In this document: positions 1 through 64,000 of the stretch, in pieces | How positions within the stretch are numbered: position 1 is the first letter of the stretch | How the letters are laid out: every line of letters begins with the position of its first letter | NCBI RefSeq assembly: GCF_038396675.1 | Contig: NC_088921.1 | Coordinates: forward strand, 62,607,501-62,671,500 | DNA from: Hydra vulgaris | Lineage: Eukaryota; Cnidaria; Hydrozoa; Anthoathecata; Hydridae | Direction of reading: 5' to 3' | DNA: 64,000 nucleotides | Translations under genes and position numbers: made by a program | The notes under the pieces: generated by a model | What the model was told of the DNA's origin: nothing | What the model saw: the letters and a program-made list of their open reading frames with translations, nothing else | Databases searched by the model: none

Positions 1-45
<45 letters not shown>

Positions 46-52
46 TATATAT
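1..52. repeat. (AT)n microsatellite
   Basis: Uninterrupted AT dinucleotides run from the window edge to about position 41 and continue imperfectly to 52. The tract probably extends beyond the window. Confidence 0.95.
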
Positions 53-703
53 AATTTATGAGCTGATGATTGTGCTATAGGCTCTGCTGATAAATCTGAT
101 GTATGTTTTAAAATATATTTTTGAAAATTTTTTTGTTTTTAAACAATCTTTTTTAAACTGAAAAGAAATCTTCTGTTTCTGTTAGATATTTTTGCTGAAA
201 AATAATGTTACTCCAGATACGTTAAAGGATAGGTAAACTTTTTGTGTTTTTTTTTTTTTACTTTATGTGTGAGTGTGGATAGATGGTTGTGCATTTACTT
301 AGTGGTCAGGGAAAAATTTTGGTTGTTCTCTTAATAAGTCAGGTAACAATAAAATATTTCAAATTCAAAATTTCTTTTATACTAAAATATTTGATTTAGT
401 AATTTTAAATATAAATTATTTTATGTACTGTTTAATACTTTTATTTTTGCAGTTTTTTTTTTTTTATAAATTTAATAATTTACTATCAAGTGTTCTTTAA
501 AGTTTTTTGTCGATCATTTTAAAATCAGTATTCTAAATAATTTTGCTAAGTTCTTAATTATTGCACCCAATTTTGAATATTTATCTTAATATATAAGTGA
601 TATTGCGAATCTTTTACGGTCTTCTATATTATATCTAAAAATATCAAACAGATGATCTTATGTAGCCTTTTCTGGGCAAGAATCTGGAGATACTGCATAT
701 ATT

Positions 704-781
704 GTATTTGATTTAAGTTAAATCAAATACATTTGTATTTAACTTAAATCAAATCCAATGTATTTGATTTAAGTTAAATAC
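704..781. repeat. Cluster of short AT palindromes
   Basis: Three related inverted units follow each other at 704-730, 735-754 and 760-781. All are built on GTATTTGATTTAAGTTAAAT and its complement, so several alternative hairpins are possible. The surrounding 53-880 holds nothing else recognisable. Confidence 0.7.
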
Positions 782-884
782 CCTCTATGCAACCGGTCAA
801 ATTCTGAAGCAAGATGAAACACCTCTAGACTTATCTACTATCATTTAAGATTATTAATGCGACTTTAGCAGGGAAAGTTATGCC

Positions 885-1215
885 ACATTTAGATCTGTTA
901 GGATTGTTATATCAAGATTTAGAAAAGGCAAGATGTTTCAGTTGCAAGATTACTAGATTAGATGAATTATTTGTTCATATATTTTCTATTAATATACCAA
1001 AGGGGTTAAAATCTGTTGTAACATAAAATAAAAATAGGTTCTAGTTACAAGTCATGGTCAAGCAACTGTAGGGAGACAATTTAATATTAATAAGATTGTA
1101 TCCAAAGTTAACTTGAAATAAAGATCAATGAAATCAAGAAAAATGATAGTAGACTATCATCAACAATAGAACTAACAGTTAAGTTTATAAAGTCTCTTAA
1201 AGGTGCATGTCAAAG
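885..1215 (+). pseudogene. Degraded transposase C-terminal scrap
   Basis: The frame starting near 1,047 reads TSHGQATVGRQFNINK. This resembles the SHGQA-V-R-F-N-K block seen near the C-terminus of a widespread group of hAT-like metazoan transposon proteins. Just downstream, KSRKMIVDYH fits the conserved stretch that follows the block. Upstream (885-1,010) only short disconnected coding-like pieces survive in several frames. Stops and frame changes are frequent, so this is a fossil. The family assignment rests on motif memory alone. Confidence 0.4.
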
Positions 1216-1239
1216 ATATCAGTTAGACCTTGAACAAGG

Positions 1240-1976
1240 GAGAAAGAATGCTTAGCAAAGAAACGCAATTATTAAATAGAAATTGTAACCAGAGAAATCA
1301 GTGATGTAGTAAAGTGAAAATTTTCCAATTAGATTCCTGCGATATTTAGAACTGAGTTTGTTAAAAATGATATTGGAATAGTAATTAAAGGAAATGGTTT
1401 AAAAAGCTAGAGCAAAGAAAAACCTGTTGAAATTAAAATTTTGGAAAAAGCAGTACAAATATTGGAAGGAAAGAAGAAAAAAGTGTGAAACTTATTTTCT
1501 TTTTTAAAGATATATCTTTATTCTAGCTATTAATTTTATTTACAAAAAAATATTTCCTTTTTTTACTTAATCTTTATAAATATATCAAATAGATACTTAA
1601 CAACAACTTTTGCTTGTGAAACTTTGATAATACTTAGTCATAAAAAAAGAGTATTTTTTTAAACAGTTTAAAAAAGTAGAATCGTGTAAATAAAAGCCTT
1701 TAATTCAAGAACATATGATCATTTATTACATATGTGAGTGTCAATGCATGTCTATGTAAGTATTTTATTTTCTATATGTGAGTTAATAAGTCAGGGTAAA
1801 AGGGTTTTTTTGAACGAGTAAGGGGAAACAAGTGGGTTTTAAGGGAAAAAAGTCAGGGAAATTACTTATATTTTTGAGTTAAGTCAGGGAAATCTTTTAT
1901 TGAGAACCTGTATTAACCCTGAATAAGTCTTTGGTATTTTATTAATTTACAGTTTTTTCTTTATGCATCTTTAAGC
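1240..1976. other. AT-rich stretch without recognisable features
   Basis: Both strands show only short open stretches and T- or A-runs. It separates the transposase scrap from the first exon of the recombinase gene. Any promoter of that gene would lie here, but none can be identified by eye. Confidence 0.5.
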
Positions 1977-4863
1977 ATGAAGACAGAAATGATGAAAGCC
2001 GTTGATAACAATGACTTTAATCAAGCATCAAAGGTATAGAAACATTTGAATTTTTTTTTTTAATTGTTGTTAAGATTTTTTTTTAATTTATTAAATAATT
2101 TTTTATCCTTCAATATTATCATTTTTAAGTTGCTGTCAAAACTGAAAACCCTTGAAGAACCTGTTTCTAATTACAGTCGCCGCAAAGTAAAATGTCCTGC
2201 TTGTGAAAAGTAGGTTATAGTTTAAATTTTTAGTTTGACATTTTACCAGTTTTGATGTTATGATAACTTGTTCCTTATTTAAATGTCAAGGACTTAACTT
2301 TTGTCCTTAAAGCAAGGACAAGAAATAATAAAGCTGCAATTTTTTGTTATTAAGTTATTATTATTATAACTACTATTGCTATTATTATTGCTATTTTTGT
2401 TGTTGTTTTAGTTGAAAACATTTAATATTGAAAAGGAAAACTTTTTCAAAAATGATATTAAATTATAAAGATTTATTTTTTATTGTTAGAAGTGTGGTAG
2501 ACTTAAAGAGGCATTTAATGTCTAAAAAACATGATTGGGATGAATCAAAAGCAAAGAGCGCAAGGATTAATTTCGATTTAAATCTCAAGAGAAATACTTT
2601 CTCCTTCTAAAAGGCGTTCCAAAATCCGTAATTATAAAAAAAACTATATGTGGTTTTTTACATTGCTCTAAAGAAGTTAAAAGAATTAATAACCATCTTA
2701 GGCAATACCATGGCTTAAAATCAAAAGAGGAAATTAAGAAAGCTGTTTTCAAGACCTGTTCTGGAAACATTTCTTGATGAGAATTCTGATATGAGCTCAA
2801 ATGATGGAGTTTCTTCTGAATCTTTAGCAGAAGATGATTTATTAGAAAATAATTTTAATAGAGCTATTCATAATGACAACAATTTCCTGTGTAGTGATTC
2901 AGACGATGAAAACCAAGACTGGCTAAGTTTGCAATACTTAGATAAAAGGCTCCCTAAATCGAGTAATAGTTTTCAAGCTGGACATAGCAAAAGTAATTTG
3001 TTTAATGTTGCAGGTACCAAAAATGAAAAAGATGCCTCTGATTCTGATGAATCAAATATTGACTTTGATGATGGTGAAGATAAGTTTTATATGACTTCAT
3101 CTGAAGAAAAGACAAGTTATTAGATGAATTTCTAATTTGGCTTCAAAGTGTTGAGGGTGGTATCAAACCACTTCGGACTGCCCTGAAACATAAAAATGTT
3201 GTTTTAGGAGCTGTTCGTCATGCCACAGATGACGATGTAAATTACAAGCATCTTGGGTGTGTTTCTTTAAATTCTTGGATGTTAAAAATGCAAGAAGATA
3301 AAAAGCAGCCAGGAAAAATAAAAACCTATTTAGGTTCTCTACAACTGTTTTTAGACTTTTGTATTTCTAAAGAAAAACTTGAAATTATTTCTAATGAAGA
3401 ATACTCCAAGTTAAAAATCTCTATGAAGCAGTGGAAGCGTAGTTTGTGGAAAGGCATCCAGGAGAGACAACATGAAAAAGACATGGATGATTTCCACAAC
3501 TTTCCGTCTTCTGAAGAAATAAATGCATTAGATAAATCTGATTATGTCAAATGTGCAAAAGACACAATTCAAGCTTCTAAATCTTCCAGTTTCGTAATTA
3601 CAAAATCCAATTATTGTTTGGTCAGATCATATTTGTTAGCATATACAATTCTTAATAATGCCACAAGACCAGGAGCTTCCGCCAATATGACTATTGGTGA
3701 GTTCCGCAGAGCATTATATAAAGAAAATTGTTATACAATTAGCATTAAAAAGCATAAAACATCATATAAGGGGCCTGCAAATATTGTATTGACTTTTGAG
3801 CTTTACAATGAGCTAAATACATATATAGAGTTTTTTCGAATAAACTTAATGGAATTTCTCTTCCCACAGATACAGCAATTGTGTTTTTGAGTTATAATGG
3901 TGCTCCAATGGACTCATCAATGATTACTTCCCAGTTTCATTTATTTTGGAATCGTGCTTTAGGCAAAAAGGTAAAGGAAGATTATACTAAAATGACTCCA
4001 ACATTAGTGAGAAAATTTACGACAACAAAAGTTCATCAAAATTTTCCCAGCTTGAAGCAAAATGTTGCACATCATTTATGTCACAGTTTGAAAGTGGCTG
4101 AAAGCAATTATGCCATATTTGACAAATATAATGCTGCCTCAAGTACAAGTAATCAACTGTGTTTAATTCAAAGATCATTAACAGATGAGCAGGGTACAAA
4201 AAATAGAAGAAAGAAAAATATACCTTTGAATTTGTTTGAAAATGAAATAAACAAGGGGTCTATAAAAGTAGCTGATGTAAAAAAAAGTTGGCTAATTCTT
4301 CAGAAAACTTATGTGATGAAAAGGTTAAAAAAATAGTTGATAAAGTTCGATATGCAATCAAACGAAAAAAACTCACACAAATGCCAAATCAACAATTACC
4401 AGAAACAGAACCTAATATTGACAATGTTGATTTTGTAAATGAAATTTCTTGTCCATTAAGCTCCTCTATTTCACAAGAAATTCAAAAAAAAGTATATCCA
4501 CTTAGGAAAAGAAAAGAAGAAATTTACAGCACTGAAAGTAGTAACAATGGTGAAAGTTTGTTTTATGCTGCAAAGGACGTAGATAAATCTGAAGATTTTA
4601 ACTATGATGATTATATTCCACCTTCTCCAGATAGTGCTGAGACATCTTTTAAAAGAAGTCGAAAAGAATTCACTAAAGAAGATAGGAGGCTTATTTATAC
4701 ACATTTATCTAATGTAATATATTCAAATGAGCCAATTATGAAAGACAAGTTTGCGTTAATGTTGAAGAAACCAGAACTAGAGGGTCTTGTAAAAAAATTT
4801 GGTTTACAATCATTGATCGTAAAAATGCGAACTGAAAGAAAAAACAATATAAACATTTTGTAA
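1977..4863 (+). pseudogene. Zinc-finger tyrosine-recombinase-like gene, frameshifted
   Basis: Exon 1 (1,977-2,033) starts MKTEMMKAVDNNDF and ends at a GTATAG donor. Exon 2 (2,130-2,209) ends at GTAGGT. Exon 3 begins at 2,490 after TTGTTAG. Splicing exons 2 and 3 gives CPACEKSVVDLKRHLMSKKH, a C-x2-C-x10-H-x5-H finger. A second finger (C-x4-C-x9-H-x4-H) lies near 2,650-2,725. An acidic Ser/Asp linker follows (2,790-3,110). The rest resembles a phage-integrase/Crypton-type tyrosine recombinase: a core-binding region (3,280-3,480), box-I Arg in NATRPGAS (~3,667), Lys in IKKHKTSYKGPA, Arg in LVRKFTTTKVH (~4,009), His in VAHHLCHS and a candidate nucleophile Tyr in ESNYAIFDK (~4,108). A basic tail ends at the 4,863 stop. 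Frame changes occur near 2,580, 2,640, 2,745, 3,105, 3,840 and 4,280, mostly at homopolymers. It could be a Crypton-type element or a domesticated relative. No terminal repeats were found. Confidence 0.7.
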
Positions 4864-5390
4864 ATAGTTTTTTCATTATTTAGGTGTCTTAAAACAAAGT
4901 GAATTTACTATTTACTACATATTATTTTCATGTAAAAATTTAATAGTTTTGAACTGCGTGGAAGGCATAAGGCTGAAATAGTTTGTTCATGTCTTTATTA
5001 TGTTTGCAGATGTTGTTTTTCTTGTACAAAAATAAATAATTATATTAAAACAACTATAAAAAACAGGGTTTTTTTTTACGTTTATTTGTTACTACAGTAG
5101 TGGTAGTAATAAAGCAGTAGAAGTAATACAACTGGTTAAATGTTCAATAGAATTAGTGAAATTGAAATGGATGATATTAGGCTTGAAGAAGTTATTAGTG
5201 GAAATGAGAATAATGTGATTAGGCATGTTGATAATATCCTTGTCAAAATGAAAGAGAGCTAGGCGAGATGAAATTATTTATCTACAAAATGAATAATTTT
5301 TTTCTAGACAAGGAAGAAATGTTGCTAGACATAATAATTAGTATACTACTTTGCTAGACTGTTCGAAATGTTGCTAGACAAAAAGTAATA

Positions 5391-6262
5391 CAATTCCAGA
5401 TTAAAACTATTTAAGAGAAGTGAACCAGACCTGCCAGATAAGAAATATTTTGATGAAACACATTTTTTATGTTGCCATAATGGTAGGGTGGTTTTGCCTC
5501 CACATTCATCATTTCCGCAAGTTTTACAAGATATATTTACAGGGAGCTAAAAAGATCATAATTCCAATATAAATTTTTTATATTGGAATATTAGAAATTA
5601 TGATAATGCCTATTATTATACTAATGCCTATATTATAAAGAAATAATAATATTATACCAGTGGAATGTTATAAAGAAATAATATTATACCAGTGGAATAT
5701 TATAAAGAAATAATATTATACCAGTGGAATATTATAAAGAAATAATATTATACCAGTGGAACGTTATAAAGAAATAATGTTATACCAGTGGAATATAAGA
5801 AAGAAATAATATTATACCAGTGGAATATTAGAAAGAAATAATATTATACCAGTGGAACATTATAAAGAAATAATATTATACCAGTGGAACATTATAAAGA
5901 AATAATATTATACCAGTGGAATATTAGAAAGAAATAATATTATACCAGTGGAATATTAGAAAGAAATAATATTATACCAGTGGAATATTAGAAAGAAATA
6001 ATATTATACCAGTGGAATATTAGAAAGAAATAATATTATACCAGTGGAATATTAGAAAGAAATAATATTATACCAGTGGAATATTAGAAAGAAATATTAA
6101 TGCCTGTCTTTCTCTTGTTTCATTTACAGCTAATGTAGTCAATTTAAGCTATGAATCATGGGCCGCCATATTTTAGTATATGTGGTCAAGTTTTTTAATG
6201 TGTAGATAATCTTAGGCCAGATCAAGATATTCCCCCAACATATTGTTAACTGAATATCTATT
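5391..6262 (+). pseudogene. Helitron Rep/helicase N-terminal relic
   Basis: The frame from about 5,400 reads DKKYFDETHFLCCHNGRVVL followed by PPHSSFPQVLQDIFTG, then NIRNYDNA. This is the signature order of the Helitron-like N-terminal domain (C-C-x-x-G-x-V-x-L-P, then N-I-R-x-Y-N-N). After a 32-bp repeat array the same protein resumes: ASFTANVVNLSYES, then GPPYFSICGQVF and NLRPDQDIPPTY. The latter matches the family's GP-F-I-x-GQ-Y-H and DQ-P-Y-Q-L-Y segments. Internal stops mark it as dead. The helicase and Rep catalytic parts are missing, and no 5'-TC or CTRR ends can be assigned. Confidence 0.65.
5628..6098. repeat. 32-bp tandem repeat, 14 copies
   Basis: The core ATAATATTATACCAGTGGAA recurs with exact 32-bp spacing. 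CCAGTGG begins at 5,657, 5,689, 5,721 and so on to 6,073, giving fourteen units. Two subtypes alternate in blocks, TATTATAAAG and TATTAGAAAG; the second fills the 3' half, as expected from local amplification. There are no unique spacers, so it is a minisatellite and not a CRISPR-like array. It sits inside the Helitron coding relic. Confidence 0.95.
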
Positions 6263-6269
6263 TTTTACT

Positions 6270-7130
6270 ATACTTTTCTTTTTATTCCTCAAATTTTTTT
6301 TTCAATATTTTAAGATATCACAACCAATAAATTTAAGAATTATCAGAACTTACTTTTTAAAGAGTTATCATAGTTTTAATATTAGTTGCTATATATTTTA
6401 TTTACTTATCATAGTAACCATTTATTTATTTATTTTTTTTAATTTTATAAATTCAAACATTGTCTAATTATGTTCTTCCTTTTTTTTAGTTGATTTTGTC
6501 ATTGCTTTTTAAATTCGCCTACTGTTGAAACATGATTTTAATTTAGTAAATTTATATCATTTGAAATTTACTGTATTAATCATTAGTCAACAGTTGAAAA
6601 GAAACTAGAATTCTGCATAATTGAGGTAAAAATAATTTTGTTTACTGGTATCATTACAAAATCAGTTTTTATGGTATTGTTTTATAGCTATTTTGTGCTA
6701 CTATGTTATTATATTGTATAACGACATGTTATAACAACACTATGTTGATTTCGTCATTGTCAAATTACTTTTATTATGCTCATAATAAATTCTTTAATAA
6801 ATCATATATTTTGTATGTTAACTCTTTTTAACGTAGCTGTGCCATTGAAAACGGTCTGTTTCTTTTTATTTAGGGTTTATTAACAAGGGATCATTAATGG
6901 AACCCTTTATGTTATTACTAAGTTCTTAGGTATTTCGGGGTTGTTTTTTATTAATAAGCTTTTACTTTTTACTGATCTAACTGATTAATTAATTGAATGT
7001 AAGAAATGTATTGTTTATGTCGTTAACTAGAATTTGTATTTTATATTTTTCAGATAATAAATCAAATTAATTGTTATTATTGATTTATTTACTAATAATC
7101 CTTATTACGAGTTGCTTACTGCTAGTTAAT
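6270..7130. other. AT-rich stretch without recognisable features
   Basis: Only a hydrophobic short frame at 6,243-6,467 stands out. It is what random AT-rich sequence produces (Phe/Ile/Leu runs) and carries no family signal. Confidence 0.5.
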
Positions 7131-7132
7131 TA

Positions 7133-7190
7133 ATGAACCTTCCAATAGTCGCCGAAAATTATATTGTCCTGTTTGTTGCAAGTAGGTTTT
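7133..7190 (+). pseudogene. Second copy of the recombinase zinc-finger exon
   Basis: The sequence reads EP-S-NSRRKLYCPVCCK and ends at GTAGGTTT. It matches exon 2 of the recombinase gene (SNYSRRKVKCPACEK, then GTAGGT at 2,210), including the position of the donor. The neighbouring exons were not found. It is probably the remnant of another copy of the same element or gene family. Confidence 0.55.
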
Positions 7191-7652
7191 TGTCTATAAA
7201 ATATCTATTAACAAAAACCTAGTTTACATAATAATTAGGATTGTGGTAGTAGTAAGTAGTTTTATAGCAACAGAAGAAATATTTTAATTGAATAAAAATG
7301 TAACAAAATGTTAGTTTTGCAAACATCATTTTTTTATATATAATATTATACAAAGCTGTTTTGAGACTGTAAATTCCTTTATCAGAATCAAAGTAAATTG
7401 CGATTAAAAAATACCATAAATCTGAAAGAGCTAAGAGCTTTGAAAGATAATTAGTACGTCACAATAAATAACAAAATTATGAGAACTCATATAAAAGCAG
7501 TACTATCCTTTTCTTAAATTTGTTGCACAAAATAAATTGCATGACTCGTACGCATATCTATCTGCATTAAAAATTAATCGACACGTTTGTTTTTGTTTGC
7601 AATAACTTTTTTTTTTTTAATGATGACGAGTGATTACCTGCTCAAGCTATAT

Positions 7653-7655
<3 letters not shown>

Positions 7656-7734
<79 letters not shown>

Positions 7735-7745
7735 CATACATATGT
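7656..7745. repeat. (AT)n microsatellite with CATA tail
   Basis: About 37 uninterrupted AT units are followed by a degenerate CATACATACATATGTACATAC stretch, which suggests point mutation at one edge. Confidence 0.95.
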
Positions 7746-8129
7746 ACATACACACATACATATATACCCAATAATACACTTCACGGATAACGCAGTTGCA
7801 AGTTGTTAATGCCTCCAAATTTTAATTAAAATAAATGTTTTAAGACTGTAAGAAAAAATTAGACAAAATGATAATAAGAGAGATTAAATTATTTACTGTC
7901 TTATTTGCGCTCTCTTCAAGCAAACACCTCAGTAAAGGTTGTCAATAATGCTGTCTATTTGCCTATATTGAACAAAAATTACGCAATGGGGTTACTTTTT
8001 AAGGCAGTTTGTAAGTCACCCAATTATTTGTTACTAAAATTTTGGATATCTGTGCGGTAGTGGAGCTATATAACTTCATAGTTTCGCTTTCAAAGAAAGA
8101 CAATCAAATTCTCAAATGAAAAAATATCG

Positions 8130-8860
8130 GAGAAAATTCTAACAAAAAATTATAGAAGAATCAGTCTGTTACTGCCAAAAACCTCATAAAAAAGCTATTT
8201 TGTACCGCATACAATCACCTATAGAATAGGTTGTATTTGTGAATTTCAAGAAGGCGCTAATTTAATTTAACGGTTAATAGTGTTCAGCAGTCAGAACTGT
8301 ACCCATCCTGTTCAAAACCCATATTTTTGAAGCAGCATGCCTACCAATCCTACTTTACGGTGGCGAAAGTTAGATTCTTACATAAAAACTCCAGAACACA
8401 TTTAATAGCTTTGCAAGTAACAGTTACAGAATAATATTTAGTATAAAAATAATTAAAAGTCAACATTCAGTTAATACGTAAAATGATAAACTGCAATCAG
8501 CTCAGGCTTCATATTTAACATTTATGTTTCTTAAGACACTGTACAACAAAAGACTCAAAAAATCTTCTTATCCAATACGTACTGTGGACTCCAGAAAAAC
8601 GTCATAGAGTCAGGTTGTTAGGTAAACCGATAACATTTTACCTCCAATATAATCTTCAAAGTGATAAACAGTAAAACGCCACCAACAGCAAAAGAGATCA
8701 GGAACGTCGCAAAGTCAGGCATGTCTGATCAAGCACGGAAAGTATTAAAAAAGTTGTTTCCGACTTTAAACTCACCCTGTTTGCAGCCGATAAATGACGG
8801 TGGTGATGATAATAATGATTGGCCATTGAACATCGATGCTTTTAAACTATATCGTTTTTA
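8130..8860 (+). pseudogene. LINE reverse-transcriptase relic (3' part)
   Basis: Scattered but ordered reverse-transcriptase blocks appear. YRRISLLLPKTS at ~8,155 corresponds to the NYRGISLL block before the palm. VFVNFKKAF at ~8,235 corresponds to motif A, with the catalytic Asp replaced by Asn (FVDFKKAF is usual). IFEAACLPILLYGGES at ~8,325 corresponds to the thumb-side LP-LLYG-E-W block. The tail to 8,860 resembles the basic C-terminal region of such LINEs. Stops and frame changes are frequent. It is probably of the CR1/RTE-like type; the exact clade cannot be told. Confidence 0.55.
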
Positions 8861-9653
8861 GACTTATTTTAAACAAAAAAAATAGTGCCTAATAAATTAA
8901 AAGACAACTTATAGTTAATATGAGAATTAATTATAGCTAAATATGGTTGTTTGATATGTTAAAAATAGTCACTGTAGACTTAAAAATAACAATATGTCAA
9001 AATTTTTTATTTATAAGCATTGCAAAAAATGTGCGCCCCCATGCTACCTAATGCAAAAAATTTAAGTAAATAATTGTGTTATGTAAAATTCACTAATTAA
9101 AAAAAAGTTAAGTTAATTTATCTAGTAATAAAACAGAATTTGAAAACTTCATTAAAAAATTGAACTACTTTTGCGCGTAAATGCAGAAACAGAAAGAACA
9201 TCAATTTCTCTGTTTGTTTATACACTATTGAAAGATTTTTACAAAACCCACCCGATTAAACACATTTCAGTAACTTCACTCAGGTTAATACGCGGGGGAA
9301 AAAAATACGAGTAGTAGAAAAAATTTTGAAGACGAAAATATAAAAACTGGTGGAACTATGGTATTTTCAGGGGGAATTTACTTGGTTTTAAGAAACAATT
9401 GTTGTTTGTTAGCGAAATTAATTCATTGAAAGGGGAATCATGTTTGGCCCTCATGCTGCGCAAGTAGAAAAAACGCGTATAAAAAAGCTATTTTTACAAG
9501 CGGACAAATAATTCATGTTGAAAAATTTATTTGAAATAAAAATATAATTATTTTTGCAGCATTTACAAAAAAAAATTGTCTAAAATATCGTTTTTACGCA
9601 CCTCTTGTCTCTAATTCAAATTTCGCAACGCGAGGGCTCATCCGCAACGGTTA

Positions 9654-9790
<137 letters not shown>

Positions 9791-9959
9791 GCTATTTGAC
9801 CCAAAATGTGACAATGTAGAACTTTTTATGAACTTACCAATGAAGTGTAAGAGAAATAACTTCAACTTAAAAATCTCCTGCATTAAAATCTCTATACACA
9901 CGTTACAATATTGAGTTGAATAGCAGGACTGAGACAATTGCATAGCTTGGGATGCTGTC

Positions 9960-11640
9960 CTTTATCTATAAATGAGCCAAGTTCTCTTTAAACTTAAATC
10001 ATGCCCAAAGTTATCCAAATTATTAAACATAAAAAACCACCTTGCTTTTTGTGAGACTTATTTGATATCGGCTGTAAAATCTCAGTATTGATGGGTATTA
10101 TACATTAATTCACTAAGACTCTGATAGTCACATGCTTGTCTTGGCATATTTACACATCAACTTACCTATTTGATGGGAAATCAGAATTGAATACTTTAAC
10201 TACTTTTTTATGTGCTTCCGCTTAGCACCTCTTCACTGTATCACCTTTCTCTTTGCTTTAATTGTTCTCCTTCTCAAGACTGTAGTCTTTTAGACATAAG
10301 TTCTGATCAAATTGACTATGCCCTTTCTCTTTTCACCTCTGCTAATATTAATGTTATTGGTGACTATTGATCATCACACTAAATAGCTACGCTCTAACAC
10401 CACTGACCCTGCTGGCAATAAAGCATATAACTTCTGCATTTCTCCATCACTTACTTAGATAGTTAACTTTGTGACTTGTTTACTTCACTTAACTTCACCC
10501 CTTGATTTGCATCTTGTCTCTGACCTAAGCTTCTGTTCAGTTTCTTCTTGTTCTCCTTTAGGAGGTTCCAAGCATGCAGTGATCTCTATAAATCTTTTAT
10601 CTCATACTTCTTCTTTAGACTGACCCAATCATCACAATACATACTACTAACCTAAAGCAGACTGGGATTCTTTTCATAATTTTCTTTTGATTACCTTGTT
10701 TTCTTTCCTGCTTGAAAATGGCATTTATGGTTCTAATTTTTTTAAACTATGGAGAACATTGACTTCTCCAACTATCTTCCAATCAGTCTTCTATCAGTTA
10801 TTAGCAAGGTCTTTGAGTCTTTGATCAACAAATTTCTAACATCCGATTTTGAGTCAAATAACTTAATGTCAGACAATCAATACAGTTTTCTATCTTCTTG
10901 CTCTACGTCTGACTAGCAGCGAGGTTTGGGTTTGAAAAGTCAATACTCTTTTTTACTTCTAGTATACAGTATATCCATTACTTTTGAGGTACCTCAAGGT
11001 TCTATCCTTTGTCCTAATTTATTTCTTATCTACATTAATGATCTTCCCAACAACCTTGCATCTAAAATAGTTCTTTTTGCTGATGACTCAACTTAATACT
11101 CCTTTCTTGACTAAATGTTTTGTATTTTTAATTGCTTAGAACAGGCAGCTGATCTTGAATCTGATCTCACTTTTGTAACTAATTGGGACTCGCAGAGGCT
11201 TGTAAATGTTAACTTCAACAAAACTTTTATTTACTGCAAACAACAATCACAATACTATTGACATTCCTATATTAATGAACAGCAACCTTCTCACTGAGTC
11301 CTCTTTTTTATGTCTTCTTGGATTATTGTTCGCAACTGACCTTTTATGAAAATCATATATACAATCAATTGCTAAATTAGCATAAGTTGCTTCTCTTTAT
11401 CGTGCTTAACATTTTCTTACTTCTGCTTCCATTTTCTACCTCTTCTGATTTCGTACTCACCCCTGTATAGAATACTGTTGTCATATTTGGGCTGGTTCTT
11501 CTAATGATGCTCTTTCACCTCTAGACAAGATTTAAAAACACATTGCAAATGCAGTTGGAACTGTTCTTTGTTTCCTAGTAACTCCCAGCTTAATAATGGT
11601 CGCTTGCAGCCTTTTTGGGAGTGAATCAGAACTAAAAAAA
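9960..11640 (+). pseudogene. Jockey/CR1-like LINE relic (endonuclease and RT)
   Basis: The 5' half carries apurinic-type endonuclease remnants: an SHMLVLAYL segment (~10,130), a VCFRLAPLHCITFL segment (~10,210) and the Asp-rich DHHTK/N-T-DPAGNKAYNF area (~10,370). The 3' half carries reverse-transcriptase blocks in order: FSNYLPISLLSVISKVFES (~10,765), SDNQYSFLSS (~10,870), [20 protein letters not shown] (~10,985), [10 protein letters not shown] (~11,065, motif C with the DD pair kept) and a C-terminal YCCHIWAGSSNDALSPL (~11,475). Many stops and frame changes show it is inactive. Fragments at 16,362 and 21,948 are the same family. Confidence 0.8.
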
Positions 11641-11769
11641 AATACTATTTCAGTCTTGGTCAGGAAAGATGTAAGATATATGTTATTCCTGACCACACCA
11701 ATGTTTTGCTTAGACTTAACTACAGCTATTTAGATGTTTTGAGAAAAATTCAAAATGTGATGAAAAAAC

Positions 11770-13985
11770 TAAACTATATAATCAAGAAAAAGGAAATTAA
11801 AAAAATTTAATAAAATTAAACTCTAAAAACAAAAAACTCAACAAATAAAAACTAAAACTCTAAAAGAAAATTATTTCTAATTAAATTTGGAGAAATAACT
11901 TCAAATCTTTTTTAACATTATAATATAAAGCTTTTTTGGCCAACTCAAATGAATACAGTTTTTTTGTATAAAGTAGAAAAAATAATAATAATAAAAAAAC
12001 TTATGCTGCCCCAACCCTAACCCTCAGTTGATGTAGCAGCAACTTTCAACAATGTTCTCCCTATCTCAGGCATTGAATGTACTAAAGCCCTCACAACTCC
12101 CTAAATCAGTATGACATCAGATTGCTGATTTAAAAGTACTTTTATATTTGTATATATGCATAACAAACAAAAGATAAAAATTGATTCAGTCGAATATGCT
12201 TCATTTAAATGTAAACAAGCAGTTTATATAAGTTTTTGAAATTGCAAATTTGGAAAAGCATTAATAAATGCTTTTCCAAATTTGCAAAATTTGGAAAAGC
12301 ATTTATTAATGCTTTTCCAAATTTTGCAAAAATTTATGCATTTTCTCAGAAAGAATTAATCATTTTTTAAGTAACTTACTACCTAAGTTAATTAAAAAAG
12401 ATCTTAACAATTTTCTTTGGAAAATTTGGAAGATTTAATTATTCCTTTTGCAAACTGTGGTTTAAATCCTAGTTTGAAGCTCCTAATACTAGTCTTCGTG
12501 GGGCTTAGCATGAAGCATATCATCAAAAACCAATGTTGATTTAGTAATATAAATTCAGAAAAAGGTTAGCATCACATCATCATAGTAAACTTTATTAAGT
12601 CAGATTTAAAGTTTTCTTTATAAATCTTTTAGTAAACTTTTATTAAATTTGTTAGTACAAAAAGCTTGTGGAAATTTATTTTTAAGATTGTATCAGTTCA
12701 ATATTAAAATCACTAAGGAAGAAAACAGATTTATTTACAGCATATATATTTTCATAAGTAGAACAGTCATGATATTATTGAAAAACTTATATCGATGCAA
12801 GGGTATCTATTAACGCAATCAACAATAATATTAGATTTTTATAAAAGATTATTTCTACAAATGTGGGTTCTAAGCAACTAGGTGCATATGTTATCAAATC
12901 ATCCCTTTGTTTATAGATAAGTTTTTTGATAAGTATAATAAAAGCCTATCCTACCATTAGTAAGAAACTTGATACATCTAAAGTACTAGAAGAATTTATC
13001 CAGATAAAAACAACTAATAAATCAATAAGAAGGCAAAAGCAAATATGTTTCAATAACGTTAAGTCGTAAAACTACTCTCTTTTAATTAATGTATTAAGGT
13101 CAGTCACATTTATTGTTAGAAACCATCAGTACATATATTAATTGCTAGAAACAATCAGTATAACTTAAAGCATAATATTCCACTATTGCCTAAGTTTTTA
13201 ACTGTTAGTATTAATTGCTACAGGTAATCATGTATTACCTATAGTAATTTACATCATAATTGTCTCTTGTTCATCAAATCTAATAGCTTAAATTGTTCAG
13301 TTTTAATATAAATTCTAATAAATTTAATTATAAATCAATTCTAATAGATAGTTAAGTAAAATAATAAACTATTAAAGAACAAATTAGAAAATAAAAATGT
13401 TTACTAAGCTATATTTTATTATCAACACATGCAAACTTTATCAAACATACTACAACAGACATTAGAAGCATTAGAAAATAAACTTAAGAAGAAAAAAAAG
13501 TTTAGTCTTAGTAAGATCTATAAATAACTCATGAATTAAAGTGTTGTGTACTTTCTCCTAATTAATATTATTATAATTATTATTGTTGTTACTTTTATTG
13601 TTGTTCCCTAAAAATCAAAAGTATTTCAGTATATTTTAATAAAAAATATATTATAAAAATTAAAAGTTTCTATTACCTTCCTCATACAATGCGACACAGT
13701 GAATAATAATCCAGTTTTTGTGCAAAATATCAAATCCAAATAGTAGGATATATTAAAATGACTAATGAAAAAGTTTTATGCAAAGCCTAAAATAAGGTAT
13801 ATATTTATTAAATATATATGTAAGTTATTTCAGGATGAAAACAAAAAAATAAAACAAAAAATGATTTTAAAAAATTTAACAAAATCTAGATAAAAAAGTC
13901 TAGATTGCACCAGACAAACCCTAAACCCTTAGTCATTGTGTATCCAAACCCCTTAAAGATCGCTATTTCATTGTATTTTATATAT
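11770..13985. other. AT-rich spacer with twin palindromes
   Basis: No coding signal was found on either strand. Two overlapping perfect hairpins lie at 12,244-12,285 and 12,284-12,327. They share the arm TTTGGAAAAGCATT, with loops of 4-6 nt. The remainder is AT-rich sequence without repeats I can identify. Confidence 0.6.
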
Positions 13986-13993
13986 TTCATGAA

Positions 13994-14196
<203 letters not shown>

Positions 14197-14252
14197 TGCT
14201 CTGTTCTTTAAGAACATTGAGCACTCTATTTGTAAAATACACTAACATAATT

Positions 14253-14258
<6 letters not shown>

Positions 14259-14290
<32 letters not shown>
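14259..14290. repeat. (AT)n microsatellite
   Basis: About sixteen AT units. Confidence 0.9.
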
Positions 14291-14294
<4 letters not shown>

Positions 14295-14492
14295 GAGCAC
14301 AGATTACCATCTTTTAATACAATTATCTTAAACTGCAGACATGCTTTGCGCAGTTGATGGTTTGTACCTTAGTGACTAATTCTATTCATTCACTTAATCA
14401 AATTTTAAAATAATACTATTATTTCAAATACTATGGACCTGGCCCTTAAATTGTATGTCTGTTGCCTGAAATATATCTATAAAAATAATAAT

Positions 14493-14497
<5 letters not shown>

Positions 14498-14586
<89 letters not shown>
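14498..14586. repeat. (AT)n microsatellite
   Basis: About 43 AT units preceded by a short AAT run. Confidence 0.95.
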
Positions 14587-14589
<3 letters not shown>

Positions 14590-14689
14590 CAGATGGACAT
14601 TGGAAAAAAACAACCTAGATATATAGATACTATAAACTTTGCATGAAAAATCTTTATGTTGAAGCAAATGTTTAGCCCTAGTAAACATT

Positions 14690-16355
14690 GTTTTCTTTTA
14701 AGTATCTTTTATATAAACAAAAAGTATATGAAAGAAATAATAACAGATAGAGTTTTAATAAAATGCATCTACATTGAATTTAAGATTTAGGCAGGATAAG
14801 GGTCAGGTTTTTTTATATTTTATCTTAAAATTTTTTTTTTTAATTTGTAATTAGATAAAGAAATATATATGATATTATAAGCAAATATAATAAAGATAAG
14901 TAAAATAAATTTCAAAACATATCTTTACTAAACCATTTCATTTGTAAAATAAATCAAATTAAAAAAAATTGAGAAAAAATAATTTCTAAAAAGGTTTTTA
15001 TATCTTTTTATATACAAAGTGTTATATCTTTGTTAAGAAGTAAAAAGTTAATAAGTTCTAATTTGGAAACTGTTTTGCTTTTAAAAGCTTTAATTTTTTT
15101 TTTGTCTTTATTATAAAACAGCTTAACACTAGTTGTTAAATTTGCTATAATATTTTAAACTAATTAACAGAGATAGACAAAAGTATATGTACCAACTTTA
15201 AAAACTGATAAATGGATTTTATTTCCATAAAAATAGGCCACTATGATACTTTTCCATAAAAATAGACTGGTAAATTCACATATATTTCATAACTATTTTT
15301 TTCTATGCAGAGATCTAAGGTATTTGAAAAAAACGAACAACAGATTAAACTAATAGAAAATGTACTTAAATCTCATATTTGTTGAAAGAGTAAAAACATG
15401 AAGTTATTTTATTACAAAATTTAGTAACTTTCGAACGTTGTCTCTGAATACAAACTAGACATGGAAGTTTACTAATGCTCCTGACTGCTTTGGCATTGAT
15501 TAACGTTGATTAATTGTGCACTGACTAATCCTGATTGATTTTACACAAGGCTCTCTAGAACTATATATGATGACATATCATAGGTTAGTTCATAATATGT
15601 GTACATCAGAGCTAAGTAAACAAAGATAAAAACTTTAAACAACAACAACAAAAATATATTTACCAGTAAACATCATACATAGGTTCATTAAATAATATAA
15701 TATGGTTCACTCTCTGATAGTCTAATAAGGTTCACTCTCTGATAGTCTGGCTAAAACGAGAGAGTGACCAGAGAGGGTACGAAAAAGTTAATACCAGGGT
15801 AGTGAAAAGTTAAGTTAAAAACCTCAGTGTTATTTGATTTCTGTAATAAGTTAGGGTATGCATATATTTCAGTATCATTTAGAACATATTTTTATTAACA
15901 AACTACATTAGAAATTAAACACGCTTGGTTAATATTGTGTAAAAGTGGCGGTAAATGTAAAATTTACACAATTTGCCTTTCTTTTGCTCTCATAAGTTGT
16001 GGTCCTTGCCCTCACGGACTGCGTGGGAGTCACTCGGAATCGGGCCAAACCTTTTACAAACTGTTTTTCGGATTATCTTTAATTCAAATTAATTAATTAT
16101 CCATTTTAGAGAAATCGGTTATTTTTGTGATTTTTGATAACGTCGGGCAGGTTGATCACTCTTGAACGTATGTACCTAAAATTTCAAGGTAAAAAAGATT
16201 TTATTTGCTCCTCAATTTTTAACACTTTTATAACAATTCCGTGCAATCGCAAAAAATTGCAAAGCTTCAATACTCTAAGTTAAGTATTCTTGTATTTTCT
16301 TTCAAGGTTCTAGAGACTTTCAATCTTTAACAGTAAATCATTAATTAAGGCAATT
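14690..16355. other. AT-rich spacer with a 24-bp duplication
   Basis: No coding signal was found. GGTTCACTCTCTGATAGTCT occurs twice at about 15,705-15,747 and is followed by a partial inverse (GAGAGAGTGACCAGAGAG). A locally GC-richer 50 bp at 15,998-16,050 matches no RNA gene that I recognise. Confidence 0.5.
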
Positions 16356-16361
16356 CAAGCT

Positions 16362-16530
16362 TTCTAAGCTCTGGAGAACACTCTGACCCTCTAATTATCT
16401 AATCAGTCTTTGGTCTATTATTAGCCAGGTCTTTAAGTCTTTAATTTAAAAACTTCTATATCTCATCTTGAGTCTAACATCTTTCTCTCTTGTAATCAAT
16501 ACGAATTCTCTCATTCTACAGCAAAAAAAT
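16362..16530 (+). pseudogene. LINE RT fragment, same family as 9,960-11,640
   Basis: The DNA from TCTGGAGAACACTCTGACCC to TACGAATTCTCTCATTCTAC parallels 10,750-10,890 almost base for base. It covers the SNYLPISL-S-ISKVF and NQY-F-S blocks. The fragment is isolated and carries stops. Confidence 0.7.
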
Positions 16531-16807
16531 ACAATATTATCAATGAAAATGAAGGGAAAGAACCAGATGAGTGGCTTTTTCACTTCATTTCCATTCCTAT
16601 GCCTAATTATTTTGCGCTTCCATGTTTAAAATTGTTTTGGATAAGCTAATTCTATCTAAGGTTGGTGAAGATACCCGAACTTACCCTGCCTTACCAATAA
16701 AAATATATATATATAATATTTTGTTTAAAAAACTATGGACACAGACATATATTCACAGGAATCAAGTCATTTGATTACTTCAAGTACTCCAACCACTATA
16801 AACACTT

Positions 16808-19676
16808 TTAAAAATGTTTTATCTTAATCTTAACGGTTCTCTGCGACAAAATATTGACTATATCATCCATTAAGATAATTAAATTTTTCAGTTTATATTT
16901 GAAAATGGGAAAAATAGAATGCATGTCGAAGTTGGACAAAACAATTTTATTCCAAAGATAAGGTGCACGATATGCAATACAAAACTGATTAAACTTTGTT
17001 CGACAAAAGGGCTCATATATAAAATTATCGTTTCTAAGTGTATATTTATTTATTGGTTTCAAACAAAAGAGATCTTTGAAAACGGGCAAAGGTATGACAT
17101 TTTTGCACATATACATAAAGTATAAAACATGAAGCGCATAAATATTGAGAACTTTCATTTCAATAAGAATGTTTTGCAATAAGTGTATCGATTAGCAAAA
17201 TTTATAAAACGGATCGCATGTTTCTAATATAGGCGATAAAGGCATTTTAACTTATTTATTTCAGTGCTTCCCCATGCATCATTAGCATAATTTAAATAAC
17301 TATGAATTAATGAGTAATAAAGTTGAGTTAGACTTTTTTTGCATAAATATATTCTGGTTTTATATAAAACTCCAATATCTTTAGAAATTTTTGTACCAAT
17401 ATAGTCGGTATGTGTTTTCCATGTTATGTTTTAATCAAGAAAAACACCTAAGAACTTGGTTACATTATGTCTTTTTATTTCATTTTCATCAATAAAAATT
17501 TAAGCAAACCTCGGGGTAAATACGGTTTTTTTGAGACTGGGTGGAAAAGAACCCAATTTGTTTTTTTAATGTTAAAATTTAGTTTGTTGCATTTGAACCA
17601 TTTGTATATACTTTTAAGTTCATCATTCATAGTATAGAAGAGTTTCTTAATGTTATTATCGGAAAAGAATAAGTTAATGTCATCTACAAACACGATACTC
17701 ATTAACTACGAGGTAGAATAAGTTTCTAAATATTTCGACATGAAATATTTAGAAACTTATTTCGATGATCATTATTGCTGAAAACAAATTATTTACGGTT
17801 GGATAGATAACTTTTAAACCATTTTATAACTTCTCAATTTTTTCGATATTATTTTAGCTTGTGTAGTAAAGTTTCAGGATCAACAGAATCGAATGCTTTC
17901 GAAAGGTCAATGAAAACACCTAATGTATATTAGACTTTTCAAAAGTGTGTATGTATATAGACTTTTCAATAGTAATATATATAGACAATGGTAATGTATA
18001 TAGTAACGTATAATAGTAATGTATATAGTAATGTATAAAGACCATAGTAGTAACTTCAACAGTGATGTATATAGCAATGTATATAGACAATAGTAATGTA
18101 TATAGACTTTTTAAATGAATTAGAGATTTCACGTACAAATTGGATAACTGCATGTTCTGTGGAGTTATTTCTTTTAAAGCCGAATTGATAGTTGTATAAA
18201 GTATTATTAGAATGATGATAATTGTGTAATCTATCGTACATAATACGTTCTAGTATTTTTGAAAATGTGAAGAAGACGGAGATAGGGCGATAATTACTGA
18301 TATTTGTTTGATCACCTTTTTTTAAAATTGGAGTCATTTTTAGTTGTTCAGGAAAAACTTCTTGGCGTATAAATGCTCTTTAGACTTTAAACAGGATATC
18401 TTTTAAGTACTCAAAGCATTCTATGACTATATTACCGTTTAAGTCATCTACTCTGGTTAATTTATTTTTTTTAAAGAGTTTTAAAAGCTTTTTCAAACTC
18501 TTGAAAAGATAGTTCAGAAGATAATTCGTTGAAACTAGTGCAATTATCCACCTGTACTAAAAAATCTCTAAATGTAGGATTTGTATAAGGAATTTTATTT
18601 GCTAGTTTGGGACCGATGTCAACAAAGAGCTTATTAAATTCATGAGCTATAGCTCTTGATTCGCATATATGTTTATTATCAACTATATTTGTTTGAGGGA
18701 GGGAACTTGAGCATCTTTTTTGTCTGCCATTAATTTCATTTATTATTTGCGAAGCGCGTTTTGAGTTATTTTTAAATTTATCTATGAGTTTTGAGAAGTA
18801 ATTTTTTTTTCAAGGTTTTACGAACTTTTTCCAATAGGTATTTGTATTCTTTATATATTTTTTCATTTGCAGATGATTTTGTTTTAATATATTTTATATA
18901 AAGCTTCTGTTTTATTTTTGATGATTTTTTAAATCCCCTGGTCACCCATGGGTTGTTTATATTTTTTGGATTAATATATTTTTACAATGATAGGAAAATT
19001 AGCGTCATACACGGAATAAAATGTTTTAAAAAAATTATCGTAAATTTTATCTGCATTATCATTAAAGTTAATATGCTTCCAGTGTAGGAGTGATAATTGG
19101 TTTTTAAATTGTTTTATATTGGTTTCGTTAAAAGTGCGTATTTTAATTTTATTTGATTTGGCTATATTTTCAGAGTTTGATTTAAGCAACAATAATATTG
19201 GAAAATGATCAGATATATCCGATTTTAGGATACCTGTTTGGATATCATTGTCGGATATATCTGTTGTTATGATATATCAATCAAAGACGCTGTTACCCTT
19301 GTTGGAAGATTAATCAAGGGGATTGTTCCAGTTTCGAAAAAAGAGTCGTAAAAGTTTTTAATTTTATCATCTTCACTGTATAGAAAACAATTCATATTTA
19401 AGTCCCTAATAATGAAAATCTTTTTCTTTTCTTTAATACCTTTTTAAAAATACTTTGTTGAAAAAAAAAATGCTCAAATTCTCACTCACGCCGTCAGGTA
19501 GTAAATAAAAACAGCCTAATAATGTGTTTTTTGATTTATTGTTCATAATTTCAATAGTTAAAATTTCTTTATCGCCATCAGATACACTTAAATCATTTCA
19601 AACATAATAAACAAAGTTTTTATTTGCATATATAAGAACTCCTCCGCCGCGTTTATTTACTTGCCTTTGGATCTTC
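16808..19676 (-). pseudogene. CR1/jockey-like LINE (minus), 3' of the hAT insertion
   Basis: Read on the minus strand from high to low coordinates, the endonuclease part (19,660-19,200) shows NKRGGGVLIYANKNFVYYV and LLGCFYLLPDGVSENLS. A linker (19,192-18,971) follows. The reverse transcriptase shows TPILKKGDQTNISNYRPISV, FSKILERIMYDRL and FGFKRNNSTEHAVIQF (18,337-18,110), then motif C as FVDDINLFFSDNNIKK (17,690) and KWFKCNKLNFNIKKT. The C-terminal region (17,179-16,808) shows RAPYLWNKI and ends near the element's 3' end. Several frames are needed, so it is inactive. The 5' continuation resumes at 21,549 beyond an inserted hAT element. Confidence 0.85.
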
Positions 19677-19684
19677 CTTCCGCC
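19677..19684. repeat. 8-bp target-site duplication, left
   Basis: CTTCCGCC directly precedes the hAT left end and is repeated exactly at 21,541-21,548. Confidence 0.9.
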
Positions 19685-21540
19685 TAGGGTTGGGAATACC
19701 GGGATCCTGGGATCCCGAAATCCCGGGATTCCCCGGTTTTTAACAATCCCGAAATCCCGGGATCAAGCATTTAATCCCGGGATTTTTTTTGAAATCGTTT
19801 TCGGTTGAAATTAAATTATTTTTTTCGTTCGATTGCATTAAAATTCGAACTTAACAATTTCGAAATTCTTGCAGTTATGTTTTTGAATAATTGGATTAAA
19901 GTTGTTATAACAATTGAAATTGGATTGCAATTACATTCTTAAAAATTTTTGGTGCTTAGTCGCATTTATTCAAGTTTTTGACAATTTTTATCTCGAATAG
20001 ACGTTATCGGTTTGTGACTATTTTAAAGTACAAGTTTTAATAAAAAATAAAATTGCTGGTTTTTTGAACAGTAAATTTTCTAAAATTATAATGGCTTCGT
20101 ACATGGAATTTGACAAAAAAAGTAATTCTGCTGTTTGGAAACATTTTTTAAGAGAAGAAAAAGGGCAAACAGCAATGTGTAAGTCATAATTGGCATCGAG
20201 GAAACGAATTTGATGTTACTGAGGTAAATTGTGGTCCAGTGATCAAAAAGATACGAAAAGTAATAGTAATGTTCAGACGATCACCAAAAAAAAACGATAT
20301 CTTGCAGAAGTATGTTGCGGCTGAATTTGGGAAACAAATAGCTCTAATTAAAGACTGCAAGACAAGATAGAATAGTCTTTTGTCAATGCTTCAACGCGTC
20401 TATTTATTAAAAAATTGTATACAAAAGGCATTAATAGACATAAGTCTACCGGAAGGTGAATCTTTGGCTTTATCTAATATTGAGCTTAAAACTGTATCTG
20501 CTATCATTAATGCGCTACTTCCAGTAAAAGCAACAGTTGAGGCCCTTTGCCGTCGGGATGCTAATTTGTTTACAGCCGATGTTGCCATAACTTTTGTTAA
20601 AAAAACTTAAAGATGCTAACAACGTTATAAGTCAAAAGTTGCATTCATCTCTCGTTCTTCGAATGCAACAAAGGCGTACCGATGCAAGTGGGATCTTTCA
20701 GTATCTGCACAATGGTAGAACCAACATTCAGTCCGAATCTGAAATAGAGCTAGTAACAGTTCCGACTTCAATAAAATGTCGCAGATTAATAGTTGAGTTA
20801 CTTGAAAGACTAGACGCTACAAATCCAGCTACATCATTAACAGCTAATGAGTCTGAATCAGAAGTTGAACTTTCTGTTTCAAATGAGGCAATACTTGAAA
20901 TTGTTTCTGATTCTTCTGACTCTTCATCTGAATCTATTTCTTTTGCTCTTAAAAACATCAAAAGAATCACAGACGAACTTAATAAAGCTATAAAAAAAAA
21001 CACATTTGCCCAGCATACCATCTCGATGTGAGACGTTATCGATGAAAATTCAAAAGGAAATGGTGTTGTTTGAAAATGGAGGAACACGTGGTGATTTTTT
21101 GCAAAGAGCGTATGATTTTTTAATGACTATTAAGCCTACCAGTGTGGAATCAGAACGTGCTTTTTCTGCGGCCGGACTTTTTGCAACAAATATAAGAAGT
21201 TGTCTGGGGGATGAAACTTTGGATGTGCTCTGCTTCCTCAAAACGTATTTTAAGAATAATCAAAAATAATTGCATACGTATATTATATCTACAAAAACAC
21301 CGTCTTTATAATTTAATAATTAAGTATGTATAATATTAATAAACCAAAGAACTTCCTTGAAATTTGTAAGTTTTTTCTAAACATACTTTAAATGTCTTAT
21401 TAATTTCCTTAGAATTTTTCTAAAATAATATGTTAAAATCTTTCAAAAACAGGTATTTCAAAATCCCGGGATCCCGGGAATAGGTAAATGTAATCCCGAA
21501 ATCCCGGGATTTTAAATATAGCACGGGATTACAAATCCTA
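19685..21540 (+). mobile_element. hAT element inserted in the LINE endonuclease
   Basis: The 1,856-bp element starts TAGGGTTGGGAATACCGGG and ends ACGGGATTACAAATCCTA. The imperfect inverted ends are TAGG(G/A)TT-G-AAT-CC. Both subterminal regions (19,700-19,790 and 21,460-21,535) carry repeated AATCCCGGGAT and ATCCCGAAAT motifs, the likely transposase-binding sites. The exact 8-bp duplication CTTCCGCC flanks it, as expected for hAT. Taking it out rejoins the minus-strand LINE frame (NKRGGG upstream into KTAKAEGRK). The internal gene is deleted and frameshifted, so it was probably mobilised in trans. Confidence 0.92.
20091..21269 (+). pseudogene. hAT transposase, internally deleted
   Basis: The start reads MASYMEFDKKSNSAVWKHFL and continues to TAMCK, the first Cys of a BED zinc finger whose remainder is lost. 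Next comes KNDILQKYVAAEFGKQIALI and DCKTR-NSLLSMLQRVYLLK (20,285-20,410), typical of the region after the catalytic core. A long helical/acidic part follows (20,410-21,000). The hAT C-terminal dimerisation block is intact at 21,130-21,260 (KPTSVESERAFSAAGLFATN, IRS-LGDETLDVLCFLK). The catalytic region is mostly missing, and frames change near 20,375, 20,600 and 21,030. It lies inside the 19,685-21,540 element and cannot encode active transposase. Confidence 0.85.
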
Positions 21541-21548
21541 CTTCCGCC
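21541..21548. repeat. 8-bp target-site duplication, right
   Basis: CTTCCGCC, identical to 19,677-19,684. Confidence 0.9.
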
Positions 21549-21660
21549 TTCGCGGTCTTCATAGAGTTTCCGTATTCTTTATTGATATATTCATTTGTAT
21601 TTTTTTTCTTTTATATATTGTATAAAGATAAATAATAAATGTAAAAAGAACAACAAAAAA
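21549..21660 (-). pseudogene. LINE, 5' continuation beyond the hAT
   Basis: Minus-strand frames here read ...YINKEYGNSMKTAKAE and join the GRKIQRQVNKRGGG segment once the hAT element is removed. This is the N-terminal endonuclease area of the LINE. The region 21,660-21,900 on the same strand is faintly coding-like (DELL-KKFIDFVKKVESNS) and may be an earlier LINE ORF, but I cannot confirm it. Confidence 0.55.
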
Positions 21661-21947
21661 AAAGTGTCCTAACCAGTCATACGACAACATCAATAATATG
21701 TCTGGAATCTATTCAGCAGCTAAAAAACATCGGAGTTGCTCTCGACTTTCTTCACGAAATCGATAAATTTTTTTTACAGCAACTCATCGATGAGAACTCT
21801 TAAAGTCTTAAAATGTTAAAGACAAGAGTCTTTCAAGAGCCTTTGATAGTGTATACTTGTTAATAACTATTTTCTTTTCAGGCCGCTCTTCATCTGTTTT
21901 TATTTAATTTTTTATTTTTATTTTTATACGGAATATTTTGGCATTGT

Positions 21948-22480
21948 TTTTAGAATTGAATATTAGAATATTTGGGCTGGTTTATTTAATGATGCTCTCT
22001 CTCTCTTCTAGAAAAAGTTTAAAAACGTATTGTATACGTAACTTAACCTGCTCAAGCTGCCAAGCTTAAGCCTCTGTCTCATTGTTGTAAGGTTACGTTT
22101 TTTTCTACTTTTCTACAAATACTATTATGATCGCTACTTAAACGAACTACCGTCTCATTGTTATATTGTCTCGCCATTAAACAATATTGCAACATTATAT
22201 TGTATCCGTCTCTTCATGTTACAAAAAACTTTTATTCATGCTTTTTATTCTACTTTTTTCTACAACTTTTTTTTACTTATCTTTTTTCGAACACCAACGC
22301 TTTGGAATTCTCTCCCGTCTTCATATTTTCCCGAGTCATATAGGTTTTAGGTCTTTTGTAAACCTTTAGACAATTTGGCAATTATTAGGTCTTTGTCACT
22401 TTGTAACTTTGTCAATTTTTCGCTCTTCTGTCAGTTTTTTTCTTGCTCTTTAACCATATTCTTTCTTTCCTGAAATCTCC
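21948..22480 (+). pseudogene. LINE 3' fragment, same family as 9,960-11,640
   Basis: NIWAGLFNDALSLSSRKSL corresponds to HIWAGSSNDALSPLDK at 11,490. Downstream, RTPTLWNSLPSSYFPESYRF (~22,285) is the usual C-terminal TLWNSLP block of these LINEs. Frames change several times. The relic has lost its palm domain. Confidence 0.7.
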
Positions 22481-22499
22481 TAACTTTAATAGTGTTTTT

Positions 22500-23290
22500 T
22501 TGGGAATAATATATTTTCGCAAAACTGCAACGAAAATACTATTTTATATTTAAAAAATATTTTTAGTATTTCTAATTTATGTAAAACATTTGCTATAGAC
22601 TGGCGGCCTTAATATATAAAAACGTTTTGGAGTTAATATTTGTGGTACAGTCGTGAGATCTAAAAAATACCAACGTAAATGAGCATTTTAGGTTGTGAGG
22701 ATTCTTAAATAAAAATTTATCAGTTTAAATACGTTTTTTGAAGACTTATCGAGCTTCAGAAAACCATCAAAACGATCTATTTTTCGATTACTTGTATTTA
22801 CTATAAAAAAAATAATATTTTTTTCCCATAATGTAATTGGATTTTTAATTTCTAATGGTTTAAAGACGAAAAAAAAAAAAAAAAAAGTTAAAGCATTAAC
22901 GAAAGTATCGCATTAACGTGTTGTTGTAAAAAATATCGACTTTATCGATTTACAATTTGGTTCTCTTAAAAAAAAGCGTTTTTAAACATTTCTAAATGTT
23001 AAGTTTAAAAACTATTGATTAGAAGAACTTGATTTATTTCAAATACTTCTAATAAGCCTTTCTTCGTATTTGTCATAATCATTAGTACCATCATTGCAAA
23101 CATCGTCATCAGCATCAGCATCAATGTTTTTTAGCTTTGTTCAGTTACATAGATCTGAACACTTTAAAGTCAATTTTATGTACGAGCAGCGTTTAGTTTC
23201 ATAACCATTAGTATAATTACACTTTACAAAGTTCAGTACACTTTCAAGCGCTAGTCAGGATTGGCGCAAGATTCATAAACTATTCGACGA
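22500..23290. other. AT-rich spacer
   Basis: No coding or repeat family was recognised. A short TCATCAGCATCAGCATCAAT run lies near 23,105, and an 18-A run near 22,870. Confidence 0.5.
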
Positions 23291-23319
23291 TTCCTGCTTT
23301 ACTAATTAACCTAAATTAC

Positions 23320-23665
23320 ACATAGGTACATTAAGCTTTTTTTGAACTGTACCTTGAGTCACTTTCTGAAAATTAGGTTCAAATCCATGATAAATTTACA
23401 TTTAATTTAATCTTAGATTGTTTTCAATAAATATTTCTAGTAATACTTCATTGCAACACTTGAATATATAACAAAATTGACTAATAGTTCTGCGCAAAAT
23501 TACCAAATAAGTGAATGCATAAAATGGAAGTCCCAAAACAACTATGGGTTTTGAGATGCTGAGACATAGTACAAAATTAACTTCAGAAACATACAATAAT
23601 ATAAAATATACAAAATAACGCTGTCTCTGCGCATGCGTGACGCTTGCGTAGAACTGACTGTCTCC
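23320..23665 (-). mobile_element. Fragment of the 42-bp-end element (inverse)
   Basis: The sequence is the reverse complement of 34,715-35,320. It shares the run from GACTGTCAGTTCTACGCAAG through CTATGTCTCAGCATCTCAAA to AGAAAGTGACTC-AGGTACAG. The terminal CCGGTGTC end itself is missing. It is a truncated third copy of the family at 34,672-38,596. Confidence 0.75.
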
Positions 23666-24120
23666 TTAATTAACCATCTACTAGTAATAATAAGTAGAGC
23701 AACATGTAATAAAATATAACATGCGCCTAAAATATCACATCCCCCATAGAAAAACCGAAATCGAGAATGCGTTTTCAAGTTGTTGCACTTAGAAGTGTAT
23801 CTAGTACGTCCGAAATATTTATGTACAAAAACAATAAATTTAAAACGCAACGATCAAGATTCATAAAACGGTTTGTAAATAATATGCTATAAATGAAGTC
23901 AGCATTAAATGGTAATATATTTTAAATTCATACTTATAAAATTTTGATCTTAATATATTGCGTGACAATGATTATATAGATTACACATGAGGGATGTGAT
24001 TTTTAGATATCAAATACAAATACTTCGCAGTATTTTAAATGTTACATAGGAAGATGAATTTTTCTAGAAGCCTGGATAAGGGGGATGTGGTATTTTACGA
24101 AGGAATTTCAGCTTCTTTTT

Positions 24121-24121
<1 letters not shown>

Positions 24122-24192
<71 letters not shown>
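24122..24192. repeat. (AT)n microsatellite
   Basis: AT tail of the first array unit, about 35 units long. Confidence 0.95.
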
Positions 24193-24195
<3 letters not shown>

Positions 24196-24335
24196 TATTC
24201 ATAGGGTATGTGATATTTTAGATACCAAATACAAGAACTTTGCAGTATATTAAATATTACATAGGGGGATGTAATATTCTAGAAGCCTGAATAAGGGGGA
24301 TGTTATATTTTACGTAGGAATTTCAGCTTCTTATT

Positions 24336-24435
<100 letters not shown>

Positions 24436-25066
24436 TTACACATAAGTAGGTACGTGGACTGATTTTTTTAAATTATTCAAATACTAGAATGTTATATATC
24501 ATTAGAAAGCTCTCAAATACAATATTTCAAAGGTGAAAAAATTACGAAAATCGGACAATTCTATAAAAAGTTATGACGTTTTTAGTAGCAAATTTTCGAT
24601 ATATGGATTTCTTGATAAAACTGTGGTCAAAAAAATTTTTTTTTTTACATAAATTGTTATAACATTGTCAATTCTTATTTAAAAATCTATAACTTGATAT
24701 CAAAAGATAGGTGTAAAAATGGGCTTTAATTTTAAATATTTTTCTAGGTAAATGGCGCATCAAGGGATCCAGAGGGGGTGCTAATCCACCACCGACACCT
24801 CACAAAAAACACTTTTTCTCCATTAAAGAGTATTTTTTTTATGAAATTGATAATATTTATGAATAAGATTTTGGTATTATTTTATTCTACATCACTATAG
24901 AGTATTACAGGTCTATCATAAAGTTGGGTGTTAGGTTGTGGGCAAGGTTTAACACACCCTATCAAAATTTCATTCTTTAAAATATTGTAATATTTACTAA
25001 AATGAGTAAATTATAAAAAATTAATATAACATTTTAATACTTTGAAAAATAGTAACTAGTGGTGTA

Positions 25067-25127
25067 TAAAATTACCTTTTAGGGGGAGGGGGCGGCATAC
25101 GCCCCCTCCCCCTAAAAGGTAATTTTA
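25067..25127. repeat. Perfect 28-bp GC-rich hairpin
   Basis: The arms 25,067-25,094 and 25,100-25,127 are exact complements around the loop GCATA. The arm core is CCTTTTAGGGGGAGGGGGCG. It is strikingly GC-rich for this sequence and lies in the non-coding 3' side of element copy 1. Confidence 0.95.
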
Positions 25128-25231
25128 TGCCCCTGCTGCCCTAAACCTGAAAAAAAAAATTAATAACAAATTCACAAAAAATGTTAAAATGCTTTCTTAA
25201 ACAGAGAGAAATAAGAATAAAAAACTAATTT

Positions 25232-25310
25232 ACCACATTACAAGATGAGTTTGAATATCCATTTTGTCCTTTAAAGGGACCGATTACCCACTCCAACCTT
25301 AACAAAAAAC
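25232..25310 (-). CDS. Candidate small exon, element copy 1
   Basis: On the minus strand, TTTTGTTAAG can act as acceptor. The following frame reads LEWVIGPFKGQNGYSNSSCN and then reaches GTGGTAAAT, a possible donor, or runs to a stop a few codons later. The GPFKG-x-GY-NS-C pattern recalls the Cys box of CYLD-like ubiquitin hydrolases (KG-QG-x-NSCYLD), but only about twenty residues are available. The downstream His and Asp boxes were not found. Treat it as a possible exon of unknown function. Confidence 0.25.
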
Positions 25311-25458
25311 ACACAAAAACAATAAGTATTTTGAAATAAAAAATGTAATTAAGTTTTGTCTTGGCTTTTAGTGAATGATTTAATTTTTCAATTCCATTAA
25401 TGAATAAAATTAAATCATTTTTAACAATAGACACCACGTGAAGGTAAGCCTATCAAAA

Positions 25459-25590
25459 AAATTTGCAAGCCATAAAACTTGCTGTACCATATTTGCAAGC
25501 TACAAAACTTGCGGTACTCATTTTGCAAGCCATAAAACTTGTTGTACCATATTTGCAGGCTACAAAACTTGCGGTACTCATTTTGCAAGC
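25459..25590. repeat. 30-bp in-frame minisatellite, copy 1
   Basis: About 4.5 units of TTGCAAGC(C/T)A(T/C)AAAACTTG plus GCGGTACTCATT or CTGTACCATAT alternate, so the higher-order period is 60 bp. The unit length is divisible by three, so an open frame crosses the whole array on the minus strand. It is homologous to the 30-bp array at 40,586-40,935 in the second element copy. Confidence 0.9.
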
Positions 25591-25600
25591 CATAAAACAT

Positions 25601-25775
25601 TTCGCCTAGGTCGACCTCTTCTGCCACGACCACTTGCAGTACCTCTGCTGCTGTCCCCAGCACTCCTGTTTGGGGGATAAAAGGACCATCTAAAAAGAGG
25701 GTCATCTTTGCCCCCAAACTGGATCCAACGCAAATATGATCTGTTGCTGGTGGGTCCAGGATGCTGGGTCCTGTA
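25601..25775 (-). CDS. Basic exon after the mini-exon array
   Basis: With acceptor CTTACATAG at ~25,780 and the phase set by the upstream mini-exons, the minus strand reads AYRVYRTQHPGPTSNRSYL, WIQFGGKDDPLFRWSFYPP and SGRGRRGRPRRNV. The RRGRPRR core is AT-hook-like. It ends in a stop just before the minisatellite. A competing acceptor (GTTTACAG) gives another frame, GPSILDPPATDHICVGSSL and onward, which stays open through the minisatellite to 25,421. I cannot decide between them from sequence alone. No known domain is evident beyond the basic motif. Confidence 0.4.
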
Positions 25776-26085
25776 AACCCTGTAGGCTATGTAAGCTTTA
25801 AAAGCAAATAAATAATAATTATATTAGTAACAAATGGCATTATGTAACACTTAATAAAAATTTTTTACTTGTTAAAGTTTATCTAAATATAAAAAATTAT
25901 TGACTAATAAATCACTGATAGGAAAACAAATTTTTAATAAGAGTAAAAATTTCAATACTGCTAGTGATTTTCCTTTTATGAGAATTCAAATGAAAACACA
26001 ATATAAATGTATTAAACAGAGTATATTAATAGGAATAATAAAAATTTGATAACCATTCAGATACATTTTTAATACATAAATTTAC

Positions 26086-27223
26086 CAGCAGAAGGTTGAG
26101 CAGGTGGAACTAAAGGTAGAAAAAGTTGTCATTTAAAGATATTGCAATTGCTAAGAAATGCGCACACATATTAAAAAGTAATAGTTTTTAGACATACCAG
26201 TCGTTGCAGATGAACATGAAACTAAGGTTAAAAAGTTGTAATAAGAAAAATTGTAATTGATGAAAAATGCATACACAATTAGAAGGTAAAATTTTTAAAA
26301 CTTACCAATCGTAGAAGATGAACACGGTCCTAAGGTTAAAAAGTTGTAATATAAAATTAATATAGCAAATAATGAATAATGGACACGCATATTAACAAGT
26401 AATATTATTTAGACATACCACTTGATGCAGAGGACGATGAAACAGAGGTAAAAAAAGTTTTAAAAAAGAAAATTATAGCAATTGATAAAAAAAAGCATAC
26501 ACAAATAGAAAGTAAAAATTTTAAACTTACCAATCGTACCAGATGAAGATGGTCCTAAGGTTAAAAAGTTGTAATAAAAAATTAATATAGCAAATGATGA
26601 AAAATGGATACACATATGAAAAAGTAATATTATTTAGACATACCACATGATGCAGACGACAATAAAACTAAGGTAAAAAAATTGTAATAAAAAACAAATA
26701 TTGGAATTGATGAAAAATACATATACATATTAGAAAGTAAAGTATTTAAAATATACCAATTGTAGCAGATGAGGATGTTCCTGAGGTTAAAAAGTTTTAA
26801 TAGAAAATAAATATTGCATTTGTTGAGAAATGCAGACACATATTAAAAAGTAATAGTTTTTAAACTTACCACTTGTTGCAGTTAAAGTTAGAACTAAGGT
26901 TAAAAGATTGTTATAAAAAATAAATGTTGCATTTGATAAGGAATGCATAACAGGTTTTTAGAACTTACCAACTGTACCAGATGAAGATGGTTCTAAAGTT
27001 AAAAAAGGAGTAAGACACCGCAAAAAAAAATAAGTTTAGCATTAAATATATTCACAGAATAAAAATTCCTGGTTTTCAAAATTACTAACTATAGCAAGTG
27101 ATGAAAGGAGAGTTAAACAAAATATGAGTTAAACCTAGACACACGTGTTTAAACTTTTGTTACAATGATTCATAACAAAGTTATAATATACAAACTTACC
27201 AATGGTAGACCTTGTCGATTCAA
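26086..27223 (-). CDS. Array of eleven 24-nt mini-exons
   Basis: Reading the minus strand, eleven units spaced about 110 bp each show a TTAG-type acceptor, exactly 24 nt of exon and a GTAAG or GTATG donor. Examples are at 27,200-27,223, 26,870-26,893, 26,198-26,221 and 26,086-26,109. All have the same phase (last base of a codon split, 1 nt left over). They can therefore be joined or skipped without changing frame. Each adds eight residues such as G-PSSSGTI, V-SCSSATT, G-PCSSSTI, V-SSSSASS and V-PPAQPSA: a Ser/Thr/Pro-rich, mucin-like repeat. One unit (~27,085) and one acceptor (~26,442) are decayed. The introns between them are also tandem copies, so the array arose by exon-intron unit duplication. 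Confidence 0.65.
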
Positions 27224-27239
27224 CTAAAGGTAACAAAAA

Positions 27240-28300
27240 AATTGTACGATAAAAAATAACACCTTGTAATTGCCAAAAGTAAGTTCAAAAAATAACAACT
27301 AAAAAATTAAAATATAAAGATTATATGTATATAAACAAGAAGCTAACATTAAGAATGGGTATATACTTATGTAAACAATAAACATATATAAACTAGTATA
27401 CATCAAGAAAAAGGTATAGACAATAATAATTATATCTTATATTTAAAAAAACTTTAGAAACATTAAGTTAATGCAAAAATGTTATGGGAACTATATTTAC
27501 GAAATCTCAAAAAATCTATAATGATAGTGCTAGGATCTTAACAAGAAGCAAATATTAGACATGTTTGTATAATTATTTAAATAATATTTATAGGAAGAAG
27601 TAGTATACAACAGGAAAATAATAAAAGAAGATGAGTGTAATTTTTATACCATTTTTAAACTAAACACCAAAAAATATGTCTGTTAAGAATAAATCAATAT
27701 GAATTTGATTTGTAGACTTCTATAGAAATTAAAAGAAAAGAAGCAAATTATACAAATCATAAAATAATTTATTTTTAACAAAGTATTTGTTAATATACAA
27801 ATAAGTATTATTAATACTTATTTGTGTATTAACAAATTTTTATACTTATATGATGTTTTAATGAACCTGTGAAATGATACTTTAATCTATCAATAAAATC
27901 AAAACAGTTTTAATTTAATAGTATTAGATTAAAACTGTATTATTAAAAATGTATTACTAAAAATGTATTAGTAATACATTAATCTTTTTATACTTAAGAT
28001 TATCTTACTATTAGTAAGATAATCTTAAGTATCTTAGTAATACTAAGTATCTTAGTAATACTAAGTATCTTAGTAATACTAAGATAAACAAAAAGAGTAA
28101 GGTTTTTACATTTATGTTTTTGTTTTAAAAATAGTTAGCAATAATATAATTATAAAAAAAAATTTGCTTACTATCTGTTAGAGAATCTATATATTTTTGT
28201 CTTTTTTTACCATTTTATCTGTTTTTACCATTTTATCTGTTTTTCTGTTATCTGTTATCTAATAATAAAAATAATGCAGAAAAAAAATTGTTTTTCTAAG
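27240..28300. other. Palindrome-rich AT interior of element copy 1
   Basis: No exon could be recognised. Short perfect palindromes cluster at 27,790-28,090, including AAATAAGTATTATTAATACT, AAGATTATCTTACTATTAGT with its complement, and a triple TACTAAGTATCTTAGTAA repeat. Confidence 0.55.
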
Positions 28301-28349
28301 AACTGCCCCCCTATCCGTCCCCGTATTTATATAGTTCGCTGTTACCGAA

Positions 28350-29030
28350 TAAAAATTCATTAAAACAGAAATTAGGTACCAAAAGTGCTGCACTTAGTTA
28401 TATATCTGCTCCCATTTTTTTTTTGCTGAAATTTGGCAGGTAAAAAGAAAATACATGTAGAAAGTAGAATAAATAATAAAAAAAGCGGGCTCAACATTTC
28501 TTTGATACAAAATTAATGTGAGAACATCGACTAAATTTTTATAGAAAATTGTCAGCAAAAAAATTCATAAAAAAGTTAGGCAACCATACTTAAAAATAAT
28601 ATAAGAATCAAGCTTGACCTTTCTTCTTTCAAAAAATATCCTATGTTTATATGTGTTTCTAAAAAGAAACACCTCAAAAAAACGTTTGCCTAAGGCTACC
28701 TAAAAAAAGTAGTATTTGTAGAATAACACATAGTAAACTATCTGCTCCCTTTTTTTTTTCTTTGAAAATTGGCATGTGCTTAGAAAATGCATGTAGAAAG
28801 TTAAATCAATAATAAAAAAAGCGGGCTCAACATTTCTTCTACTATAAATTAATGTGAGAACATATACTATATTTTCAGGACCATAACAAACCATGAAAAA
28901 TTAGTAACCATACATTAAAAGCCACATAAAAATCAAGATTAACCCTTCTTCTTTCAGAAAAATATCTAGGTTTATATATGTTTCTAAAAAGAAACACCAC
29001 AAAAAAACGTTTGTCTGACGCTACCTTAAA
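28350..29030. repeat. 336-bp tandem duplication near the right end of copy 1
   Basis: AAAAAGCGGGCTCAACATTT occurs at about 28,481 and again 336 bp later. The flanks (TCTGCTCCC-T-run, ATTGGCA-GT, ACATGTAGAAAG, AAAGAAACACC-CAAAAAAAC) repeat in the same order. The second element copy has one unit only (42,380-42,700), so the duplication is private to copy 1. Confidence 0.8.
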
Positions 29031-29103
29031 AAAAGTGAAAAAAACGTGGAACAAAATCTTAGCACAAAAATCGGCTCCGTAAAACGCGATTTCCGCGTAC
29101 CTA

Positions 29104-29765
<662 letters not shown>

Positions 29766-30300
29766 TTCTATTTCGCACACTATTTTATAAGCAAATTCTT
29801 TTTTTTAACTGATATTTAACTTTTTGAACTCTAATGTAATTTGTAATACAATTTCATTGAATGAAAATTTGTTTTTTATTTACTTCAATGTCTAAAGTCA
29901 ATTATAATATTTTACTTATTTTGCCTTTTGGTAATTTGCAAAATTAATTGTGATTTCTTCTTTTCTTTTTAAACTTCTAGCAGTGTTTCGCGGAGAATCT
30001 AAATAAATTATATTAGTTTATTTATTATGTTATAAAATATATTTATTAAAGTTATAAATATCAACCATTCTATTTGTTAATTTTTTACAAGTTTTATTAT
30101 GTTATAAATGTTATATTATTTATTATTAATTTTACTTTTTAGTAATAAGTTTGTTCATAACAAAATGAAGTTTTATTTTTAAAAACAATGCATCCTATAT
30201 GTTACCATCGATTTGGGATGCAAAAATCACATTTTATCTAAAAATAAATATTTAAGGTTAAATCATTTTTCCATTTGAAAATAATATTGAAAAGTAATTG
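29766..30300. other. AT-rich stretch without recognisable features
   Basis: Nothing is supported here. It follows the abrupt end of the tandem array and may be the terminal part of the element carrying the genes to its right. Confidence 0.5.
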
Positions 30301-30556
30301 AAATATTTCTTAATACCCATTTATCTTTTTTTTTTGATTTTTTCTAGTTTTTGGATCAGCTTCACTTCTGCTAATACGACACAAGCTATTCTGCCAACAT
30401 TTTTGACCTATTGATTTAGCTTTATCAATTTTTTTTTGTTTCTTTTTAAATGTAATTTTATATGAAAGTAATATAAATATTTCCAACACTATAAACAACC
30501 TTACTAACCTCCTTTATCTAATAGTAGCTGCACCACTTTTTTCCTATATGCATTCA

Positions 30557-30838
30557 CTGCTTCAATTGGAAAGGTGGTGAATAAAAGTTTGTGAATACCT
30601 CATGCCGTCTTCGTATTAAATCAGTATTATTTGGCAACTCGTCCAGTGAGAGCAGCCCAGCTGGTGACAATACTTTGATTCGAACAACTTCATCACTGAG
30701 ACATTCGTTTAAAGTGTCTTGTAATGAATTATCATATATCTTGTAGCCACCTAAATCTGGATATATACCCATATTGGCTTTTACAGGGTTTACAATACGG
30801 AGATATTGTATTATTAACCTATTAATAAAATGTAATAA
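30557..30838 (-). CDS. C-terminal exon, unknown family
   Basis: On the minus strand, after acceptor TTATTAATAG at ~30,839, the frame reads RLIIQYLRIVNPVKANMGIY, PDLGGYKIYDNSLQDTLNEC, SDEVVRIKVLSPAGLLSLDE and LPNNTDLIRRRHEVFTNFY, and stops at 30,557-30,559. The composition is balanced and clearly coding. It lies downstream of the mini-exon array at 31,031-31,580 on the same strand and is likely its last exon. I do not recognise the domain. Confidence 0.5.
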
Positions 30839-31030
30839 TAATTAATTATTAAAGTATACATTCATAAAATAAAAGAATGACAGTATTACATTTACAGAAG
30901 ATAACATAATGTTATAACTTTTTAGACCTTCTATTTTTCACCGGGTAGGGATAATGTTTAAAATTGATTTTATTTAAGTAAGTTTACATAGAAATCTTTA
31001 GTTTACTAGTGCGCCACTGAATAATATATA

Positions 31031-31580
31031 CCTTTCACTATCTTCAACTATGCAGCTTTTTTTTGTATATAATATCTCTAGAAAATTGCACATAAATTAA
31101 AATAAAAAGCCAACATTTGAAGAAAATATTTGAAGAAAATTTGTTAATACATACCTTCACTATCTTCAACTACAGAGCTTTTTATTGGTTCCTCTGCCTT
31201 ATTTGTCTCGTCTATAAAATTGAACATAAATATAAAATGATAGGCTAACAAATATAAATGAAACTGTAATTATTTAATACATACCTTGAAGTCTTTAACT
31301 ACGAAGCTTTTTATTGAATCTGCCTCCTCTACAAAACAAACCATACATTAAATAAAACTTTAACACTTATAAATGAAAAGGTAGTTTTTATTACATACCT
31401 TCACTATCTTCAACTAGAAAGCTTTTTATTGTCTCCTCTGCCTTATTTGCCTCTAAAAAAAATTGGATAGAAATTAAAATAAAAAGGTAACAAATATAAA
31501 TGCAAAGGTAATTTTTTAAGACACACCTTCACTATCTTTAACTACAAAGCTTTTAAGTATCTGCTCTGCCTTATTTGCTT
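31031..31580 (-). CDS. Array of five 54-57-nt mini-exons
   Basis: Five minus-strand units spaced about 120 bp show acceptor TAG, an exon and donor GTATGT or GTGTGT: 31,527-31,580 (54 nt), 31,399-31,452 (54 nt), 31,285-31,328 (shortened), 31,155-31,211 (57 nt) and a decayed one near 31,031-31,077. Intact ones share one phase and encode an acidic 18-19-residue repeat: ANKAEQILKSFVVKDSE, ANKAEETIKSFLVEDSE, ETNKAEEPIKSSVVEDSE. The surrounding introns are repeats too. They lie downstream of the integrase stop codon and upstream of the exon at 30,557. They are probably a second gene of the same element, or an alternative 3' part. Confidence 0.6.
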
Positions 31581-31892
31581 CTAGAAAATTGAACAAAAAA
31601 TAAAATATGAAAAAAAAATGCTTAAGCAGACCCAAAATTAAAACATAAAAAGAAAATCTGTTGTTACTATTTTATTTACATTTTTGCATTTACATTTGTT
31701 ATTTATTTATTTACACCCTTTATGCTTTCCACCAATAAATGGTTTTTTTTTCGATTTCTATTTCATTTTTTGTTGTCATTGTTTTTAAAGTAGAGGGTAC
31801 AAAAGTCTTTCAAATTAGAAAAAATTGGTTGTCTAGCAATAATATTCATGAAACTCCTTAACTTTCTTTTTAAAAGTTAAAAAAAGTAGTTA

Positions 31893-33640
31893 TTGGAAAA
31901 CTTTGAGAAATTTCTTAACATAGGCTCTTTTGTGGGTTCCTTTTATAATAACTTTATTACTACTCAGTTTGTAATTTCCACATTTTGTAATATGGCTTAC
32001 TTCATAAGGTCCTTTAAACCGTGGCTTAAAAGCTGCTCCTTTGCTTCTGCTCTCTCTAATATCAAGTAACAAAACTTTGTCCCCAATTTTAATGCATTCT
32101 TCTTTAGATTTAATATTTTTTGAAACTCTTTTATCGTAATATTTTTTTTGTTTCTTTTGAGCTTCTGTAATGTTCTAAAATTTATAGCTATAGTAATTAG
32201 AAAAAAATAAAAGATAAAAGATCTTAAAAGTTAAAGTTAAGTGGTATAAGTAATTACTTTAGTGACCAAATTGGTTAAGTTTTCAATATGAATTTTATTT
32301 TTTTCGACTTCAGCTTTAACTTCATCTTCATTTGCGCGGAAAATACCGACCTCCTAAATAACAAAGCATACTGGTATTGGTATAGTGAATTATGAGTGTA
32401 AAGTAAATATAATTGCTTAAAATGATATCCAAATTTACTTACTTCTTTGAACTCACTTCTGCAAACAGGTGAACGACCACCAAACATCAACTCAAAAGGT
32501 GACACTTTTGTAGACGTTTGTCTTTCAATTCGTAATGGATATAAAACTATATCTAGAAACTCATCCCAGTTTGACTGGTTTTCTTCGACAAGTTTTCTGA
32601 TTTTTCTAATTAACGTAATTTCAAAATAATGATGTTATTATCATTATTTTATTGCGAACTTAAACAATAATAAAATAATGCACACCTTTTTATACTTTTA
32701 TTTCTATTTTCATCTTGTCCATTTGTTTGAGGGTGATAAACAGCAGTTCTTCGTCGTTCGACACCCATCATCTCCTGAAGTATCTGTTACGTATTGATGT
32801 TTTAGTAAATGGTCCGGCAAAGTCTAAACCAATAATTTCCCATACTCTTGTGGTCTAAACAAGATATTTCAACATAATGCAACATAAGAAAGTAAACATA
32901 ATACATTATACATTCGTATAATATACTAAATTAAAGATTCCAAATTCTAGAAAGATATTTAAAAACACTTTATTAAGTTACCTTTATGGAATGTAAAGGT
33001 TCGGATGCGGAAAGCAGTTGACCCGATGTTTGACATCGAATGCATTGTTTTATCTATTAAAAGAGTTATTTTTTTATTCCTTTTTTAACCTTTTATCTTA
33101 TTTTCCCGAGGCCGATGGTTGTGGTTTTGCAACTCTACTATGATAATAAAACAAAAATAACGCAATTAAATAAATTTAAAAGCAAAATACTTTACCCATT
33201 TTTTAATATCTCCGGTAATATTGGGCCAATAATGTTTTTCCATTATTTTCATTATTGTTTTGTTTGTGCCACCATGGCCCCCTAAAGGACTATCATGTTC
33301 CGCAGCAAAAATATTTTTTTGCTCTTCCGTATCCACAACAATATCCGCATAATATAAGTTTCCACATATCTTTACTCTACGCTTCAACTAGTTATCTAAG
33401 AGTATTAAATATTGAACAAGTATACTTCCAATTTCATTTATTTCAATGAGATATTTGAATTTGAGTTTTGTTTTTTATTACCATTACCTTGCACACAATA
33501 ACTTTTTGACACATTTCTCAAACTTCGTTTATCATCTTTTTGAAAACCAGCTGGATAAGTGGTCTCTGTTAAATATGCTAAAATATTTTTAAAGTAATGT
33601 TCGTTTTTTTCCACCTTTTCTATTATTAACTTTTGAGTTT
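31893..33640 (-). pseudogene. Ginger/Gypsy-type integrase gene with introns
   Basis: Minus-strand exons in order: HYFKNILAYLTETTYPAGFQ and SLRNVSKSYCVQ (33,620-33,495); NLYYADIVVDTEEQKNIFAA, then GGHGGTNKTIMKIMEKHYWP (33,390-33,196), the HH half of the zinc-binding domain; CIRCQTSGQLLSASEPLHSI (33,055-32,985), the CC half; RVWEIIGLDFAGPFTKTSIR (~32,860), with the first catalytic Asp; ERRRTAVYHPQTNGQDENRN (~32,750), with the catalytic Glu region. The core continues with QSNWDEFLDIVLYPLRIERQ and SPFELMFGG, two further exons, and GDKVLLLDIRESRSKGAAFK to VKKFLKVFQ-stop. The ~60 residues holding the second Asp are missing between the two core blocks, so the enzyme is dead. Several introns inside an integrase core favour a Ginger-type DNA transposon or a host-captured copy over an LTR retrotransposon. 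No LTRs were seen. Confidence 0.8.
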
Positions 33641-33649
33641 TTCAAAATT

Positions 33650-34290
33650 GTAATGAGTACATCAAACCTGTTTACATATTCCGAATTAGGGACTATTTAT
33701 ATACATACATAATCATACGGAAAGCAGTTAGGCTACATATACAATATACGATAAATGTGCTGCACACGTTTGACTTTTGTTATACTAAATTATGTCTTTC
33801 GTACGGAAAAAACACAACATTTAATATCATTTATTTTGTAGAGAAATTTATTGTTTTCTTTTAGTTTTGTCTTTTAAAATGAGCGTTCTGTCTCCTTTCT
33901 GTACGCCTATCTTTGTAACGCTTATATTTCTATTTTCTAATACTTATGTTTTCTTCCTCTAAGAACGTCTATTTCCACATGCAAGGGTTGCTGATGGCTT
34001 CGCCGAAAGATCGTGACTTATGTTGTTGTGTGGAGAGGATTTTTGTTGACTAACATGTAGGACTAGCCCAGGTAGATAAAACGTGACTCGGTATGGCAAG
34101 TAGTAGAAGGGGGATAAATTTAAATACCTACTTAATATTAAGATTACACGTAGAAAATTAAACAACTTAGATTAAACTAAGTTGAAGAAAAATAAAAATA
34201 TTTAATAAGTAGAATAGAAACTTTTGAGTAAAAGGTAACAAGAATATTATTTTAATATTTTCAATGTTTTTTAAAGATGTTTTGAGACCA
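33650..34290. other. Spacer before the hAT left end
   Basis: No coding family was recognised. A moderately GC-richer patch at 33,975-34,100 gives a short minus-strand frame without family signal. Confidence 0.5.
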
Positions 34291-36906
34291 GTATCAGGGG
34301 CGGATCTAGGGGGTATCCTGTGTTGCCCAGGATTCACCCATAATATTATAAGAAGTTATAAAAAATTCCAATTCATAATATAAAAAATACTAAACTTAAA
34401 TTTATAGTATACTAATATGTATATATGAGTTCTTTAAAAAAATAAGTATTGCCTTCATAGAAAAACATACACGGCTTTAACAATGTTTCAAAGACTCTCT
34501 CTCTCCTCCGTGATGTTTCAAAACGCCGCTATTAAATCAGGATTCTTTTTTAAAGTAAACGGAACCGAAAGAACCCTTTTAATTAATCGTTATTGCAATG
34601 TATTTATTTTGGTTGCCGTAATTAAGGCCAAAAAAATCCCTATTGTTTCAGGATTCATTTGACCCGAATTTCCGGTGTCGCGTTAAATAAGTAGATCGTT
34701 AAATAAGTAGACAGTCAGTTCTGCGCAAGCGTAACGCCTGCGCAGATACAGCGCAAAGCTTCCGTTAGGTAGGTTAAATCTATCGTTAAATAAGTAGCCT
34801 TGTTTCCGTTAGGTATAAACGTAAAAAACAAAAATAATCATGTTTTAAAATTTTTTAAAATTATATAATTAAAATGCGAGTCTATAATTACTTTGTTGAA
34901 GATGTTTAGCAGTCCCTGATGGAATAATAAATTATTATAATAAAAAAGTGTCAACTTTGTGGTATGTGTATATATAACCCACTATTTAAGTTAAACTTTT
35001 ATATAATTTATGATTAAGAGTTAATTATTATTGTATATTTTATATTATTTTATGTTTCTGAAGTTAATTTTATACTATGTCTCAGCATCTCAAAAATCAC
35101 TGTTGTTTTGGGACTTCCATTTTATGCATTGACTTATTTGTCGATTTTGCTCAGAACTATTAGTCAATTTTGTTATGTATTTAAAAGTTGCAATTAAGTA
35201 TTACTAGAAATACTTATTGAAAACAATCTAAGACCAAATTAACTGTAAATTTATTATGGATTTAAATCTAATTTTCAGAAAGTGACCCTAGGTACAGTTT
35301 AAAAAAAGCTTGTTGTACCTAGGGCCACTAATTTTCAAACCCTTTTACTTGATGGAATTTTATTAGTATAAGTCAATATACTTATACTAATACAAAGTAA
35401 TTAGTATAGAGATGTGATCGTATCAGTTTTGCCTTCTTTAGACAAGTCTGGGGACTTGAATTTGGGCACTAAAAAAATCTGGCTATAGGTACACAAACTT
35501 CCCTTAGACCTTATTGGACCTCTTGCCTTAATTAAACTTGAAAAAAATATATTATTACAATTACTGATAATTGAAGTAAATATATTGAAAAATTAACAAT
35601 TTGTGCAACTACTTTATTTTATAGATTTTTGGTACTCTTCAAAAAAACTCTAAAATTTTAGATTATTTGATAAAGTCTGCTTATTTTCCTTAAACCAATC
35701 AATGAGAAAAAGGTTCAGAGTTTAAACTGGTAGCGGTAAAGGTTTGAAAAAAGCTATTTGTTAATGATAGTATCGTTGTAAAAAGGGGCTGTCGAAGTTC
35801 AAAATTTTTCTAAAGTTTTCTTTAAAGTTTGTCAATACAGTCTAAAGACAAGGCCTTAGATATTTTAAGAGACTCACCTTGCTGGCTTGATGATACCTTG
35901 ATTGATATAGCACAAAGCTTGTTTTTATATCAGTTTTCTAAAATGTTTGGGTTTCCAAGTTTAAAAAATCTGGATTTTTTGCATTTTTAGTTGTTTTAAT
36001 TCATGTGGTTTTTCAGAAAGTTACAGTTGTATGCAAACGATTAATGTTAGAAAATCATATTGGGTGTTTCTAAGTAATGTGTCCTGATGTTGTTTTACAT
36101 TAGTAGTGTGTTTAGTTTTATGATTCACTTTTTAATAGTTTAAGTAAAGGTGATGCGCCATTGTTAGTGCATAGAGTTGCACATGAAAATGATTGTGATT
36201 TTTTCTTAGAAAGAAATGCAATGGTTTTGTGTAGCAGTATCAACCTAAGTTTAGTTATGTAAAAAGATAATGACATGCGGTAGCATTACCTGAAATGTAT
36301 TGAGAATGGTAAATTAGAGATGTTTCCTTTTATTACTGTGTTATACTGTCATAAACAGTGTGTCTTTAGTACTATCAATGTTGTGAATATATCCTGTTAT
36401 TTCTACTGTTTTTGTTTTATGACATATTTGAATATTTAAATTCAATCAATATACGTAAATATGTTTTTTTTGTTTTTTATTGTTGATTTGTTTATGTACC
36501 TTATGTTCTAGTTAATATTTAAAAAATTCATTACTTATTTTATTTTTGTAAGTGTCTTATAGATGTCTAAAGTTATACAATTGGCTAATTTAGGTCAACT
36601 ATTGTTTGTTCTTTATTTTGTTATTGGCATGATGATTTGTTTTGCTCACTTTGTAGTTGTTTTTTTCTTACTGTCATCAGTTATTCAACTAGGGTTATCG
36701 ATATAAGATATAGTCAATAGGTACAGTTATTAAAGTCAGTTCTTTATTTACATACATTTTGTTGCAGTTGATTATAGCTACTATTACAACTACACTAAAA
36801 GTAGTATTTAAAAATATGGCTATGTAATTTTTAATTATAATGAGATATTTGATCAATTTTTTATAGAATATTGTGAAAGTATAGACTATTCTGGCATGTT
36901 GATATA

Positions 36907-37165
36907 TCTTTGATGGGCGGACATAAGAGTATAACTGCATTTTTGACCATTTAACGATTTATATGAGAAAATGTGACTTGTGTATGCCGGCATCAATGGT
37001 TTTAACAGTATAGTTACACCATTCGGTTCAAACAGAATAAAAGTAATAACCCATTTCTCAAAATATGACTTCTGTAGCAAAATAATTGGGTTCATAATAA
37101 TGTTTTTTTGCTCTCCTGAAAAGTTACACTTTTGCAGTTATACTCTTATGTCCGCCCATCAAAGA
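36907..37165. mobile_element. 259-bp MITE with TA target
   Basis: The terminal inverted repeat begins TCTTTGATGGGCGGACATAA and extends ~33 bp on both sides. TA flanks each end. Copy B of the host element lacks this segment (58,030-58,075 reads CTGGCATGTATATGCC without it), an empty-site comparison that confirms insertion. The TA target points to Tc1/mariner-type mobilisation. Confidence 0.8.
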
Positions 37166-37739
37166 TATGGCTGTTTTAACATTTTTAACATTTATTTGAT
37201 TTAAAAATTCAAATCCTTCAATTAGAGTTCATTTTGTAAATCAATTTATTGACATGCATTATTCAATGCATTTATTAAGTACTCTTCTGGCACAAAGGCA
37301 TTTTTATAATTATTTTATTTATTCGTTGTGATTTCATGATACTATTTATATTATACTATATTTCTATTCTATGTAGGCTTGTAATTCCATGTGGAAAAAT
37401 CGAATTTCTTCCGAAAATGCCCAAGTTTCAACCAAGTTAAATTTTTTCAAAAGGACTTAAAAACCATGTTGTTTTATTTTGCTATTTATATTGTGTAAGG
37501 ATATTATTTTTCTCATTGATGTGTAAGGATATTATTATGTTGATTTTATTTTCCAAATAAAGTTTTAGTGTAGCATGAAGTGTGTCGTTTCTTTAATATC
37601 GTTTGTATTTAAAACATTCTCATTGTAAGAAATAGTAAACTAAGTTTAGGTCACATTTTATTATTATTGCGCTATGCATACATTAAAATCGCTAAAATCG
37701 TCGAATAATACCCGTCTAGATTGTTATTCAACGGTAGTA

Positions 37740-38016
37740 CAGTAGTGGTGTAGTGGTAGAGCGCTCGCCTCATAATTAAAAAGTTCTGAGTTCGATCGCT
37801 ACCGCGTCCCTGGCAATACCGCGCTCAACTTGTTTCTCCACGTAGCGATCTTGATCGTCATGGTTTGTGTTTCGAAGTTATAGACTTGAGAGAGGGTTGT
37901 AAAAACAACTAAAGCAGCCTCCTTGACTGTAGTGTCTTTTTCGGCTTTGAGGAGGTAAATTAACACACAAAAAAAGGCTAGACACGAACTAATAAATTCT
38001 CTTCTTTTCTTTTTTC
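37740..38016 (+). mobile_element. tRNA-derived SINE
   Basis: The head GTGGTGTAGTGGTAGAGCGC holds a pol III box A (TGGTGTAGTGG, 37,746-37,756). GAGTTCGATCGC at about 37,788-37,799 is box B, at tRNA-like spacing. A CTCGCCTCATAATTA stretch sits where an anticodon arm would be. A tRNA-unrelated body follows (37,805-37,995), ending in a pyrimidine-rich tail. It is absent from copy B of the host element. It does not fold into a full tRNA 3' half, so it is a SINE and not a tRNA gene. Confidence 0.75.
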
Positions 38017-38827
38017 TGGGATAATATCAGAATGCTGTCCTTACTATTTATCTGCGTAGAATCAAGTAACAATTACAAATTTTACAATCATTAAGTTTAA
38101 GGGTTAAGGATAAATAATTTAACGTAAAACATTTTGCTAAAATGCACAGTTAAATTATTTAGGAATACAATAAACTTCCTTGTGAGATGAGTATTTTATT
38201 TGATATCATTAATACGGGTGAATGGCCTATCAAAAAGCTTTTTCTTAAAAATGTGTTTCTTGTCATACTATACTATAAAGATATAAATTGCGACTAGAAT
38301 ATACGTCGTGAGTTAAATATTATTAAAAGTAGTAAATTATCACTATAAAAATGCCCTTAAGTAATAACAATTCGCATGGCAAAGGAAATGCTTTTAGTTC
38401 GGTTAACGTATGTTTTTTTTTAAATTTGTTAGTCTGGGTTAGCAAAATGCCTCGATTGTTCAGTTTGTCTACTTATTTAACGATCTACTTATTTAACGTG
38501 ACTTAATACGTTAAATAAGTATCCGTAAACTAACGCATGCGCAGAATATCATTTTGTCTACTTATTTAACGATCTACTTATTTAACGTGACACCGGTAGA
38601 CAACAAAAAAAAGTTGCAGGAACGTTTCATCAAAAGGGTTCTCTCGGTTCCGTTAATATGTAGAAATGAATCCTTAATTATTCCAATAACGCCTTAATTA
38701 TTCGTATAAACTTTATTCGAATAATTAAAGCTTTAAAATAAAGCTATAAGTATTCGAATAAATTGAAGTTTTATCAAAAATTAGTTTAAAGTAATTTTTA
38801 ATACAAATTTTATTTTTGTTTGCAATT

Positions 38828-39027
38828 ATGGATTTGTTGCTATCCAATGCCATTAAAGCCAAGCATTTGCCTAATATTACGACTTACAAAGTAAAGCTTC
38901 GTAATAATCTTAAAGATTTAAATTCAAAGTTTCCTGTTGTAAACAAAGATCTTCTTTCTTTAAGAAATTCTGAGCTGGAAGCTTTTATTCCCATGCTAAA
39001 AGAAAATGAAGACTATATTGTTTTAAA
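38828..39027 (+). CDS. OTU-like/hAT transposase, exon 1
   Basis: The ATG at 38,828 opens MDLLLSNAIKAKHLPNITTY. The exon ends ENEDYIVLK at the donor AAAGTATGAG (GT at 39,028). The last codon is split AA|G. Exon 2 begins at 42,811 with G and continues S-MENGNCLYNSAALL, so the two join in frame. The intron is 3.78 kb only because element copy 2 sits in it; without it, about 136 bp remain. Upstream lies the right end of the 42-bp-end element. Confidence 0.75.
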
Positions 39028-40585
39028 GTATGAGTTTAAACGCGTTTTTTTATGTTTTATTTTGTTTATAAAAAAACAATAATTCTTAACAAATAACCTT
39101 TAGTTAGGTACGTGAGTAAAAAATTTCAAATTGTTTGAATACTATAATGTTATATATCATTAGAAAGAGGATTATTACAGTATTTTAAAGGTGAAAAAAT
39201 TATCAAAATCGAACAATTGGTTCAAAAGTTATGACGGTTTAAGTAGCGATTTTTTCTATATATGGATTTGTTGAAGAAACTGTGGTCAAAATAATGCTTT
39301 TCTTCACTTAAATTGTCATAACTTTGCCAATTCTTATCGAAATACAAATATCTTGGTGTCAAAAGATAGGTGTAAGAGTGGGTTACAACTTTATGTTAAA
39401 CTCTAACCACCGGGTGTATCGGATGGACAGAGGGGGCACCAAACCACCACCTCGCCCATATAAAACTGGACACTTTTTTCAGAAATTTTTTTTTTTTTAA
39501 ATTACATAAGCAATATAAATACACAAAAAAGTTATTTTAAATTTATAGTAAACCACCAAAATAAACGAGAGGTGAATGTTAGCAATAGAGGTGGGTGTGG
39601 GGGCGATTGGTGTATCACACCCTAGGATCAAAAACGACTTGATTTTATAAATATTTATATCTTTACTATAATGAGTAAAATTAGTACACAATATAAAATT
39701 ATGTTATACAATCTTACGTATAAAAGTGGTGTTTCTATTACAAAGGGGCGTATGCCCACCACCTGCCTACCCCCCCCCCCCCCCCCACCTCTCCACCCAA
39801 CCTAAAAAAAAAATATTTTTTTCAAAATTTGAACAATAAATTTAAAAAACAAATTAAAAAATTGGAAATAAATTAAAAAATAAATTCATACCAGACAACC
39901 ATCAAATATGGGAGGTTAATGTAAAACTCACAGTAGATATGTTGATGATGTTTTAGTACTATAATATCAAAAAATGTTTCAATTCTTGAAATATCTGTTT
40001 GAATATTTAAAGTACAACAACAAAGAAGTAAAAAACATATTCCACTAGATTAAAAAATACATTAGTGGTGCATCCATGGTCATAAGAGAGTGGAGTTTAA
40101 AAGAGGGCGTATCCAAATATGTCATAAGAAAGAGGCATTCTAATGCCCTTTCCACTTCTTACCAAAAATTATTATTTAATTGGATATATATTACAAAAAA
40201 AATTATACAACTACTAATGTGGGGCTATAAGTCAATTGGCTGTAAAAAACATGTCATCTTTCTAACCAAGTATAGCAAAAACCTATAATAAAGTCTTTCA
40301 TGTGATTATTACATTAACAGAAGTAAGGACCATACAGTATAGTTAACGAGCTAGCCATTTTGTTTGGTTAACAAACAAATTTTCTGTTTCAAAATAAAAA
40401 ATAAATAAAATATTAAAAAATAATAATAATAATATAAAACTGTTTTAAAGAAAATACAATATATTTTTGTGTTGGCTTTTAGTGAATGATTAAAATAATT
40501 AATTCCAAAAATGAAACTGTTTTAACCATTTTTAACGATAGACACCACGTGAAGGTAAGCCAGAGCCGTCTATCAAAAAATTTAA

Positions 40586-40935
40586 CAAGTCACAACACTT
40601 GCTGTATTATTTAGGCAAGTCACAACACTTGCTGTATTATTTAGGCAAGTCACAACACTTGCTATATAATTTATGCAAGTACAACACTTGCTGTATTATT
40701 TAGGCAAGTCACAACACTTGCTATATAACTTAGGCAAGTCACAACACTTGCTATATTATTTAGGCAAGTCACAACACTTGCTATATAATTTATGCAAGTC
40801 ACAACACTTGCTGTATTATTTAGGCAAGTCACAACACTTGCTGTATTATTTAGGCAAGTCACAACACTTGCTGTATTATTTATGCAAGTCACAACATTTG
40901 CAATACATTTTTGGCAAGTCACAACACTTGCAGTG
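40586..40935. repeat. 30-bp minisatellite, about 12 copies
   Basis: AAGTCACAACACTTGCTGTA plus TTATTTAGGC repeats with a 30-bp period (one unit has lost a base near 40,680). Variants are CTATATAA and TTATGC. It is homologous to the 4.5-unit array at 25,459-25,590 in copy 1 and sits at the equivalent place, just right of CACCACGTGAAGGTAAGCC. Confidence 0.95.
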
Positions 40936-40969
40936 TTATTAAATTAATTAAATTGTAACTCACCGGAAA

Positions 40970-41480
40970 CAACATCAGCAGCAAGCTGGATCTTTTTCAT
41001 GCAATAGTCAACAGCTTCATTATCAGTTTCATCATCTTTCCAGTAAGAAATGGTGTAAATGAAGTCATTTTTTCTTTTATTAACTTTTTTTACTCTGCCG
41101 CGATGTAAAACACCTTTGCATGTCTTTGGATCGTACCATTCATGTTCTAGTTTCTTCCCAACAATTCTATCTGACATGACATCTTCTAAATCAAATAGTT
41201 GGTCATTGAATAAGTGCTTATATGAATTAATAATCTCTTCAAAATTTAATTTAGATAGGTCACGCTCTAACTTTCTTTTTTCTTTTTCATCCATTTTTTG
41301 GCGCTTGATTTTTTGTCTTTTGCAAATCTCATCTCCTACTTTGCATCGATAGAGTCGATTTGTAAATCTGTTTTTACGTGCAACATTAATTGACCATTTA
41401 ACAATCTTTTCTCTTAAACTTAAATCTAGAGTGTCTAGATAGTCGACAGTCCTATTCTTTTTTGATCTAAGAACTGTATT
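40970..41480 (-). CDS. Lysine-rich exon of element copy 2, unknown family
   Basis: The minus strand stays open from ~41,470: NRTVDYLDTLDLSLREKIVK, NVARKNRFTNRLYRCKVGDE, KRQKMDEKEKRKLERDLSKL, FEEIINSYKHLF, SDRIVGKKLEHEWYDPKTCK, then GVLHRGRVKKVNKRKNDFIY and YCMKKIQLAADVVSG at the donor GGTGAGTT (~40,967). The first half is a charged, coiled-coil-prone helix. The second half (W-D...W-x-G-x-V...Y-x-I-x-Y-W-x-D) looks like a small beta-barrel of chromo/Tudor type. It ends in the same codon phase as the mini-exons of copy 1. I do not recognise the family. It is probably the C-terminal half of a transposon protein. Confidence 0.55.
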
Positions 41481-41645
41481 TGATAAAGAACTGTATTTGA
41501 TAACTAAGTAAATGACTAAATACTAAATTAATTCATGTAATAGGGATATAACTGACTGATCCTCTGTAAAGCAAGTTCATCTAAACAAATTAAATTAACT
41601 TTATTTTTACAAAGTAATATAAAAATTTGCATATAGTAAGTCATT

Positions 41646-41755
<110 letters not shown>

Positions 41756-42810
41756 AATGTACTCTTCCTGATGATCCAGCAATGGTGAAACTTCGAGTCG
41801 AAGATAAAAGTTAGATGAGTGTTTTTTACTAATTTATATATATATATTTAAGTTATACATAAAGGTTTAGATAGTGGCCAAATAATAATTTAAAATTAAT
41901 TTAATAAATTTATATAAAAATAACTTATTTATTAGTTATAAATTATAATCTAAAGGCTTTCCTTGTTAAATAAAGACAACGTTCAAACTTCAAATTAGAT
42001 ATGATTCATAACTAATTTGATTCATATATAAACTATATTATGAATATGATACAAAATACTATGTGAAACCTTTATTTTCTTTCTCCATTTTGTTTCTAAA
42101 TAAAATATAAAATTTAAGTCTTATTTTATTATTTACTAAAAATCCTTTTAATAAAACAATTTTGTTTAAATTTACATATTTTTAAATCATATTTTCACTA
42201 TAAAGTATCTAGGTTTATAATATCAATTTATGAAATAAGTTAAATATTGCTAATAATATTATTAATATGAATGTTATATATAAAAAAAATATATATATAT
42301 ACAAATAATCAATGGACCCCTCTGTCTCCCGCGCTAACAACAGGGAAAATGTAAATTAGGTAACAAAAGTGCAGCAAGAAATAGGGTGACTGCTACATAA
42401 TATTTTTCAACGAAAATTGGCAGGTGCATAGATAATTGAATAACTTAAAAATAAAAATTGAATAGATAAAATATAGACTATATCCTGGACATTAATTTCA
42501 CCACAGAAGTACAACTAAAACTTTGACATCAATAAACTCGGTAATATATCAATTGAGTATAATTAAAACCAAATTAATAATAAGCTTCAACTATTCTTCT
42601 TTCTAAAAATACTCTATTTTGATAACGAATACTAAAAAGTTATTTCAGAAAGCCTTCCTCAAGCACGCTAACTTTAAAGAGACTGCGAAAATCGTGGCAC
42701 AAAATTTTAGCACAAAATTCGGTTCCGTAAAACGCAATTGTCACGTACCTACTTTAGTTAAATATGTTTTTTTTAGTTATATTTAGTTTATATATGATAT
42801 GACTTTACAG

Positions 42811-45800
42811 GTCAATGGAAAATGGTAACTGTCTTTACAACTCTGCTGCTTTATTAATAAATTCATCAAATAAAACACATGAAATTCTTCGACTATTAAC
42901 TTCTGTTGAGTTGTTTGAGAAAGCAACCTTTTATTCAAGATACCCAATAATCTTAAACCAAGTGGAATCTAAAAGTTTTTCTTCACTCTCTAGTGTTTTC
43001 ATGGCATGTGTTTCATTTGAGTCTTCTGATTCTTTTACAGAATTAAATGATATAAATATTTCTGAACTTATAAAAAAAGAAGCCTATAACAATTGCAGAA
43101 ACAATAAATTTGCTTCTTTTCTTTGTTTAATTGCATTATCTACAGTGTTAAATAAGCAAATTCGTTCTGTTTATCCTGAATTCGGACTTGAAAAATATAA
43201 AAAGTTATTTAATGTGAGTATATACCCACGTGGTGATCATAAAACAAATAAAGAAATTCTGAGTATTTTATGGTGTAACACTGATTGTCGCTCTATTTCC
43301 AAAGATAAAGATATGTGGTCACCAAATCATTTTGTCCCTATTGTGAAAAGAGAAGTTTTATGCTTAAAGAAATTTGTCAAAAGTGATTTAAAAAGAGGAT
43401 TGTGTTCAGTTTTGCCAAGTGTTCTATTGCATTCTTCTGTTACCACTAAGGTTCTTAATTTATCTTGTCAACCTCCTAAAAATCCATTTTCTAATAAAAA
43501 ATCATTAGTTCAATCTCACATAAAGTTTTGCATAGATAATGAAACTAAAATTGTAGATGTAAATATTGATATTACTCCTAATCCAATCTTAGTTAATTGT
43601 ATTCCTTGTACATCAGATCAGCCTTCAAGCCTTCCTTTTTATGATGTTTCTACTTACTATGAGCGCGGTAGACATCTATCTGCTGGCAAAGATGATTCAA
43701 TGTTATTAGATCTAGTTAATAAAATATTTATTCCTAACTTGTCTTTTGTTTTTCCTGTTTCTGGTGAAAAAAAAACCGATCATTTTTATATAAATGGCTA
43801 CTTGAATATTCCTGGTTAGCTTACTCACAGATTGAAGATGGAGCATACTGCCTTCCATGTACACTGTTGGGTAGCAGAATTCCAAACAATACCACAATAA
43901 TCAACTTTATTCAAAAACCTTTTAAAATATGGGGTAATGCAACTCGTGCTTATATGGATCACAATAATAATTGTCGACTTCATCAAATGTCAATGCATTG
44001 TCTGAACATGCTGCAATCTAGATCTAATTCAAAAAAAATCTGATTGAAGTTGATATTGATAATCTAAGAAAAAAACTTATTATAAGTAATCGAAATAAAT
44101 TAATTCCAATTATAAAGACAATTATTTTTCTTGGCCGCAAAGATATTGCTTTTCGAGGTCATCGTGACAGTAAGTATCATCCACAGATTGGAGAAACATG
44201 TAAAGACAACATTGGTATAGGTAACTTTGTAGAGCTTTTAAATTTTCGTATTGAAGCAGGTGATAAAGTTCTTGAGCACCATATTCGTTCTGCTCCTAAA
44301 AATGCAACTTATATATCTAAAACCGCACAAAACGAACTTATTGAATGCTGTGGAAAAACAATCGAAGAAGTTCTAATTAAGAAAATTAAAAAGTCAGATT
44401 ATTTTTCTATCTTGTGTGATGGAGCCTCTGATTGTTCCAATGTTGAACAGCTATCTCTAGTTATAAGATACATTGACTGTGATAATGTTATTTGTGAAGA
44501 CTTTCTACGGTTTATTGAATGTAAATCTGGTACAACTGGTCTTAGTCTTTCGCAAAACATAATTTCTGCAATTGATGATCTTGGTCTTGATATCCAAAAA
44601 TGTAGAGGTCAAGGATATGATGGTGCTGGGGCAATGTCTGGTAAATTAAAAGGTATTTCATCTAGAATTAAACTTATCAATTCAAAGGCTATTTTTGTTC
44701 ACTGTGCATGCCATAAACTTAATTTAGTTATTAGTAAATCATGCAATGTTCAGAGTGTTAGAAATGCTCTTGATCAAATCAAAGATATATCATATTTTTT
44801 TAACTTATCACCTAAACGTGCTAGCTGTCTCAATAAATTCATTTTTCCTGGTCAAGCAAAATTAATTGATACATGTCGAGCTAGATGGGTTCAGAAACTT
44901 AAAAGTCTGGATGTTTTTTTGATAACTACATATCCGTTTTTCATTCAATGGAAGAAATGGCATACAATGAAGGTAAGAGTTATAATATTGATACTTCTTC
45001 AAAAGCTTCATGTTTTTTAAATCTTATGACAAATTTTTCTTTTATTGTGAGCTTAGTTTTAACAAAACAAATAATGGACTATTTCTACGCCATCGCTGTT
45101 GTTCTCCAAACTAAAGCATTTGATATATCACAACAGTGTAATGAAATAAATTGTTTAAAAACTCAAATTTTAGATTTAAAAAAAAATATTGATGTCTATC
45201 ATAACGAATGGTACTTAATTGCTCTTGACCTAGCTAAGACTCTTGATGTTTCAGAAGTTAAACCAAGGCTCTGTGGCAGACAAGTTTATAGAGATAATTA
45301 TCCCTCTGACACAGTTTCAGATTATTTCAAATATTCCATCACATCTCCTCTTCTAGATCATTTAATTAATGAATTAGAAGATAGATTTGATGAAGGTGAG
45401 ATGATTGTTTACAAAGGTTTATCTGGTATTCCTGCAACTGTTGTAAAAAAAAATAAAGAAAAATGTTTTTGGAAATCAGATTATATGGAATTTTTGCATT
45501 TTTATATATCGGATATGCCTCATCCTACATCAATTCATGCTGAATTAGATTTGTGGGAAACATTTTGGAACAATCAATCTGTGATCCCATCCACAATTTC
45601 AGAGAATTTAAAGTCTATTGATATGAGGGGTTTCCCAAACATTAGGGAAGGTTTTTTAATAATGGGAACATTTCCAATTACTACATGTGAATGCGAGAGG
45701 AGCATTTCTGTTATACGCAGACTGAAAACTTATATGCGAAGCCGCATGACAGAGTCAAGATTTAATTCTTTAGCTCTGATGTCTATTCATCAAGAAATAA

Positions 45801-45874
45801 TTCCTGATGTAGAAAGAGTTTTAAATATTTTTTCTGTTTTAGGGGAACGACGCTTAGAGTTGGTTTTTACCTAA
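42811..45874 (+). pseudogene. OTU-like/hAT transposase, exon 2 onward
   Basis: After acceptor TTTACAG, S-MENGNCLYNSAALL carries the Asn-Cys of an OTU/vertnin-like Cys box (usually DGNCL-RS). DMWSPNHFVPIV near 43,313 is the matching C-terminal His box. Next come HFYINGYL, a frame change near 43,790, and WLAYSQIEDGAYCLPCTLLG, the TTF-type zinc region of P52rIPK/ZMYM6-like hAT proteins. The hAT core follows: FLGRKDIAFRGHRDSKYHP, FSILCDGASDCSNVEQLSLV (first Asp), GYDGAGAMSGKLKGISSRI (second Asp), HCACHKLNLVIS. The gene ends with a C-terminal dimerisation block, GFLIMGTFPITTCECERSIS and RRLKTYMRSRM (45,650-45,750). A second frame change lies near 44,940-45,000. The structure is otherwise complete, so decay is recent. 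The Cys-box Asp is Glu (MENGNC), which may weaken any protease activity. Confidence 0.85.
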
Positions 45875-46019
45875 TATTAATTTATTAATTTCTTTTTTGT
45901 TTATTGACTATATTCGTGTATTTTATTTTATATTTAAGTTTATCTTATATTTAGTGAAAATTAGAAAAGCAACATAAAAAATTAAAAATAAAACCCTATT
46001 AAAAAAATTTGGCCTTATT

Positions 46020-46294
46020 GCCTATCAAGAAAAGGAAAGAATCCAGAAATGGAGGACTAACCTAAGGCAACAATATTAATACTTTACATAAACTGCCTAT
46101 CAAGAAAAGGAAAGAATCCAGAAATGGATGGCTAACCTAAGGCAACTATATTAATACTTTACATTAACTGCCTATCAAGAAAAGGTAAGAATCCAGAAAT
46201 GGAGGGCTAACCTAAGGCAACAATACAAATACTTTACACTAACTGCCTATCAAGAAAAGGAAAGAATCCAGAAATGGAGGGCTAACCTTAGGCC
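46020..46294. repeat. 75-bp tandem repeat, about 3.7 copies
   Basis: GCCTATCAAGAAAAGGAAAG begins at 46,020, 46,095, 46,170 and 46,245, exactly 75 bp apart. Units differ by a few substitutions. It lies in the 3' subterminal part of the hAT element. Confidence 0.95.
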
Positions 46295-46501
46295 ACATGA
46301 CAGTTTACAGATGGAGTGCAAAGTCCTATGGCTTACCTTCTCGTTGGTGCACTTCGTTAAATAGGTTAGACAAGTAAAAAATGTCTAATTTATGAACAGA
46401 ATAGCCAAGGCAATATTTTTATTAGTTTTGTTTTATATGGGTAATTGAGAACAATGCCAAGTAAGTAATAATAAAGTACTGATGCCGCTTTGATGACGAA
46501 T

Positions 46502-46592
46502 TATAGTCGGCGATATTTTTTTGCAACCTTACCCCCCCCCCCCCTCTTGCAAGCCCGTGGGAGGGGTTTACAAAAAAATATCGCCGACTATA
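46502..46592. repeat. Perfect 22-bp inverted repeat around a C-run
   Basis: The arms 46,502-46,523 and 46,571-46,592 (core AGTCGGCGATATTTTTTTG) are exact complements. The 47-bp loop contains fourteen C and GAGGGG. It could be a small foldback insertion near the hAT right end. Confidence 0.85.
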
Positions 46593-48396
46593 TTTTGGCA
46601 ATTCGAAAAAAAACAGGCAACACCCACAAAAAATCCTGCATCCGCCCCTGAGTATTATGCGTAATAAAACTTGAATAGCTCTGGGTTTCTGACACGTCAG
46701 ACGAAGGTGCATTCAAAACAAAAATTTGTGCGCTCAAATTTTAACCCCAACTAATAAATATTTACTAATATAATTTCACTTCACTTTGATTAAACTCATT
46801 CCTTTCCTGAACTGCTTAAGTCAAACTGTTTGACAAATATTATAATTACCGGCAATTTATGCTCGGATTTTTGTTACCACGGCTACGCGTTTGTACTCAA
46901 CTGTTGAATTGAAATTAAAAGTCTTTCATACTCAACGCCGTTAATGCATGTTCTGGAAAATACACGAATTTTGCGTTTTTATAAAAAGGTTATGTTTGAC
47001 TGCATTTTTTTAGCCCAAATAATTTATTTTTTTTAATTATTTTTTTTTCCCCGAGCGCTTTAATTTGTCTAAAATCAAACAAAGTTAACTTTTTTTTAAA
47101 TTACTAAAGTTTAGATATAAAATTTTTCTTTATGGTTGATGAACCATATTTTGGTATAAAATGGTGCTGCGCTCAATGAAGATAAAACATTAAATTTAGA
47201 AAACAACTTTTTCAAACAAGTTTTAAGTTATATGTTTAATTTCTAACCAGTCATATGTCTGCAAACATAACAAAGGTCGAAAAAAATTAGTTATTTCAAG
47301 TTTAAAATCTGTTTTTTTCCATTTTATATGAAAGTTTTTATTAATTTGAGTGTGAAGAACACACAAATTGACATACGACCAGTTAGACTTTTAAAGTTAA
47401 ACCTCTTAATGTTTATTTAAAAGTCTAAGCTCAAAATTTAAACATTACTGTGATATGAGCCACCCCTATTTTATAATGCCATAAAACTATTTTACTAAAA
47501 TTCCGGTCTTTAAATTACCATAGATTAATGTAAACATGTAAAATAGCGGGCAGAATATAAATTTACTTAACCAAATTTAGAATACAAGTAAGCAACAGAT
47601 TTATAATAAAATTAACTCAATTTTTTGTTATGTCAGAGCTGTCAATTGCTGATCTTTTAACTTGCGGTTTCTCTAAAGTTGCAGTATATATAGCTTTAAT
47701 TGAAAAACATAGAATCAAACATTTAGTAAATGAAAATTATAAAGTTTTTAGATCAAGAGTGCTAAATCATCAATACAAAATTTATATTGAAAAAAATCCT
47801 ACATTTCACTTTAGTTATGAACAAATCAAAAGAAAAGGCCGGGCTATTGTTAAACATTTAAAAAACTTAGGGAAGACCAGGTCAAAATTGTCTTTGAAAA
47901 ATATTTTGCTTACCTTTTCGAAAGAAAGATTTAATAATTTAGGAAGCTCAAAAATGCTTCATAGCCTTTTTAACTGTCAAGGATGAATAGCTAACAAAAG
48001 ATTAAAATTAGTGTTTAGAAATATTTCCTGCCAAATGTAAAAGGTTCAAATATAAAGAAGAAAAAAGAGCAATGCATAGGCAGAAAAAACTTTCAATCGC
48101 AACTCATAAAGCACTGAACAAACTAGAGCAGGATTTTAATAAAACATTTTCCACCACATTCACAAAGGCTATGAAAATCAATATACCTAATCCACAAAAT
48201 AAAAAACACAGATATGATGCAAATAAAATAAAAAATGGTATTGAAAATCAATGAAAAGAAACCTCAACAGATAGGTATTTATATACGAAAGCTCAGCAGA
48301 TAAGTATTCATAAACACCTGAGTATTTAGATCTATACATAATAAATATTGTTTGTACATACTGTATATACTACACAAGTGTGTATGTGCTTGCTGC

Positions 48397-48401
<5 letters not shown>

Positions 48402-48463
<62 letters not shown>
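48402..48463. repeat. (GA)n microsatellite
   Basis: About 31 GA units followed by GTGTACTCTCTCTCAC. It lies in an intron of the gene above. Confidence 0.95.
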
Positions 48464-48465
<2 letters not shown>

Positions 48466-49039
48466 TACTCTCTCTCACTTTGTTTTACATGTATAATATA
48501 TGTATATAACACAAAGTATTATAAAAAATTAACTTTTTTAGGGCATTTGGTGTTCCTGTATCATTAAGCAATAGAGATAAGCTCCGCCTAACCCATAGTT
48601 TTGAAACACAAAAAATTGCGAAAAAAAGAAGAATATTAAAACTATCAGCTATAAAAAATGTAAGTCAAGTACAAGCAAATGAGTTGGTTAAAAAAAGAAT
48701 AGTATAACATCAAAACAGATTTGAATTAAGTCAATATTTATAATTACAATGCGTCATTATGTTAAATTTAGGACTGGCATAAGTCATTAGTTCATCCAGT
48801 GATCCCTGGGTGAAGTAGTATGTAGGGATTTTTTTACATAAACCAAATAAAGAATCTAATAAAACCTAATAAATATCAAATAGAGGAAAATTTAACTTAC
48901 ACCATTATAGTTCTTACCAGCTCAAATGATCATTAATTATAAATGATGTATGAATTTTTTATAATTTGGACATTTAATTAATGTGTATTAATTAAATGCA
49001 ACAGATGGCCTTGGTATTATAATTTCAAGTTGTATATTT

Positions 49040-49040
<1 letters not shown>

Positions 49041-49124
<84 letters not shown>
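49041..49124. repeat. (AT)n microsatellite
   Basis: About 42 AT units, intronic in the same gene. Confidence 0.95.
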
Positions 49125-49130
<6 letters not shown>

Positions 49131-52100
49131 TTCATACACACATACTTTAAAACTCTATTCACATCTAGAAGGAACCTACGAGATGTGGAAACACTCACAG
49201 AGCTCGTTTAACAATCCATATGACAAATGTGTTCTAAGTACAGAGAAGTACTAGCCATTCCTTATGTAGTTATGTTATATACCTTCTAGCATACTACAGA
49301 GAAGGATTAAGGATTGAAAGGTGCATATAGTGAGGCTTATACAAAGTTTTTTTTTTCTACCACTAATTTAGGGAGAGAAAAAAGCAAAAAACCCTGTCGG
49401 TTCTGTTGAGAAATATTCCTGGAAACAAGTTGAGTGTTTGGATGTAATTTCATCCTACCGTAATGGTTTTAAAATAAACTTTTCTGAACTAGCACGTAAA
49501 TTTTCTGTGACAAACAAAAAAGGTAATGGTTTTAAATGTCTGCGATATAGTATATTTACAAAAATAATAAACCAATAATAAAAGTATTATACTAATAAAC
49601 TAGTTTTACCATTTTAACAGTAATAAGTACCAATAAAAAACAAGAATTTTAAACAAAATAATTTTTAGGTATTACACCCGCAAACAGAGGCCAAGTACTG
49701 AAAAGACTTTTAGAATCTATGAACTGTGATCTAAAAAGACTAAATCTAAAAAGAAAAATGTCAGACAAAACATACCCTGATGGCACTAATATTAATAATA
49801 TACAGTATAGAAGAAAAAAACGGAGATATTTATTACCTTACCTTCACTTATCATTAATAAGTTAAACTTTTCAAATTTTATTATCCATTCATGTTTAAAC
49901 TCATTTATAGGTTAAACATGCCATACATCAGAGATATATCTTTGCCATGCGAACCAACTAATAAAAAAATAAAGCAGCAACTCAAAAAAAAATAGACGAT
50001 GGAACATATAATTCAGGGGAAAAGATTGTACCCCAAAGATATGAAAAAGTATTTATATCATCTGAAAATCAAACAATTACAAAAAAAGAGGTTCATATTG
50101 AAGGCAGAAAAATTTCCTTGAAAGATATAAGACTAAATATGTTCAAAGACCATGAGATTTTTATGAAAGTTCAAAACGATAATGAACTAGAAGCACTTTC
50201 TCAAAGGCAAATTGTTGATGCTCTTGAATTCAGGAATATAAAGATGAATATGACACCCTAACTAAAAAAGAGCTGATAAATATACTTAAAACTTATGAAA
50301 GAACAAGGAATTTAATGTTTTGGTATGATTGCTCCAGTATATCTAATCACACTCACTTTCTTGTTACTGTTAGCGTAATGTATGATACAGCCATATTTTT
50401 AAGTAGCTTTGAATATAAACAAAAGTATGGAGAGAATATAAATGTTCAATCAGAGGTCGAAAAGCCTTATTTATACATACTTGGTAGATGTCCTTCCAAT
50501 GACCAGCAACTTTTGTATAGCGATGACAGGATTAATGACATTTTGCAATTGAGCGATCCCTTAGAATTCAAGGGAACACCTATTTTAGATGTTGCACGAA
50601 TATTCAAAGGTGACAATCCAGCAGCACAACTGGAAGCTGGTCATCAGAAGGGTGGTAATTATTTTTGTTGGGCATGCAACATGCATGCAGATCTTTCTAA
50701 TAATATATCTATATCACTAAGCTTCCCATACACTTCCTTAAAAAATCGTATAGACCATATAAATGCAAGTAACACCTCACAGCTGGCAGTAAACCAAGGA
50801 AAAACAAAATTATATTCATGTCTAAAAAAAAATCAGATTGAACGAGAGCTTTATGAAAGAAATATTCAATTTCCATTAAATACGTCTGTCAAAAAATTAA
50901 AGGAGCTATTGGCAAATGAAATGCATGGAGTGCAAGGATTGCCTGCCCTTCTTTTTAAAAAACCAGGTTTTTCTTTAACACAACTAAATCTTTTACACTA
51001 TAAAATTTTAAATAATGAACCAATGCATGATATTTCAAACCATATTAAAAATATATTTGATGAATTGCCATATTTAGTAGAAAAAAAAGATAAAAAAAAT
51101 TGTAGAAAATATAATTGAAAGCTCTTTCAATGGCATTGAAGCAAAAAATGCTGCCAACTATTGAAAAAGTTGATTAATAGTTACTAACTGTTCCTAGAAC
51201 ATTACAAGGTTGGTCACTTTGTTTTTAAATTTTTACTAACTTGAAATACAAAACATCCTTTATATGCCAGAAGAATCTAGATTTCACAGTATTCTTCGTT
51301 TAATAAATACCACATTTGTGCATGCAATAATTATAAAAGAACATTTAGAAGCAAATCTAAAAAATAGCAAGCGAAAATTCTTTGGTGCATACTATCACTC
51401 AATCACATCCCATGCTCCACTACAGTATAGATTGTTTGCAGGTCGTACGTCTAATGTGGAAAAAGAAGAAGCAATGTTTCAAAATTTGAAACTGTCTACA
51501 AAAACATCTTCTAATCATCATTCAGATAATGTTATTTTTAATGCAATAATCCGCAACCAAGCAAAAAAATATTTAAAGGAAGGAAAAAAGTTATGTGATG
51601 GCGTTTCAATACTTCACAAATTCTACCAACCATTACATAGTCTATTTAATGACACAAAAATATCAATTACTTGGATTGAAAAGAATAGCAATGAATATCA
51701 AAAACTTTTAGAAAAATCAGCTGACTATTTAGTAGAAGGCATTAATGTATGGTGGAAAGAAGTTGAAGATGGAGTAGTATTCTTTGATATAAACTACCCC
51801 AATAATTCGAAAAAAACATTTTCCCATTTTCGTTCCTCCTCAATGCAACAACAGTCAGAGTACTTAGAAAAATGCTGAAAACATTGTTTGGAAAACAAAC
51901 ACAAAATTCCTGCTTATAAAATCACAGTTAATGCATGTTTTTTATTTAGACACACTTCAATATTTTCATATTTTTAACACTGGGAATATATCTAGAAATA
52001 ATATTATACCACTAGATATAATTTTGATTTGATAATATCAAAGTTTTTCAAATTAGTATTAAAAACAGTTATATAAATAATACTATTATTCTTAATGACA

Positions 52101-52339
52101 ACATCTAATGTTATTATTATTTTATTAAAAAAGAACTTAAATATTATAAAAAATATGTTTATAATGTGTTTACAACATTACCATTATGTAGTACATAGCC
52201 ATTGTATGTACAGTCAAGTACACAATCATTGTGCCATAATTTTAGCAGTATGCATACCATATTATGCATAATAACGTTATTATATAATATATAATAACGT
52301 TATTATAGTTATAACTAGTAGTTATAAATACACATATAA

Positions 52340-52442
<103 letters not shown>

Positions 52443-52799
52443 TATAGTATATACATATGTATATATGATATATAGCATTATTTAATAACATTATTAATTT
52501 TATATTATATAAGGATTTATTATTGTTATCAAAAATGAATTTTTATTCATGATATAAAAAAATATATTACTTCTAATAATTAAGTAAAGTTAAACAAAAA
52601 ATATATATATATTTAACAAAATATTGCGTTTCTTTACTACATATTTTTTTACTACATCAAAAAAGATATGTTAAGTTTTAAACAATATCTTAACAAATGT
52701 TGCAGACCGGAAAAAAAGTATGTTTGTTATCACCGAGAACAAACAAGACAAAAAAGTTCGAGAACTTGCATTAACGGCGTTGAGTATGCCAATCGATGT

Positions 52800-53985
52800 A
52801 GTCAATTTTATTATCTAACTTAACCATTTTAATTAAACCACCACGCTTTCGTTCTTATTTTAAACTTGTCAAATTCCTCGCTATCAAGCTGTCATTACAA
52901 GCACGATTTTTAATTGTTGTTGAAATCATCGTCGTGCAATGTGGGACACGGTTTAAAGCATTTGTATCATTAAGTAAATAAAGAAACTAAATATTCTAAG
53001 TGTGTACGAATATAAGTTTTTTATTATTGCTCAATTGCTTTGTTGTCGAAATGATTAAAATATTCGCGAAAGCATTTCGAAGTCGCAGTGGGCTTAAAAC
53101 AACAATAATCAACATGCTTTTTTGATTTCAAATTAGTTAACAGTAAATAATCGCAATTCCCAAATTTTTTATGTTCGTCTTTTCCATAATATTATACAGT
53201 ACTATAAATATACTACAATGTACATACAGTATTGGTACAGTATTCTTTATCACAACATATTGATATTTGATGTTTCTTAATAAAAAAATTCACAATGATT
53301 TTACATTTATCATTGTAAATATATATAAATCGATTTTTAAACTGGATTTGAGAAGATTCAAAATTGATTCAAGAATCAGAGGCACTTTTTCTCATAGCAC
53401 TCACAAAAAAAAACGTTAATCTAATCATACTTTAAAATTGTTACTTAATTGTTAATAAAGAAGCTTCTTTTGTTTAATAAAAGATTCCAAATATTTTCTA
53501 GCCCTCTCTCCTTAAATTTAAAAATAGACTTAAACTTAAAAAAAGAAACAACAATGACAATCAGTAATTATTTCTTTTCCTTAAATGTTTATGCACTAAC
53601 ACATAAAAATACACGCATAAAAATGTGTTCGTTGTGTTCTTTTTGAATCTTTAAACTCATTAACCTTCATCAAAGCCTAATGCATTTTAAAAAGCCTTTT
53701 CAAAAATTAATCAAAGCCTTATGCATTTTAAAAAGCCGTTTCAAAGTCTTGGTTGAACAATTTTGCACTTTTTAATTGTTAGCTCAATCGCATCTAAATT
53801 AAATAGAAGATTAAATTAAATATTAAAAAGCTAAAAAAATAATGAAAATAAAAAATAAAAAAAATTGTAAATTTATTATAAGCTTTCTAAATAAACATAA
53901 ATTGTATACATACATATATCATATATTTTTAAACATCTTCCTACAAAGCTGAAATAAATAAAAAAGAGCTACCACTATTTCAGTA
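52800..53985. other. AT-rich spacer
   Basis: No coding or mobile-element signature was found. A ~45-bp direct repeat lies at 53,665-53,745 (AAAGCCT-ATGCATTTTAAAA twice). Confidence 0.5.
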
Positions 53986-53989
53986 TATG

Positions 53990-54301
53990 TGTTGACTAAA
54001 TATCACAATAAGATGCTAAAGTTCCTACATAAAATTTTACATCCCCCTTATCCAGGCTTCTCGAATATCACATCCCCCTATGTAACATTAAAAAAAACTG
54101 CAAAATATTAGTATTTGGTATCTAAAATATCACATTCCCCATGTATAATTTATATATATATCACAATAAGAAGCTTAAATTCCTATGTAAAATATTACAT
54201 ACCCCTTATCCAGGCTTCTAAAATATTACATCCCACTATGTAACATTTATACACTGCAAAGTATTAGTATTTGATATCTAAAATATCACATCCACCATGT
54301 G
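53990..54301 (-). repeat. GGGGGATGTGATATT repeat, inverse copy
   Basis: Two units of the array seen at 23,979 and 29,104 lie here in opposite orientation (ATCCCCCTTATCCAGGCTTC, CTATGTAACATT, CTGCAAAATATTAGTATTTG). The AT tail is reduced to a few units. It ends abruptly at CACCATGTG, where a new sequence begins, suggesting an insertion boundary left of the next gene. Confidence 0.85.
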
Positions 54302-54590
54302 TTTTGATTTGGAGATTACGAAAATGATGTCCGTTTTGTTGTGTGACCCACCAATTTTGGTTAAATTCACATTTTCAAATTTTCGATTTTCACTATGAAA
54401 GTTGTCAATGTTATTTTTAATATATTTATTAGCAGTTGTTTATGATTTATTTATTAGCATTTCTTTATTATATACCTATTTGCATTTGTTTAACCTTGTC
54501 TTAGACTAAATGTAAGTCTGTTTTATTTTAGATAAACTACAGTTAGCCAAGTAATATATAGATATAATACAGTGTATATTGAAACAAGAA

Positions 54591-56151
54591 ATGCCCAGAA
54601 CTTGTAAAAATCAAGCCGACAACTTTGGCTACATTTGTGGCGAACTGACTTTAAAGAGATGCAGACGAAGATTGACACCACATGTGAAAAAACTGTATGA
54701 ACTATACTTTGGTTGCAAAGTCGGCGACCAGGATAAGAACTGGGCGCCTCATGCATGCTGTGTGAGGTGCGCTAGTTCACTATCATCGTGGGAGAACAGG
54801 ACTGGTGGAGGACCAACATTTGGGGTGCCAATGGTGTGGCGTGAACCCCAAAATCATTGCTCAGATTGCTATTTCTGTTCTGTTAACATATCAGGTCGCA
54901 ATTCTAAGGGTAAGAAAGCTATAGTGTACCCAAATCTACCTTCAGCTATTCGTCCTGTTCCTCATTCGGCTGAACTCCCTGTTCCTGAACCTCCATCGGA
55001 AATCCCAAACACGGACAGTTCTGATTCACACGAGGATACTGATGACGATGATAGTTACGAGTTGCCAAAAGATACAGAGCATAAACCCCACTTCATAACA
55101 GGATCTGACCTGAAAGATCTTGTTCGAGATTTGTATTTCACGGGAACTGCAGCAATACTTCTCTATGGATGAAGAACTTTGCTTCTGTAATGACATCAGT
55201 GGATTGTTTGATGATCTAGGAATACAATACGATTCATCTATGTGGAATTTGTTTATTGACGCATCACTTTATAGTATTAAGGCAGCATTACTGCATACTG
55301 GAAATGTACTGCCTTCCATTCCCATAGCACATTCGGTTACCCTGAGGGAAAGCTATGTGAATATATTACTTATTCTGGACAGAATTAAATACAGAGATCA
55401 CAGATGGTCCATATGTGCAGATTTGAAAGTTGTTGCTATACTAAATGGATTGCAGGCTGGTTTTATTAAGTACATGTGTTTCCTCTGCAAATGGGATAGC
55501 AGGATGAAATCAGAACATTATATGAGGAAATGTTGGCCACAACGAGAAACATTTAAGGTTGGTTCCCATAACGTCATTCATGAACCTCTTGTGGATAAAG
55601 AGAAGATCATCTTGTCCAATCTTCACATCAAGCTTGGAATCATGAAACAGTTTGTAAAGGCGTTAGATCACGACAAACCAGCATTTCAGTATTTGCAGAC
55701 CAAATTTCCTAAAATCAGTGACGCCAAAATTAAAGAGGGCATTTTTGTGGGGCCCCAAATACGAGAACTGATGCTGGATGAAACGTTTTCGGGAACGATG
55801 AATCAATATGAACTTGCAGCATGGGATGCATTCAAACGGGTGTGCCAGGGATTTCTTGGAAAACATATTGCACCAAATTACGCTGATTTGGTAGACAGAT
55901 TAATTGCATCCTATCAACAACTGGGTTGTAACATGTCGCTGAAGCTCCACTTTCTTCATTCCCATCTTTCCTTCTTCTCTGTCAATGGAGATGTATATGA
56001 TGAAAATGGCGAGCGCTTTCATCAGAGTATTGCCACAATGGAAAGCAAATACAAGGGAAAGTGGAGCCCCGCCATGCTTGCAGATTACTGCTGGAATTTG
56101 CAGCGCGATGAACCCGATGCAGCATTCAAACGCCAGGCTAAATACAATTAA
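54591..56151 (+). pseudogene. Unclassified transposase-like gene, GC-richer
   Basis: It starts MPRTCKNQADNFGYICGELT and has paired Cys motifs (YICG; HACCVRC; HCSDCYFC) that form an N-terminal zinc region, followed by PMVWREPQNHCSDCYFC and YPNLPSAIRPVPHSAELP. An acidic linker (54,990-55,080) leads to SDLKDLVRDL. There, near 55,135, the frame changes and about 50-60 residues expected from relatives are missing. The core resumes: EELCFCNDISGLFDDLGIQY, MWNLFIDASLYSIKAALLHT (candidate first Asp), SICADLKVVAILNGLQAG (candidate second Asp), CFLCKWDSRM, LHIKLGIMKQFVKALD, KIKEGIFVGPQIREL and DENGERFHQSIATMESKYKG (candidate Glu), ending at 56,151. It is one long exon with no introns. GC content is visibly higher than in any other gene here. 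I recall relatives across insects, fishes and cnidarians, without a named superfamily. Confidence 0.7.
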
Positions 56152-58949
56152 ATACAAGTAAACAATTTGTGTTAAAAGTGATAATAAACATGTTCATACA
56201 CTTATTCATATGTATAGAAAAATGCATCTTACGTTACATCTTTAAATCATTATTACAAAAAATTGTGACGTGCTACAGCATAACTGATTACATATTTGGA
56301 ATCAGCACGTCTGAATTAATAAAGATAACCTAATTTGGTTCTTGTTTTTTTCAAAAAGTTAAAAATTGTTGTACAGTGTAATTAAAGTAATTTAAGATTA
56401 AAATAGTTAAAAAAGTAAATCTAAGATTAAATAAACTTTTAATCAAGTTAATGTGTCTATCTTTGCTGCAAATTTATTATGGAGGTAAACCTAATTCTCA
56501 GAAAGTGACCTTAGGTTTATTCAAAAAAAGCTTATTGTACCTAGAGATGTGATCATATCAGTTTCACCGATTTTAGACAAGTCTGGGGCCTTAAATTTGG
56601 GCAATGAAATCTGACCCTAAGTACACGAACTTCCCTTAGACCTTATTGGACCTCTTGCCTTAACAAAACTTGGAAACAAATTTATTATTACAATTACTAA
56701 TCATTGAAGTAAATGTATTGAAAAGTTAACAATTTATGTTTCTACCTAATTTTGTAGATTTGGTGCTCTTCAAAAAACTTTAAAATTTTTGATTTTTTTA
56801 ATAAAGTCTGCTTGTTTCCCTCAAACCAATCAACAAGTAAAAGTTTTAGAATTTAAACTAAAAATTATAAAGTTTTGAAGAAAACTGTTTGTTAATGATA
56901 GTATCATTGTAAAAAGGAGCTGTAGAAGTTCAAAGTTTTCTAAAGTTTTATTTAAAGTTTGTCAATACAGTATAAAGGCAAGTTTTTAAATCACCTTGAT
57001 TGATATAGCAAAAAGTTTGCTTTTACATCAGTTTTCTAAAATACCTGGTTTTTAAAGTATAAAATAGTTGGGCTTTGTGCCTTTTTAGTCGCTTTATTTC
57101 AGGTGGTTTTTCAAAAAGTTATGTTTTTGTGCAAGTGATTAATGTTAGAAAATTATATTGGGTGTTTCTAAGTAATGTGTCTTGATGTTGTTTCACATTC
57201 AAAGTGTGTTTAGTTTTATGGTTTACTCTTTAATAGTTTAAGTAAAGATGATGCACCATTGTTAGTTCATACAGTTGCAAATTGAAATGATTCTGATTTT
57301 TTTGTAAGAGGAAATGCAACAGTCTTGTGAAGCGGTATAAACCCAAGTTTAATTATATGGAAAGATAATGATATAAGACAACATTATCAAAAATGTATTG
57401 AGAATGGTAAATTGAAAATGTTTCATTCTGTTACTGTGTTATAAAAATCGTTAAACGTATGCCTTTAGTACTATCAATGTTGTGAATGTATCCTGTTATT
57501 TCTGCTGTTTTTTTGTTTTGTTTTTGTTTTATGACTTGTTTGAATATTTAAATTCAATCAATATAAAATTCAATCAATCAATATAAAATTCAATCAATAT
57601 AAAAAAATTATTTTTGTTTTTTATGGTTGGTTTGTTTATGTACCTTATGTTTTAGTCAATAATTAACGAGTTCATTATTTATTTTATTTTTGTAAGTGTC
57701 TTATAGATGCTATATAATTGGTTTATTTAGGTAAACTATTGCTTGCTTATTTTTTCATTATTTGCATGATGATTTGTTTTGCTCACTTTGTAGTTTTTAT
57801 TTCTTACTGTCATCAGCTATTCATTTTATCAACTAGGGTTATTGATATTAGATATAGTTTATAGGCACAGTTATTAAAGTCAGCTTTTTATTTACAAACA
57901 TTTGTTGCAGTTGCAGTTAACTAAAATTACTATTACAACTACCACAAAAGTAGTATTTAAAAATATGTTCTTTTTTAATTATAATGAGATATTTGAACTA
58001 TTTTTTTGTTGAATATTGTAAGTATAGGCTGTTCTGGCATGTATATGCCATGACTTTTAACATTTTTAACATACTTGAATCTTTGAATCATATGATTCAA
58101 ATCCTTTTGGCACATATTTAGTGTTCATTTTGTAAATCACTTGTTGACATATTATTATCAATGCATTTGTTAAGTACTTTTCTAACACAAAGGCAGGTAT
58201 TTTTTATTTTATTTTTTGATTGCGATTTTATGATTTATGTTATACTAAATTTCTATACTATAGGCTTGTAATTCCATGCAGAAAAATTGAGTTTCTTCCA
58301 AAAATACCCAAGTTTCATCAAAGTTCAATTTTTCAGAAGAAATTAAAAAACATGTTATTTTATTTTGTTATTTATATTGTGTAAGGATATTTTGATCTTA
58401 TTTTAAAAATAAAGTTTTAGTTAAGCATGAAGTGTGTTGTTGCTTTAATGTTGTTTTTAATTGAAACATTTACATAGTAATAAATAGTAAACTAAGTTCA
58501 AGTCACATTCTATTATTGTTGTGCTATATACATTAGGGTGTGTCATACTATGGTCAAAATTTAAAAATTCATACTTATCAGTGGCATTTTTAAGAAAAGC
58601 GTGAGGTTTAACATATTAAATTCAGAACTATCAAAAAATTTGAATTAAAATGAGTTTAAGCTACCAGGGAACTGCCTTGAAAATTGCCAAATTTGATATT
58701 TTTATATTTTCAGGGTCAATTTCAATATTTTAGAGTTATATCTGCCTCACAACAACCGTATCAAAAAAAAATTATAGCAGGATAAGCAAAATTCATTTAA
58801 TAGTTATACTGTTTCAGAAATTTTGGTTCACAAAATACTTAAAAATTAGTATTTATGCAAAGTTTTGTATGTAATTTAACTTATACATTTTATTTGATGA
58901 ACACAAAACTTTATTCAAAAGTTCTTTGCTTTAATATTTGTTATGCAAG

Positions 58950-59022
<73 letters not shown>
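58950..59022. repeat. (AT)n microsatellite
   Basis: About 36 AT units in the 5' leader of the element's gene. Confidence 0.95.
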
Positions 59023-59026
<4 letters not shown>

Positions 59027-59083
59027 ATATAAATTTATATCTTTCTAATTTTAAAAGTTTCTAGATAAAAAATTAAAATTAAA

Positions 59084-61554
59084 ATGGCTACTGGAACAAG
59101 ATGGAAAAATGGTTCTTGTCTACGTCAATATTTGGGATCTGGAAAAGAGTTGCCAACAGCTGAACTGTCAACAATGAGAGTCCTAAGATATGGTATTTTT
59201 TTAAGAGAACAAGCAAACTAAACAGAAGAAACTATAATAATTCTGAGTTGATAGAGTATATTTATAATAAACTTTCAGAAAAACGGCAAATGGCCAGTGT
59301 TTTATTTGTGCCTCCCGTAATTTGTTTAAAACATAATTTGGTAACAAGACTTAAAGACACATGGAACAAAGCTAGTCTAATTTCTCAAAACAAAGCAGTA
59401 AAGTTATAAAACAAAAGTTTAATTTCGTTATTGACAAACTATTTGACTTGGTGGAGTGTAACTGTAAAATAGTTCTTTGTTCTGAGCAATGCTGTCCTCC
59501 TGACTGTAAATTTGGTGCCCACATTACCTGCATCTGTCCTAGGGAGAGAAAAATACCAATTATTGAACTGGTTTATATAAAAGGTATGAGTGAATATACG
59601 ACAATCGTTATAAAAGTGTTAGTAAAGCTGAAAATCAAGTTTAATAATATTTTGCTGATCTCTTTGATTATTTTAAAAAGAAAATTTTATTTTAATTTGT
59701 CTAGTTGTAAGCAAAATGTTGCTACCTTTTTTTTAGCCCAACGAGAACAGATTGGATCTTTTAGTTCATATCAACTTGGGCCTGCTGATTTGATGGAGTC
59801 CAAAAGGTTCAAAAAAGTACAAGGTTGCAAACGAAGAAGAGAAGAAGAAAAACAAAAAGAGAAAAAAAACACACGACACAAGAAGAAAATAATACTAAAA
59901 ATGAACAAGGTAACGAACATGATAATTAAAAAGAGTTTGAATCTGATGAAAATGAGATTTTTTCTATTCAAAAGCCTTGTACAAAGTATTTAAAAAAATC
60001 TAGAAATTATGAAGATATCTCTAATATTGCATTGGCCAGTATTCGATATGGTGTTGGTTTAAGAGCAACTGCAGTCATAGCTACTGCAGCATGGGTAGAT
60101 GGAGAACTTATATCCCAAAGTGACACTAGATTAATAATAGATCATAGTAAAGTTCGGAGAGCTAGAGATAAAGTAATGAATGAAGTTGCTATTCAGTTTG
60201 ATGATTATTGCAATAAAGAGATTATTGACTGCTTATTTTTTGATGGGCGAAAAGATCTTACTAAAGTATTTTTAACTGTAGATGGATCAGACAGACAGTA
60301 TCTGGCTAAAGTTAAAGAAGAACATTACACTATTTGTTCTGGTGATGGTAAGTATTTATTTCATTTCACTCCAGCTAAAGAAGCAAAAAAGAACCACGCT
60401 GAAATTATAGCAGATAAGATTATTGAGTTTACTGCAATGAGGAACATTAATGTACACTTAAAAGCAATTGGTGGAGACTGTACCAATGTAACACTGGTTG
60501 TGAGGGAGGAGTAATGCACTTTATGGAGCTGAAGTTAGGGTGAAAGTTAAATTGGATTGTATGTGCTCTACACACCAATGAATTACCATTCAAACGTCTA
60601 ATTAAATTGTTAGATGGAGAATCTAAAAGCGGTAAAAAATGAAGTGGACCCATTGGTAGCTTACTTGATGAAGCAACCAATCTTGAAATTAACCCTTTTT
60701 TTAGTAAAGTTGAAACTGGTGAGCCTCTAATTAACTTAAGTAATGGTGTGGTTAAAGACCTTTCTACAGATCAGTATTACGGCTATCAAATAGTTAACGC
60801 TATACACAGTGGTCATGTTCCTCAGCAACTAGGACATCTTGAAATTGGCCCTGTTAACATGGCCAGATGGCTAACAACAGCCAATAGAATATGTAGAATT
60901 TCTCATCATGTTCTTCAAGGCGATGCAGCCCAAAAACTTCTTAAACTAGTCGAGTTCATTGTAGGAGTGTACTTTCCTGTCTGGTTTAACATAAAAGTTA
61001 AACATAGTTGGACAGAAGGACCAAAACATGTTCTTTACCAGCTTAAGTTGCTTCAACACCAGTCACTTGATATTCAGAATATTGTCATTCCAACTATTAA
61101 GCGATCTGCTTGGTATGCCTTCTCTGAATCTATTCTTCAAACTATGCTTTATTCTGAAAATAAAGAGGAGAGAAGTTTCAGTGTACTCAAACTTCTAGAA
61201 ATAAGAGGAGGTGATGAAAATGAACAACTAGGAGATCTATTTGTTTGACCAAGAAGGACACCAGATATCAATACTAAGGCAATTTGTCTCAAGGATCTTA
61301 TTGATTGGAATGATTCTTTTGAACCACCTTTGACTTGTTGCGTGATAACTAAAGACATCAAAGAGTATTTATTTAAACAAATGATTGTACCAAACTGGTG
61401 TTGCCACACTCAAGCTGTCAAAAGATGTGTAAAAAAAGTTACCTAGGCATGTGAAAATGTTTTTACAGAAGATAGTAGAGATGGTTGGATTAAAGGATTA
61501 GAGTTGTCACAGGAGTTGATGTCTCGTAATCTAAACAAAACCTTATTGGCTTAA
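59084..61554 (+). pseudogene. Unclassified transposon protein, multi-frame
   Basis: The start ATG gives MATGTRWKNGSCLRQYLGSG and KELPTAELSTMRVLRYGI. A second part (59,270-59,580) has KRQMASVLFVPPVICLKHNL, EQCCPPDCKFGAHITCICPR, a Cys-rich zinc-like cluster, and ends PIIELVYIKG before a possible intron. After 59,740, AQREQIGSFSSYQLGPADL is followed by a basic Lys-rich stretch. The core (60,010-61,554) shows IALASIRYGVGLRATAVIAT, DCLFFDGRKDLTKVFL (candidate first Asp), NVHLKAIGGDCTNVT (candidate second Asp), WIVCALHTNELPFKRLIKLL, DLSTDQYYGYQIVNAIHSG, LEIGPVNMARWLTTANRICR, VEFIVGVYFPVWFNIKVKHS, PTIKRSAWYAFSESILQTML, NWCCHTQAVKRCVKKVT and DGWIKGLELSQELMSRN. Several stops and frame changes interrupt it. 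Relatives that I recall occur in insects and cnidarians as uncharacterised proteins. Confidence 0.65.
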
Positions 61555-62467
61555 AAATGTTTAAGAATTATTCTTTATTGTACTTTATTTTAATAAACGC
61601 CAGTAAATGTTGTGTGGATCTATATAAAAGTTTTATTTTTAGTTCCAAAACAACCTAATTTTACAATTTCAGTGGGAGGCAGTGGGAGGGGGCAAACCCC
61701 TCTATTTGTTTTTACAAAAAAAAATTTTTTTTTTAAAAGAGATGACGTTTTTTTACGTTTTGTAAGTTTTTTTTTTAATACTTCCATTTTTTAAGTTTTT
61801 ACCTCCCCCTTCCCCGGGCTTTTGGTGAAATAGTCTCACTGACTTCCTGGTAGCAAAAAAAAATTTTTTTTAATTTTTTTATTTAACGGTTCTGAACTTT
61901 AAATATTATACCTCACCCTTTTTTAAAATATGCAAAAAAAATCATTGAACAATTACTTTTAATCATTGAACAATCATTGAACAATTACTTTTAATCGAAA
62001 AGCTTAATTAATAGTGAAAACTTTTCCTTAATTTAGTATTTTTGCGTATTTACAGATCAAAAACTTTTACAATTGTTAGGTTTAAGGGTTAAAGATTTAT
62101 TAATCTAACGTGAAACATTTTAATAAAATGCGCAGTCAAAATATTTAGAAATATAGTAAACTTGTTCGTGAGATGATATTTTATAATTTATTTTATTTGA
62201 TATCATTAAAGTTATTTCTTGTCATACTATACTATAAAGATATAAATTTTGACTAAAATATACACCGTGAGTTAAATATTATTAAAAGTAGTAGACTATC
62301 ACTATAAAAATGTCGTAAAATAATTATAAATCACATGACAAAAGAAATGCTAAGTTCGGTAAACTTATGTTTTTTTTTTAATTTTTTCGTCTGGCTTAAC
62401 AACAAATACCTTGACTGTTCAATTTGTCTACTTATTTAACGATCTACTTATTTAACGTGACACCCGG

Positions 62468-63085
62468 ATTTAAACTTTAAATTGAGAGCTGACTTCGTCC
62501 TTAAAAACCGCATTTAAGGACCCCTCAAGAATCATAATCAAAAAACGTAATCAAAAACAAATATTTTATGTAATTCTGACACGAAATTTGTCACTGAACT
62601 CAGATATGAAAACCATCTCTTAAAATTAGATTTAGTCTTGAAATATAAATCAGTTCCTTCGACTTACTGAGTCATTTTGATGCTATGCCTAGCAACACGC
62701 ATAGCAACAGGTTTTAATCGGAATTGCAAGCTTTTTTTTTTTTTTTTTCTGGTTATCTAATTACCTTTTTAAACAATAAAAAAGTAATTATGTAAACCAT
62801 GCATGAGTTGCTATTATTCGTTATGAAAATAAACATATTTCTTGTAACACTCCCTTAAATTTACCTATATCCTCAAAAAAACATTGAGAAATTTGAGACA
62901 ACTTAGCATAATAAAAATAAAACTGTTGGTTGTCGAATTGGTGACATTGAAATTTTGTCAGGTGTAATTAATTAACTATGTTGCAAAAAATGTTTACAAT
63001 ATATATTAAATCTTTCAAAATGTTTTCCCAAAAAAAAGAAGCTCAACATTAAATATTTACTCTAACTGCAATAAAAAATTGAATT
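62468..63085. other. AT-rich spacer
   Basis: No feature is supported other than T- and A-runs (62,726-62,748). Confidence 0.5.
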
Positions 63086-64000
63086 TTGTACTTCAAAGAC
63101 ACGTTCTTGGAGAAAAACTTTTGATGTAAATAATATAAGAGTTTATTCAATGGGTGGATATGATCAAGGTCTTTTAGCATTAGAAAAATTAACATCTTTA
63201 TGAACATTCCAAAACCTATGACTAAAAACAATTACAACAAAATAATTAAATCTTCTCTGATTATGCTAAAATTGTCACAAAAGAAATAATGATTGATGCT
63301 GTGAAAGAAATTTGTCAACCTTCTTCAAATATTGTCGATACTGCAGTATCAGTTGGTGGTAGCTGGCAATGTCGTGGGTTTTCTTCATTAAATGGAATTG
63401 TTACAGCAATATCAATGGACACAGGTAAAATTTTTGATTGCGAGCCAATAAGTTAATCATGCAAAACATGTAGTCTAAAATTAAAAATTGAAGAAAATAA
63501 TCCTTGTGCATTTGTGCTAGAAAGTAATATAATATGCAAATTAAATTAACTTGACTCTACTTCTGGTATTGAAATAATTGGTGCACAAAGAATATTTATT
63601 TTATTTCACAAAATAAACCAAGGTATGTTAACTATTATGATGATGGTGATTGTAAAAGCTATTCTTATGTTAAAGATATTTATCCTGGTAAAACAGTGCG
63701 AATTTTGGAGTGTGAAGTTTGGAACGAGCCGGTAGTAGATTTTAGTTTTTTTAGGAAATTTGAAAAAAACGATTCAAAAAATTGAAGGGAAAGGCAAATT
63801 AACAAATGCTATAATTGACCGCCTACAAAACTACTATTGAATTGCTGTTAACAAAATGCCAATGATTTAGAAGGTATGAAAAAGACCATACTTGCAACAT
63901 TGTTTTATGTTGCATCATCAGCTGAAAATAATTGGCATACTTATTGCCCTGATAATATAAATAGTTGGTGTCTTTTTAAACAAAACAAAGCTAATTCAAC
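63086..64000 (+). pseudogene. Mutator-domain transposon protein, truncated by window
   Basis: The frame near 63,115 reads FDVNNIRVYSMGGYDQGLLA and LEKLTSL. Later comes DTAVSVGGSWQCRGFSSLNG with IVTAISMDTGKIFDCE (63,335-63,450). This is the hallmark D-x-S-x-D-G-SW-x-RG-SSLNG-V block of the cnidarian/arthropod Mutator-like transposase domain. Further fragments (SCKTCSLKLK, IEIIGAQRIF, KLTNAIIDRLQNYY, VASSAENNWHTYCPDNINSW) follow in the expected order and run off the window. The expected Asp of V-DGSW is Gly here (VGGSW), and there are many stops and frame changes. Confidence 0.75.

Follow-up and report, generated by a model that had tools for sequence, protein, structure and literature searches.

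A few host genes are known to contain arrays of very small exons, and Davis is said to have described in 1988 tandemly repeated Schistosoma exons that encode 81-base repeats. The schistosome micro-exon genes (MEGs), as presented in the part of the source available to us, have very short exons, mostly multiples of three nucleotides, introns that range from 100 to nearly 5,000 bp, alternative splicing and few conserved motifs, and they encode secreted parasite proteins (PMC10526429). Among transposons, Ginger1 is characterized in the available excerpt by 4-bp CCGG/CCGT target site duplications (TSDs), TGTNR ends, a Gypsy-like integrase and 0–4 introns; intron-bearing genes are reported there for Hydra transposons, together with one GT-TG intron, in Aplysia (PMC2836005). 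For Dada, the accessible text gives TSDs of 6–7 bp, small RNA genes as targets, Dada-U6 and Dada-U1 elements without terminal inverted repeats (TIRs), and a C/DxxH motif common to hAT, P, Kolobok, MuDR and Dada (PMC3706591).

Among the papers listed in our search of the open literature, none describes micro-exon arrays in the gene of a transposon. In the window (the whole 64,000-nucleotide stretch of Hydra vulgaris DNA analysed here) a mobile element has such an architecture, and the element has many copies in the genome and belongs to one of several families that share it. The array is probably the middle of ORF1, an accessory gene of this transposon, and its micro-exons, spliced as predicted from the sequence, would form a linker that grows in steps. 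The anatomy is directly observed and recurs in six families.

The array and the transposon that carries it

The array occupies positions 27,223–26,086 of the minus strand and consists of ten tandem exon-plus-intron units, each with an exon of exactly 24 nt. The predicted micro-exons, all on the minus strand, read VESTRSTI (micro-exon 1, 27200–27223), EPSSSGTV (2, 26969–26992), VLTLTATS (3, 26870–26893), GTSSSATI (4, 26757–26780), VLLSSASC (5, 26644–26667), GPSSSGTI (6, 26531–26554), VSSSSASS (7, 26419–26442), GPCSSSTI (8, 26306–26329), VSCSSATT (9, 26198–26221) and VPPAQPSA (10, 26086–26109), the last being the counterpart of the last unit in the copies L064 and L063. The first intron is 207 nt long and the remainder are 75–89 nt. 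Tandem Repeats Finder reports periods of 113 (7.2 copies) and 225 (3.5 copies); two unit types alternate along the array (by eye), which fits the 225-bp double period. The donor is GT in 10/10 units and the acceptor AG in 9/10, unit 7 having TG. All ten units can be read through in phase 1, whereas at least one has a stop in phase 0 and at least one in phase 2.

The first-pass annotation had counted eleven units, each with an acceptor. An unaided scan for AG-N24-GT does give 11 matches, but two are off-register and the real unit at 26442 is passed over because its acceptor is TG; within the first intron, of 207 nt, the same scan has no match. In the 40 aligned rows (the window and 39 other copies), unit 7 lacks AG in 21, is intact in 18 and has a defective donor and length in one. 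The observation is thus partly confirmed: the 24-nt length, the donor of every unit and the single codon phase stand, the count is corrected to ten, and the location inside a transposon is borne out by TIRs, TSDs and copies at 39 other genomic places.

This transposon copy is 4,657 bp long (24447–29103, minus strand), with limits set by its TIRs and by the ends of copy alignments at or near both positions. It is a non-autonomous element from which the transposase is absent through internal deletion. Its TIRs are TAGGTACGCGG (29103–29093) and CCACGTACCTA (24457–24447), and the flanking sequence carries an 8-bp TSD, CTTATGTG, on the 5' side of the gene (29104–29111) and on its 3' side (24439–24446). 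TIRs and TSDs are features of cut-and-paste DNA transposons, and this element has both, its TSDs being 7–8 bp long. Subterminal tandem repeats of 30 bp with a GCAAGT...ACTTGC palindrome lie at 25461–25598, and the copy is inserted in a satellite of about 215 bp.

When the region was compared by BLAST with the 39 fetched copies, many of the alignments among the matches listed stopped at or near 29,103 and 24,447. The exact end string TAGGTACG is found in 27/39 fetched stretches, CGTACCTA in 20/39 and both in 18. Perfect direct repeats of 7–8 bp flank 15 of these 18 two-ended copies, as they do the window copy (by eye); L022 has one mismatch, and L015 and L017 are ambiguous. L040–L042 and L044 have one flank in common and are not independent insertions, and the same holds for L019 and L021. 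The genome searched, in which the window occupies C2:62,607,501-62,671,500, comprises 911.5 Mb in 15 contigs and yields at least 44 matches to the array, a lower bound on copy number since 40 of 255 first-look candidates were scored. In L014 (C7:15146600-15153100), the stretch matching window positions 27609–27088, which includes exon 2 and micro-exon 1 of the gene described below, is present in four tandem copies at steps of about 547 bp, an exon–intron duplication on a larger scale.

The window holds a related second element at 39105–42751 (minus strand; TIR TAGGTACGTGA, TSD ACTAAAG, ends and TSD by eye). It has both ends and the 3' 30-bp palindromic repeats in common with the array element and retains the C-terminal part of the transposase at 40944–41522; no 24- or 27-nt unit was found in its stretch 42,760–41,500.

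The window has several other features. A Ginger-like integrase is present on the minus strand at 33387–33169, with pieces to 31890; one piece matches Integrase_H2C2 (E 9.9e-14), and two others have no Pfam match. Beside it, at 31032–31580 (minus strand), is a second exon-like array of five AG/GT units with EANKAEETIKSFLVEDSE-like repeats; by eye its units are 54, 54, 44, 57 and 46 nt long, two of these lengths not being multiples of three. The 586-bp region of this array has at least 42 genome matches (40 of 52 candidates scored), and six copies in the same direction form a tandem cluster with 8.4–9.0 kb steps at C4:17913412-17957863. Another repeat family has two copies, at 35243–38596 and 56466–62464, which are 79% identical over 1.5 kb and have TCTACTTATTTAACG end repeats in common, and an inverted fragment at 23323–23682. 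The inverted repeats 23,323–23,613 and 35,031–35,321 were considered as the ends of a 12-kb element and rejected, as parts of them also match the copy at 56.5 kb. The plus-strand open reading frames at 42803–45874 resemble, by eye, those of a vertnin/OTU-like protein and, after it, of a hAT-like transposase.

ORF1 and its transposase partner

The predicted layout of ORF1 is exon 1, a 36-nt exon 2, the run of micro-exons and a terminal exon with an AT-hook-like end. In the window, exon 1 is a remnant running from start codon to donor (28172–28213, minus strand), out of frame by eye and of a length that differs from other copies. Exon 2 (27501–27536, minus strand) reads NPSTIIIDFLRF; one motif search found its 36-nt counterpart in 26/39 other copies, and by eye it is also present in L064 (36 nt) and in L063, where it has 35 nt and is hence out of step. 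In L017, L028 and similar copies, exon 1 reads MEKKDLQKYIDSLTD and exon 2 NPSTIIIDFLRF (by eye), and no signal peptide was noticed by eye in MEKKDLQKYIDSLTD-NPSTIIIDFLRF. The terminal exon (25581–25795, minus strand) is shortened by an internal deletion in the window subfamily. It ends in GRGRRGRPRR, which we take to be an AT-hook-like motif, and it has no Pfam match above cut-off.

In older copies, the terminal exon carries on where the window subfamily is deleted, and these copies extend into a 3.4-kb transposase region. A genome search with 80 amino acids of the terminal exon in its older form gives at least 150 matches (150 of 965 candidates scored), and one with 310 amino acids of the transposase at least 132 (128 of 2,122 candidates scored), at 45–100% identity. 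Open transposase frames of 942, 939 and 949 amino acids are found in L056, L058 and L062. Several terminal-exon matches stand just upstream of a transposase match; examples are C15:22736449, with the transposase at C15:22738281, and C3:56266996, with the transposase at C3:56268829, and all four matches are stop-free. This arrangement indicates that the terminal exon belongs to a second gene, ORF1, accompanying the transposase.

Other loci connect the same parts. Of the three downstream stretches fetched, L048 and L050 align for about 3.3 kb past the terminal exon and L049 for 1.2 kb. In the overlapping stretches L038 and L050, the transposase region is contiguous with the array and terminal exon; L050 includes the terminal-exon end, transposase frames that are broken and a 3' end of the usual kind, and the 5' part of this copy, before window position 27,573, has no match. 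A copy on C12 combines the 5' end, array and terminal exon (L033) with transposase pieces downstream (L052). No single copy among those examined has all parts intact.

The ORF1 frame continues past a shared NGG to a similarly placed stop in L055, L056, L060, L052, L053 and L065; L057 and L058 do not have this stop. Stops inside the terminal exon occur in L050/L051, L056, L057, L058 and L060. Since L056 and L058 have such stops despite an open transposase, ORF1 may be dispensable in cis. The transposase has DDE-like and CxxH-like residues, recognized by eye only, with NCHLH following conserved D residues. Its matches to Pfam are weak and below cut-off, it has none among PDB sequences, and of 147 viral-contig stretches that fitted a search pattern, none was confirmed as a relative.

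ORF1 would thus be a small accessory gene of a family of cut-and-paste DNA transposons, with a transposase of about 940 amino acids downstream. Predicted splicing would join the phase-1 micro-exons, which measure 24 or rarely 27 nt, to give a flexible Ser/Thr/Val/Pro/Ala linker, tethering a short N-terminal part to a conserved terminal domain with a putative DNA-binding, AT-hook-like basic tail. Each duplication of a unit would add eight residues and leave the frame unchanged, so that linker length moves in steps; as the predicted junctions around the array are all in phase 1, units could be gained, lost or skipped in the same way. An acceptor-like AG stands five bases (phase 1) ahead of the transposase ATG in 6/6 loci read. 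Because of this AG, ORF1 and the transposase may, though less securely, derive from one pre-mRNA by alternative splicing, and the upstream ORF1 exons could feed the transposase through it. The window copy, a deletion derivative presumably moved in trans, would carry its array as a passenger.

Unit arrays in other families, selection and alternative readings

The window array was compared with those of five further families, taken from the 150 scored terminal-exon places: L063, L064 and L065 were chosen for their open transposase frames, and L066 and L067 by hand. Identity of the terminal exon to the query is 66% for L066, 57% for L064/L056, 56% for L063/L058, 51% for L067 and 48% for L065. A sixth comparison, L068, has lost most of its array (by eye) and is left out of the counts.

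The number of units varies between families: 10 in the window, 7 in L064, 5 in L063, 5 in L066, 3 in L067 and 3 in L065. There are 33 units in all, 31 of 24 nt and two of 27 nt, with GT in 33/33 and AG in 30/33; phase 1 is open in 33/33, phase 0 in 23/33 and phase 2 in 30/33. These fractions carry an ascertainment bias, as the units were hand-picked on homology or on the AG-24-GT pattern. A spacing scan of the five other arrays, with the 24-nt pattern fixed beforehand on the window, is free of this bias: it finds 17 instances of YAG-N24-GTR, whereas 500 mononucleotide shuffles, in which dinucleotides were not kept, average 1.0 and reach 5 at most, and no spacing from 12 to 60 other than 24 exceeds 5, though the counts are not independent because tandem units have common ancestry. 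Introns of the arrays measure 75–230 nt across families, with mixed remainders modulo 3 (7, 13 and 7 of 27). In composition the units are S 29%, T 20%, V 15%, P 10% and A 10%; of the initial reading, an eight-residue repeat rich in Ser and Thr and in one codon phase is supported.

In a nearest-neighbour comparison, the first units of the four closer families are most alike among themselves, and last units match across the window, L064 and L063, with L066 as the exception among the four. Several middle units are most like a neighbour of their own family: identity reaches 85–90% for units 2–4 of L064, 90% for units 3–4 of L066, and 89% for units 6/8 and 82% for units 5/7 of the window. Some middle units are instead closest to units of another family. 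The likeness of neighbouring middle units, up to 90%, supports the initial proposal of exon-plus-intron duplication, which took place separately in at least three families (the window, L064 and L066), on top of older duplications.

Purifying selection acts on the terminal exon and the transposase. In comparisons of the terminal exon between families, pN/pS is 0.31–0.48 in 24/28 pairs and 0.57, 0.64, 0.71 and 1.46 in the others, computed on BLAST-aligned codons only (26–80 per pair) with stop codons skipped; dN/dS of the transposase is 0.27–0.29 in 3/3 pairs. The micro-exons have a pN/pS of 0.97 within families and 0.91 between them, and no excess of variation at third positions. As their letters show no constraint, it is the length, the phase and the splice sites that are kept around a Ser/Thr-rich linker; the presence of the linker and its frame would then outweigh its letters.

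The first-pass annotation had named in advance, as evidence against its reading, 24-nt blocks no better conserved than the introns, and in the window family the exons do vary as much as the introns, a result against constraint there. Shared and singleton variants per site are 0.158 and 0.40 in exons, and 0.146 and 0.42 in introns, after L040–L042, near copies of L044, had been dropped. Relaxed constraint is expected here, since this family lacks a transposase. Among 382 unit-copies of the window family (18 of 400, with almost no letters, were set aside), length is 24 in 365, AG is present in 345 and GT in 351, and the frame is open in 378. In families with a working transposase, the predicted spliced frame would be kept while the linker letters drift; in the deletion family nothing would be kept, as the gene presumably no longer matters there.

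In 17 hand-picked well-aligning copies and the window, singletons per site are 0.154 in the array, 0.130 and 0.126 in the flanks next to it, and 0.468 in the 3' 850 bp. An apparently slower evolution of the array (0.42 versus about 0.9 singletons per site in the flanks) is gone in these copies, and we take it as an alignment artefact of truncated copies.

These data bear on whether the array is coding. It could be a non-coding tandem repeat, its splice-like signals and 24-nt spacing frozen by duplication and nothing being spliced. The absence of constraint on exon letters, within the window family and by codon position, agrees with this, and duplication alone copies spacing. A genome search with the joined exons adds that, of 89 candidates, the 40 scored places all match the terminal exon and extend no more than nine bases upstream of it; no spliced retrocopy is found among them. 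However, units of different families differ at about 40–50% of sites and intron lengths change, yet spacing, phase and splice sites persist; moreover, the units of the five other families stand upstream of the conserved terminal exon and in step with its frame. We consider a non-coding repeat unlikely.

Tandem repeats close to transposon ends often bind transposase, and an array acting as DNA in this manner, with its coding appearance secondary, would be in keeping with the other repeats of the element, the 30-bp palindromes near its 3' end. The array lies mid-element, however, and diverges like its neighbouring flanks; L068, one of many similar terminal-exon matches, has lost most of it, and the stretch of the second window element noted above has no unit. 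A function as DNA is therefore very improbable. The array might also be part of the adjacent Ginger-like element or of a captured host gene, as the integrase piece and its own exon-like array on the same strand (33.6–31.0 kb) would suggest. This is scarcely credible, as the array element's own ends, its TSD and its copies at 39 other loci rule out a part of the Ginger-like element, and ORF1 accompanies an unrelated transposase in several families.

Significance and comparison with known systems

With a coding linker in ORF1 as the preferred reading, the comparison of families shows that what seemed a one-copy curiosity recurs in the gene of a transposon. Unit numbers from 3 to 10 form a natural series for studying the duplication of exon–intron units, and the comparison raises the questions of how the spliceosome defines successive 24-nt exons and whether a transposon tunes a protein by splicing. 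A further pointer is to a two-gene transposon group that is unclassified and whose transposase has no Pfam family above cut-off. Tentatively, the elements may represent a large group of animal DNA transposons, not classified so far, that encode an accessory protein beside the transposase. The linker of this protein would grow and shrink in eight-residue steps through micro-exon/intron duplication, which would have occurred independently in several families; splicing might set linker length per cell and decide whether accessory protein or transposase is made.

Among described transposons, and within what the available parts of the sources cover, Dada has TSDs of nearly equal length, and NCHLH resembles the CxxH of Dada and other C/DxxH transposases, by eye only. 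The array element is not a member of Dada: it has TIRs, and its 12-base flanks are AT-rich or satellite by eye. Like Ginger1, as far as the excerpt describes it, the element is a Hydra transposon with (predicted) introns in a gene, and the TG acceptor of unit 7 has a parallel in the Aplysia GT-TG intron. It differs from Ginger1 in its TAGGTACG ends, its other transposase and its micro-exon array, and membership is rejected since its TSDs are 7–8 bp of other sequence, not 4-bp CCGG/CCGT.

The remaining likenesses are with host genes. As in the Schistosoma case of Davis, to judge from its title, a protein repeat unit is encoded by separate tandem exons, the 81-base repeat being more than three times as long as the ORF1 unit. 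The closest architecture is that of the schistosome MEGs, as they appear in the accessible part of their description. Like them, ORF1 has a row of tiny exons in multiples of three, here predicted: 33/33 units are multiples of three and all are in one phase. Few motifs are conserved in either, and the alternative splicing of MEGs may have a counterpart in ORF1. Unlike them, ORF1 lies within a transposon and combines introns of 75–230 nt and units of 24 or 27 nt with an AT-hook-like end.
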